Of a stretch of 43,936 bases of DNA, positions 1-43,936 are shown in pieces (positions within the stretch are counted from its first letter, which is position 1; each line of letters opens with the position of its first letter). Source of the DNA: Alphaproteobacteria bacterium. GTDB lineage: Bacteria > Pseudomonadota > Alphaproteobacteria > Caulobacterales > Aquidulcibacteraceae. Under the pieces are notes generated by a model. It was not told the DNA's origin and ran no database searches. It was given only the letters and a program-made list of their open reading frames with translations. The position numbers and the translations under genes were made by a program. Location: assembly GCA_026400735.1 (NCBI GenBank), contig JAPLOL010000035.1, forward strand, positions 1-43,936. The letters run 5' to 3'.

Positions 1-2167
1 GCTCGCCGCTTCTGTCATGTCCTGGCTCGGGCTGCGACTTCGAGATCAGATGATAGCGCCCCACCAGAATGTCCGCACTGGGAGGCCTCATCAGATCAAA
101 CGCCAGCGCCGGGTCGTCGAAACGCGCGCTGTCATCAAGAATAAATCGCGTCAGAGACCAAAAGCGCTGACCGACACGATCAAGCTGCGCCTTAGCGTCT
201 GCTAGCTTGATACGAAGGCGCTGGTGAACGTCATCATCAAAGCGCTCAAACAGCTTTCGCCTCGTGTCATCCATGCGGGCGCGGATGCTCTCGTCCATCT
301 CCGCTTGCAGCTTGTGGAACGCCGCGTCGATTTCCGCCGATGTTCTGCACCCCTGGTAGATTGCGAGAATGCGCTTCTCAAAATCAACGCCGGACTCAAT
401 ACTGCCGAGTACGTCGTCAGACGCACCAAAGACGCCATTGAAGAGGCTGAACTTCTCGCCGAGCAGCTCAAGGACACGTCGATCCGCCTCATTGCGCTCA
501 TTCAGGAAGTTGATGACAACAACATCATGCTTTTGCCCGTAGCGATGGCATCGTCCAATGCGTTGCTCAATCCGCTGGGGATTCCACGGTAGGTCGTAAT
601 TGACCACGAGTGAGCAAAATTGAAGGTTCACACCCTCGGCGGCGGCCTCAGTCGCAAGGAATATCGTGGCTTGGTCGCGAAACTGCTCGACCAAGGCAGC
701 ACGAACATCGATGCCGCGAGAACCTGATGAGCGGCCAGTTTCGCGATTTTTGGCCAGCCAGCTTTCATAAATTTTCGTCGCGTCCGGTCCACCATTTGTG
801 CCATTAAAAAGCACGACCTGACCGGCATAGCCATGCGATTCAAGAAACGCTTTCAGATAGTCTTGTGTCCGGCGGGACTCGGTGAAGATTAGCGCCTTCC
901 GGGCCGCGCCAGTTTCTGCCATTTGCGCGAAGCCAATATCGAGCGCTTTAAGTAGCGTCTCCGTTTTCGTATCGACCGGAATGGCCCGAGCACGGCTCGC
1001 AAGCTCCTGGAGTATCGAAATCTCTTCTCTGAGCTTCTGGCGATCGATCGGTGCGCGCTGATCTTCCGAGCTTTCGGGCAACGCCTCTTCTGCAAGAATG
1101 TCATCGAGGAGATCGCCCTCAATTTCTTCGGCGTCTACAAGCCCCTCGGCAAACTCGGGATCATTCGCGACTTGCTCATCACGCAGGTTTTCGAGACGAA
1201 GCCTGAGAGTATCCAGCGTTCCGGCAATCGCTTGGGAAGAGGAAGCCAGGAGCTTTCGCAAGATGAGAGCGGTCAGGTGGCGTTGTCTGTGAGGAAGCGC
1301 ATAACTGTCGGGCCGTTGGAGGAACGCGGACACGGCCTCATAGAGCGAATGCTCAGCGTCATTCGGCGTGAATGGGCGCGTAATGGCGCGCCGCTCCGTG
1401 TATTGGACATACTCAGTGACTTGGTTGCGAAGCGTGCGCTTGCAAAACGTCGCCAGCCTTTGACGAAGGTCCACTATGCTTCCACCAGCGCTGGCGTACC
1501 GCGCCCGGAATGCATTTATGTCGCCGAACAGGCGCTCGTCGATGAGGGTCGAAAGTCCGTACAGTTCGACCAGTGAATTCTGCAGCGGCGTTGCGGTCAG
1601 CAGCAGTTTCCGACAGTCCTCGGTCGCCCAGCGTATGCCTTGGCCGACCTTATTGCTTGGGCGATAGGCATTCCGAAGCTTATGGGCTTCATCAATGACG
1701 ACGAGATCCCACGAAATCGTCTTGATCTCATCCTTCATGGCGCATGCGTAGTTGTACGAGACAATCAAGATGGCCTTCTCATTCAGAGGCGCGCGGCCCG
1801 CGCGCTGTTCGTCCTTGAAGGTTTTTGCGTCGAGAACCCGCGTCGGGAGATTGAATTTTTCCGAGAGTTCGAGCGCCCATTGCTTTCTGAGCGATGCGGG
1901 GCAGATGACCAGCAATCGACGTTTTCGCTCCGCCCAGAATTGGCAAAGCACGATGCCCGCCTCGATCGTCTTGCCGAGTCCAACCTCGTCGGCAAGCAGA
2001 ACACCCTTTGAAAGCGGCGACTCAAGCGCGAATAGCGCGGCTTCAATCTGGTGAGGATTGAGATCGACTGCTGCGTCGAACAGCGACATCGAGAGACGGT
2101 CCAAACCCGTCGAGGCTCGTCGGGTCAGGTCATGAGCGTAGAATTTGGCTTGATGAGCGGCGATCAC
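1..2167 (-). CDS. SNF2-family superfamily 2 helicase (partial, C-terminus beyond window)
   Basis: A continuous reading frame of at least 722 codons runs leftward off the window edge. Near the N-terminus is Walker A (LADEVGLGKT, about residues 59-67), then VIDEAHKLRN (DEAH at 159-162), and a helicase C-domain with NYDLPWNPQRIEQRIGR and HRYGQ (about 525-547). This order and these motifs are those of the SNF2/RapA-like branch: ATP-driven translocases on double-stranded DNA. The start is a GTG whose first bases overlap the TGA of the upstream RHH gene (GTGA), so the two are translationally coupled. It lies inside an element bounded by a serine recombinase and a tRNA, so a phage-defence or element-maintenance role is possible but only inferred. 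Related helicases occur in several defence systems; the missing C-terminus prevents assignment to one. Confidence 0.9.
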   Translation of the reverse strand, partial: MIAAHQAKFYAHDLTRRASTGLDRLSMSLFDAAVDLNPHQIEAALFALESPLSKGVLLADEVGLGKTIEAGIVLCQFWAERKRRLLVICPASLRKQWALELSEKFNLPTRVLDAKTFKDEQRAGRAPLNEKAILIVSYNYACAMKDEIKTISWDLVVIDEAHKLRNAYRPSNKVGQGIRWATEDCRKLLLTATPLQNSLVELYGLSTLIDERLFGDINAFRARYASAGGSIVDLRQRLATFCKRTLRNQVTEYVQYTERRAITRPFTPNDAEHSLYEAVSAFLQRPDSYALPHRQRHLTALILRKLLASSSQAIAGTLDTLRLRLENLRDEQVANDPEFAEGLVDAEEIEGDLLDDILAEEALPESSEDQRAPIDRQKLREEISILQELASRARAIPVDTKTETLLKALDIGFAQMAETGAARKALIFTESRRTQDYLKAFLESHGYAGQVVLFNGTNGGPDATKIYESWLAKNRETGRSSGSRGIDVRAALVEQFRDQATIFLATEAAAEGVNLQFCSLVVNYDLPWNPQRIEQRIGRCHRYGQKHDVVVINFLNERNEADRRVLELLGEKFSLFNGVFGASDDVLGSIESGVDFEKRILAIYQGCRTSAEIDAAFHKLQAEMDESIRARMDDTRRKLFERFDDDVHQRLRIKLADAKAQLDRVGQRFWSLTRFILDDSARFDDPALAFDLMRPPSADILVGRYHLISKSQPEPGHDRSGE

Positions 2168-2358
2168 GGCTTCCGGCCTCTGGTTTTCTTCGCCGGCTTG
2201 AGGGGCTCATCGTTCGCAGGGTTTATCTCGCCGACATACCGGCGCATGAATTCGCGAATGATCTGCGCAGCGGGGCGATCCTGTTCTCGGCATCGTGCGA
2301 GAAATTTGTCTCGCAAATCTCGTTCAATTCGAATCCGCAGCCCCGTGTCTTTTGCCAT
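2164..2358 (-). CDS. small ribbon-helix-helix-like protein upstream of the helicase
   Basis: A 64-residue protein begins MAKDTGLRIRIERDLRD and has a short beta-strand segment followed by two helices (about residues 6-42) and a basic tail ending KKTRGRKP. This is the layout of MetJ/Arc-type (RHH) DNA-binding proteins, which act as dimers, often as antitoxins or autorepressors. The same frame stays open further upstream, but that stretch reads through the hairpin repeat array and looks non-coding, so the ATG at 2358 is chosen. Its stop overlaps the helicase GTG start by two bases, suggesting a two-gene operon. It may control its own promoter: an inverted repeat lies just upstream at 2365-2383. 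No toxin partner is recognisable. Confidence 0.7.
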   Translation of the reverse strand: MAKDTGLRIRIERDLRDKFLARCREQDRPAAQIIREFMRRYVGEINPANDEPLKPAKKTRGRKP

Positions 2359-2364
2359 GCCGCA

Positions 2365-2383
2365 GTGTAGCCAATGGATACAC
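2365..2383. promoter_or_regulatory. inverted repeat upstream of the RHH-helicase operon
   Basis: GTGTA and TACAC arms separated by nine bases lie 7-25 bases before the start codon of the small RHH gene. The position suits an operator for autoregulation. Five-base arms can arise by chance, so this is only a candidate. Confidence 0.3.
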
Positions 2384-2504
2384 GACGGACCACAGCAAAA
2401 ATTGGGTACCAAATGCCGAAGGGTTTCGGGGGGCGGGTCTTTGTCGTAATGCTGTCGGCTGACGTGGTGGCTAGCTCCTGATCGCCTCCATGCGCGAAAC
2501 ATGG

Positions 2505-2811
2505 CGCAAGGTTTAAGGACGGCGAACGTCCTGATGCAGGGTCCACGGGCGGCAGACGCCTTGGTGCGCTCGACCGGCACTCGGTTGCCATGGCGGGATC
2601 GAAGGGAGGAGCTTGGAGGCTCCACCCTCGCGCGGTCCAACTGCGGAAGTTGGTCTGGGTGGGTCCACAGGGAGGGGCACGAAGGCCCGCCACTTGTGCG
2701 CGATCAAACCGCGAAGGTTGGCCATGGTGGGTCAAGGGAGGAGCGCGGAGGCTCCACCCTTGCGCGATCAAACGGCGGACGTTTGCATGGCGCGGATCAG
2801 GCTCGATGCCT
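2505..2811. repeat. tandem array of five about 61-68-base units, each with two short hairpins
   Basis: Units begin near 2505, 2566, 2630, 2698 and 2762, recognisable by GCGC(GA)TC(A)AAC and GGGTCNAAGGGAGG blocks. In each unit two hairpins sit at corresponding positions. The first has stems AGGACG/CGTCCT (2516-2532), CGACCG/CGGTTG (2571-2587, one G-T pair), CCAACT/AGTTGG (2637-2653), AACC/GGTT (2707-2719) and CAAACG/CGTTTG (2769-2785), around a five-base loop close to GCGRA. The second lies at 2548-2560, 2608-2623, 2675-2688, 2740-2755 and 2799-2811. Stem sequence changes on both sides while pairing is kept. Overlapping open frames here give repetitive peptides (GWSLRAPPLT-like) with no known domain; I regard them as non-coding. 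The rest of 2384-2937 shows nothing else recognisable. Confidence 0.75.
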
Positions 2812-2934
2812 CGATCTGCGCCAAGCTTGGGGATGCAACGGGGCGCGCAGCGGCCCCTTGCCAAGGCGAGCGGGTACTACACGCTCACACCTTGCAAGCA
2901 GTGCCAGCTTTCTTTCAGCCTCCACCCTCACTAG

Positions 2935-2946
2935 CTTGTATATACT
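2935..2946 (+). promoter_or_regulatory. candidate -10 element overlapping a GTATATAC palindrome
   Basis: TGTATATACT resembles an extended -10 box (TATACT at 2941-2946) and contains the palindrome GTATATAC (2938-2945), about 21 bases before the ATG of the RHH gene at 2967. The same core recurs twice downstream of that gene. No convincing -35 box is seen. Autorepression by the RHH product would fit. Confidence 0.4.
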
Positions 2947-2966
2947 GACTCGCGTAAGAGGCCCGC

Positions 2967-3368
2967 ATGAAGGAAACCGACCTCACCGCCAAAGTCCTCA
3001 ACAGGATCGAGACTGCTGGCGAACTGACCAACAAGGAGATGGCTTCGCTCGTCTTTGAGCTTGCAACCGAAATGATTGCTAATCCTCATTCAGATGGGGT
3101 AAATATTGGTGGCTACAAAGTACTTGTGAGGAGCGATCTGGAAGAAAAGCGTGCAGTCAGGAAAGGTAAAAAGCTTAGAAAAGCCTTCGAGAGACCGAGG
3201 CCCGACTTGCCTGCTGATGCCCCCGAGAACAGAACGCGCAAGCAAATCGCCCTTACACTACCCCCCGACTTGATTGTTGAGGTAAATGATTATGTCGAGG
3301 CCGAGGATATGGACCGAAACAGGTTCATTGAGGCCGCTATCCGAACCGCATTAGCGCCGAGGCCTTGA
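2967..3368 (+). CDS. hypothetical protein with C-terminal ribbon-helix-helix-like domain
   Basis: A 133-residue protein. Residues about 5-45 look helical and acidic; a basic linker (KRAVRKGKKLRKAFERPRP) follows; the last 45 residues, starting RKQIALTLPPDLIVEVNDYV and ending in DRNRFIEAAIRTAL, match the strand-helix-helix pattern of an RHH domain. RHH proteins are dimeric DNA binders. Palindromes with a shared TATATAC core lie just before the gene and twice just after it, upstream of the recombinase operon, so it may regulate itself and the recombinase. The start ATG has a weak purine stretch (agagg) ahead of it. It is the only gene between the hairpin array and the recombinase unit. Function beyond DNA binding is unknown. 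Confidence 0.75.
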   Translation: MKETDLTAKVLNRIETAGELTNKEMASLVFELATEMIANPHSDGVNIGGYKVLVRSDLEEKRAVRKGKKLRKAFERPRPDLPADAPENRTRKQIALTLPPDLIVEVNDYVEAEDMDRNRFIEAAIRTALAPRP

Positions 3369-3371
3369 GCC

Positions 3372-3424
3372 CGTATATACGCTCTTGCCTTCTGGCTCGG
3401 ATTGGTTAATAGTGCGTATATACG
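3372..3424. promoter_or_regulatory. two identical CGTATATACG palindromes
   Basis: Perfect 10-base palindromes CGTATATACG lie at 3372-3381 and 3415-3424, centres 43 bases (about four helical turns) apart, directly after the RHH gene and about 130-180 bases before the recombinase operon. A GTATATAC copy also precedes the RHH gene. Spacing on one face of the helix suggests a cooperative repressor or recombination accessory site. The rest of 3425-3555 holds no gene that I can see. Confidence 0.55.
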
Positions 3425-3555
3425 TAGTATAGACCAAGATTTTCTCTAGCAATTCCCGAGTTCCAATAGGAACATAGTCCTAGCTTCTGTTCTTGTTTTG
3501 TGCTAGTCTTCAGCTTGATTCAAACCGAGCAAGGAGACCGAAAGGAGGCGGCAAC

Positions 3556-3807
3556 GTGGGTACACATCCATTGAACCTGAGCGACGACGCGTCCTCCGCA
3601 GGGGCTTCGGTGTTAGACTTGGAGCGCTATCTCCCAGAAGTCGAAGACGCATTCGCATCCGAAGAAGAGGCGATCGAATTTCTGCGCACGCTTTGGAATA
3701 TCATGTGCGCGTTCGTCGATCTCGGTTGGGGTGTAGATTCAGTTCACTTCGCTTTTCCCGAATTCGCGCGTGTGCAAGATCGCGCATCGGAATCGGAGGA
3801 TTCATGA
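3556..3807 (+). CDS. small acidic protein co-transcribed with the serine recombinase
   Basis: An 83-residue acidic protein (LERYLPEVEDAFASEEEAIE, then a Trp-rich helix FLRTLWNIMCAFVDLGWGVD). The GTG at 3556 is chosen because a strong AAAGGAGG ribosome site at 3541-3548 precedes it by seven bases; an earlier ATG at 3493 has no such site. Its stop overlaps the recombinase ATG (ATGA), so the two are translationally coupled. Such coupling suggests a partner of the recombinase, for example a directionality or regulatory factor, but no domain is recognised and this role is inference. Confidence 0.65.
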   Translation: MGTHPLNLSDDASSAGASVLDLERYLPEVEDAFASEEEAIEFLRTLWNIMCAFVDLGWGVDSVHFAFPEFARVQDRASESEDS

Positions 3808-5375
3808 GCGAAGCGAAGATCGACGCCGCGCTGATCTATTGCCGCGTTTCAAGCAAGAAGCAGGAGATCGAAGGCAGCGGCAAGCTCAGTCAAGAACACC
3901 GCTGCCGTCAGTATGCCGCGACGCTTGGCGTGCCCGTCGAAACAGTTTTCGGCGACACCAAAACTGCGGGCGGCGATTTTATGACGCGCCCTGGCATGGT
4001 CGGCGTGATCCAGCATTTGAGAGCCAATCGCCGCAAGCGCTATATCGTGATCTTCGACGATCTGAAGCGCTTTGCGCGCGATACCGAATTTCACTGGACG
4101 CTGCGCCGAACGCTAGAGAAGCACAACGCCATTCCCTACTGCCTGAACTTCCGATTTGAGAACACGGCGGAAGGAAGATTCTTCGAGACGATCGTCGCGG
4201 CGGGCGGAGAGTTGGAGCGTCACCAGCTCGGACGCCAGGCCGTGCAGAAAATGACGGCGCGCGTCGAGCAAGGATATTGCGTCACCAAAGCGCCGCTCGG
4301 CTATCGCTATCAGCGCACGAAAACCGAAGGAGCGCTGCTCGTACCCAATGAGCCTTTCGCGTCCATCGTCAAAGAAGCACTCGAAGGTTTTGCCTCGCGG
4401 CGTTTTGAATCGCTCGCCGAGGTTCAGCGCTTCCTCGAAAGCTTTCCCGAATGGCCGCGTCAAAGATCCGGTAAGCGCAAGGGCCTGACCAACGAAAACA
4501 TCGTGTCAGCCATGCTGCGCCATCACGTCTATGCAGGTTTGGTGTCCGCGCCGTATTGGGGCGTCACCCTTCGTGAGGGTCGCCACCAAGCGCTGATCGG
4601 AGTCGATACACACAACAGAATTCTTTCGCGCCTCAAGGGCGATAAGCGCGCACCGGCGCGCAAGGATTTGAGCAAGGACTTCCCTCTGCGCGGCTTTGTG
4701 AATTGCGCCTGCGGCACGCCGCTCACGGCATCTTGGCCGCGCGGTCGTAACGGCCATTATGCCTATTACTTCTGCTTCAATCGCGCCTGTGAGAGCTACG
4801 GAAAGAGCATTAGGCGCGACAAGATCGAAGGGGAGTTTGAAGCGCTGCTCAAGGCGCTCGCCCCTTCGGCGAACCTCGTCCGGCTGGCGGTCGATATGTT
4901 CGAACGGGCTTGGGAAATGCGCCGCCGCACCGCGACAGGACGCTTAGACAGTCTTCGCACCCAACTCAGAGACACAGAGCGCCAGATCGAAACGACGGTC
5001 GATCGTGTGATCGAAGCCAAGACACAAGTCGTGGCCCACGCGCTCGAAGAACGCGTTGAAAAGCTCACGAAAGAGAAGCTGGCTTTAGCCGAAAAGATTG
5101 CCCGTAGCGCTCAGCCGCTGAAGAGTTTCGAGCAGTCACTTAGAACCGCTCTCACATTCCTCGCAGAGCCCTGGAAACTATGGAATTCTGACCGCATCGA
5201 GCACAAGCGTGCGGTGCTGAAACTGGCGTTTTCGGGAAACCTGCAATATGCGCGAAATGAGGGGTTTAGAACCGCCGATTTAGCCTTGCCTTTCATGGCA
5301 TTGGCCAACTTTTCGGCGGCTGAAAAAAGGATGGTGGGCGCGACAGGGATTGAACCTGTGACCCCTCCCGTGTGA
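3804..5375 (+). CDS. large serine recombinase (site-specific integrase)
   Basis: A 523-residue large serine recombinase. The N-terminal resolvase domain begins IYCRVSSKKQ, with Ser16 as the expected nucleophile. It is followed by a recombinase domain (about 165-290), a zinc ribbon (NCACGTPLTAS near residue 298 and YFCFNRAC near 322), and a charged coiled-coil (about 350-450), the usual order of the family. These enzymes cut and rejoin DNA between att sites to integrate or excise elements. The ATG at 3804 overlaps the preceding small gene by four bases. The last codons (GATGIEPVTPPV) are antisense to the tRNA-Val gene at 5332-5406, and the stop TGA falls in the complement of the anticodon loop. 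The real functional C-terminus probably ends just before; the tail shows that the element joins the chromosome here. Confidence 0.93.
   Translation: MSEAKIDAALIYCRVSSKKQEIEGSGKLSQEHRCRQYAATLGVPVETVFGDTKTAGGDFMTRPGMVGVIQHLRANRRKRYIVIFDDLKRFARDTEFHWTLRRTLEKHNAIPYCLNFRFENTAEGRFFETIVAAGGELERHQLGRQAVQKMTARVEQGYCVTKAPLGYRYQRTKTEGALLVPNEPFASIVKEALEGFASRRFESLAEVQRFLESFPEWPRQRSGKRKGLTNENIVSAMLRHHVYAGLVSAPYWGVTLREGRHQALIGVDTHNRILSRLKGDKRAPARKDLSKDFPLRGFVNCACGTPLTASWPRGRNGHYAYYFCFNRACESYGKSIRRDKIEGEFEALLKALAPSANLVRLAVDMFERAWEMRRRTATGRLDSLRTQLRDTERQIETTVDRVIEAKTQVVAHALEERVEKLTKEKLALAEKIARSAQPLKSFEQSLRTALTFLAEPWKLWNSDRIEHKRAVLKLAFSGNLQYARNEGFRTADLALPFMALANFSAAEKRMVGATGIEPVTPPV
5332..5375. other. candidate attachment site (att) at the 3' half of tRNA-Val
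   Basis: The recombinase gene ends within the 3' half of the tRNA, so the crossover should lie in or next to this segment. The partner att site should be a copy of part of the tRNA 3' end beyond the left edge of the window. The exact core cannot be set from one end alone. Confidence 0.4.
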
Positions 5376-5406
5376 AGGGAGTGCTCTCCCGCTGAGCTAC
5401 GCGCCC
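5332..5406 (-). tRNA. tRNA-Val (anticodon CAC)
   Basis: A full cloverleaf reads on the minus strand: acceptor GGGCGCG/CGCGCCC, D arm GCTCAGCGGGAGAGC, anticodon stem CTCCC/GGGAG with loop TTCACAC (anticodon bases at 5374-5372), T arm ACAGG TTCAATC CCTGT, discriminator A and encoded CCA. It decodes GUG. Its 3' half is overlapped by the 3' end of the serine recombinase gene on the other strand, the typical look of a tRNA used as an integration target with the 3' end restored by the element. Confidence 0.95.
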
Positions 5407-5506
5407 GGAAACCAGGGCTTCCGAAGGGCGCGGACCATAAGGTCCGCGGCGCCTGCGTCAAGCTTGCCTCGTGCAAGGGCTTGACCTTGGCGACGATTGC
5501 GGTGCA

Positions 5507-5525
5507 ATTGCAAACGCTTCGCAAT
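5507..5525. promoter_or_regulatory. Fur-like operator upstream of the iron transporter
   Basis: ATTGCAAACGCTTCGCAAT is a 19-base imperfect palindrome (ATTGCnAA...TTnGCAAT), 18 bases before the likely start of the iron-binding protein. Inverted TTGC/GCAA boxes resemble Fur/Mur-type sites of alphaproteobacteria. Location before a ferric transporter supports iron-dependent repression. Regulator identity is inferred. Confidence 0.5.
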
Positions 5526-5543
5526 ATCGTCGGGAGATCACCT

Positions 5544-6575
5544 CTGTCACTCCACCTAAGCCGCCGCGGTCTTGTCCTTGGAGCGTCTGCTACAGCGCTC
5601 GCCGCCTGCGCTGGGGGCGGCGACAAGTTCATCAACCTCTACACGGCGCGGCACTACGACGCCGACCGCGCGCTCTACGCTGGTTTCCAGGAAGCGACGG
5701 GCATTGAGGTGCGTGCGCTGACGGGAAGCGCAGAACAATTGCTTGAGCGCTTGAAGGCCGAAGGTTCGGAGACCGAGGCGGATGTTTTCATCAGCGCCGA
5801 CGCCGGCAATCTCTGGAAGGTCAAGGACGCCGCGCTTTTCCAGAACGTGACGACGCCGACCCTGCAGGAAAAGGTCCCGTCGCATCTGCGTGACGCCGAT
5901 GGCGCCTATTGGGGCTTCACCAAACGCGCCCGCATTATCGTCTACCGCAGGGACGCGGTGCGCCCCGAAGAAGTCGCGACCATGGACGCGCTTGGCACGC
6001 CACGTTTCCGTGGCCAGATCGTGATGCGCTCTTCCTCGAACGTGTATCAATTGTCGACTTTGGCCTCGCGCATTGAAAGGCTCGGCGCCGACAACGCGCG
6101 CGCCTGGGCGGCGGCAGTGCACAGCAATTTCGCGCACGATCCTCAAGGTAGCGATACCGATCAGATCAAAGCGGTTGCTGCCGGCGAAGCGCAGGCGTCA
6201 TTGGTCAACCACTACTATTATTTCCGCATGCTACGCTCTGAGGATCCGGCAGATCGCGCGGCAATCGAGAAAGTCGGGTTTGTATTTCCCGACCAGGCGG
6301 GCTCGGGCGCCCACATCAACATTTCTGGCGGCGGGATCACTGCTCACGCCAAACGGCGGGACCTCGGCGTCCAATTCCTCGAGTATTTGGTGAGCGACGC
6401 AGCGCAAACCATGCTAGCGCCGCTCAACACTGAATTCCCGATCCGCCCTGAAATAGCGCCAGCGCCAGATTTGGCTGCGGCGGGCGCGTTCAAAGAAGAG
6501 AATATCCCGCTCGATGCGCTGGGCCGCCACCAAGCGGATGCTTCGCGTCTCTTTGAAGAAGTGGGTTGGACCTAA
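5544..6575 (+). CDS. ferric-iron ABC transporter substrate-binding protein
   Basis: A periplasmic Fe(III)-binding protein of the FbpA/FutA type, 343 residues from the position chosen. The N-terminus has a twin-arginine signal (LSRRGLVLGASATALAAC) with a lipobox-like LAAC, suggesting a Tat-exported lipoprotein. FINLYTARHYD opens the mature domain, and a NHYYYFRM tyrosine cluster suits iron ligation. No ATG, GTG or TTG lies in frame between the Fur-like site and the signal peptide. CTG at 5544 has a GGGAGA ribosome site six bases ahead and gives a normal signal length. Earlier in-frame TTG/GTG codons (5481, 5487, 5502, 5508) would place the start before or inside the palindrome. It is first in an operon with permease and ATPase genes. 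Confidence 0.85.
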   Translation: MSLHLSRRGLVLGASATALAACAGGGDKFINLYTARHYDADRALYAGFQEATGIEVRALTGSAEQLLERLKAEGSETEADVFISADAGNLWKVKDAALFQNVTTPTLQEKVPSHLRDADGAYWGFTKRARIIVYRRDAVRPEEVATMDALGTPRFRGQIVMRSSSNVYQLSTLASRIERLGADNARAWAAAVHSNFAHDPQGSDTDQIKAVAAGEAQASLVNHYYYFRMLRSEDPADRAAIEKVGFVFPDQAGSGAHINISGGGITAHAKRRDLGVQFLEYLVSDAAQTMLAPLNTEFPIRPEIAPAPDLAAAGAFKEENIPLDALGRHQADASRLFEEVGWT

Positions 6576-6602
6576 GCCAACACACGTTAGAAGCAGCGGC
6601 GC

Positions 6603-8177
6603 ATGAGCCTCGCCGCATCCCCCGCCCGCCCCAAGACGACGCCCCTCGACGGTGTGGCGATCGCGGCGGCCATCGCGACTTTGATTTGCGCCGCTCCTGC
6701 GGTCGCGGTCATCGCACTGGCGCTTACGCAACACGCAGATGCTGGGTTCGGTGCAGCACTGATCGCACAAGGCGCGCTCGGTACAGCGACCTTGGTGCTC
6801 ATCGGTGGAGCAGGCGCGATCGTGTTTGGCTCGGCAGCTGCGTGGCTCGTTACGCTTTGCAATTTCCCAGGACGGCATATTTTCGAATGGGCGCTCGCAA
6901 TTCCGCTAGCGGCGCCGAGCTACATTCTAGCTTACGCGTACGCGAGCATGACGTGGGCCGGCGGCTCGCCTGTGCCTGTTGAAGGCACATGGGGCGCCGC
7001 CTTCATCTACGCCGTCGGGCTATATCCTTATGTTTACCTCGCCGCGCGCGCGTCGTTCGCGAGCCAGTCCGCCTGCGCGCTCGAAGCGGCTCGCATGTTG
7101 GGCGCATCGCCGTGGCGGGTGTTCTGGCGCGTGGCATTGCCTTTGGCGCGACCCGGTATCGCGGCGGGCGCCGCGCTCGCATGCATGGAAATTGCCGCTG
7201 ACTATGGCGCCGCGCAGCATTTTGGTTTGAGCACGCTTTCGACTGCAGTGTTTCGTGCCTGGTACGCGCACGGCGACCCCGCACTGGCGCTGCAGATTTC
7301 CGGCGTATTGCTTGTGGCTGCCACCGTGCTCTTGTTCGCCGAACGCAGCGCGCGCGGGCGCGCATCTTATGCAGGCGGCTCATCCCGCTGGCGGACCTTG
7401 CCGCGCTACAATCTCAAACCAGCCGCGTCCGCGCTTGCGGTGACTTTCTGTGCGGTGCTGATCACGCTCGGCGCTCTACTGCCGCTCCTTTGGCTCGCGC
7501 GCCTGGCTGTGTTGCATGCAAACGTGCAGGACATCGTACGGCCGTTCATCAACTCGATCGCGCTATCGTCGCTCGGCACGGTGATTACGCTCGCCCTTGC
7601 TGCAGCGATTGCAGTGGCGGCGCGGCGCGCGTCCGCTTGGGGCAAAGCCCCGTTGTTCGCGGCAGGCATGGGATACGCAGCGCCAGGCGCAGTGATTGCG
7701 CTTGGGGCGCTCTCGTTGTTTGGATTGGCGCGCGAAGCGGGCTGGGTCGGCGGCTTAGGCGCGACGCTTTCGCTTGCCGCACTGTTCTGGACTTACGCTT
7801 CGCGTTTCTCCGCTGCGGGTGTGGGGCCGATCGATGCTGGACTTGCGCGATTGTCGAAGGGACTTGACGCATCGGCGCGCACTCTGGGCGCCGGCCCCTG
7901 GCGACGCTTCGCAACGATTGATTTGCCGATCGCTGCGCCTAGCTTGGCGGCGGCGGCGCTCATCCTTTTCGTCGAGATTTTGAAAGAACTTCCGGCGACC
8001 CTAATCTTGCGTCCGTTCAACTTCGATACACTTGCCGTGAAAGCGTATTCCTACGCGAGTGACGAGCGACTGCTGCAAGCAGCGGCGCCGTCTCTACTCA
8101 TCTTCCTCGCCGGCCTCGCGCCGATCATCATCCTCGCGCGCAACATCGAACGCGGGCGCGCCGGAGCTTCCTCATGA
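6603..8177 (+). CDS. ferric-iron ABC transporter permease (fused two-domain type)
   Basis: A 524-residue inner-membrane protein with about 12 hydrophobic segments arranged as two homologous halves, as in FbpB-type iron permeases. EAARMLGASPWRVFWRVALP in the first half and LDASARTLGAGPWRRFATID in the second are the EAA coupling loops that dock on the ATPase. It should pass Fe(III) from the binding protein to the cytoplasm. It starts 27 bases after the binding-protein stop and overlaps the ATPase ATG by four bases (ATGA). Both EAA loops look intact, in contrast to the broken ATPase gene next to it. Confidence 0.93.
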   Translation: MSLAASPARPKTTPLDGVAIAAAIATLICAAPAVAVIALALTQHADAGFGAALIAQGALGTATLVLIGGAGAIVFGSAAAWLVTLCNFPGRHIFEWALAIPLAAPSYILAYAYASMTWAGGSPVPVEGTWGAAFIYAVGLYPYVYLAARASFASQSACALEAARMLGASPWRVFWRVALPLARPGIAAGAALACMEIAADYGAAQHFGLSTLSTAVFRAWYAHGDPALALQISGVLLVAATVLLFAERSARGRASYAGGSSRWRTLPRYNLKPAASALAVTFCAVLITLGALLPLLWLARLAVLHANVQDIVRPFINSIALSSLGTVITLALAAAIAVAARRASAWGKAPLFAAGMGYAAPGAVIALGALSLFGLAREAGWVGGLGATLSLAALFWTYASRFSAAGVGPIDAGLARLSKGLDASARTLGAGPWRRFATIDLPIAAPSLAAAALILFVEILKELPATLILRPFNFDTLAVKAYSYASDERLLQAAAPSLLIFLAGLAPIIILARNIERGRAGASS

Positions 8178-9184
8178 GCGTGCAACTGACGAACGTGCGC
8201 CGCTCTTACGGAAAAACGCCGGTGCTCGACGGCGTTTCCTTCACTGCTCCGGAAGGCCAGGTCGTTGCACTGTTGGGACCATCGGGCTAAGGCAAGTCGA
8301 CGATTCTGCGCCTCATTGCCGGACTTGAGCCTGTCGATACCGGCGAGATCCATCTGAGCGGCGAACGTGTTTCCGGCGGAGGGGCAATGCTCGCCACCGA
8401 GGCGCGGCGCATCGGCATGGTGTTTCAAGACTATTCGCTTTTTCCACATCTGACCGCCGGCGCGAACGTCGCGTTCGGCCTCGACAAGCTTGACCGTGCG
8501 GAGCGCGACGAGACGGCGCTGAAATGGCTAGATCGCGTTGGACTGAAACACCGCGCCAATGCGTATCCGCACGAACTCTCCGGCGGCGAGCAACAGCGTG
8601 TAGCGCTAGCGCGCGCGCTGGCACCGAAGCCGCGCGCGATCCTGCTGGATGAACCTTTCTCAGGTCTCGACGCTGGGCTGCGTGCGGAGTTGCGCGACGC
8701 CACGCTGGCGACGCTGGCGGAGACACGCACGACGACATTGTTCGTCACGCATGATGCTGAAGATGCGCTGCAGGCCGCTGATCGAATTGTGATCATGAAG
8801 GCTGGGCGCGTGCTGCAGGAAGGTGTGCCGCGCGAGGTGTATGATCGGCCAACTTCGCTTGATGCCGCCTCGGCACTGGGACCGGTCAATGTCTTCAAGG
8901 GCATCGTTAGCGACGGGGCGATTGCGACACCGTTTGGCTTGGTCCGCGCCACGCATCTCGCCGATGGCACAGCAGCCATCGCCGTTGTTCGCGCCGAGGC
9001 GTTGACGCTTTCACCGAGCGGCGAGGTTCGCGTCGCCGCTCAGCGACCGCACGGAGCACACGATTTGGTGCGCGTCGAAGCTCAAGGTGTGACGTGGCGC
9101 GCACTTACCCTTGCGCGTCAGCCGCTCGGCGAAACCGTGTCGGTAGAAATTCAGCCCGCTGGCGCGTTCGCGTTTTCGGCCTGA
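8174..9184 (+). pseudogene. ferric-iron ABC transporter ATPase with in-frame TAA in Walker A
   Basis: From the ATG at 8174 the frame encodes a typical FbpC-type ATPase of 336 codons: Walker A reads GPSG-stop-GKST (stop TAA at 8288-8290, codon 39), Q-loop VFQDYSLFPH, signature LSGGEQQR (about 135), Walker B AILLDEP, H-loop FVTHD, then a C-terminal TOBE-like domain. The stop replaces a position that is normally Cys or Ser. Everything after it is intact, so the lesion is recent or a base-call error. Restart at ATG 8387 would give 265 residues without Walker A, which should not bind ATP. If real, the transporter lacks its own motor unless another ATPase substitutes. Confidence 0.88.
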
Positions 9185-10125
9185 TCGTCAGCAGGCTTGC
9201 GCAGCACGAAACGGCGGCGCTCCAGACGGCGCGTCGCGAGCAGTTGTAGGCGCATACGCCACGCTTCGGTTTCCCAGGCGAGTTCGCGCGCGACCGGAAC
9301 TTCCAGCGCGCCGGCTGCAGCTAGACGCTCACCCAATTGTTTGAACGCGCCGCGCGCCGTGAACAAAAAGTCCTCGGTCATGTCCTCGTCGGCCTCGAGC
9401 GCAAAGCCCGTGCCAGAGAGTGCTTGCAACACGTCGCCATGCGCACGGATTTGCGGCTCAGCGAACGATGAAGCGAATGCGGTCATGATTTCAGGAACGT
9501 TGAACCCCACGTAGCACTCGACGACTGCGCATGCGCCTGACTTCAACGACTTGAACAACTGCGCCGCCAAGTGCGGCGGGTGCCCGCAATAGGCGAAGTC
9601 GTCGATACTCAGCAGGCCGTCATAGGCGCCGGGCGTGAATATGTGCGTTTCAAGATCGATGCGCGTAGCGCTGATGCGATCGTCGAGCTTGGCTTTCTTT
9701 AGACCATGCTTCAAAGCGTCGAAGGTTTCCTCGCGCCATTCGAAGACATCGATCTTTCCCGGGTGGGCGGCGGCTACAGCGGCCATGACGCCGGAGAGGC
9801 CCGGGCCGAGTACGGCGAGCGTGCCCGTAGGCGCCAGGCCTATGCGCGCGGGTTCGAGGCGATCAGCGGTGGCGTCACCTGGGCGGACGCGGTCATCGCC
9901 CCAGAGCACGGCGAGCGCTTGCAAACGCGGCGGCAGATCGTAGGGCAGCTCGTCGAAGAGCTCGTCCTCAGAGACATCGTTAGCGACAGGTTCAGCAGCG
10001 AGCTTGGCTTCGATCTCAGCCAGAGCAGCTTCAGGGTCGAAATCGGCGCCATCCCACCAGGCGCGCAACTTCGCGCGCGTGAGCGCCATCCCCTTCTTAT
10101 CAAAGAGAGCCTTTTTGGCCGTCAT
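9151..10125 (-). CDS. SAM-dependent methyltransferase-like protein
   Basis: A 324-residue soluble protein with a Rossmann-like core: LAVLGPGLSGVMAAVAAAHP (about 103-122) resembles the SAM-binding glycine loop, followed by an acidic strand end (KIDVFEW) and LLSIDDFAYCGHPP. This looks like a class I methyltransferase fold, but the substrate cannot be told. The N-terminal 90 residues are acidic and unlike the core. It converges on the iron ATPase gene with a 34-base 3' overlap. A run of Arg residues near the C-terminus (TRRLERRRF) is notable. Annotation is by fold pattern only. Confidence 0.7.
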   Translation of the reverse strand: MTAKKALFDKKGMALTRAKLRAWWDGADFDPEAALAEIEAKLAAEPVANDVSEDELFDELPYDLPPRLQALAVLWGDDRVRPGDATADRLEPARIGLAPTGTLAVLGPGLSGVMAAVAAAHPGKIDVFEWREETFDALKHGLKKAKLDDRISATRIDLETHIFTPGAYDGLLSIDDFAYCGHPPHLAAQLFKSLKSGACAVVECYVGFNVPEIMTAFASSFAEPQIRAHGDVLQALSGTGFALEADEDMTEDFLFTARGAFKQLGERLAAAGALEVPVARELAWETEAWRMRLQLLATRRLERRRFVLRKPADDQAENANAPAG

Positions 10126-10151
10126 AGTGGGGCGACCCTAGGCCAATGACG

Positions 10152-11183
10152 TTAACGATTTGCTTGAATTACCGGTAAAAGCGGCGGGGCCTGGGACGGC
10201 AGTGGAGCGTCTGGGTCGTCGATAAAGGCCAAAATGTCGTTGAAGACGACTTCGCGCTGGTTGTCGCGCAGGAGCCAGTGCCAGCCATTTTCGTAGAGCG
10301 CTGTCCGGGCCGAGGACGGAAGACGGCGGGCGGCGGCGATGGCCGAGTTGCGCGGGATGATCTGATCGTGCGCGCCATAGAGAAAGAGAACGTGGCCATC
10401 GAGGTTGGCGGCGTGCTCGGACGCAGTCTCCATCAAGCCAACGAGGCCGTAGACGGCGTCGATGCGCGTCGACCAAATCATGTGCGGCGCGCGCCCCGCT
10501 TGCAGAAGCGCGGCCTGATTGTCCGAGGCAGTCACACGGCGCACGACGCCGCGGGGCGGTTGCACAGCGCGCCATGGGAATGTGTGCGCGCCGACCCACA
10601 GCGCGAGCGCGTACTGATCCGGCATCGTCGACCAGCCCCACACTGCAGGCGCGACGAGCACGAGGCGATCTACGGTTGGCGCGCCGGGCGCACCGAAGGT
10701 GGCAATAGCTTCGGCCGACCCCATCGAGTCACCGACAACGACGATCTCAGCGTTCGGATAGGTGCGGCGCGCGACCATAACGGCGGTGCGCAAATCTTCC
10801 GTCATCAGACGCTCGCCTGCCCACACGCCCCGACGCGGCGAACGGCCAAAGCCGCGCGCATCGTAAGCGAACGTAGCTACACCACGCTCTGCGAACCATG
10901 GGCCTGAAAGGTAGAAGGTGTTGGCGTAATCGTTCATGCCGTGCAGACCGATGATCACGGCGCGCGGTTCGGCATTGTTCGACGGCAACCACGCGGTAAG
11001 ACCAAGTTCGGCGCCGTCGAAGGAGACAAAGCGTTCGGCGGTTGGCTCGAAGCGCGGCCCCTCAAATCCATCGAGCGGCGAATTCGCGCGCTGCACCGTC
11101 GGCACGCAGGCAACGAGCACCATCAATGCAAGGCAGATGAAACCCTGCGCCGCAACTCGGGAAGCAAATCTGTTTCGAACCAT
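10152..11183 (-). CDS. alpha/beta hydrolase lipoprotein (lysophospholipase-like)
   Basis: A 343-residue protein. The ATG at 11183 gives a signal peptide ending in LVAC (Cys26), a lipobox, so it is probably an outer or inner membrane lipoprotein. The hydrolase fold is clear: oxyanion region LHGMNDY, nucleophile GDSMGS, acid in YGAHDQIIP and base in NGWHWLLRD. The layout matches serine aminopeptidase S33 / monoacylglycerol lipase-like enzymes acting on esters of lipids. The frame is open further upstream, but that part is antisense-like to the uracil glycosylase coding frame and lacks the signal peptide. Its first 61 bases overlap the 3' end of that glycosylase gene on the same strand, so the two are likely co-transcribed. 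Confidence 0.85.
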   Translation of the reverse strand: MVRNRFASRVAAQGFICLALMVLVACVPTVQRANSPLDGFEGPRFEPTAERFVSFDGAELGLTAWLPSNNAEPRAVIIGLHGMNDYANTFYLSGPWFAERGVATFAYDARGFGRSPRRGVWAGERLMTEDLRTAVMVARRTYPNAEIVVVGDSMGSAEAIATFGAPGAPTVDRLVLVAPAVWGWSTMPDQYALALWVGAHTFPWRAVQPPRGVVRRVTASDNQAALLQAGRAPHMIWSTRIDAVYGLVGLMETASEHAANLDGHVLFLYGAHDQIIPRNSAIAAARRLPSSARTALYENGWHWLLRDNQREVVFNDILAFIDDPDAPLPSQAPPLLPVIQANR

Positions 11184-11707
11184 GGATTGCGCTTCAGCCA
11201 GCCCGTATTTCGCCACGACGGATGCGGCAAAGGCATGACGTTGGCGGGGTATTCGCGCCATGCGCGCACCGTTTCGCTCAACGTCTTCTTCGCCGCAGCG
11301 CCGAGATGATAGCGTTGCGCATAGGCGCCGACTAGAAGCGTCAGACCCACATTTTTCAAAAGTGGCAGAAGGCGCGGACGCCAAAGCGGCGCGCATTCGC
11401 GTCGTGGCGGCAAATCTGCACCGTTCACCGTGCCGGGGAAGCAAAATCCCATAGCTGCGACGGCGATATTGCGTTTGTCGTAGAACGTTTCGCTGTCGAG
11501 TTGCATCCAGTCGCGCAGACGATCGCCGGATGCGTCGTTCCACGGAATGCCGCTTTCATGCACACGCCTGCCTGGCGCCTGGCCAGCGATGAGAATGCGC
11601 GCGCGAGCATCGACCCACACAACCGGACGCGGCTCGTGCGGTAGCGCATCAGCACAGACTCGGCAGGCGGCGATTTCGGCAACAATGGATTTGAGTGCGC
11701 GTGACAC
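11123..11707 (-). CDS. uracil-DNA glycosylase superfamily protein
   Basis: About 194 residues. CRVCADALP near the N-terminus recalls the Cys motif of COG1573 glycosylases. ILIAGQAPGRRVHESGIPWN is the active-site loop (motif A) with a downstream GDRLRDWM helix, and PLPHPSWRNTGW is the C-terminal DNA-intercalation motif. The enzyme would remove uracil or related bases from DNA. The variant GQAPG(R)RVHESG differs from the GEAPG-D/E form of classic family 4. No ATG is usable: the GTG at 11707 is the best start between the TetR stop and the conserved domain, but it has no clear ribosome site, so the start is uncertain. Confidence 0.75.
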   Translation of the reverse strand: MSRALKSIVAEIAACRVCADALPHEPRPVVWVDARARILIAGQAPGRRVHESGIPWNDASGDRLRDWMQLDSETFYDKRNIAVAAMGFCFPGTVNGADLPPRRECAPLWRPRLLPLLKNVGLTLLVGAYAQRYHLGAAAKKTLSETVRAWREYPANVMPLPHPSWRNTGWLKRNPWFETDLLPELRRRVSSALH

Positions 11708-11784
11708 AGCGCGTGTTAGCGCAAATTGCCCGCGCGCGTCGACGACCGCGGGCAGCGCCTGCCACGGTTGTTGCAGCGCATGAG

Positions 11785-12345
11785 CTAGGCATCGTCGAGC
11801 ATCGCTGCGGCGCTCAGGCGTGCGAACGCTGCTTCCATCTGTTCTGGCGTGCGGTTGAAGCTGTTCAGCATCCACCAGCGGATCAGGCCCATGAGACCGG
11901 CGGCGACGTAGACCGCGGTTTCGTGACGTCGCGCGGCGTTCCAAGCAGGCGCGCGCACTTTGAGATTTTCATCCACGATCTCACGGAGTTTGGCTTCGCC
12001 GGCGATGAACACCTGCGTACTGAACTCCGACTGCACAAACTGCGCTGCGAACTCTTGGGCGGAATACACGTGCGCAAACAGGTAACGTGCAGGCGCGAGC
12101 GCGGTGCGATCAGGGATCTGTGCCCGTTCGTCACGCTCGCCGGCGCCGATCATGCCTACAAACGAACGGATCAGGAAATCTTCTTTGTTGGAATAGTGAC
12201 CGTAAAAAGTGGAACGAGCTACCCCGGCTGCGCCGACCAGATCGCCAACGTCGATACCGTCGATAGAGCGACTCGCGCCGAGATCCATCAACGCCTGGCT
12301 CAACAAAGTTCGCGTGCGCGCGGCGCGACGGTCGATATTGGACAC
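11785..12345 (-). CDS. TetR/AcrR-family transcriptional regulator
   Basis: A 186-residue regulator. The N-terminal helix-turn-helix is visible in ALMDLGASRSIDGIDVGDLV and GVARSTFYGHYSNKEDFL, the hallmark of TetR proteins; the rest is the helical ligand-binding domain. The GTG at 12345 is preferred over an in-frame ATG at 12402 because a GAGGG site precedes it at short spacing. It is transcribed away from a membrane-protein gene at 12427; the 81-base gap probably holds the shared operator, so the membrane protein is its likely target. The ligand is unknown. Confidence 0.88.
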   Translation of the reverse strand: MSNIDRRAARTRTLLSQALMDLGASRSIDGIDVGDLVGAAGVARSTFYGHYSNKEDFLIRSFVGMIGAGERDERAQIPDRTALAPARYLFAHVYSAQEFAAQFVQSEFSTQVFIAGEAKLREIVDENLKVRAPAWNAARRHETAVYVAAGLMGLIRWWMLNSFNRTPEQMEAAFARLSAAAMLDDA

Positions 12346-12426
12346 GTGACCCTCATTTGTCCGGGAACTGCAAGCGACCGGTGTTTCGAGGCAGGTTAGC
12401 ACGGCTCTCTAATCGAGGAGAGTGCA

Positions 12427-13056
12427 ATGGACGATCTGGCGAGCACGCGTGTCGGTGCATGGGCGATTGTTGCGGGCACGATCATGAGCGTCACGCTCAT
12501 GATCGCTCACCCGACGCGCCTGGGAACGATGCAGATCGGGCCGTTCGATCTCAATGTCATCGTGCACGCCACTGCAGTGCTCGCGATGCCGCTATTGGTA
12601 TTTGGCGCGTGGACACTGACTAAGATGATCAATCGTCCGCTCGGGTCGCTGGCGCTTGCGTTCTACCTTTTTGCTGGTGTGGCTATCATGTCGGCGGCGA
12701 TCATGAGCGGCTTTGTGATGACGCAAATCTCCATGGCCGCGAACGCCCCCGGCGCCTCGAACACCGGTCTCGACTTCCAAAGTCTGGCCAATCTCACCCG
12801 TTGGCAGAACCGATCTTATGCGAACGTTTATACTGGGTTGTCAGCCATCGCGGTGTTGTTGTGGTCAATCGCTTGGCGGGCCGCTCCGCTGCAGCGCATC
12901 CTCGGGATCGCCATCGGTGGAGCGACTTTAGCTTGGATGTTGACCGGTACGCTGACGTTGAACATTCATGGCATGCTGGCTGTCACTTTAGGCCAAGCCG
13001 TGTGGATGCTGGTTGCGGCGCGGAAGATGATGGACCTCGCCAAGGGGAGCGTCTGA
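12427..13056 (+). CDS. integral membrane protein, possible TetR target
   Basis: A 209-residue protein with about six hydrophobic segments (for example AWAIVAGTIMSVTLMIAHPT, IVHATAVLAMPLLVFGAW, LALAFYLFAGVAIMSAAIM and TGLSAIAVLLWSIAWRAAP). No known family is recognised. The ATG follows a good GAGGAGAG ribosome site. It faces the TetR gene across 81 bases, an arrangement usual for regulator plus controlled membrane protein. A transport role is possible but is not shown by any motif. Confidence 0.75.
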   Translation: MDDLASTRVGAWAIVAGTIMSVTLMIAHPTRLGTMQIGPFDLNVIVHATAVLAMPLLVFGAWTLTKMINRPLGSLALAFYLFAGVAIMSAAIMSGFVMTQISMAANAPGASNTGLDFQSLANLTRWQNRSYANVYTGLSAIAVLLWSIAWRAAPLQRILGIAIGGATLAWMLTGTLTLNIHGMLAVTLGQAVWMLVAARKMMDLAKGSV

Positions 13057-13077
13057 CGGCTAACACGCTCCGCTGCC

Positions 13078-15147
13078 CTATTTCGCTGGCGCGAGTTCTT
13101 GCGCGGGAGTCGCTTCGACCATCTCTGCTATCACCGTGAGCGAGAACAGCGATCCCTTGCCGGATTCACTGCGCACGGTGACGTCACCACCCATCAAGCG
13201 CGCCATGCGCCGGGTGATAGCAAGGCCGAGGCCGGTGCCGCCAAATGTGCGCGTTGTTGAAGACTCCGCCTGGACGAACGGCTCGAACAGATCTTCGAGT
13301 TTACCCTCCGGGATGCCGATGCCGGTGTCTTGCACGCCGAAGATGAACATGCCTTCGCGCATGGTGACGCGCAGCGTGATCTGGCCGTCGTGCGTGAACT
13401 TCGATGCGTTGGACAACAGGTTCAACAAACACTGGCCAAGCTTGAAATCGTCGACGCGCGCCAGCGGCAAGCCCGGCTGCACATCGAGGATCACCTTGTT
13501 GCCGTTGGCTTCAGCTTGCAGACGCACAGCGTCAACCGCGTCGCGCGCGATATCGGCGATGCTGGCGTCGCGGATATCGAGCACCATGCGCCCTGCCTCG
13601 ACCTTCGACAGATCAAGAATCTCGTTGATCAGCCGGAGCAGGCGCCGCGCGGCGGTGAGGACGCGATCATGGTCGGCGATATCACCACCCTCGTCCTCTG
13701 CATCCTCGCGCATCATTTCGGTGTAACCAATGATAGCGTTGAGCGGCGTGCGCAGTTCGTGGCTCATAGTCGCCAAGAATTGCGACTTGGCGGCATTGGC
13801 GGCATCGGCGCTGGCGCTGGCGGCAGCAAGATCGTTCATCCGCTCGACGTCACGTCGATCGCGCTCGGCAAGCGCGCGCGCGAGTTCTCCAATCTCGTCG
13901 GCGCGCAGAGTGAGATCATCGATCGACAAGCTTGCATTGGTGCTGGCGGCTTCGGTCAGCCGCAGTGTCGGGCCAACCACCCAGCGATACATGAGCAGCG
14001 CCAACAACAGCACCTGCGCGATGACGGCCAGAACGCCAATGAGCAAGAACACGCCGGCGCTCTCACTCGCGTGCTGCGAAGCGGCCTGCCGCGGCACGAG
14101 AGACAGGAATATCCAATCCGGCCCCGCGATACGCGCGAACACGACATAATTGCCGTTCACTGGCTCGGGCATGACGCCGCTGTCTCTGCCCGATTGCGTG
14201 ATGTAGTCCATGACGCGCGCGATCCCAAGATCGCTCGCCACTTCAGCGGCGGCCTGCGAGGAGCCGCTTAGCGACAGGCGCGGATGCGCGATCAGGGCGC
14301 CGCGACGATCAAGGATCGCCGTGGTGGTGCCTGGCAACGCCGCACGCACAGACGCTTCGAGATTATCCGCCACGGTGATGCTGGCGCCCCATGCGCCCAG
14401 ACGGCGCCCGTCCAAATCCACCGGTGTCACGCAAGCGGAAGAAAGGCGCGTGTTGGAGCGATCGGTAATGAGGCTCCGCAAGCCGGTGCAGCGGGTCAGC
14501 GCTTCCGGATTCGCCTGCGGCGTCGAGATTTGAGCGAACTCTTCGTGCTGGAAATCGAACGTGCCCGGCGCCTCGCGCCGATAGTACGCCAATCGATCCT
14601 CGCGATCGGGTGCGTACATCACCATCCGATTGCTCGGCGTGAAGAAGTACATGTTGTTCAGGCGCTCGTGGACGAGCGGCCCCATGTCGCGCAGGACCAG
14701 GAACGCGGCGTAGAGTTCGCGTTTATCCTCAGTTGTCATCGCGCGGCCATCGGCCATGAACGAGCCGATGCCGGCGACATCCACGTCATCGGCGTCGCGG
14801 CCGCCGTCGAACAACATGTTGGCGCTGCGGCGCGTGCCGTCGTCCTGAAGCGGAAAGAGGCGATCGAAGCGGCGCGCTGTTTGGGCGGGATCGAGCCGGC
14901 TCAAGTGCTGCTGGAAAAGTTGACGTGCGCCACTTTGCACGAAGCGCAGATCGTCAAAGACTCGCTCTTCGGTTTTGCGGCGTTCGGTCAGGTAGGCCAG
15001 CGTTGAATCGAGCGCGGCGCGCATCGAGGTCTCGCGATACACCAGGAACGCCGCGGTCGAACCAGCGGCGGTCACCAGGATCGTCGAGATCAGGACCGCT
15101 GCTGCGATCCTTCCCGCGATTGAACTCTTGAACGCACGCCGCAACAC
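13078..15147 (-). CDS. membrane-bound sensor histidine kinase
   Basis: A 689-residue kinase beginning with GTG. TM1 (about 10-35) and TM2 (about 365-391) flank a large periplasmic sensing region of double Cache-like size. It is followed by a HAMP-like linker, the HisKA domain with [18 protein letters not shown] (phosphorylated His463), and HATPase with N box [12 protein letters not shown]1 VQDTGIGIP and G2 [14 protein letters not shown]. No receiver domain or adjacent response regulator is present, so it is an orphan whose partner is elsewhere. The sensed signal is unknown. The 134-base stretch between its start and the next gene shows no clear element. Confidence 0.92.
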
Positions 15148-15281
15148 GAGCGAGGCCCCACCAGTAAAGAATGTATCTCTTCAGCGCGATCACTTGCGAT
15201 TTCGCAAACGTCACTGCCAAAAGGCTGAGGCCAAGACGTTAAAAAGCATTCGCATATGTGACTGGGGCGTTCAGACTTGCG

Positions 15282-15713
15282 CTAGGACGCTCCTGCGGCG
15301 CGATAGCGGAGACGCACAGCGGGGATGACGCCTACATCAATCTCCATGTGTGCGCATTCAAAGCCGGGCGCTTTGATTTGACGATGCATGTCGCCGGCGC
15401 GGCGGAGGACACTGAGCATGGAGGCGCCGATCTTGTTGTCCTTCAGCGCTTCGCGGGCGGCGGCGATGTCTTCGTCGCTCGCGGGGTACGGCATGAAGTG
15501 AGCGATGACTTTGGGGGTGATGCCGAGTTCGATTTCGAATTCGCGGAGATCGTAGCCAGCTCGCTTCAGCGCCGGGAGCGCGGAGAGGAACGCGCCGAGT
15601 GTCTCCTGCACTTTTTCAGCGCCGAACGCTTTTAGTTCGGCGAGCTTCTCGCCGGGCAATGCTGCGATGCCCTTGGCGCGCTCTGCGAGTGTTTTGCGTG
15701 GGTCTTGCGTCAT
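15282..15713 (-). CDS. conserved hypothetical protein (143 aa)
   Basis: A soluble protein starting MTQDPRKTLAERAKGIAALP; the ATG at 15713 is chosen because the longer frame overlaps the neighbouring small gene. The N-terminal part is a likely amphipathic helix with charged residues (LAELKAFGAEKVQETLGAF). The C-terminal part has mixed strands (GYDLREFEIELGITPKVIAH). No catalytic motif or family is recognised. It lies 26 bases after a small membrane protein on the same strand. Confidence 0.7.
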   Translation of the reverse strand: MTQDPRKTLAERAKGIAALPGEKLAELKAFGAEKVQETLGAFLSALPALKRAGYDLREFEIELGITPKVIAHFMPYPASDEDIAAAREALKDNKIGASMLSVLRRAGDMHRQIKAPGFECAHMEIDVGVIPAVRLRYRAAGAS

Positions 15714-15739
15714 GGATACACTTACGGCTTGCGGATGCC

Positions 15740-15913
15740 CTAAAAGGCCGCGAACCCCTTGAGAAGGTCGATCGTCCATAGAACGAAGCCGATTATCGCT
15801 GCCAAGAGCAGTATCGTAACGAGGATCAAGCTGAAGATCGGCCTGCGTCTCTCGGGACTATTTTCGTCGAGTTCGGCGGTACCCGCCTTGGTTGCGCGCC
15901 TTCGATCGGACAT
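15740..15913 (-). CDS. small single-pass membrane protein
   Basis: A 57-residue protein: a basic N-terminal 25 residues (MSDRRRATKAGTAELDENSP) then one hydrophobic helix (IFSLILVTILLLAAIIGFVL, about residues 29-48). The ATG at 15913 is the start that leaves the upstream gene intact. It has no recognisable domain. It sits 7 bases after the frameshifted CbrC-family gene and is likely in the same transcript. Confidence 0.6.
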   Translation of the reverse strand: MSDRRRATKAGTAELDENSPERRRPIFSLILVTILLLAAIIGFVLWTIDLLKGFAAF

Positions 15914-15920
15914 ATGCGCC

Positions 15921-16425
15921 TCAATCAAGGTCGAGCGTGGCGATGTATTCATCACCATCAAGGGTTTTGAAGATCATCGCGTAGTCCGGCGCGATTTCGC
16001 CTTCCATCTCTTCGGCCAATTTCGCAATCGCGGATTTGACGGCGTCGTTTTCCTTGAACGGGTCATCGGCGCCGAAGCCTAGGAACGCGAGTGGCACGCC
16101 GTTGCGCACGGGCCAAAGGAACGGGTTAAAGGTGGCAAAAACCAGGTGTGCGTTGCTCAACTTCGACGGCAAGCGCTTCGCTGGTTTCACCGCCGAGTTC
16201 GAAATCGTGCAGACCGTAATCGCCTTCGGGCACAACCTTAGCGACGCTGCCATCGGCGATGCAACGAGAGCAAATGGCTGTGGGCTCTGGCGGCAGTGCG
16301 TAGATGTGCTGGTTGTATTTCCAAACGCAAGGCTTGCCACATGCGGAGCAAGCCTCATCGGACGCGTCGAACACGCCGTGCTCGTAGGCTTCGGGGTGAA
16401 AGCGGAAGAATGGTTTGGAGCTCAC
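15921..16425 (-). pseudogene. CbrC-family (UPF0167) protein, frameshifted
   Basis: The N-terminal part starts at GTG 16425 (GTGA overlap with the acyl-CoA dehydrogenase stop) and reads MSSKPFFRFHPEAYEHGVF with cysteine pairs CSACGKPC and CSRC (probable zinc site), ending abruptly at 16126. The C-terminal part continues in another frame from about 16135 (NPFLWPVRNGVPLAFLGFG to IATLDLD, stop at 15921). Removing one T from a run of five T in the sense strand near 16133-16137 joins them as TPGF-ATFNP, the arrangement expected of the family, giving about 167 residues. So either a recent single-base insertion or a homopolymer base-call error. CbrC relatives are linked to colicin tolerance; the molecular role is unclear. 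Confidence 0.8.
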
Positions 16426-17564
16426 TTGCCCTGCTTCATCATTTCGCGGGCGATGATGATACGTTGGATTTCGCTGGTGCCTTCGTAGAGGCGGAAGATG
16501 CGCACGTCGCGATAGAAACGCTCGATGCCGTGATCGGCGACGTAGCCTGAGCCGCCGAAGATTTGCACGGCACGGTCTGCGACGCGGCCAACCATTTCCG
16601 AGCAGAAAAGTTTTGACGCGGCAGCGTCCATGGTGACGTCTTCGCCGCGATCGCGTTTACGGGCGGCTTCGAGCACCATGGCGCGGCCGGCGTTGGCCTC
16701 GGCGCGGCAATCGGCGAGCATGGCTTGGATCATTTGGAAGTTGGCGATTGGTTGGCCGAATTGCTTGCGCTCGGCGGCGTAGCGCACGCTCTCCTCGATC
16801 AAGCGCTCCGCGACGCCAACGCAGACGGATGAAATATGCAGGCGGCCGCGATCAAGCACTTGCATGGCGATGCGAAAACCTTGCCCCTCCTCGCCCAGAC
16901 GCAGATCAACGGGCACGCGGACGTTGTCGAAGTTCACGTCGCAAATGTGCGCGCCCTGTTGGCCCATCTTCTTTTCGGGTTTGCCGACGGAGACACCTTT
17001 CAGATCGCTAGGCACAAGGAACGCCGAGACGCCGCTGCCGCCCTTTGCGTCTTGGTTGGTGCGCGCCATGACGGTGAAGATCGAAGCGCGGTTGGCGTTG
17101 GTGATGTAACGCTTCGTGCCGCTGAGCACGTACACGTCGCCATCGCGCTCGGCTTTGGTGCGGACAGCGCCGGAGTCCGAACCTGCTTCCGGCTCGGTCA
17201 GCGCGAATGAGGTCACGACTTCGCCGGAGGCGATGCCGGGCAGCCATTTTTGCTTCTGCGCATCGGTGCCGAACATCACCAAGCCCTGGCTGCCGATGCC
17301 GACATTGGTGCCGAAGGCTGAGCGAAATGCCGGCGAGCAGCGGCAGAACTCGAACATCGTTCGGCACTCCTCCTCCATGGAGAGGCCGAGACCGCCGTAT
17401 TCTTCCGGGATCGAGATGCCGAACATGCCGAGCGCACGCATTTCCTTGAGCGCGTCTGCGGGTATCGCGTCGTCTTCGGAGACTTTGGCTTCGAGCGGGA
17501 TCAGGCGTTCATTGACGAACCTGCGCACGCCGTCGAGGAGCTGGTCGAACGTTTCGTGGTCCAT
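16422..17564 (-). CDS. acyl-CoA dehydrogenase
   Basis: A 380-residue FAD enzyme that makes the alpha-beta double bond in acyl-CoA. The ATG at 17564 (MDHETFDQLLDGVRRFV) gives the usual family length. FALTEPEAGSDSGA and YITNANRA are the FAD/substrate-binding signature, QIFGGSGYVADHGIERFYRD is the second signature, and RLYEGTSEIQ near the C-terminus carries the Glu used as catalytic base in many members. The CbrC-family gene overlaps its stop. Substrate chain length cannot be read from sequence. It probably feeds beta-oxidation or branched-chain amino acid breakdown. Confidence 0.93.
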   Translation of the reverse strand: MDHETFDQLLDGVRRFVNERLIPLEAKVSEDDAIPADALKEMRALGMFGISIPEEYGGLGLSMEEECRTMFEFCRCSPAFRSAFGTNVGIGSQGLVMFGTDAQKQKWLPGIASGEVVTSFALTEPEAGSDSGAVRTKAERDGDVYVLSGTKRYITNANRASIFTVMARTNQDAKGGSGVSAFLVPSDLKGVSVGKPEKKMGQQGAHICDVNFDNVRVPVDLRLGEEGQGFRIAMQVLDRGRLHISSVCVGVAERLIEESVRYAAERKQFGQPIANFQMIQAMLADCRAEANAGRAMVLEAARKRDRGEDVTMDAAASKLFCSEMVGRVADRAVQIFGGSGYVADHGIERFYRDVRIFRLYEGTSEIQRIIIAREMMKQGK

Positions 17565-17568
17565 GAGA

Positions 17569-18183
17569 TCAGCACACCTGCCGCTGTGAATTGGTGTTGA
17601 GGCGATACGGCGCACAGGGCACCGCGCGGTCGGGCGTATCGACGATGCGAATGCCGCCTTCGACCGGATCTACAGCACGGATGACGGCTTCCAGGTCGCT
17701 GCGCTCGGCGCGCCAGCGACGCACGGTGGCGAACGAGTTGTCTAAGTTTGCTTGCCAGATGCCGAGATACACCGCCTCACCAGGGCGCACCTCAAAGGAG
17801 GGACGCTCGGGGCCTCGGATGATGCCATTGGCAGTGTAGTTCACCCGGCCATCGCGAACCAAGGCGAAGACACTGTCGAGAGCGTAGGTGCCGGGCTCGA
17901 CTTCGGAGAGAATAAATTCGCCGGGGATGCCCGGCACTTGCACACCGTCCCCGGATTCTGACCGCGCCTCGAAGATGCGACGAGCGCCGTAGCGCATGAA
18001 ATTGCCATTGGCGTCCAGCCTGCGCCATAAAACCGTGTAGCTGGGCGAGGTATTCTCGGCCGCCTCCGCAACGCCAATAATGACATACGCCGTCGGCGCC
18101 TCACCAACGCGAAAGCGCTTATCGTCGGGTGAAGCGCATTGCGCCGCTACCAGACACGCCAGGATCGCCATCACTACGCGCAT
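17569..18183 (-). CDS. hypothetical exported protein
   Basis: A 204-residue protein with a signal peptide (MRVVMAILACLVAAQCASPD); the cysteine before ASP lacks a good lipobox, so lipidation is uncertain. The mature part looks beta-rich (TYALDSVFALVRDGRVNYTA, VRPGEAVYLGIWQ), similar in feel to DUF2846-type envelope proteins, but I cannot assign a family. It sits four bases upstream of the acyl-CoA dehydrogenase start on the same strand. The ATG at 18183 is chosen for the signal peptide. Confidence 0.7.
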   Translation of the reverse strand: MRVVMAILACLVAAQCASPDDKRFRVGEAPTAYVIIGVAEAAENTSPSYTVLWRRLDANGNFMRYGARRIFEARSESGDGVQVPGIPGEFILSEVEPGTYALDSVFALVRDGRVNYTANGIIRGPERPSFEVRPGEAVYLGIWQANLDNSFATVRRWRAERSDLEAVIRAVDPVEGGIRIVDTPDRAVPCAPYRLNTNSQRQVC

Positions 18184-18244
18184 ACGCGCCCCGCCTTGCC
18201 GTTGCCGCCGCACCATGCCAGCACCGGCGCACGGAGGGAATGCC

Positions 18245-18709
18245 ATGAACGGTGACGGAACGCCTCAAACGACATGGAGCGGAGGCGTGACGCTGACGGA
18301 AGGCCCATATGCGGGCTGGACGACATGGAGTCGCGGCGGCGATCCTTACGAAACGCTCATCGGCCCGTTCTACTTCCGATGGGAAGATGGAGGCGCGCGC
18401 TGCGTGTTTGAGCCGCAGGCGCATCATCTTAATGGCGGCGGCGCAATCCATGGCGGCTGCATGATGAGCTTCGCCGACTTTTCGCTTTTCGCCATTGCGC
18501 ACAATGTGTTGGCGGGGGGTCACGCGGTGACGCTGACGTTCAACTCGGAATTCGTCGGTGCTGGCGCTCCGGGTGTTTTGGTTGAGTCACGCGGCGAAGT
18601 TGTACGCGACACAAGATCCGTCGTGTTCGTTCGAGGAATTATGACACAGGCAGAGCGGCCATTGCTTTCATATTCCGGCACCCTCAAGAAGATCGCGCGG
18701 CGCGACTAG
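18245..18709 (+). CDS. PaaI-family hotdog thioesterase
   Basis: A 154-residue hotdog-fold protein. GGGAIHGGCMMSFADFSLF contains the HGG motif (His69) followed by the acid (Asp78) typical of PaaI/YdiI-like acyl-CoA thioesterases, which hydrolyse aryl- or acyl-CoA. TLTFNSEFVGAGAPG and the VVESRGEVVRDTRS-like strands complete the fold. The ATG at 18245 is the first methionine after the divergent neighbour's start. It lies 24 bases before a CHAD-domain gene on the same strand. Confidence 0.87.
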   Translation: MNGDGTPQTTWSGGVTLTEGPYAGWTTWSRGGDPYETLIGPFYFRWEDGGARCVFEPQAHHLNGGGAIHGGCMMSFADFSLFAIAHNVLAGGHAVTLTFNSEFVGAGAPGVLVESRGEVVRDTRSVVFVRGIMTQAERPLLSYSGTLKKIARRD

Positions 18710-18733
18710 CCGCGGGGCTTCAGGGGCATTCTT

Positions 18734-19531
18734 ATGCGTTCGCCAGGACCGGCGTTCGATCTGCGCGCTGCGCTGACGGCAGAATTGCGCGCCGCCATCG
18801 ACGAACTTGATCTCGCGCAAAGCGATGTGAAAGCCGTGCACCGTTGTCGCGTGCGTGTGAAACGCGCGCGAGCGCTGGCGCGCGTTGGGCGTGCATGCGC
18901 GCCGGGCCTTTCGTCTGTGTTCGTAGATTCAGCGCGCACATTGATGCGCAATCTGGCGCTGGCGCGCGATCCGGCGGCGTTGAGCGAAGCAGCGCGCAGC
19001 GCGGCGCAACAGAGCAAGAAGCGCGTGGCGGTTGCGTTTGAGACCGTCGCGCGTGGCATCGATGAGATCGCCGCCTCACATCCCAGCCTCAATCTTGAAT
19101 CCGCACGCGCGGGAATGAAGGATTTGCTGGCGCTGGCGCAGGTCTGGCCCGAGGCGTCGCATCGCCAAATCCGGCGCGGCGCAAAGCGTTTGGAGCGCCG
19201 CGCCCGCCGCGCGCGGCGGCGAGGTTTGGCGTCGTTTGATCCCGTGATGCGCCATCGGTGGCGCATGCGTGAGAAGGATCGCTTCTTTGCAGCGTCGATG
19301 CTGGGGGCTTCCTGGCCTGGAAAGGCGCGACGTAAGACGGCCGAAAAGGTCGGCGTTGCTCTGGGTGGCGAGCGCGATGCCTTGCTGCTGATGGAGCGGC
19401 TGGTGGCCGAGCCCGAACTGGCGGGCGCAGAAAAGAACCTCGCGCGCGCGTTGAAAACGCTCAACAAGCGCCGCTCGAAACTGGCGCGTCGCGCCGACCG
19501 TTTGGCAATGCGGCTCCAAACCGGCCGCTAG
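18734..19531 (+). CDS. CHAD domain protein
   Basis: A 265-residue, strongly basic helical protein. AVHRCRVRVKRARALARVGR (about 34-53) is the conserved histidine/arginine helix of CHAD domains, which bind polyphosphate. The second half repeats the pattern with KTLNKRRSKLARRAD. Charged Arg/Lys faces fit polyanion binding. No polyphosphate kinase or triphosphatase gene is adjacent in the window. The 89 bases after its stop hold nothing clear. Confidence 0.85.
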   Translation: MRSPGPAFDLRAALTAELRAAIDELDLAQSDVKAVHRCRVRVKRARALARVGRACAPGLSSVFVDSARTLMRNLALARDPAALSEAARSAAQQSKKRVAVAFETVARGIDEIAASHPSLNLESARAGMKDLLALAQVWPEASHRQIRRGAKRLERRARRARRRGLASFDPVMRHRWRMREKDRFFAASMLGASWPGKARRKTAEKVGVALGGERDALLLMERLVAEPELAGAEKNLARALKTLNKRRSKLARRADRLAMRLQTGR

Positions 19532-19620
19532 GCGGAACTGCGCCGTCCCGCATTTCGTTACGCTGGTGCTCGCGTGGGGCCTCATCGCGAACGCCGCCAA
19601 CGGACGCACGAGGCGCAGGC

Positions 19621-20895
19621 TTAACCGAAAAGCCCTACAGGCATCGCCGCCACAACCGCCGCCGTCATCAAAGTCGCCATGAAGCCGGGCAGCAATGCTT
19701 TCCACGCGAGCGACATGATCTCGGACCGACGCTCAGGCATTAGCACAGTCATGCCGCCAGTCATGATGCCGACGGAGGCGACATTGGCGAAACCGCAGAT
19801 CGCGTAGGTGAGGATCATGCGCGAGCGTTCGCTCATCGCGTCGGCGGGAATGGCACCGAGTTCGATGTAGGCAATGAATTCGGTAAGGAAGAGCTTTGTG
19901 CCGAGGATATTGCCCGCGGCCAGCGCCTCGCTCCACGGAATGCCTATCATGTAAGCGACGGGCGCGAAGAGGTAGCCGAAGAGAAGCTGAAGCGTGACGG
20001 GTTGACCGTTAATCGGCGGCGCGAGCCCGAGAAGATTGTTCACGATCCAGACGAAGGCGACAAAGACGATAATGAAAGCGGCTACATTGACCGCGACCAT
20101 GACGCCGTCCTGCACACCGCGCGTGATGGCGTCCATGGAGCTTTCGTATTTGAGCGCCGTAGCGTGATCATATGGCGTCCCTGCTTTGTGTTCTTCCGGG
20201 ATCATGATGCGGGCGAGCAAAATGCCCGCGGGCGCAGAGATGATGGAAGCAACAAGCACATGGCCTGCCGCATTCGGGAGGACTGGTGCAAGGATGACGG
20301 CGTAAGCGACCATCGTAGAGCCCGCGACCGTCGCGAGACCGACCACCATCATAAGAAAGAGTTCGGCGCGGGAGAGTTTGTCGAGATACGCGCGAATGAC
20401 AATCGGGCTCTCGACCATGCCCATGAAGATGTTCGCGGCCACCGCCAGCGCGGACGCGCCGCCAAGGTTCATGGTCTTCTCGAAGACGAAGCCGAACGCT
20501 TGCGTCAGCCACCTCAAAATGCCCCAGTGCCAAAGGAGCGCCGAAAGCGCCGAGATCACCAGTATAAGCGGCAACACGCGGAAGCCGAAGATGAAGGGCG
20601 CGTTGGCAGCGATCGTACCATAAGGCTGATCGCCGCCGCTGAGATACCCGAACACAAATTGTGCGCCGCGATCGGCGGCATTGGCGAGACCGTCGACGGC
20701 GGAAGTCACGCCCGCGAGCACCGCATGCGAGTTTGGAATGGCAAACAGCAACAGCACCAAGCCTGCCTGCACGGCCAGTGATCCGAGCGTCAGGAAGAAC
20801 GGGAAGCGCCGCTTGTTCTCAGAGAACCCCCAGGCGATCAGAATGATCAGCACGATAGCAATCAAGCTTCGCGCGTTCTCGAATGTGTAGATCAA
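19621..20895 (-). CDS. concentrative nucleoside transporter (NupC/CNT family)
   Basis: A 424-residue membrane protein of the CNT family, which imports nucleosides with H+ or Na+. It starts at TTG 20895 (MIYTFENARSLIAIVLI). Characteristic stretches are GGASALAVAANIFMGMVESP, STMVAYAVILAPVLPNAAGH, ALAAGNILGTKLFLTEFIAY and TYAICGFANVASVGIMTGGM; these include the QTE/ESP-like and FLTEF substrate and ion motifs. Length and helix count match the family. It is transcribed away from the SDR gene at 21006. Confidence 0.93.
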   Translation of the reverse strand: MIYTFENARSLIAIVLIILIAWGFSENKRRFPFFLTLGSLAVQAGLVLLLFAIPNSHAVLAGVTSAVDGLANAADRGAQFVFGYLSGGDQPYGTIAANAPFIFGFRVLPLILVISALSALLWHWGILRWLTQAFGFVFEKTMNLGGASALAVAANIFMGMVESPIVIRAYLDKLSRAELFLMMVVGLATVAGSTMVAYAVILAPVLPNAAGHVLVASIISAPAGILLARIMIPEEHKAGTPYDHATALKYESSMDAITRGVQDGVMVAVNVAAFIIVFVAFVWIVNNLLGLAPPINGQPVTLQLLFGYLFAPVAYMIGIPWSEALAAGNILGTKLFLTEFIAYIELGAIPADAMSERSRMILTYAICGFANVASVGIMTGGMTVLMPERRSEIMSLAWKALLPGFMATLMTAAVVAAMPVGLFG

Positions 20896-21005
20896 CAGGC
20901 GCCCCGCTTTTCCGTAACGCTAGTGCGACGCTATGAGCGGTGCAATCACTTGACCTCAAGCCAATCGACCGACAACAAAACCTTCACAAAACGGAGACAT
21001 TTCAG

Positions 21006-21908
21006 ATGAGCGACGACATCCGCTTCGATGGTCAAGTTGTGATCGTAACCGGCGCCGGTGGCGGCCTTGGTCGCAGCCATGCGCTGGAATTTGCAAAGCG
21101 CGGCGCCAAGGTCGTAGTGAACGATCTCGGCGGCACGATGGATGGTTCGGGGGGATCATCGTCAGCTGCGGAGGCTGTGGTTGCCGAAATCACCGCGACT
21201 GGCGGCGAAGCGATCGCCGATGGCGCGTCTGTCACGAACGATGCGGGCGTTGCGGCGATGGTTGAGCGCACGATGGCCAGGTGGGGCCGCATCGATGTGC
21301 TGATCGCGAACGCGGGCATCCTGCGCGACAAGAGCTTCTCCAAGATGGAGATCGCCGACTTCGCGACGGTGGTCGATGTGCACCTGATGGGCACCGTGAA
21401 GCCGCTGAAGGCTGTCTGGGAGATCATGAAGACCCAGAACTACGGACGCATCGTCGTGACGACCTCATCGAGCGGGCTTTACGGGAATTTCGGCCAGTCC
21501 AACTACGGCGCCGCCAAGCTCGCACTCGTTGGCCTGATGAACACGATCAAGATCGAAGGGGCCAAAAACGACATCCGCATCAATGCGGTTTCGCCCGTCG
21601 CTGCAACCCGAATGACTGAAAACCTGATGCCGCCAGCAATGCTCGAAAAGCTCGGGCCGGAACAGGTTACCCCCGGCGTGGTTTACCTCGCATCGAAGGA
21701 CGGGCCGAACGGCGCGATCCTCACGGCTGGCGCTGGCGTTTTCTCGTTGGCTCAGATCACCGAGACCGAGGGCGCGTATCTCGGACACAACGCGAGCGCA
21801 GAGGCAGTTCGAGACCAGTGGGTCCAGATCACCGACGAAACAGGGCGGCAGGCCTATTCGGGCGGCAACATGCAGACGCAGAAATTCATGCGCAAATTGA
21901 TGGGCTGA
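21006..21908 (+). CDS. short-chain dehydrogenase (multifunctional enzyme type 2-like)
   Basis: A 300-residue SDR. The cofactor loop is TGAGGGLG (15-22), VVNDLGGT follows, NAG appears in IANAGILRD, and the catalytic Tyr-Lys pair is in SNYGAAKLALVG. The NDLGG stretch and the long C-terminus (about 50 residues more than simple SDRs) are typical of the hydroxyacyl-CoA dehydrogenase domain of peroxisomal multifunctional enzyme type 2, so the substrate is probably a 3-hydroxyacyl-CoA. The ATG at 21006 follows a GGAGA ribosome site. This fits with the acyl-CoA dehydrogenases in the window, though they are not in one operon. Confidence 0.9.
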   Translation: MSDDIRFDGQVVIVTGAGGGLGRSHALEFAKRGAKVVVNDLGGTMDGSGGSSSAAEAVVAEITATGGEAIADGASVTNDAGVAAMVERTMARWGRIDVLIANAGILRDKSFSKMEIADFATVVDVHLMGTVKPLKAVWEIMKTQNYGRIVVTTSSSGLYGNFGQSNYGAAKLALVGLMNTIKIEGAKNDIRINAVSPVAATRMTENLMPPAMLEKLGPEQVTPGVVYLASKDGPNGAILTAGAGVFSLAQITETEGAYLGHNASAEAVRDQWVQITDETGRQAYSGGNMQTQKFMRKLMG

Positions 21909-22012
21909 CGCAGCGTTATCCGCTGCTCTGCGGCAACAGGTTACGTTCCGGATGGGAGATGACCCGTTTTGGGCATGCCCTCGGCGGCTGTCTCGGTTAG
22001 TAACGCCGCCGC

Positions 22013-23998
22013 ATGGAGCTGATTTTCGCCCTCCTCGCGATCCAGACCGCCGCCGCTCTCGCGGCAGGCTTCTGGTTCTGGCGCAAACTCGAGCAGCAGC
22101 AGGCTGAGATCGCGGACCTGCGCGAGGCGCTAGCCGCACGCGGGGCAAGGCGCGCGAAGGTAGTTGGGACGCGTGGCGCGTCGGCTGAAGTCATTCCGCT
22201 GGTCAGCACCGAACCTGAAGAGGCGCCGGCCGAGCGCGCGCAGCGCACTTGGAATTTGCCGGCGACGCCGACCATCAATGTGCCGACGCCTGGCGTTTCG
22301 GTTGAAACCGCGCGCGGGCTGACGCTTGGCATTCTTGCGATCGCACCGGCGCTCGGCTTTGCCTTCAATGCGAGCGCCGCGACGATTATCGCCTGCGGCC
22401 TGGCGATTGGCGCGGCAATGATGGCCATCGCGCATCGGCCCCTGTGGCGCGCGGCGGCTTGGGCCGCTGTTGCGACGTCTGGCGCGTGGGCGCTGATCGG
22501 CTTTGCGCTGGGGTCAGCGGGCGCTGATCCGGCGAGCTATTCGATCTGCGTCGTGCTGGCGGCTGTCACCGGCCTCGCGCACGCGCACCTCCACCGCGTG
22601 AGCACTGGCGTGACCATGGCGCTGACCATGACCATCGCCGTGTTGGCGCTCTCGTTGCAGATCGGGATGGTCAGCGCGGCGGGCATCGCGTTCGGACTCA
22701 TTATTGCGGCGACAGCGATCACCGGTGCGCTGAGTTTGCGTCTTGAGGGCATGCACTTCGGCGCCTTTGGAGCAGCGTTGCTTGGGCTGTTCGTGCTGAG
22801 CGGCCAGCCGAGCGCTGCGATTTGGTTCACGCCAGCGACCGCTTGGGCGGGAGCGATTTTCTTTGCGATCGCCGCCGTGCGCGTGCCGCAACTTGGCGCG
22901 CGTGGCTTGGCGCTGGCTGGCACCGGCGCGCTCGCACCGCTGGCAGCGATCACGGCGCTCTATTTCTCGCACAGCGGCCTTGCCGATCGATACGCGGCTG
23001 CTGGCGGCTTTGCAGTGCTTTCGCTGTTGCTCATTGGCGTGATCGCCGCCGCTATGATGCGGCGCGAGCGCGGGCTCGATGGCTTGAAGGCGACGCTTTG
23101 GGTACTCATGGCGGGCGTTTTCACGGCGTTTGCTGCTGCGGTGGCGATGGCGTTGCCCGCCGCTGTCGCAGCGCCCGTGTTTGCTTTGGCCGCGTTGGCG
23201 CTAAGCGGGATTGATCTTGGGCTGCCGTCGCGGGTGTGGCGCGCTTTTGCCTGCCTGTGCAGCATCTTCGCGGTGATCTTTGCATTCGGTGCGGCGCGTG
23301 TGCTGCTTTCTGAAACCAGCTCATGGCCCGCGATCGCGTTGATCGGCGCGGGCTTAGCCGCGCCCGCAGCACTCACCGGCTTGGCCGCGTGGGCAGCGAC
23401 GCGGCGCGAGGCGCGCTACAGCGCGGGCTTCCTGGAGAGCGCGACGATAGTCCTTGCAGTCGCCACAGCAGATCTCGCCGTGCGCGTGATCTATGCTGGC
23501 GGAGCGGTCATGCTGGAGCCGATCAGCTTTGCCGAACTTGGCGCACATGTCGGCGTCTGGCTTGTCGCGGCGCTGATTTTGCGGATGCGTGCGCGCCACG
23601 GCGCACGCCGCGTGCGCATCGCGTTCGCCAATACCATGCTGGTGGCGGCGCTCGGCGTCATGCTGACGGCCGTAGCGCTTTGGGTCACGCCATTTTGGGC
23701 GCCGCGCCAATCACCCGCGCCGTTCATCTCACGCGATACCTTCGGCTTTCTGTTGCCCGCGATCATTCTCATGGCGCACGCCCAGCTCTGGCGCAGCCGC
23801 TCGGCTGAAGTGCAGACGCGCTTGACGCTCGCCTGCGGCGCGTTGCTGCTCGCAACATTTGTGACGCTTGAGGTCACGCGCGCGGATGGGGACGCGGACT
23901 GGCTTGGCGCTGTCGTTGGCGCGCTTTCGTTCGCGGCAGCGATCGGCGTGAACTTCGTACCTGGCGTTGCGCGCCGGCTTCAGTCCACGTCCAGATAA
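22013..23998 (+). CDS. DUF2339-like polytopic membrane protein
   Basis: A 661-residue protein. An N-terminal helix (LLAIQTAAALAAGFWFWRKL) leads into a short coiled segment and a Pro/Glu-rich linker (about 45-90). The rest is a succession of about 18 very hydrophobic Ala/Gly/Leu-rich helices, with RPLWRAAAWAAVATSGAW and FTPATAWAGAIFFAIAAVRV among them. This architecture is that of DUF2339 membrane proteins, whose function is not known. It overlaps the converging gene at 23980 by 19 bases. Confidence 0.8.
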   Translation: MELIFALLAIQTAAALAAGFWFWRKLEQQQAEIADLREALAARGARRAKVVGTRGASAEVIPLVSTEPEEAPAERAQRTWNLPATPTINVPTPGVSVETARGLTLGILAIAPALGFAFNASAATIIACGLAIGAAMMAIAHRPLWRAAAWAAVATSGAWALIGFALGSAGADPASYSICVVLAAVTGLAHAHLHRVSTGVTMALTMTIAVLALSLQIGMVSAAGIAFGLIIAATAITGALSLRLEGMHFGAFGAALLGLFVLSGQPSAAIWFTPATAWAGAIFFAIAAVRVPQLGARGLALAGTGALAPLAAITALYFSHSGLADRYAAAGGFAVLSLLLIGVIAAAMMRRERGLDGLKATLWVLMAGVFTAFAAAVAMALPAAVAAPVFALAALALSGIDLGLPSRVWRAFACLCSIFAVIFAFGAARVLLSETSSWPAIALIGAGLAAPAALTGLAAWAATRREARYSAGFLESATIVLAVATADLAVRVIYAGGAVMLEPISFAELGAHVGVWLVAALILRMRARHGARRVRIAFANTMLVAALGVMLTAVALWVTPFWAPRQSPAPFISRDTFGFLLPAIILMAHAQLWRSRSAEVQTRLTLACGALLLATFVTLEVTRADGDADWLGAVVGALSFAAAIGVNFVPGVARRLQSTSR

Positions 23999-24321
23999 AG
24001 CTCCATCGCGATCGATGACGCGAGCAGCGCGTTGATGCGCGGCAAAGCGCGTTTCAAATGGACGGTTTCGCCGTGACCTTTGAATGCCTTCCAATCTTCG
24101 AAGCGGGCGTGCACGGCGAAATGGTCAGGTGAGCCCAGCGCGCGCGTCACGTGATATGCCGTGCACCCGTCTTCCTCACTGCGCACGCGGTGAGCGAGAT
24201 CGCTGAGAAGCGCAGCGAACTCGGCAGATTTTCCGGCAAGCGTTTCGACCCGCACAATGGCGCACACCGCCCCTTGCGGCGGTGGTCGCCGTTTCCGCTG
24301 ATCTGGACTTTGGTCACCCAT
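23980..24321 (-). CDS. antibiotic biosynthesis monooxygenase (ABM) fold protein
   Basis: A 113-residue protein with the dimeric ferredoxin-like ABM pattern: AIVRVETLAGKSAEFAALL (strand-helix), EEDGCTAYHVTRALGSPDHF, FEDWKAFKGHGETVHLKRAL. Relatives are quinol monooxygenases or small catabolic enzymes that need no cofactor; others are only structural homologues. The ATG at 24321 is chosen; a TTG two codons upstream is also possible. The function here is not determined. Confidence 0.8.
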   Translation of the reverse strand: MGDQSPDQRKRRPPPQGAVCAIVRVETLAGKSAEFAALLSDLAHRVRSEEDGCTAYHVTRALGSPDHFAVHARFEDWKAFKGHGETVHLKRALPRINALLASSIAMELYLDVD

Positions 24322-24401
24322 GCGCAAGCCACCCCCCGGTGAGCAAGCGCAATGTTAGTCGTCAAACTTTCGAACGAGCAACCCTAAGCGACAGCGGAAC
24401 C

Positions 24402-24857
24402 TCAGCTGCCCCAGCAGGCGTAGGCGACTTCGCGCATCCTGGCCGGGCCGCCCTCGGCGTACGTGACCGTCTGATTGTTGACGGTGACCGAGAGGCGATC
24501 GTTCGGCTGCACGGCGGCCAAGATCGGCGGGCGCTGCGGGAGATTGATGTTCACCGTGCGGTTGCGGCCGCGGCCCTCAAGCGTCATCGGCACGTTCACG
24601 GCCATTGCGCCAATGCGCACAGAAGCTTGGCTTGCGCCACGCGCGCTGCGGGCGAGCGTAAAGTCGGTGAGCACGATGTCGCCCGTCGGCGGACGGCACG
24701 TCAGCGTTGCGGTGGTGCGGCCACGTGCATCGCGCAGCGTCGCGGTCGCGACACCTTCGAGGTACGCGTAGCTCCAGCCTTCTTGTTGTTGTGCGGGAGC
24801 GACGCTCGGCACTGCCAAGGCCATCGCGCAAACGACACCAACCAAAAGCTTCCGCAT
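24402..24857 (-). CDS. hypothetical secreted protein
   Basis: A 151-residue protein with a clean Sec signal (MRKLLVGVVCAMALAVPSVA, cleavage likely after APA at about residue 22). The mature part is beta-rich and begins QQQEGWSYAYLEGVATATL. A single CRPP and a C-terminal YACWGS give two cysteines that could form a disulfide. The ATG at 24857 follows a GGGAGGAG ribosome site. No family is recognised. Confidence 0.75.
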   Translation of the reverse strand: MRKLLVGVVCAMALAVPSVAPAQQQEGWSYAYLEGVATATLRDARGRTTATLTCRPPTGDIVLTDFTLARSARGASQASVRIGAMAVNVPMTLEGRGRNRTVNINLPQRPPILAAVQPNDRLSVTVNNQTVTYAEGGPARMREVAYACWGS

Positions 24858-24959
24858 CCAGGCACTCCTCCCGCGTTGTCGCGGCGGCTCTGTAGCACGC
24901 CGCGGGCCTGGGGTGCGATGCCTCAAAGCGGTTTAAGCTTCGTAATAATCAGCGGATAA

Positions 24960-25445
24960 TTAGCCGGCGCGGGCCAACAAATTGCCACCTTGTTCCAGCT
25001 CCAGCAGGATTTGCTTGCGTTCCGTACCGCCGCCGAAGCCGGTGAGGCTGCCATTGGCGCCGATCACGCGATGGCATGGGATAATGACAGGTATCGGATT
25101 GCGGCCGTTGGCGGCGCCGATTGCGCGCGTGGCTTTGGGTGAGCCGATGGCCTTGGCCTGCTGTGCATAAGATCGAGTCTCGCCGTACGGGATCGCTTGC
25201 AGCGCGGCCCAGGCTTTGCGCTGAAACTCGGTGCCCTGCGGATCGACGTTCACTTTGAACACGAGCAACCTGCCGGCGAAATACTGATCCAGTTCGCGGC
25301 GCGCTTGGTCGATGATCTTGTCGTTGCCGAGTTCGTATTGCGGCAGCGGATATTTGCCGCCGTCGAACTCACACTGGATCAGCGCCTTGCCGTTCGAAGC
25401 CAGCGTGAGTGGGCCGATCGGGCTGTCGTGGATTGCACTGATCAT
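24960..25445 (-). CDS. ogt: methylated-DNA--protein-cysteine methyltransferase
   Basis: A 161-residue repair protein that moves alkyl groups from O6-alkylguanine (and O4-alkylthymine) to its own cysteine in a suicide reaction. IIPCHRVIGANGSLTGFGGG is the diagnostic active-site stretch (acceptor Cys124), with FQRKAWAALQAIPYGETRSY forming the helix-turn-helix DNA-binding part. The ATG at 25445 overlaps the TGA of the Ada/AlkA-like gene by four bases, so both alkylation-repair genes are one operon. Confidence 0.95.
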   Translation of the reverse strand: MISAIHDSPIGPLTLASNGKALIQCEFDGGKYPLPQYELGNDKIIDQARRELDQYFAGRLLVFKVNVDPQGTEFQRKAWAALQAIPYGETRSYAQQAKAIGSPKATRAIGAANGRNPIPVIIPCHRVIGANGSLTGFGGGTERKQILLELEQGGNLLARAG

Positions 25446-26872
25446 GTCTGAATTCCTTTCTTCGCCACGCGCCGCCACAAACGGATGGCTGCATACGCGC
25501 GCCAAGGTTTGAGATGTTCGAGCGTCTCGCCTTTACGGCCGAGCGCATTGATGAGCGCGATGTCTGTCGCAGGATAAGCATCGGGATCGCCGAGCGCGCG
25601 CATCGCGACGTACTCGATCGTCCACGGACCGATGCCAGGAATTTCATCCAGCGCCGCGCGGCCCGACGCATACGCGCCGCGTGCGAGCGGAAGTTTGCCA
25701 TCACACGACGCAACCGCGAGACGATGCAAGGTTTCGGCGCGCTTCATTGGCAGACCGATTTTTGCAATCGCCGCGGCGCCGGCACTAGCGAGCGCGGGTG
25801 CATCCGGGAACGCGCGATCGAGGCCTTCGGGGCCGCGTTCAAGCGTTGCGCCATATTTTGCGACGAGGCGCTCGGTGAGTGTGCGCGCGCCTTGCACTGT
25901 TACTTGTTGGCCGAGGACGGCACGGATCGCTGTTTCAAAGCCATCCAGCGCGCCGGGGACGCGGACGCCGGGCTCGCGCTTTACGTCTTGCGCCAAGGAC
26001 GCGTCGGTTGCGAGATGCGCGTCGACGGCGGTCATTTCTGCGTCGAGATCAAAAGCGCCGCGCACATTGGCGACGAGCGGGCGTAAGTGTGGCGCCAGGT
26101 TTTCCGAGAGCGTCAGGGCCAAACCCTTTGGCCCCATGCCGACTTCCAACCACCCCAGCGCATCGCCCCACTTCAGGACACGTGTGTAGGTCTTGTCGTT
26201 GGCAACCTCGACGCCAGGCAATGCTCGCATTCCCAGAAACTGAAGCATCGGCGCAATGTTGTAGTCGCCACGCGGCGACAGGCTGACCGTGAAAGTTTCG
26301 CCGCGGGTCAGCGCTTTGCGGCCACGCATTTTTGAAGGCGGCGCACCGTAGCGGTCTTTCATGGTCGCGTTGAAGCGGCGGAGCGAACGAAAGCCCGACG
26401 CAAACGCGATCTCAGTGATCGACAGCGCGGTTTCGTTCAGCAAGCGCCGCGCGGCGAGCAGACGGCCGGTCTGTGCAATCTCGATCGGGCTAGCGCCGAA
26501 CTGTGAGTTCATCACGCGTCGCAAATGGCGCGACGTGACGCCGAGGCCATCGGCGAGCGCCTCCAATCCCTGCTCTTCCAGCGCACCTGCCTCGATCCGG
26601 GCATAGGCGGCGGCGGCGAGACGTGCTGGAGCGTCGATTGGCGCTAGGCCCGGCGCGCGTTCGGGGCGGCACAGCAGGCATGGCCGGAAGCCCGCAGCTT
26701 CGGCCGCTGCGGCTGAGGGCCAAAAGGTGCGGTTGATGCGCTTTGGATTGCGCGCCGGGCAGATGCAGCGGCAATAGATTCCCGTCGATTTGACGCCGAT
26801 ATAGAAGCGCCCGTCGAAGCGGCGGTCTTTCGCGTCGCATGCCGCGTGGCAGGTATCGGCGTCCAACATCAT
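25442..26872 (-). CDS. Ada-like regulator fused to DNA-3-methyladenine glycosylase (AlkA)
   Basis: A 476-residue fusion. N-terminal Ada zinc domain: GIYCRCICPAR and FRPCLLCRPE give the four Cys (34, 38, 65, 68), the first of which accepts methyl from phosphotriesters in Ada. Next is an AraC-type helix-turn-helix (about 90-180, EIAFASGFRSLRRFNATMKD). Then the AlkA domain with the helix-hairpin-helix LDEIPGIGPWTIEYVAMRAL and catalytic Asp in YPATDIAL. It should sense DNA methylation, activate the operon and remove alkylated bases. It has no O6-methyltransferase domain; the adjacent ogt supplies that. Start ATG 26872 (ATG 26869 also possible). The 114-base divergent gap to the sulfatase is the likely regulated promoter. 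Confidence 0.93.
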   Translation of the reverse strand: MMLDADTCHAACDAKDRRFDGRFYIGVKSTGIYCRCICPARNPKRINRTFWPSAAAAEAAGFRPCLLCRPERAPGLAPIDAPARLAAAAYARIEAGALEEQGLEALADGLGVTSRHLRRVMNSQFGASPIEIAQTGRLLAARRLLNETALSITEIAFASGFRSLRRFNATMKDRYGAPPSKMRGRKALTRGETFTVSLSPRGDYNIAPMLQFLGMRALPGVEVANDKTYTRVLKWGDALGWLEVGMGPKGLALTLSENLAPHLRPLVANVRGAFDLDAEMTAVDAHLATDASLAQDVKREPGVRVPGALDGFETAIRAVLGQQVTVQGARTLTERLVAKYGATLERGPEGLDRAFPDAPALASAGAAAIAKIGLPMKRAETLHRLAVASCDGKLPLARGAYASGRAALDEIPGIGPWTIEYVAMRALGDPDAYPATDIALINALGRKGETLEHLKPWRAYAAIRLWRRVAKKGIQT

Positions 26873-26986
26873 GGGCCGAATATGGGCCGTTTCGCCTCGC
26901 CCGTCTCGCCGGATTCGGACATGTTTGTGCGACGGCTTTACGCCCGTTCCTAGCTCCCTTACCCATGCAGGCGGGAGGCGGGTCAC

Positions 26987-28780
26987 ATGGCGCAGTTTGA
27001 AGCGTGGGCGCAACGAGCATTTGTGAGCGTGGCGCTCCTAGCCTTCACCGGTGCTCCCGCCGCCGCGCAGCAACAGCCGGCAGCGCCAACGCAGCGCCCG
27101 AACATCGTTGTGATTGTCGCTGACGATGTCGGCTTCACCGATCTCGGCCCCTACGGCGGCGAGGCGCACACGCCGAACATTGACGCGCTGGCGCAACGCG
27201 GCGCGCAATTCTCTCGTTATTATTCTTCGCCGCTCTGTTCGCCATCGCGCGCGATGTTGCTGACGGGGATGGACAACCACCGCACCGGGCACTCGACAAT
27301 CATCGAAGTGCTGCCGCCGGAAATGCGCGGGCGCCCTGGCTACACGATGCATCTCGAACCGGGCGTGGTGACACTCGCGTCGCGGCTGCAGCGCGCCGGG
27401 TATCGCACGTACGCCACGGGCAAATGGCACTTGGGTCACGGCGAAGGTGATTTGCCGAACTCGCATGGGTTCGATCAGTCGTTTGTGCTCGACGCGTCGG
27501 GCGCGGACAATTGGGAAGAGCGCACCTACGTGCCGTATTACGATACGGCGCACTGGTTTGAGAACGGACAGACGGCGCATCTGCCCGAGAACTTCTATTC
27601 GAGCGAATTCATCGTCGACCGGATGATCCATTACATGGACGCCAATGCGGATGCGCACGATGCGAACCAGCCGTTCTTTGCGTATCTCGCATTTCAGGCG
27701 GTGCACATTCCGGTGCAGGCGCCGCCGGAATATCGCGATCATTATCGCGGCATGTATAACGGCGGCTGGGAGCAGTTGCGGACGCAGCGTTGGCGGCGCG
27801 CGCAGGAGCTAGGGTTGCTTCCGGCGAGCGCGCAGATCGATGCGCCGCATCCGAGCTTCCGGCCGTGGTCGGCGATCTCCGGCGATGAGCAGGCGCTTTA
27901 TGCGCGCAGTATGGAAGTCCACGCCGGGATGATCGAGGCGATGGATCATCATATCGGCCGCTTCATCGCGTACCTGCAGAGCCGCGGGTTGGCGGAGAAC
28001 ACGATCTTTATTGTCACGTCCGACAATGGCCCGGAGCCGAGCAATCCGGTCGCGGACGCGGACTTCCGGCGCTGGATGCGGCTGACCGGTTACACGCGGG
28101 AAGTCGACAATTTGGGCGAGCGCGGGTCGTTCGTGATGATCGGACCGGAGAACGCGAACGCGACGGGGACGGGTTCGCTGTTCAAGTTCACTGCGGGCGA
28201 AGGCGGCTTGCATGTGCCGTTCATCATTGCTGGGCCGGGCATCGCACCGGCGCGGATCGATGCGCGCGCGTTCGTGACCGATGTGACGCCTACTCTGCTT
28301 GAACGCGCCGGCGTCCCGCTTGATGCGCCAGCGATGGATGGCGTCAGCATGAACCCGCTTCTGAACGGGCAAGCGACGTTTGTGCGCGATCCGAACACGC
28401 CGTTTGGCGTGGAGGTTTCGGGACACTCGGCGCTCTATCGCGGCGACTACAAATTAGTGCGCACGCCTTTGCCGCTCGGTGACGATTCCTGGCGGCTCTA
28501 CAACATCGTGCAGGATCCGGGTGAAACGACGAACTTAGCGGCGCAGCAACCTGAACTCGCTGCGTCAATGCTGGCGGATTATCAGGCGTACGCAACGCGC
28601 AATGGCGTGTTGGAACTGCCGCCCGGATACGATCCGCAAGCGCAAGTCGCACACAATACGCGGATGAAGACCTACCAGCGCTACTGGTGGATATTCGCTG
28701 GCATTGGCTTGGTCGGCCTGCTGTTGCTGGGCGGCGTGGTCTGGCTGGTGCGGCGGTTGTTTAGAAAGCGCGCAGCTTAG
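26987..28780 (+). CDS. arylsulfatase with C-terminal membrane anchor
   Basis: A 597-residue sulfatase. After a signal-like N-terminus (cleavage probably near AAAQQQ, residues 26-30), PNIVVIVADDVGFTDLGPYG holds the metal-binding Asp pair. SPLCSPSRAMLLTG carries the CxPSR motif whose Cys84 must be converted to formylglycine. ATGKWHLGHG and TSDNGPEPSNP supply further metal and sulfate ligands. A hydrophobic helix at about 570-590 (WWIFAGIGLVGLLLLGGVVW) followed by RRLFRKR would anchor it in the inner membrane with the domain outside. The substrate sulfate ester is unknown. No formylglycine-generating enzyme is in the window. Confidence 0.93.
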   Translation: MAQFEAWAQRAFVSVALLAFTGAPAAAQQQPAAPTQRPNIVVIVADDVGFTDLGPYGGEAHTPNIDALAQRGAQFSRYYSSPLCSPSRAMLLTGMDNHRTGHSTIIEVLPPEMRGRPGYTMHLEPGVVTLASRLQRAGYRTYATGKWHLGHGEGDLPNSHGFDQSFVLDASGADNWEERTYVPYYDTAHWFENGQTAHLPENFYSSEFIVDRMIHYMDANADAHDANQPFFAYLAFQAVHIPVQAPPEYRDHYRGMYNGGWEQLRTQRWRRAQELGLLPASAQIDAPHPSFRPWSAISGDEQALYARSMEVHAGMIEAMDHHIGRFIAYLQSRGLAENTIFIVTSDNGPEPSNPVADADFRRWMRLTGYTREVDNLGERGSFVMIGPENANATGTGSLFKFTAGEGGLHVPFIIAGPGIAPARIDARAFVTDVTPTLLERAGVPLDAPAMDGVSMNPLLNGQATFVRDPNTPFGVEVSGHSALYRGDYKLVRTPLPLGDDSWRLYNIVQDPGETTNLAAQQPELAASMLADYQAYATRNGVLELPPGYDPQAQVAHNTRMKTYQRYWWIFAGIGLVGLLLLGGVVWLVRRLFRKRAA

Positions 28781-29190
28781 TTCGGGCAGCGCACGAGAGA
28801 ACCGCCTGGGTTCATCTGCATCGTGTCGCCATTGACGCTGATGTCCCAACTTGAACTCTGTTCGTCGCCTTCGACCTGGCACGCCGCGTCGACGCGCCAG
28901 GCATTGGGCCCGGTATTTTGCACGTTGGCCCACGTGCAGTGCGCTTCGTGCTGATCAAAGCCGTCACTGTTGAAGATGTACGGCGCGCCCTGCAGTTCTT
29001 GCGGGACGCCACAGCCCGCAGCATTAACCGCCCACGTGCCGACATAGGCTTCGGTCGTCGTTGTGGCTGCGGCCTCTGTAGTGGCTGGCGACGCTTCTGT
29101 CGTCGGAGCGGACGCGCCAGGCAAACGATCGCAAGCGGCCAAGGCCAAAGCGCTTAGCGCGACCATGATGGCCGCTTTAGAGATCCGCAT
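28777..29190 (-). CDS. hypothetical lipoprotein
   Basis: A 137-residue protein with a classical lipoprotein signal (MRISKAAIMVALSALALAAC, lipidated Cys20). A Thr/Ala/Glu-rich linker (about 28-48) precedes a compact domain with four cysteines (AAGCGVP, HCTW, AACQVEG, VRCPN) that may form disulfides. It ends four bases into the sulfatase gene on the opposite strand. No family is recognised. Confidence 0.75.
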   Translation of the reverse strand: MRISKAAIMVALSALALAACDRLPGASAPTTEASPATTEAAATTTTEAYVGTWAVNAAGCGVPQELQGAPYIFNSDGFDQHEAHCTWANVQNTGPNAWRVDAACQVEGDEQSSSWDISVNGDTMQMNPGGSLVRCPN

Positions 29191-29210
29191 TCTTCCCCCC
29201 GTCGCTGCTC

Positions 29211-30353
29211 TTAGGCAGCGTTCTTCCGATTGAGCGCAGTGAACCGGCGCAGGTGATAGTCGACGTTGCCGAACGTGGCGTCGAGCATCGTCGTGCGCTT
29301 GAAGTAGTGGCCGACGCGCATCTCATCGGTGACGCCCATACCGCCGTGAATTTGCACCGCGGCTTGGCCCACGAAGCGCGAGTGCTTGCCGATCGATACT
29401 TTCGCGGCTGACACGGCCTTCGCGCGTTCTTCATCGCTCTCGCCGAGTTTGATCGTGGCGCGCAGCGCCATCGAGTAGCTCTCCTCGGACGCCATGAACA
29501 TGTCGACCATGCGGTGCTGCAGCACTTGGAATTCGGCGATGGCTTTGCCGAATTGCTTGCGGGTCTTGGCGTACTCACGCGTCAGATCCGTCATCATCCG
29601 CATGCAACCGACGGATTCAGCGCAATAGGCGGCGTTGGCTTCATCGACGATGCGCTCAATCACCGGCAGCGCGCCATCGGTCGACCCGATCAAGGATTCG
29701 GCGCCGACGCTGACGTTTTCGAAATAGACTTCAGACGCGCGCGTATCATCCATCGTTGGATAATCGCGCGTGGTTACGCCCTTGGCGTTCTTCGGCACGA
29801 GGAAGAGTGAGATGCCCTTGGCGTCGCGTTGACCACCGCTGGTGCGGGCGGTGACGAGCAGATGATCAGCTTGCGGCGCGCCAAGCACCACGGCCTTTTG
29901 GCCGTTGAGCACGTAGCCTGCGCCGTCCTTTTTCGCGGTCGTCGAGACATCGTTCAGCGCCCAGCGGCTTTTCGGCTCGGCTTGCGCGAACGCGATAATG
30001 CGCTCGCCGCCGGCGATGGCGTTGAGATGCTCTTCCTTTTGTGCCGCGGAGCCCGCGTATTTCAGCGCACCGGCGCCGATCACGACGGTCGGTACATACG
30101 GCTCAACCACCAGCGCCTTGCCGAATTCTTCAGCCACGACGCTGACATCGAGCGGGCCGCCACCGAGGCCGCCGTATTCTTCCGGCAACGGCGCCATCAG
30201 CAAGCCAAGCTCAGCGAACGTCGCCCAATTGGACTTCCACGCGTCGTCGCTCTTCAGAGCCTCGCGGCGCTTGTCGAAATCATACTGCTGCTGGGCCCAC
30301 TTCGAGAGCGAGTCACGAATGGCGTTCTGTTCGTCAGTGTAGTCAAAGTTCAT
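29211..30353 (-). CDS. acyl-CoA dehydrogenase, variant C-terminus
   Basis: A 380-residue acyl-CoA dehydrogenase: MNFDYTDEQNAIRDSLSKWA at the start, EEYGGLGGGP, IAFAQAEPKSRWALND in the FAD/substrate region, and VQIHGGMGVTDEMRVGHYF in the C-terminal helix bundle. The final segment (DATFGNVDYHLRRFTALNRK) has no EGTxE motif. It follows the acyl-CoA dehydrogenase gene at 30390 by 36 bases. Adjacent pairs like this can form mixed alpha2beta2 enzymes, as in steroid side-chain breakdown; that assembly is inference. Confidence 0.92.
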   Translation of the reverse strand: MNFDYTDEQNAIRDSLSKWAQQQYDFDKRREALKSDDAWKSNWATFAELGLLMAPLPEEYGGLGGGPLDVSVVAEEFGKALVVEPYVPTVVIGAGALKYAGSAAQKEEHLNAIAGGERIIAFAQAEPKSRWALNDVSTTAKKDGAGYVLNGQKAVVLGAPQADHLLVTARTSGGQRDAKGISLFLVPKNAKGVTTRDYPTMDDTRASEVYFENVSVGAESLIGSTDGALPVIERIVDEANAAYCAESVGCMRMMTDLTREYAKTRKQFGKAIAEFQVLQHRMVDMFMASEESYSMALRATIKLGESDEERAKAVSAAKVSIGKHSRFVGQAAVQIHGGMGVTDEMRVGHYFKRTTMLDATFGNVDYHLRRFTALNRKNAA

Positions 30354-30389
30354 CGCGCGTTTCCCGTATTCTTATTGTTTGCGAGGGCG

Positions 30390-31577
30390 TTAGAGCCCGA
30401 GCACCATCTTCGCGATGATGTTGCGTTGGATTTCGTTGGAGCCACCGTAGATCGAGGCTTTGCGCCAGTTGAAGTACACAGGCGCTGCAGCGCTGGCGTA
30501 TTCGGGGCCGACCGCGAATTCGTTGCCACCCAAACCGCGCGGATAAGGTTGCGCGTAATTGCCGACGGCTTCGAGGGTGAGCTCCGTCAGGCGCTGTTGA
30601 ATTTCGGTGCCTTTGATCTTCAGCAAAGAGCTTTCAGGGCCAGGGCCCTTACCCGCTTGCTCCCGGGCGAGCGTGCGCAGTTCAGTCATCTCCAGCGCCG
30701 AGAGATCGATCTCAAGTTCGCTGAGCTTACGTTGGAATTCGTCGTCCTCGATCAGCGGCCTGCCGTCGTCACCGATCTCGGCTTTGGCGATCGACTTTAG
30801 ACGTTCGACATTGCGCTTCGAGCGCGCGACGCCGGCAATGCCTGCACGCTCGTGCGCGAGCAGGAATTTGGCGCAGGTCCAGCCCTTGTTTTCTTCGTAG
30901 ATGCGCTGGTCGACAGGCACCTTCACGTTCTCAAGGAAGACGTCGTTCACTTCGTAGCCGCCGTCCAAGAGCTTGATCGGCCGCACTGTGACGCCCGGCG
31001 ACTTCATGTCGATCAACAGGAACGAGATGCCTTCTTGCGCTTTGGCGCTCGTATCGGTGCGGACGAGGAAGAAGCCCCAGTCGGCGTATTGGCCGAGCGT
31101 GGTCCAGGTCTTCTGGCCGTTGACGATGTAGAAATCGCCTTCGCGCACGGCGCGGGTTTTCAAAGATGCGAGATCAGAACCGGCGCCGGGTTCGCTGTAG
31201 CCCTGCGCCCACCAGACTTCACCGGAGAGAATTCCAGGTAGGTACTTCTGCTTCTGCTCAGGCGTGCCGAACGTATAGATGACCGGGCCGACCATCGAGA
31301 CACCGAAGGGCAGCGGCGGGATCGTTTCACCGCGCGCGTTTTCTTCGAGCCAAATGTAGCGCTGCGTCGCGGTCCAACCGGTGCCGCCGTATTCCTTCGG
31401 CCAAGCCGGTGCTGACCAGCCTTTCTTGCCGAGGATTTGGTGCCAAGCGAGGAAGTCCGCCTTCGAAAGGTCTTCGCGTAGCACCTTGCCTTTGAGGTGC
31501 TTGGGATAGTTCTCGTCGATGAAGGCGCGGACCTCGTTGCGGAACGCGATCTCTTCCGGCGAAAAATTCAGATCCAT
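30390..31577 (-). CDS. acyl-CoA dehydrogenase
   Basis: A 395-residue acyl-CoA dehydrogenase starting MDLNFSPEEIAFRNEVRAFI. WAQGYSEPGAGSDLASLKTR and VNGQKTWTTLGQYADW are the FAD/substrate signatures; LLAHERAGIAGVARSKR is the helix that holds a Glu in the position of the base in some members, and SIYGGSNEIQRNIIA is the C-terminal loop. It is upstream of and probably co-transcribed with the partner gene at 29211. An oxidative role in fatty acid, steroid or branched acyl-CoA breakdown is likely; the exact substrate is not readable. Confidence 0.93.
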   Translation of the reverse strand: MDLNFSPEEIAFRNEVRAFIDENYPKHLKGKVLREDLSKADFLAWHQILGKKGWSAPAWPKEYGGTGWTATQRYIWLEENARGETIPPLPFGVSMVGPVIYTFGTPEQKQKYLPGILSGEVWWAQGYSEPGAGSDLASLKTRAVREGDFYIVNGQKTWTTLGQYADWGFFLVRTDTSAKAQEGISFLLIDMKSPGVTVRPIKLLDGGYEVNDVFLENVKVPVDQRIYEENKGWTCAKFLLAHERAGIAGVARSKRNVERLKSIAKAEIGDDGRPLIEDDEFQRKLSELEIDLSALEMTELRTLAREQAGKGPGPESSLLKIKGTEIQQRLTELTLEAVGNYAQPYPRGLGGNEFAVGPEYASAAAPVYFNWRKASIYGGSNEIQRNIIAKMVLGL

Positions 31578-31642
31578 GATGTGTCGAGCCCAAGCGCGGC
31601 ATGCGCGTGGACGACTATAATCACGTTGCCTTTGGCTTCAAC

Positions 31643-31921
31643 TCAGAGCGCACCACGCGGCTGGATCAATTGCGCGTCCGGAATTGGCTTGCCGCTGCGG
31701 CGCCGTTCGGCGACTGCGGGTCGCGGCGCGTCAGCGTTCGCGTCGCGTTGCACCACCGCCGGGCGCACGGTGTTCACCGCGGGAGACGCCGGCGCTTGAT
31801 CGAGCCGCTCTTCGGCGGCGGCGCGGCGCGTTGTGGCCTGGCAATCGATCTCGTTCTCGGCGGCAGCCGCGAACGGCACGGTCGCCGCGGTGATCAATCC
31901 TGCTAACAACAGCACTTTCAT
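31643..31921 (-). CDS. small exported hypothetical protein
   Basis: A 92-residue protein with a signal peptide (MKVLLLAGLITAATVPFAAA, residues 1-20) and a short mature part rich in Ala/Arg/Pro with one Cys (EIDCQATTRRAAAEERLD). Its tail looks disordered. No domain is recognised. The ATG at 31921 is picked for the signal peptide. It lies downstream of another small exported protein on the same strand. Confidence 0.6.
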   Translation of the reverse strand: MKVLLLAGLITAATVPFAAAAENEIDCQATTRRAAAEERLDQAPASPAVNTVRPAVVQRDANADAPRPAVAERRRSGKPIPDAQLIQPRGAL

Positions 31922-31968
31922 GACACGTCCCCTCCGCGCGCGGGCACACCCGCGCGCCGTTGCGAGCT

Positions 31969-32322
31969 TCAAACCGCGTTATCTTCCCTTGCGCCGTTTG
32001 CGAACGTCGCGCCCGAGCACGCGGCAGCCCGCTGCGCGCGCAGCATAGCCCGATCCGCGGCGGTTTGACTGTTCACGGCTTGGAGAGCGATGGCGTCCAC
32101 CTCGGCGGTGGCGGCTGCGACCGTTTCAGCAGATTGGTGGCGCCCTTCGGCGTTGAGTTGATACTTCGCGTCTTGGATGCGGGCTCCCGAAACGTCCTCG
32201 TAGGCGGTGCATCGGACGGCAGCGAGAAACTCGTTGCTCGACATCTGCGGGCCCGCGGCACCAACCGCGAAAGGCACGGCAACCACGGCAGCTGCAGTGG
32301 TGGCGATGAGAGCGAAACGCAT
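31969..32322 (-). CDS. small exported hypothetical protein
   Basis: A 117-residue protein with a signal peptide (MRFALIATTAAAVVAVPFAV, cleavage near GAA). The mature part is mainly helical with two cysteines (VRCTAYED and AACSGATF) and an Ala/Gln/Arg-rich stretch. A strong ribosome site (AGGAGGG) precedes the ATG at 32322. Two matched palindromes lie 106-161 bases upstream and may control it. No family is recognised. Confidence 0.65.
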   Translation of the reverse strand: MRFALIATTAAAVVAVPFAVGAAGPQMSSNEFLAAVRCTAYEDVSGARIQDAKYQLNAEGRHQSAETVAAATAEVDAIALQAVNSQTAADRAMLRAQRAAACSGATFANGAREDNAV

Positions 32323-32427
32323 AAGACTGACCCTCCTAGTCAAAACTGGTTAGTTCCAGCCTGGCCTCGCTTCTGGGATGCCGCCCTGATCGGCGTTGGA
32401 TGCGTCCTTGCTGCGTTTTCAGGCTGA

Positions 32428-32483
32428 TATCGATATACGATAAGGTTCGTTGATAGTCAATGTGATTTTATCGAAATTCGATA
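32428..32483. promoter_or_regulatory. two TATCG-N5-CGATA palindromes between divergent genes
   Basis: TATCGATATACGATA (32428-32442) and TATCGAAATTCGATA (32469-32483) share arms TATCG/CGATA and a five-base spacer. Their centres are 41 bases apart, four helical turns. They lie in an AT-rich patch unlike the flanking GC-rich DNA, between a leftward exported-protein gene and the rightward DUF1289 gene. They look like paired operators for a dimeric repressor encoded elsewhere. Confidence 0.6.
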
Positions 32484-32541
32484 TTCTCGAAAGTGACGCT
32501 GGTTTGCGCCCTGGAATTCAAGCGCTTAGCTAGACGGCGAT

Positions 32542-32730
32542 ATGCAGCCTCAGCCGATCTCTACCCCCTGCATCAAAGTTTGCGCAGTCAGCGGGCTGAC
32601 CAGCCAATGCATCGGTTGCGGTCGCACGCTTCAGGAGATCGCCCGCTGGGGCGCGATGGGAGAGGCTGAACGCAAGGGGATCATGGCGCAGTTGCCGGAT
32701 CGGCTCGCGGTGAAACCGCCTGCGCCATGA
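32542..32730 (+). CDS. DUF1289 domain protein
   Basis: A 62-residue protein. TPCIKVCAVSGLTSQCIGCGRTL carries four conserved cysteines (C-x3-C, then C-x2-C), the DUF1289 signature; IARWGAMGEAERKGIM completes the domain. The Cys pattern suggests zinc or Fe-S binding. The function is not known. It overlaps the next small gene by four bases. Confidence 0.85.
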   Translation: MQPQPISTPCIKVCAVSGLTSQCIGCGRTLQEIARWGAMGEAERKGIMAQLPDRLAVKPPAP

Positions 32731-32951
32731 GCGTAGGCGGCCTCGACCTGCAGACGATCATCTGGGGCGTGATGGCGCTTCTAATCGCGGGCAGCGCAGC
32801 TTTCTGGGCGCGGCAGCGTGCGGTTGAGACCAGCGCAGGAGGCCCGGGCGTTCTGCTCTCTATTCTGTTGTGGACCGGGATCATCGCGATCCTCGTGCTG
32901 CTCGTTCAAGGCGCGGAGTTTTGGATGAGGCTGGCCGAATTCTTCAGCTAA
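32727..32951 (+). CDS. small two-helix membrane protein
   Basis: A 74-residue protein with two hydrophobic helices (LQTIIWGVMALLIAGSAAFW, about 8-27, and LLSILLWTGIIAILVLLVQG, about 43-62). Its start overlaps the DUF1289 stop (ATGA), so they are coupled. In alphaproteobacteria a retropepsin-like protease with an N-terminal anchor often follows DUF1289 genes; here only an anchor-like part is present and the frame ends inside the converging permease gene. Whether this is a truncation is unclear. Confidence 0.65.
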   Translation: MSVGGLDLQTIIWGVMALLIAGSAAFWARQRAVETSAGGPGVLLSILLWTGIIAILVLLVQGAEFWMRLAEFFS

Positions 32952-33755
32952 GTGCCTCGCGCAGCATGTTAAGCGCGAGGACTGCAAGCACCATTGCGAA
33001 GGCGCGCTTCAGAATGAGCTGCGGCAGGGTATGGGCCAGGCGCGCGCCGATCGGCGCCGTGATGGTCGTAAGCAACGCCAAGAAAACGAAGCCGGGCAAG
33101 TTCACAAAACCCAGCGACCAAGGCGGCAAGCCTTCGCGGCCCCATCCCACGATTGCGTAGCCAAGCGCCGCAGGGATCGCGATGGCGGCGCCGAAGCCTG
33201 AAGCGGTCGCCACCGCTTGGTGAATGGGACGTCCGCACAACGTCATCACAGTGACGCCAATCGCGCCACCGCCGATGCCCATCATCGCGGAAAGCAAGCC
33301 TAGCCCGCCGGCTATGAAGGCGCGTGCAATGCCGCGCGGAAGTTCGGCGAACATGCGCCAGTTCGGATTGGCCAGACCCATCTGTGCGGCGATCAACAGC
33401 AAGCCGCAGCCGAAGATCACGAGCAGCGCCTCGGTGTTGGCGAAACCGGCGGCCGCTGCGCCAAGCAGTGCGCCGAGCGAGATCCACGGCGCCCACGACC
33501 GCAGCACGGTGAAATCCACGGCCCCCGCCTTGGTGTGCGCCGCGAGTGAACGCCAGGACGTTGCGATAATGGTAGAAAGCGAAGTGCCGACGGCAACGTG
33601 CATGCGCACGGCTTCATCGATGCCCAGCGCCGTGAACACGAAGTAGAGCGCCGGCACGATGACTATGCCGCCACCTATGCCGAACAAGCCACCGACGAAT
33701 CCTGCAGCCAACCCGGCGACAACTAGGCCAACTGCAAACCAGAGAAGTTCAGGGT

Positions 33756-33759
<4 letters not shown>
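32944..33759 (-). CDS. sulfite exporter TauE/SafE family permease
   Basis: A 271-residue polytopic protein of about eight helices. GFVGGLFGIGGGIVIVPALY (about 20-39) and LGLLSAMMGIGGGAIGVTVM are the two repeated GxxSxxxGxGGG-like motifs of the TauE/SafE family, which moves sulfite, sulfoacetate or related anions. It begins at an ATG overlapping the DusA stop (ATGA). Closeness to cysD and cysNC agrees with a sulfur role, but they are on the opposite strand. Confidence 0.9.
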
Positions 33760-34751
<992 letters not shown>

Positions 34752-34906
34752 AGGGCGCTGTCTATAGCCGATGCGCGGCGTCAGCAATTCCACACAACTG
34801 GCCCGCTGTTCCCCGTTCTGGCGATAGCTTAGCCATCGCGGCGAGCACTGTTCCGCCGCTGGCGGGGCCGTTTGCGTGCATTCGTGACGACCTTTAGAGA
34901 GGCGCA

Positions 34907-35839
34907 ATGAGCCATCGCGCCAAACCAGAAACGCTCTCGCCAGCGCGCCTGACGCATTTGCAGCGCCTGGAGGCTGAGAGCATCCACATCATGCGCGAAG
35001 TGGCAGCCGAGAGCGTCAAACCAGTGATGCTCTACTCGATCGGCAAAGACAGCGCCGTGATGCTGCATCTTGCGGCGAAGGCGTTCTATCCCTCACCGCC
35101 GCCGTTTCCGCTGCTTCATGTCGACACGACCTGGAAGTTTCGCGCCATGTACGAGATGCGCGAACAGATGGCGTCGCAACTTGGATTTGAGTTGCTAGTG
35201 CACAAGAACCCAGATGCCCTCGCCCGCGGGATCAATCCGTTTGATCACGGCTCTCTGCACACTGATCTCTGGAAGACCGAAGGGCTGAAGCAGGCGCTCG
35301 ATCAGTATGGCTTCGACGCGGCTTTCGGCGGTGCGCGGCGCGACGAGGAAAAGTCACGCGCCAAGGAGCGCATCTTCTCCTTCCGCACGGCCAATCATCG
35401 CTGGGACCCGAAGAACCAGCGGCCAGAGCTTTGGCGGCTCTACAACGCGAAGAAGCACAAGGGCGAGTCGATCCGTGTGTTTCCGCTGTCGAACTGGACC
35501 GAGCTCGACGTTTGGCAATACATACACCTTGAGAACATCCCGATCGTACCGCTCTACTTCGCAGCAAAACGACCCGTAGTCCGCCGCGATGGCGCGCTGA
35601 TAATGGTGGATGACGAGCGCATGCGTCTCCGCGAAGGCGAAAAGGTCGAGACGCTGAAGGTGCGCTTCCGCACGTTGGGCTGCTACCCGCTGACTGGCGC
35701 CATCGAGAGCAACGCCGGGACGCTGACGGCAATCATCCAGGAAATGCTGCTGACGACGACGAGCGAACGCCAGGGCCGGGTGATCGACCACGATCAGTCA
35801 GCATCCATGGAGAAGAAGAAGCAGGAGGGCTATTTCTAA
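34907..35839 (+). CDS. cysD: sulfate adenylyltransferase small subunit
   Basis: A 310-residue PP-loop enzyme. [20 protein letters not shown] (about 43-62) is the pyrophosphate loop; [35 protein letters not shown] and [20 protein letters not shown] are signature CysD blocks. With CysN it makes adenosine 5'-phosphosulfate from ATP and sulfate, driven by GTP hydrolysis. Its stop shares one base with the cysNC ATG (TAATG), so the subunits are coupled. The 155-base divergent gap to dusA carries the promoter; no clear motif seen. Confidence 0.96.
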
Positions 35840-37725
35840 TGGCCCACGTGTCCAATCTTATCGGCGCAGATATCGAAGCGTACCTCACGCAGCACCAGCA
35901 CAAATCGCTGCTGCGCTTCATCACCTGCGGCAGCGTCGATGACGGCAAGTCCACTTTGATTGGACGCCTGCTCTACGATTCGAAGATGATCTTTGAGGAT
36001 CAGCTCGCGGCGCTTGAGGCGGACTCCAAGACCGTCGGCACGCAAGGCGGCAATCTCGATCTTGCGCTGCTCGTAGACGGCCTCGCGGCCGAGCGAGAGC
36101 AAGGTATTACCATCGACGTCGCCTATCGCTTCTTCTCGACCGACAAGCGCAAGTTCATCGTCGCCGATACGCCCGGTCACGAGCAGTACACCCGCAACAT
36201 GGTCACCGGGGCCTCCACGGCCGATCTCGCCGTGATTCTGATCGATGCGCGCAAAGGCGTGCTGACGCAGACGCGCAGGCACTCCTATCTCGTGCAGCTG
36301 ATGGGCATCCGCCAAGCGGTGCTCGCCGTGAACAAGATGGATTTGGTCGGCTGGTCGCGCGAGACGTTCAACGCGATCGTCGAGGACTACCGCCGCTTCG
36401 CCGAGCAAATCGGCATGAAGAGCGTGGTCGCCATCCCGCTCTCTGGACTCACCGGCGACAACGTCACGACCAAAAGCACTCAAACCCCGTGGTACGATGG
36501 ACCGGCGCTGATGGAGCGTCTGGAGACAGTCGAAATCGACGAGGCGCGGCGTGTTAGCGGACCGTTCCGACTTCCAGTGCAATGGGTAAATCGGCCGAAT
36601 GCCGACTTTCGTGGTTTCGCTGGGCAGATCGTCAGCGGCAGCGTGAAACCCGGAGATCAAATCCGCGTGGCGCCTTCGGGCAAGCTCAGCACTGTCAATC
36701 GCATTGTTACCAAAGACGGCGATCTTGCAGAAGCCGTGGCCGGCCAATCGATAACGCTGACGCTCAAAGACGAGATCGATTGCTCACGCGGCGATGTGAT
36801 CGCGGCGGCCGGTGATGCGCCGGAGGTGTCGGACCAATTTGAGACGACACTGATTTGGATGTCGGATGAACCGGCTCTGCCGGGGCGGCCGTATTGGTTG
36901 AAGATCGGCGCACGCACCGTGTCGGCGACGATCACTGAAATCAAACACAAGATCAATGTGAACACGCTCGAAGAGCTTGCCGCCAAGGTGCTCGAGCTCA
37001 ACGAAATTGCCGTTTGCAACATCAGCCTAGATCAGCCGATCGCTTTCGATCCCTACGAGACGAACGCCGATATGGGCGGCTTCATTCTGATCGATCGAAC
37101 TTCGAACGTTACGGCGGGCGCTGGGCTCATTCACTTTGCACTGCGCCGCGCGCAGAACGTGCATTGGCAATTGCTTGACGTGACGCGGGAAGCGCGCGCC
37201 GAGATCAAAACACAGAAACCCGCTGTGCTTTGGTTCACCGGGCTCTCTGGCGCAGGCAAATCGACTATCGCAAATCTTGTCGAGAAGAAGCTGCATTCGC
37301 TCGGCAAGCATACGGTGCTGCTAGACGGCGACAACGTGCGCCACGGGCTCAACCGCGATTTGGGCTTCACCGATGCAGACCGGGTCGAAAACATTCGCCG
37401 CGTTGCGGAGGTCGCGAAGCTGATGTCGGATGCAGGCCTGATCGTGCTGGTTTCTTTCATTTCGCCGTTCCGCTCCGAACGCGACATGGCGCGCCGTCTG
37501 ATGACCGACGGCGAGTTCTACGAAGTGTTTGTCGATACGCCGTTGGCCGAGGCCGAAAAGCGCGATGTGAAAGGACTTTACAAAAAAGCGCGCGCTGGAC
37601 AGCTCAAGCACTTCACCGGCGTCGACAGTCCGTATGAAGCGCCAGACGACCCTGAAATTCGCATCGACACGACAAAGCTCGACGCGGCAGCGGCGGCGGC
37701 GCTGATCGTTGAGAAGCTGATCTAA
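35839..37725 (+). CDS. cysNC: fused sulfate adenylyltransferase large subunit / APS kinase
   Basis: A 628-residue bifunctional protein. The CysN GTPase half has [18 protein letters not shown] (about 31-48), [12 protein letters not shown] (about 111) and NKMD (about 164), then two beta-barrel domains. From about residue 455 the CysC APS-kinase half begins, with [20 protein letters not shown] (P-loop) and [16 protein letters not shown]. Together the product makes PAPS for sulfate reduction or sulfation. It resembles NodQ-type fusions. It overlaps the convergent SDR gene by four bases. Confidence 0.96.
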
Positions 37726-38399
37726 ACGCGCCCCAACACCGGAATTAGCGCGCCGGTGATTTCGTAGGCATCGTCTGACGCCAAGAAGAGCATCACGCGC
37801 GCAAGGTTCTCCGGCTTAACCCATGCGCTAAAGTCAGCCTTCGGCATGTCTTTGCGGTTCGCTTCGGTATCGAGCGTGGAAGGCAACACGGCGTTCACGC
37901 GCACCTTGCCTTTGAGCTCTTCCGCCATGGCTTCCGTCAGCTTGTGTACGCCTTGCTTTGACGCAGCATACGGACCGAAGCCCGCGCCAGACTTTAGCGC
38001 GCCGTTGGCGCCGACGTTGACAATCGCGCCTTGGCTTTCGATCAGATATGGCAAAGCTGCTTTGCTCGCGTTCACGGCCGTCTTGGTGTTGATGGCGAAC
38101 ATCTTATCCCACTGGTCGATGCCGCCATCTGCGACGCTCGTCCACGTAAAGCCGCCGGCGATGTTGAGCAGCGCATCAATGCGACCTGCTCCATCGCGGG
38201 CCGCCTTCATCGCGGCTTCAGCAGCTTCAGGTTTGGTGAGATCGACGCCACCTAGCGCGATAGCGCCATCGGGCCTGGCAGTTGGGGCTGGCGCATAATC
38301 GATGAGCACCGTTATCGCCCCCGCCACGCGCGCGACACTACCCACTGCGTGCCCAAGGCCGCCAAATCCGCCGGTGATAACAATAACCTTGCCCTGCAC
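37722..38399 (-). CDS. short-chain dehydrogenase
   Basis: A 225-residue SDR. It starts at a GTG ([20 protein letters not shown]) after an AGGAGG ribosome site. The cofactor loop is TGGFGGLG (9-16), VDLTKP follows, NIAG corresponds to the NAG motif, and the catalytic Tyr-Lys is in [12 protein letters not shown]. The usual active-site Ser position reads ANGALKS, so it may be displaced. The substrate is unknown. A perfect 14-base palindrome 83 bases upstream may be its operator. Confidence 0.9.
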
Positions 38400-38481
38400 G
38401 CGCGCCTCCTAGTTGGAAGGCTTCTAGCGCGGGCAGCTTGGCGGCGCATCCGAAACCGGGCGGCGGCGCATCCTCAAGCTG

Positions 38482-38495
38482 ACGATACGTATCGT
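38482..38495. promoter_or_regulatory. perfect palindrome ACGATACGTATCGT
   Basis: A 14-base perfect inverted repeat lies 83 bases upstream of the SDR start and downstream of the LytTR regulator gene. Such sites with GATACGTATC cores are typical of TetR-type operators. No TetR gene is adjacent, so the regulator would be encoded elsewhere. The link to the SDR is inferred from position. Confidence 0.45.
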
Positions 38496-38500
38496 TGCAT

Positions 38501-38534
38501 GAAAAACCTTGAGCGGGCGGGCAACCGTCCGCTC
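38501..38534 (-). terminator. intrinsic terminator after the LytTR regulator
   Basis: On the minus strand GAGCGGACGG-TTGC-CCGCCCGCTC forms a stem (38534-38511, one mismatch) followed after four bases by TTTTT (38507-38503). It lies just past the stop of the response regulator gene at 38546. The plus strand also has CCTTTT after the stem, so some bidirectional action is possible. Confidence 0.7.
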
Positions 38535-38545
38535 CCTTTTCGGCC

Positions 38546-39340
38546 CTAGCCGCGGCTTTTCATTTCCTGCATAACGCGCTGCGCATAGGCGCGGCTCACC
38601 GGCACTTCGTCACCGCTCTCGAGCACAGCCATCAGGCGGCCATTCGCGTCGCGCCGCACGGCTTTGAGCCGCTTCCAATTTACAAACGCGGAACGGTGGA
38701 CGCGAAGCATGAGGTTCGGATCGAGCTTCTCTTCGAGGTGAGACATAGTCTCGCGATGCAGAAGCGTACGCCCTTCCCAATAGAGCCGGACGTAATCGCG
38801 TTCAGCCTCGATGCGTTCGACGTCGGCCACGGGGACGCGCAAAAAGCGGCCGCGGTCGCGGATCCAGAATTCCTTCTCGTAACGTGGCCCTTCACGCTCA
38901 TCGGATTCGCGCTTCAACGCCTCGAGGACTGCCGCAAGCTCTTCTGCGCGTCTGCCCGCATCCTTCGCCGCGCGACGCTCACGCGCGCGACCGAGCGCAG
39001 AAGCCAAACGTTCGAATTCCACCGGCTTCACAAGATAGTCGACCGCTGACGTTTCGAACGCCTGCACGGCATAAGAATCGAACGCCGACACAAAGATGAC
39101 TTCGGGTCCGCCGCAATCCTCAACTGCATTCGCCACTTCGAACCCGTCAGCCAACGGCATTTTTATATCGAGCAGCACGACGTCGGGCCGCAGGTCGCGC
39201 ATTTGCACGATGGCTTGTGCGCCATCGCTTGCCGCACCCACGACTTCCACGCCGGGGATCGCTTGCAGCGCAAGCTTGATACGGCGGAGCGCCAGGGGCT
39301 CGTCGTCAGCTAAGAGCAGGCGCAGGGGTTGGGCGGACAC
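38546..39340 (-). CDS. LytTR-family response regulator
   Basis: A 264-residue regulator. The receiver domain shows LLLADDEP (acid pocket), DVVLLDIKMP (phosphorylated Asp58) and VDYLVKPVEF (Lys). The C-terminal LytTR DNA-binding domain is FLRVPVADVERIEAERDYVR, LHRETMSHLEEKL and VHRSAFVNWKRLKAV. It starts at GTG 39340. The first 35 bases overlap the sensor kinase gene at 39306, so both are made together. The targets are unknown; LytTR systems often control envelope or secreted functions. Confidence 0.93.
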   Translation of the reverse strand: MSAQPLRLLLADDEPLALRRIKLALQAIPGVEVVGAASDGAQAIVQMRDLRPDVVLLDIKMPLADGFEVANAVEDCGGPEVIFVSAFDSYAVQAFETSAVDYLVKPVEFERLASALGRARERRAAKDAGRRAEELAAVLEALKRESDEREGPRYEKEFWIRDRGRFLRVPVADVERIEAERDYVRLYWEGRTLLHRETMSHLEEKLDPNLMLRVHRSAFVNWKRLKAVRRDANGRLMAVLESGDEVPVSRAYAQRVMQEMKSRG

Positions 39341-40439
39341 TGTCTTCCTCCAGGGGCAGGTAGAGTTCTATGCGGCAGCCACGCGGCTCCCGATTGCGTG
39401 CAATAAGACCTGCGCGCTGGCCATAAATCAGTTCTAGGCGCTCGCGAATGTTGGCGAGGCCTACTCCGCGACGGCGCGGCAATGCATTTTCGCTCGGCAA
39501 GCCTGGACCATCGTCTTCAACGACAATCCGCAGCACGTTTCCATCGCGACGCGCCGACACCATGATCGAACCGCCGTCGACACTTGGCGTCACGGCGTAC
39601 TTGATCGCGTTCTCAAGAACCGGCTGCAGGATGAGGCTGGGCAGCTTCGCGCTCTCAAGGCCCGGCTCGATGTCGAACTGCACTTTCAGTTTGTCGTCAA
39701 AGCGCGTTTGCTCGATTTCGAGATACTTGCGCTGCGCCTCCAGCTCAGCGCTCAAATTGGCCAGCGCGGTCGGCTGGCGATCCAGCGAATAGCGCAAAAA
39801 GCCTGCAAGCTTGAGGATCATGCTTTCCGCGGCTTCGTTGCGCTTCTCCAGCACCAACGTCGAAATCGCGTTCAAGGTGTTAAACAGGAAATGCGGGTTG
39901 ATCTGATAGTGCAGCATCCGCAGCTGCGCGTCGTACGCGAGCGCCTGCGCGCGGGTCACAGCACGCGCCTGCGCCTGCGTCTCGAAGTGGTAGCCGAGCA
40001 GCGCTTGGGTCAGGCCCCATAATGGCAACGCCCAACCAAACTGAAAGACGTAGATCACAAACGGATATGGATCCGGTGAAATGCGCGCGAGCATCTGCGG
40101 CCAGAATTGCTCGCTGTATTGTGTGAGCGGGGCGAGCGCCAAAGCGCCCAACACCAACGCCAAATTCCGCGCCCAATTCGAACGCCCCGCACCGGGACCC
40201 GCTACCGCCGCCAGCAAAACCGCGGTCAGCGAGAAATAGGTGAAAACGACAAGGCCGCGATTGAGCAGATACGGGAAGTCGTTAACGTCTTCTGGTGGGT
40301 CCGCGCCGGCGGCAGCGGTGCGGATGGCGAGGTACATCAGCCAAAAGCCGACGTGAGCACCCCAGCGCGTCCAGGCTGGATGCTCGAACAGGCTTTGACG
40401 CCCACCCGCATCTGGCACTGACTCCACTCCATCCCTCAT
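39306..40439 (-). CDS. LytS/YehU-like sensor histidine kinase
   Basis: A 377-residue kinase with about four N-terminal membrane helices (residues 28-150) and no large sensor domain. YQINPHFLFNTLNAISTL is the His_kinase (PF06580) motif with His183 as the phosphorylation site; LILQPVLENAIKYAV (N box) and VEDDGPGLPSE with GVGLANIRERLELIYG (G boxes) complete the ATPase. It is first in the operon with the LytTR regulator and the two surely form one two-component system. The signal is not known. The 260-base gap on its left boundary to 40700 shows no gene that I can support. Confidence 0.92.
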   Translation of the reverse strand: MRDGVESVPDAGGRQSLFEHPAWTRWGAHVGFWLMYLAIRTAAAGADPPEDVNDFPYLLNRGLVVFTYFSLTAVLLAAVAGPGAGRSNWARNLALVLGALALAPLTQYSEQFWPQMLARISPDPYPFVIYVFQFGWALPLWGLTQALLGYHFETQAQARAVTRAQALAYDAQLRMLHYQINPHFLFNTLNAISTLVLEKRNEAAESMILKLAGFLRYSLDRQPTALANLSAELEAQRKYLEIEQTRFDDKLKVQFDIEPGLESAKLPSLILQPVLENAIKYAVTPSVDGGSIMVSARRDGNVLRIVVEDDGPGLPSENALPRRRGVGLANIRERLELIYGQRAGLIARNREPRGCRIELYLPLEEDSVRPTPAPALS

Positions 40440-40699
40440 GGCGCTAGACTATCCAAGTTGGAGGCTCTGGTGACGTCAGGGACTGCAACTGGCCGCCCTC
40501 TTCGTCGCAATTTCCGGTCGCTTCGTCGTGACCGCTGGCAAGTTTGCCGAATCCGCCTGGAATCCGAGGCTTACGGCGCTCGAAAAGCACCGCGCACGCT
40601 TTTGCAGAACATCGCAAGAGCAAACCCTGCGCGAAGCGAACACAACACCGCGAGGTCGCCGCTTGCGCGCCTCCAAGCACGCCTCTAAGCCACGCCGCA

Positions 40700-41710
40700 A
40701 TGCCGGGCGCCGCCGCAAATCCCTGTCCCATTTGCGGTGAGGCCGCATCGCTTTTGCGCGCCGGCTATGCCGGCTATCGCGCGCCGACCACTTTCGACAT
40801 CCATGAGTGCGACAAATGCGATCTGCAATTTGCTTGGCCGTTCAAGTCGGACGGCGGTGTCTATGACGCGATCTACAAACAGCCGGAGAAGCTTTCTGGA
40901 TACGATCGCTATTTGAGGCTGCGGAATGCCGTGCGCGACTCCGCCGAACCACTGAAGACGCTGAGTGATTTTGAGGCGATGTATTGGTTCATCGCCGATC
41001 GGGTGACTGCCCTCGATCCCGATCGCAAAGCCAAAATTCTCGAAGTCGGCTGCGGCTTGGGCTATCTAACGCACGCTTTGAAGAAGGCCGGGCACGACAT
41101 TCGCGGCCTCGATATTTCCTCAAGCGCGGTCGAAGCGGCCAAGCAGAATTACGGGCCATACTACGTTTGCGCCGATGTGAACGTATTTCCGTCCACGACC
41201 GACGAACGCTTCGACATCATCATAATGACCGAGGTGGTGGAACACCTCGAAGAACCGCTCGCCGTGCTGAGCTCGCTGCGTGCGTTGCTAAAGCCCGGTG
41301 GCGTCGCGTTGGTATCCACACCGAGCAAGGATTTCCTCCCGCAAGCGGCAGTCTGGCGCACAGACAATCCGCCGGTACACCTCGCCTGGTTTTCTAAGAC
41401 ATCGCTCCGCGAGATGGCGCGCCGCACGAACTTTCGAATCAACTTTGCGGATTTTCGCGGGTACAATTCGGCGAAGGTAGCGGGCCTTGAGGCGCCGCGT
41501 GATCTTGCCAGCGGCACAGGGGCATTTCGACTTTCGCCGGACAACCAGCCGCTCGATAGCTTGAGCCCGCCGCGGGCGGAGACTTTCGTCAATCAAGCAT
41601 TGCCGGATCTTCGCCGCATCGAACGGCGCGCAAAATATGTGCGTCGCGCACTCGAACTTTATGCTGAGCAAGCCGACGTGCTTGGCGCGATTTTCCAGCG
41701 CGTCGATTAG
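40700..41710 (+). CDS. zinc-ribbon SAM-dependent methyltransferase
   Basis: A 336-residue protein. The N-terminal zinc ribbon has CPICGEAASLL and CDKCDLQFAWP (four Cys). The methyltransferase core has ILEVGCGLGYLTHALKKAGH (motif I), GLDIS (acidic loop) and FDIIIMTEVVEHLEEPLAVL, the usual Methyltransf_23 pattern. Similar proteins modify sugars in surface polysaccharide clusters. The ATG at 40700 is chosen because the upstream part of the frame is Arg/Lys-rich and has no domain. It is followed nine bases later by a glycosyltransferase-like gene. Confidence 0.87.
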   Translation: MPGAAANPCPICGEAASLLRAGYAGYRAPTTFDIHECDKCDLQFAWPFKSDGGVYDAIYKQPEKLSGYDRYLRLRNAVRDSAEPLKTLSDFEAMYWFIADRVTALDPDRKAKILEVGCGLGYLTHALKKAGHDIRGLDISSSAVEAAKQNYGPYYVCADVNVFPSTTDERFDIIIMTEVVEHLEEPLAVLSSLRALLKPGGVALVSTPSKDFLPQAAVWRTDNPPVHLAWFSKTSLREMARRTNFRINFADFRGYNSAKVAGLEAPRDLASGTGAFRLSPDNQPLDSLSPPRAETFVNQALPDLRRIERRAKYVRRALELYAEQADVLGAIFQRVD

Positions 41711-41719
41711 GCTCTGCTG

Positions 41720-42544
41720 ATGGCGCGTAATGCTCTGCTGATCGGGCGTGTCGGCGAACGATCGATCCATCGCACCTGGATCGAGGGCGTGAGCGATTCC
41801 GACCGCGCGTTCGACCTGCACCTTTCTTATTATGGCAGCGCCAGCGATCCATTCCCCGATCGCCCGGCGGACGCCACGATCACACACGATCCCGGCGCCA
41901 AATTCCCCGGACTCGCCGCCTGCATCGATAAGCTCGGCGATCGCCTTGATGGCTACAAATGGATTTGCTTTGTCGACGACGACATCTGGGCGCCCTACGC
42001 GACGTGGCGCGATTTCTTTGCTGTTTGCGATCAGTTGCTGCCGCAGCTAGCGCAACCGGCGCTGATGCGCGGCTCATTCTACAGTCACGACATCACATTG
42101 GTGCGGCCGCAATACACGGCGCGTTGGACCAACTTCGTAGAGATCATGAACTTCTGCTTTGATCGCGAATTTCTACGTAAGGCACGTCCAAGCTTTGGCG
42201 CAAGCACCAGCGGTTGGGGCGTGGACTATCTTTGGGCGGAGATGGCTGAACCGACGGAGCGCAGCCTGCTCATCGTGGACAAAGCGCCTGTGTTGCACAC
42301 GCGCGCGGTCGGCAAAGGCGGCATGTATGACGTGATCAAAGGCGGTGTCGCATCGGCGCGCGATGATCGCATCGGCATCACTGAGGTTAAGCCAACTCTG
42401 ACGACCTATGCTGCGGTCCAGCCGGACGGCTCTATCGTCAAAGGTCCACATCTGGACAGGCGGCTCTTCATTCCGCGTCGCATCAGCAAGCTGCGTAAAC
42501 TGCTCAATATCAACATCGTTGAGCCACCGCGGAGCGGCGCATGA
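41720..42544 (+). CDS. DUF707-like glycosyltransferase-fold protein
   Basis: A 274-residue protein. ARNALLIGRVGERSIHRTWI at the start, FDLHLSYYG, and KWICFVDDDIWAPYATWRDF (a DDD/DxD-like acidic motif near residue 88) match the DUF707 pattern of putative glycosyltransferases. FGASTSGWGVDYLWAEM and VLHTRAVGKGGMYD look like a conserved sugar-nucleotide site. The product is probably part of surface-glycan synthesis. It overlaps the next gene by four bases. Confidence 0.75.
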   Translation: MARNALLIGRVGERSIHRTWIEGVSDSDRAFDLHLSYYGSASDPFPDRPADATITHDPGAKFPGLAACIDKLGDRLDGYKWICFVDDDIWAPYATWRDFFAVCDQLLPQLAQPALMRGSFYSHDITLVRPQYTARWTNFVEIMNFCFDREFLRKARPSFGASTSGWGVDYLWAEMAEPTERSLLIVDKAPVLHTRAVGKGGMYDVIKGGVASARDDRIGITEVKPTLTTYAAVQPDGSIVKGPHLDRRLFIPRRISKLRKLLNINIVEPPRSGA

Positions 42545-43383
42545 CGCTGCTCGGCTCTACAATTTTCATAAATCTCGATCGTGATACCGCGCGTCGAACG
42601 CATATGGAGACTGAGTGTGCGAAGGCCGGGCTCACGCCTATTCGGCTGAGCGCCGCTAACGGTGCGGCGCTCGATGAAGGTCTGCGCCCCTATTTTCCGC
42701 ACGCCGGCGATCGCGAGCGCTCATTCCTGTCGCCAGGCGAAACCGGATGTTATGCGAGCCACCTCTCGATCTGTCGCCGCATCGTCTCCGGCGATCTAAG
42801 AGCGCCAGTTATCGTCTTTGAAGATGACATCGAACTGCATGAGGGTTTCTCCGCGCTGATCGAGCATGTGCTGCAAAGCCTGCCGGCGGATTGGGACATC
42901 GTGCGACTCTCGAACGACACCAAACAGGTCGCAATTCCGTACGCGGAGCTCGCCAACGCATCACAGCTGGTTCGGTATTCGACCATCCCTGGTAGCACCG
43001 GTGCGCAAATGTGGAGCCGCGCCGGCGCGGAAAAGTTTATTGCCGCGGAGCCGCGCGATCTGCCGATCGATCAAGATCTAAAACGCGCTTGGCACTGGAA
43101 GCTGAACACGTTCGGCGTTCTGCCGGCGCCGGTGCGCCGCGATATATTCGATACGTCCTCAATCGACGCGATCGGTGGTGACGGCCATCGCAGCAAGGCA
43201 AAGCGTCAAGCACGTCTGCGTGCTCATCGGCGCAGCGAAGCCGGCGCGCGCTTCGCGCACGGCGTCAGGACCTTCGGCGCCGATCGTTGGATTGTCGCTG
43301 AAATTCTGAGCGCACTGATCGCGCTCGCGCCTAAGCGCTCTCGGCCAGGCCTACTCAAACGAGCCAACGGGCTGTTCGGCTGA
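42541..43383 (+). CDS. family 25 glycosyltransferase
   Basis: A 280-residue protein. FINLDRDTARRTHMETECAK at the N-terminus, GETGCYASHLSICRRIV, and VIVFEDDIELHEGF (DxD-like acid cluster) are the marks of glycosyltransferase family 25, which builds LPS oligosaccharides. STIPGSTGAQMWSRAGAEKF continues the fold. It is the last gene of the three-gene glycan cluster and ends before a strong terminator shared with the rRNA operon. Confidence 0.88.
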   Translation: MTLLGSTIFINLDRDTARRTHMETECAKAGLTPIRLSAANGAALDEGLRPYFPHAGDRERSFLSPGETGCYASHLSICRRIVSGDLRAPVIVFEDDIELHEGFSALIEHVLQSLPADWDIVRLSNDTKQVAIPYAELANASQLVRYSTIPGSTGAQMWSRAGAEKFIAAEPRDLPIDQDLKRAWHWKLNTFGVLPAPVRRDIFDTSSIDAIGGDGHRSKAKRQARLRAHRRSEAGARFAHGVRTFGADRWIVAEILSALIALAPKRSRPGLLKRANGLFG

Positions 43384-43410
43384 ATGCCGCGAAACCATTG
43401 GCTCAACGCA

Positions 43411-43442
43411 AAACGGCCCCGCGATAGCTCGCGGGGCCGTTT
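43411..43442. terminator. bidirectional intrinsic terminator between the glycan cluster and the rRNA operon
   Basis: AAACGGCCCCGCGA, loop TAGC, TCGCGGGGCCGTTT form a perfect 14-base stem. A-run and T-run arms at the ends make it work in both directions. It separates the rightward glycosyltransferase gene from the leftward tRNA-fMet and rRNA operon. Confidence 0.88.
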
Positions 43443-43448
43443 CGTATT

Positions 43449-43525
<77 letters not shown>

Positions 43526-43647
43526 GCAAAGTCTGATCTCTGATACGCAAACGGCCGCGTTTGAGCGCGGCCGGAAGACGTCACGGCCGAGGCCGTCATT
43601 GTGATTTGAGGGTTCTTTGGACTTTTGCGTTCACGCGGATCTTGCAG
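43526..43647 (-). other. spacer between 5S rRNA and tRNA-fMet with two hairpins
   Basis: The 122-base spacer carries CGGCCGCG-TTTGAG-CGCGGCCG (43552-43573) and ACGGCC-GA-GGCCGT (43583-43596). Both are perfect stems and probably serve in transcript processing. Confidence 0.55.
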
Positions 43648-43764
43648 ACCCGGCAGCGACCTACTCTCCCATGCCTTAAGACATAGTACCATTGGCCCTG
43701 GGGGACTTAACGACTGAGTTCGGGATGGGATCAGGTGGGGACCCCCCGGCATAGCCGCCAGGTC
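43648..43764 (-). rRNA. 5S ribosomal RNA
   Basis: On the minus strand the sequence starts GACCTGGCGGCTATGCCGGG, contains CCCGAACTCAG and the GGTACTATG region, and ends CGCTGCCGGGT. This is the 5S consensus. Ends are set by pairing of the terminal helix (ACCTGGCGGC with GCTGCCGGGT), to within a couple of bases. Confidence 0.95.
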
Positions 43765-43877
43765 GGCAAGACCCGCGCGAAAGCTCTCGTTCAAGACGAG
43801 AGAAGACATTGTCTGTTGCGTTTTTTGTTTGCGTTACGATGGCGACGCAGTCGTCGCCGTGCATGAACAATGATCGT
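43765..43877 (-). other. 23S-5S intergenic spacer with processing hairpin
   Basis: The 113-base spacer carries CTCTCGT-TCAAG-ACGAGAG (43784-43802), a perfect seven-base stem. It probably supports RNase III-type processing. No tRNA is present in this gap. Confidence 0.55.
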
Positions 43878-43936
43878 TCAAGCCGATTGAGCGATTAGTA
43901 CCAGTCAGCTTCAAGCCTCGCGGCTCTTCCACACCT
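43878..43936 (-). rRNA. 23S ribosomal RNA, 3' end (partial)
   Basis: The minus strand here reads AGGTGTGGAAGAGCCGCGAG then GACTGGTACTAATCGCTCAA and ends CGGCTTGA. This is the conserved 3' end of 23S rRNA. The rest lies beyond the right edge, with the operon transcribed leftward. Confidence 0.93.

Follow-up and report, generated by a model that had tools for sequence, protein, structure and literature searches.

A small gene for a putative DNA-binding protein that runs directly into a SNF2-type helicase gene, beside what appears to be an integrative element, raises the question of what kind of system this pair belongs to. The stretch of DNA analysed here (the window; 43,936 nucleotides) is the entire contig C84 of an assembly of 173 contigs, so that the missing left part of the locus is the end of the assembly. 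We consider it probable that the two genes head a restriction operon carried on an island, with a ribbon-helix-helix (RHH) controller, a RapA-type SNF2 motor that clears obstacles, and predicted Mod and Res genes of class A type.

Arrangement of the two genes

The helicase ORF (positions 2–2167, reverse strand) starts with a GTG at the position where several aligned relatives also begin and is open at the contig end, leaving the N-terminal 722 residues of about 960 visible; full-length relatives have about 950–980 amino acids. It is preceded by an ORF (2164–2358, reverse strand; ATG at 2358) encoding a 64-aa RHH-like protein, the operon's first gene and its putative controller, as judged from a sub-cut-off RHH_9 match and from relatives heading restriction operons. 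The TGA stop of this ORF overlaps the helicase GTG, and the resulting 4-nt stop/start overlap GTGA (2164–2167, reverse strand), given by the ORF coordinates, suggests translational coupling. This overlap, and a helicase of more than 720 residues, had been noted in a preliminary description of the locus and are confirmed here.

Link to type III restriction-modification

The protein retains intact helicase motifs (GLGKT at residue 63, DEAH at 159, TATP at 191, ATEAAAEG at 505, and QRIGRCHRYGQ at 535), and Pfam recognizes SNF2-rel_dom (E 1.1e-32) and Helicase_C (E 1.6e-18). Judged from its sequence, the protein, which scores 1220 with the family profiles, is a SNF2/RapA-type member of the accessory ATPase (helicase) family of type III restriction-modification.

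Homologues with a profile score of at least 900 were regarded as close and counted only with at least 8.5 kb of downstream sequence, which excluded 36 of 117. Mod and Res lie beside 77 of the remaining 81, in 74 of these downstream on the same strand, and beside 66 of 70 after removal of the 11 loci used to build the profiles. The link fades with distance, the pair being present at four of eight loci scoring 650–900, at neither of two scoring 300–650, and at none of the 14 SNF2 proteins scoring under 300. Among the four close homologues without the pair, L064 and L156 have neither gene, and L102 and L114 have Mod only. The housekeeping helicase that the preliminary description had envisaged as a possible outcome is not what the relatives show. 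Its statement that the neighbour set matches no nameable system did not hold either: the layout is that of Eco86II and BspHIV, m4C type III systems in which mod is preceded on its 5′ side by a third gene, encoding a helicase-like ATPase (PMC8259958).

The window helicase clusters in the tree with L036 (79% identity), L028, L116, and L024 (local support 99), and Mod and Res of class A are encoded in the three of these four loci that reach far enough. The E. coli NCTC86 locus has the order SNF2-Mod-Res with Mod and Res in class A, and its SNF2 gene shows 58% identity to the window helicase over 708 aa. From the 77/81 relatives and the tree, we infer that Mod (a methyltransferase) and Res (a nuclease-translocase) of the window would lie left of the contig end and are expected to belong to the class that includes Eco86II. 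Neither gene was found in the window's own assembly, an empty answer made weak by fragmentation into 173 contigs, nor was the helicase C-terminus found elsewhere in it (the search returned the window only), and because of these absences the operon body is predicted. Of the partner genes suspected leftward in the preliminary description, a methylase and a nuclease are probable from the relatives, with neither located in the assembly.

Partners are exchanged within this family. The SNF2 proteins of L041 and L106 are 83% identical, and their Mod proteins share 26% identity over 378 aa and their Res proteins no significant similarity; a minimum of 11 changes of Mod/Res class is required among 91 loci on a FastTree tree. 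Motif IV is DPPY in the Mod of three relatives, a motif that cannot separate m4C from m6A.

RapA likeness and a proposed role of the ATPase

The predicted fold of the full-length relative L028 (mean pLDDT 80) aligns with RapA (8t0l_F) over 733 residues spread over positions 10–969 of the model (Z 19.3, rmsd 4.4). The RapA-like C-terminal region is present in this model; the window protein itself lacks its C-terminus.

The second gene probably encodes a RapA-type SNF2 motor for double-stranded DNA, translationally coupled to the RHH protein. Type III enzymes hydrolyse ATP in a short burst and then slide diffusively along DNA, and because such sliding is by diffusion, DNA-bound proteins should block them. 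A RapA-like remodeller could strip RNA polymerase and other proteins off phage DNA, allowing Mod–Res complexes to meet. Roadblock clearing is the role that we propose for the ATPase. It would fit the published finding that methylation, and apparently partial cleavage in vitro, proceed without the ATPase gene (PMC8259958), and it would fit the pairing of nearly identical ATPases with unrelated Mod and Res.

The RHH-like protein and its candidate operator

The only Pfam match of the 64-aa protein is RHH_9 (E 0.0017), below the cut-off, so that its assignment as RHH is likely, not firm; helix-turn-helix (HTH) models gave no match at E ≤ 1. A single-sequence structure model has two helices and no strand, and a PDB profile search with the family returned no match. 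The strand signature of the family is G-L/I/M/F-R-x-R-I/V. Relatives head operons of type I and type II restriction as well as further restriction or defence genes, and the next gene of close relatives encodes a restriction enzyme, methylase, helicase, or ATPase, not a toxin. The plasmid sample comprises eight of 92 records with an RHH match, six of them picked by identity and organism when the site was already known from three loci. The 4-nt overlap recurs at L226, L251, L252, L275–L280, L282, and L283 and is absent at L223, L225, L228, L248, and L256. On these relationships the protein looks like a portable controller of restriction operons; our literature search, chiefly of freely accessible texts, found no description of an RHH controller of restriction systems.

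The regulators upstream of SNF2 genes were surveyed at 114 loci, with a small ORF in place at 55, and Pfam was run per ORF on 67 ORFs including that of the window. Recognizable regulators were HTH_17, XRE-type HTH, CopG-type RHH, and Phd; the two RHH_1 matches (L086 and L097) are dissimilar to the window RHH, which matched no ORF upstream of the other SNF2 loci in the set at E ≤ 1. A conserved RHH-SNF2 pair, for which the preliminary description had suggested a search, was dropped, no similar RHH being found upstream at these loci. As the pair did not recur, its usual location, by which that description would have judged the idea, has no bearing here. Its compact defence module survives as a defence-type gene with a DNA-binding partner in front, but not as a private RHH and SNF2 unit, and nothing pointing to its anti-defence option was observed.

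A putative operator, GTGTAGCCAATGGATACAC (2365–2383), lies upstream of the RHH start and is conserved upstream of relatives. It is unique in the window at up to two mismatches and in the genome at up to one. The operator shared by the relatives is made of TGTATCCA half-sites; among the 35 relatives counted (L222, L238–L241, and L246 stand outside, with no start or no match), both halves occur in 15 of 18 close ones, and 17 of the 18 have one half-site or more, against 0 of 17 distant ones. A reverse search of 385 genomes returned two, and in both the site immediately precedes an RHH gene of this kind. In IMG/VR, two operator patterns matched at 14 and 7 loci, of which 7/21 lie before an RHH gene of the family and 14/21 do not. 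Chance matches to the operator are expected in a collection as large as this. Within the window alone the palindrome is marginal: when the 100 nt upstream were shuffled 1000 times, 53 shuffles contained one equally good, and the figure for the 608-nt intergenic stretch, in which a second such palindrome lies, was 315 of 1000. The case for an operator is carried only by the comparison across loci. The predicted RHH target sequence is GTGTATCCATTGGCTACAC.

In the proposed mechanism, the first gene encodes an autoregulatory RHH protein that would bind the palindrome 7–25 nt before its own start, and this binding, to judge from the conserved site, would hold expression of the operon low.

Evidence for integration at tRNA-Val

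A large serine recombinase of 523 aa with Resolvase and zinc-ribbon domains (3804–5375, forward strand) overlaps with its 3′ end a tRNA-Val(CAC) gene (5332–5406, reverse strand), which represents the attachment site and from which chromosomal synteny begins. Recombinases at the same tRNA are 94% identical in genome G006 and 56% in G018, and in the latter the recombinase adjoins CBASS-type genes. An 83-aa small gene (3556–3807, forward strand) overlaps the recombinase start (ATGA); G006 and G018 each have a homologue next to their recombinase (73% and 35%, respectively). A divergent gene of 133 aa (2967–3368, forward strand), which may belong to the element, has a C-terminal third that appears RHH-like by eye; its match to NCBIfam YlcI_YnfO_N (E 0.0031) is below the cut-off. 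The integrative element of the preliminary description is upheld in that the break of synteny with relatives at tRNA-Val, adjoining the recombinase, supports integration at the tRNA gene; movement of the element is presumed from this.

Alternative explanations and implications

The operon position of the SNF2 gene, conserved among relatives, would also suit an SNF2 protein that belongs to the type III enzyme itself as a subunit, moving Mod–Res or loading Res instead of acting on obstacles, and the authors on Eco86II left open whether the ATPase supplements translocation by Res (PMC8259958). However, SNF2 proteins are swapped between unrelated Mod/Res classes, which argues against a specific interface, and mass spectrometry of an Eco86II preparation yielded no ATPase peptides (PMC8259958). 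RapA likeness over the whole length together with exchange among unrelated Mod and Res suggests that obstacle work is favoured, and we regard a subunit role as rather unlikely. Library names had initially led us to read the helicase as DrmD of class 1 DISARM, with drmMI, drmA, drmB, and drmC beyond the contig end: DrmD is the best name in PADLOC and NCBIfam (649 and 659 bits), L150 (SNF2 41% identical) matches models of DrmA, DrmB, and DrmMII, and L103 resembles L150 by ORF lengths alone. The score of 659 nevertheless compares with a curated cut-off of 950, and truncation is not the cause because the four full-length relatives scanned score equally low (646–713). L150 and L103 fall in a 6-row clade that also contains the type III-linked L104, L151, and L154 and lies outside that of the window, and DISARM gene names occur at none of the four annotated plasmid loci examined. 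This identification, dropped on the full-length scores, the neighbours of relatives, and the tree, is very improbable.

A self-contained defence unit of just these two genes, RHH and SNF2, or the remnant of a decayed operon, would agree with the absence of Mod and Res from the assembly, with L064 and L156 as such SNF2 genes lacking the pair, and with L228, where a family RHH precedes a different SNF2-related gene. The genome is fragmented, though, and the helicase C-terminus is missing as well, and the 66/70 non-seed relatives with Mod and Res make this improbable. An antitoxin of RelB/ParD type in place of an operon controller is the least credible of these explanations: more distant RHH relatives carry antitoxin annotations and have RelE/ParE or Fic genes behind them, and near the RHH gene, on its upstream side, there is a VapC pair at L251 and a divergent gene for a YafQ-family toxin at L252, but close relatives precede restriction, methylase, helicase, or ATPase genes and have a common operator that is absent from the 17 distant ones.

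Beyond the restriction operon with an RHH controller and an obstacle-clearing motor, a wider reading, which we offer tentatively and hold at slightly less than even, is that the RHH family with its shared half-site TGTATCCA moves as a ready-made switch among defence operons of type I, of type II, linked to type III, or of helicase type, is often tied to the first structural gene through the 4-nt overlap, and is joined here to a RapA-like motor clearing transcribed phage DNA. If so, systems that meet in one cell could use the operator they have in common to repress one another on entry, and the switch would be a general licence for the horizontal acquisition of restriction genes. It would also offer a way to ask how incoming restriction genes spare their host, and a portable switch with a readable operator would make regulated restriction systems findable by sequence. 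For the additional ATPase of type III systems, published in 2021 without a function (PMC8259958), a role is now testable.

Comparison with known systems

The window resembles Eco86II and BspHIV in that its ATPase belongs to the same family, the relatives' gene lies 5′ of mod-res, and the Mod and Res of its closest relatives are of class A; the window itself is likened by the ATPase alone, its own Mod and Res being predicted. It differs in being headed by an RHH-like gene, whereas only an HTH regulator fragment lies upstream in NCTC86. DrmD of class 1 DISARM shares the SNF2 branch and supplies the best library name, but the score is below the curated level, the window's relatives have type III neighbours, and the clade is another. 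The L028 model aligns over its whole length with residues 124–966 of RapA, the SNF2 ATPase that recycles RNA polymerase in E. coli; in contrast, RapA's first ~120 residues are missing, identity is 17–21%, the helicase reaches 173 of the 576 bits needed on the RapA model, and the context is one of restriction. With tRNA-targeting serine-recombinase defence islands the window shares a recombinase that overlaps tRNA-Val, related to the one adjoining CBASS-type genes in G018, but its left end is not assembled.

The RHH family has the layout of a controller, being the first gene of a restriction-modification operon with a conserved palindrome, the restriction-modification genes proper of the window lying out of sight. 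A small gene at the operon head and a palindrome beside its start are shared with C proteins, RptR (PMC12255303), and WYL regulators (PMC9122601). Unlike C proteins, the candidate controller of the window is RHH-like and matches no helix-turn-helix model. RptR is helical, recognizes TAGCTA, and is tied to type I systems (PMC12255303); TAGCTA does not occur in the 140 nt upstream of the window RHH, and the RHH family has pairs of TGTATCCA and precedes type I and type II systems as well as further restriction or defence genes.

The Helicase and Its Genomic Association With Type III Restriction

The window is one complete contig of 43,936 bases, out of 173 in the assembly. Two minus-strand genes lie at its left end, a 64-aa ribbon-helix-helix (RHH)-like ORF (2164–2358) and a SNF2 helicase ORF cut off at base 2 by the contig end, with 722 residues visible. 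The preliminary description of a helicase start overlapping the RHH stop, with more than 720 residues visible, is borne out, the 3′ end of the RHH ORF forming a GTGA overlap with the helicase ORF. Because full homologues have about 950–980 aa, approximately one quarter of the protein is absent; the helicase motifs looked for in the visible portion are intact. An apparently non-coding stretch between the RHH gene and the recombinase side contains imperfect direct repeats (2602–2797; spacing 64–68 and 132 bases), and at 2967–3368 lies a further gene, directed away from the RHH/SNF2 operon, whose product resembles an RHH protein in its C-terminal third, as recognized mostly by eye.

The window helicase is a new member of an already known family of accessory ATPases in type III restriction. 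Relatives were gathered from plasmids, the host's relatives, the best 80 genome-contig loci and 75 viral-contig loci (from a search keeping the best 80), and the ORFs of 167 loci (those 155, L024–L034 and L191) were searched with profiles built from 11 loci, covering SNF2 together with three methyltransferase (Mod) and three nuclease-translocase (Res) classes. Among the best matches collected, 117 loci reached an SNF2 score of at least 900 (window helicase, 1220), 81 of them with at least 8.5 kb downstream; in 77 of these 81 the Mod-Res pair is present, being of class A in 33, class B in 34, and class C in 10, and it is located downstream on the same strand in 74; subtraction of the 11 profile-source loci leaves 66 of 70. 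At lower SNF2 scores the proportion was 4/8 (650–900), 0/2 (300–650) and 0/14 (below 300). These figures count loci and not independent events, as near-duplicates occur among them; the SNF2 rows of L029 and L115, for instance, are identical. The partners in three loci (L028, L030, and L032) were identified by PADLOC as type III methyltransferase and restriction enzyme. In the tree, the window helicase clusters with L036, L028, L116, and L024 (local support 99). As this group spans a Planctomycetota MAG (L036, 79% identical to the window helicase), the host's own family (L028) and a Bacteroidota plasmid (L024), the SNF2 gene seems to pass between phyla, subject to possible contamination of MAG bins.

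The best library name for the helicase is DrmD of the DISARM system (PADLOC, 649 bits; NCBIfam, 659 bits, the cut-off being 950). The low score is not due to truncation because four full-length relatives also reach just 646–713. A DISARM-linked relative does exist in L150, whose neighbors match DrmA, DrmB, and DrmMII models, and L103 resembles it in ORF layout, the sole basis of that comparison; their SNF2 proteins fall in a six-row clade, together with three type III-linked loci, separate from the window's clade. We rejected the DrmD identity on the full-length scores, the neighbors of relatives, and the tree. The L150 locus itself (3700–17731) is a single gene run of type III Mod, a weak Res match, C5 methyltransferase (DrmMII model), DrmD_b-like SNF2, DrmA, and DrmB, which may connect DISARM with type III restriction.

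An Island at tRNA-Val

A serine recombinase (3804–5375, plus strand) overlaps tRNA-Val (5332–5406, minus strand) at the right edge of the island, the left end of which lies beyond the assembly. The chromosome to the right, with tRNA-Val and iron-transport genes (the latter by eye), is conserved in the genus. Among the best matches listed, alignments start at 5325–5333, the tRNA end, except in the genus mate G006, where the alignment extends further because the recombinase is common to it and the window. On the other side of tRNA-Val, most neighbors in nine genus mates inspected are mutually unlike; the exceptions are the recombinase region in the window, G006 and G018 (94% and 56% recombinase identity to the window's, respectively) and about 3.8 kb in both G020 and G017. 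G018 contains, near its related recombinase at the same tRNA-Val, matches to oligonucleotide cyclase and phospholipase effector models, a CBASS-type pair (L215, 4094–6820); of 10 ORFs of L215 and L217 scanned with PADLOC, 2 matched and the other 8 had no match. The site looks like a hotspot able to carry defence genes.

Operon Starts and Nested Genes

The upstream survey covered 114 SNF2 loci scoring at least 900 with enough upstream sequence, and in 55 a small ORF (45–130 aa) ends between −100 and +20 of the SNF2 start. Among 67 such ORFs scanned, including the window's, the matches at E ≤ 0.01 were to HTH_17 (15), HTH_3 (12), and HTH_26 (11), which are overlapping sets, and to RHH_1 (2) and Phd (1). 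The position 5′ of SNF2 is often occupied by DNA-binding proteins, of differing folds. The preliminary interpretation holds in part: a defence-type gene on an integrated element agrees with the Mod and Res genes of its relatives and with the recombinase island at tRNA-Val, and a conserved RHH–helicase pair was not recovered, since no small ORF upstream of the other SNF2 loci resembles the window RHH. In Escherichia coli LS45 (L193), a small HTH gene, called MAD1 of MADS in the record, heads an SNF2-type III operon in which Abi and AIPR genes are nested ahead of Mod.

Judged by gene content, SNF2-Mod-Res operons gather further putative defence genes internally. Gaps above 300 nt, a few of which represent split genes and not cargo, separate SNF2 from Mod in 42 of 88 loci and Mod from Res in 20. 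The 80 nested ORFs, some being Mod or Res fragments, most often matched AAA_21, AAA_15, and SMC_N (11 each), AIPR (6), RhuM (5), and DUF4276 (3) in Pfam, and the most frequent PADLOC models matched 5 to 7 each. Nested AAA, AIPR, RhuM, DUF4276, and other defence-like genes are seen in such gaps, for example at L024, L026, L074, L100, and L107.

The RHH Protein and Its Putative Operator

Close relatives of the RHH protein precede varied restriction or defence genes. These are a type I R gene on a Sphingobium plasmid (above the NCBIfam cut-off), HsdM- and HsdS-like genes (G020; below it), a BPTD_3080-family restriction endonuclease (G031; 4-nt overlap, above cut-off), a type I M protein (G454), an SNF2-related protein of another family (G295), and an AAA ATPase and helicase (Methylocystis). 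On Paraburkholderia, P. putida, and Delftia plasmids, a C5 methyltransferase and a NotI- or NgoMIV-family endonuclease follow, as annotated. On viral contigs, the relative precedes a C5 methyltransferase (L279; by reading also L277, L278, L280, and L282) or relatives of annotated N-6 DNA methylases (L275) and DNA methyltransferases (L276). Toxin genes occur on the upstream side at two plasmid loci. The RHH protein looks like a travelling controller of restriction or defence genes.

Upstream of the window RHH gene lies the putative operator GTGTATCCATTGGCTACAC (gene's strand; 2365–2383), which is weak in the window alone, where 53 of 1000 shuffles gave as good a palindrome, and not weak across RHH loci. 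Among 35 scorable loci gathered by protein similarity, 18 have the strand signature G-[LIMF]-R-x-[RG]-[IV], a class boundary chosen after seeing the data. Both half-sites lie within 60 nt in 15 of these 18 and at least one in 17, the loci being partly non-independent (L251 and L252, the only pair sharing at least 14 of 20 bases far upstream; L278–L280, with common bases around the site by eye). Half-sites are absent from all 17 other scorable loci, and letter-shuffled upstream regions of the 18 contained both in 3 of 36,000. Two geometries occur, facing at about −25/−16 or apart at about −39/−25. The sole signature locus without a half-site is L283, with an altered strand (GLRIGV), what look by eye like altered half-sites at the expected places, and a methyltransferase-like ORF following, seemingly a joint change of protein and site.

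Conversely, the pattern GTGTANCCANTGGNTACAC matched in two of 385 genomes, the host and G295, both immediately 5′ of an RHH gene; G454 was missed, its site differing at the ends. On viral contigs, 7 of 21 operator-pattern loci precede an RHH gene of this family, and a protein search of the same contigs with a close-relative query recovered 6 of the 7, plus L281–L283. The Methylocystis locus L247 has the 19-nt operator letter-for-letter as in the window, and its RHH gene is apparently frame-shifted after residue 34; the following AAA ATPase and helicase genes look Gabija-like. The RHH protein with its putative operator appears to be a variant of restriction controllers, none like it having been found in the literature searched.

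Comparison With Known Systems

The preliminary description could name no system for the neighbor set; the SNF2-Mod-Res layout of its relatives is already in print for Eco86II and BspHIV. Of the six m4C type III systems treated in that source, these two are noted for a conserved helicase-like ATPase gene immediately 5′ of mod, and over 500 genomes have a homologue of it in the vicinity of mod and res. The ATPase is reported as dispensable for methylation, with its peptides absent from partially purified Eco86II enzyme, and its role is left unclear (PMC8259958). The E. coli NCTC86 chromosome has the order SNF2-Mod-Res, with Mod and Res of class A. Given this publication and the 58% identity of the NCTC86 SNF2 to the window helicase over 708 aa, the family was already known.

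Two observations hint at the job of the ATPase, its combination with unrelated Mod and Res enzymes and the likeness of a relative's predicted fold to RapA. The SNF2 proteins of L041 and L106 are 83% identical over 974 aa, whereas Mod is 26% identical over 378 aa and Res similarity is not significant; across 91 loci, at least 11 Mod/Res class changes are required on a FastTree tree in which 32 of 148 inner branches are weak. RapA recycles RNA polymerase. According to PMC11142916, a brief step driven by ATP precedes the sliding diffusion through which type III enzymes meet, and EcoP15I did not displace streptavidin. On these grounds we propose that the ATPase would clear bound proteins that block type III sliding. 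The predicted structure of the full-length L028 SNF2 (mean pLDDT 80) matched RapA (8t0l_F) over model residues 10–969 (733 aligned, rmsd 4.4, Z 19.3). Most other SNF2 chains among the matches listed covered the model from about 25 to 650 only, several with a core Z similar to that of RapA. Although the first ~120 residues of RapA have no counterpart in the L028 model, the latter can be aligned with RapA nearly end to end.
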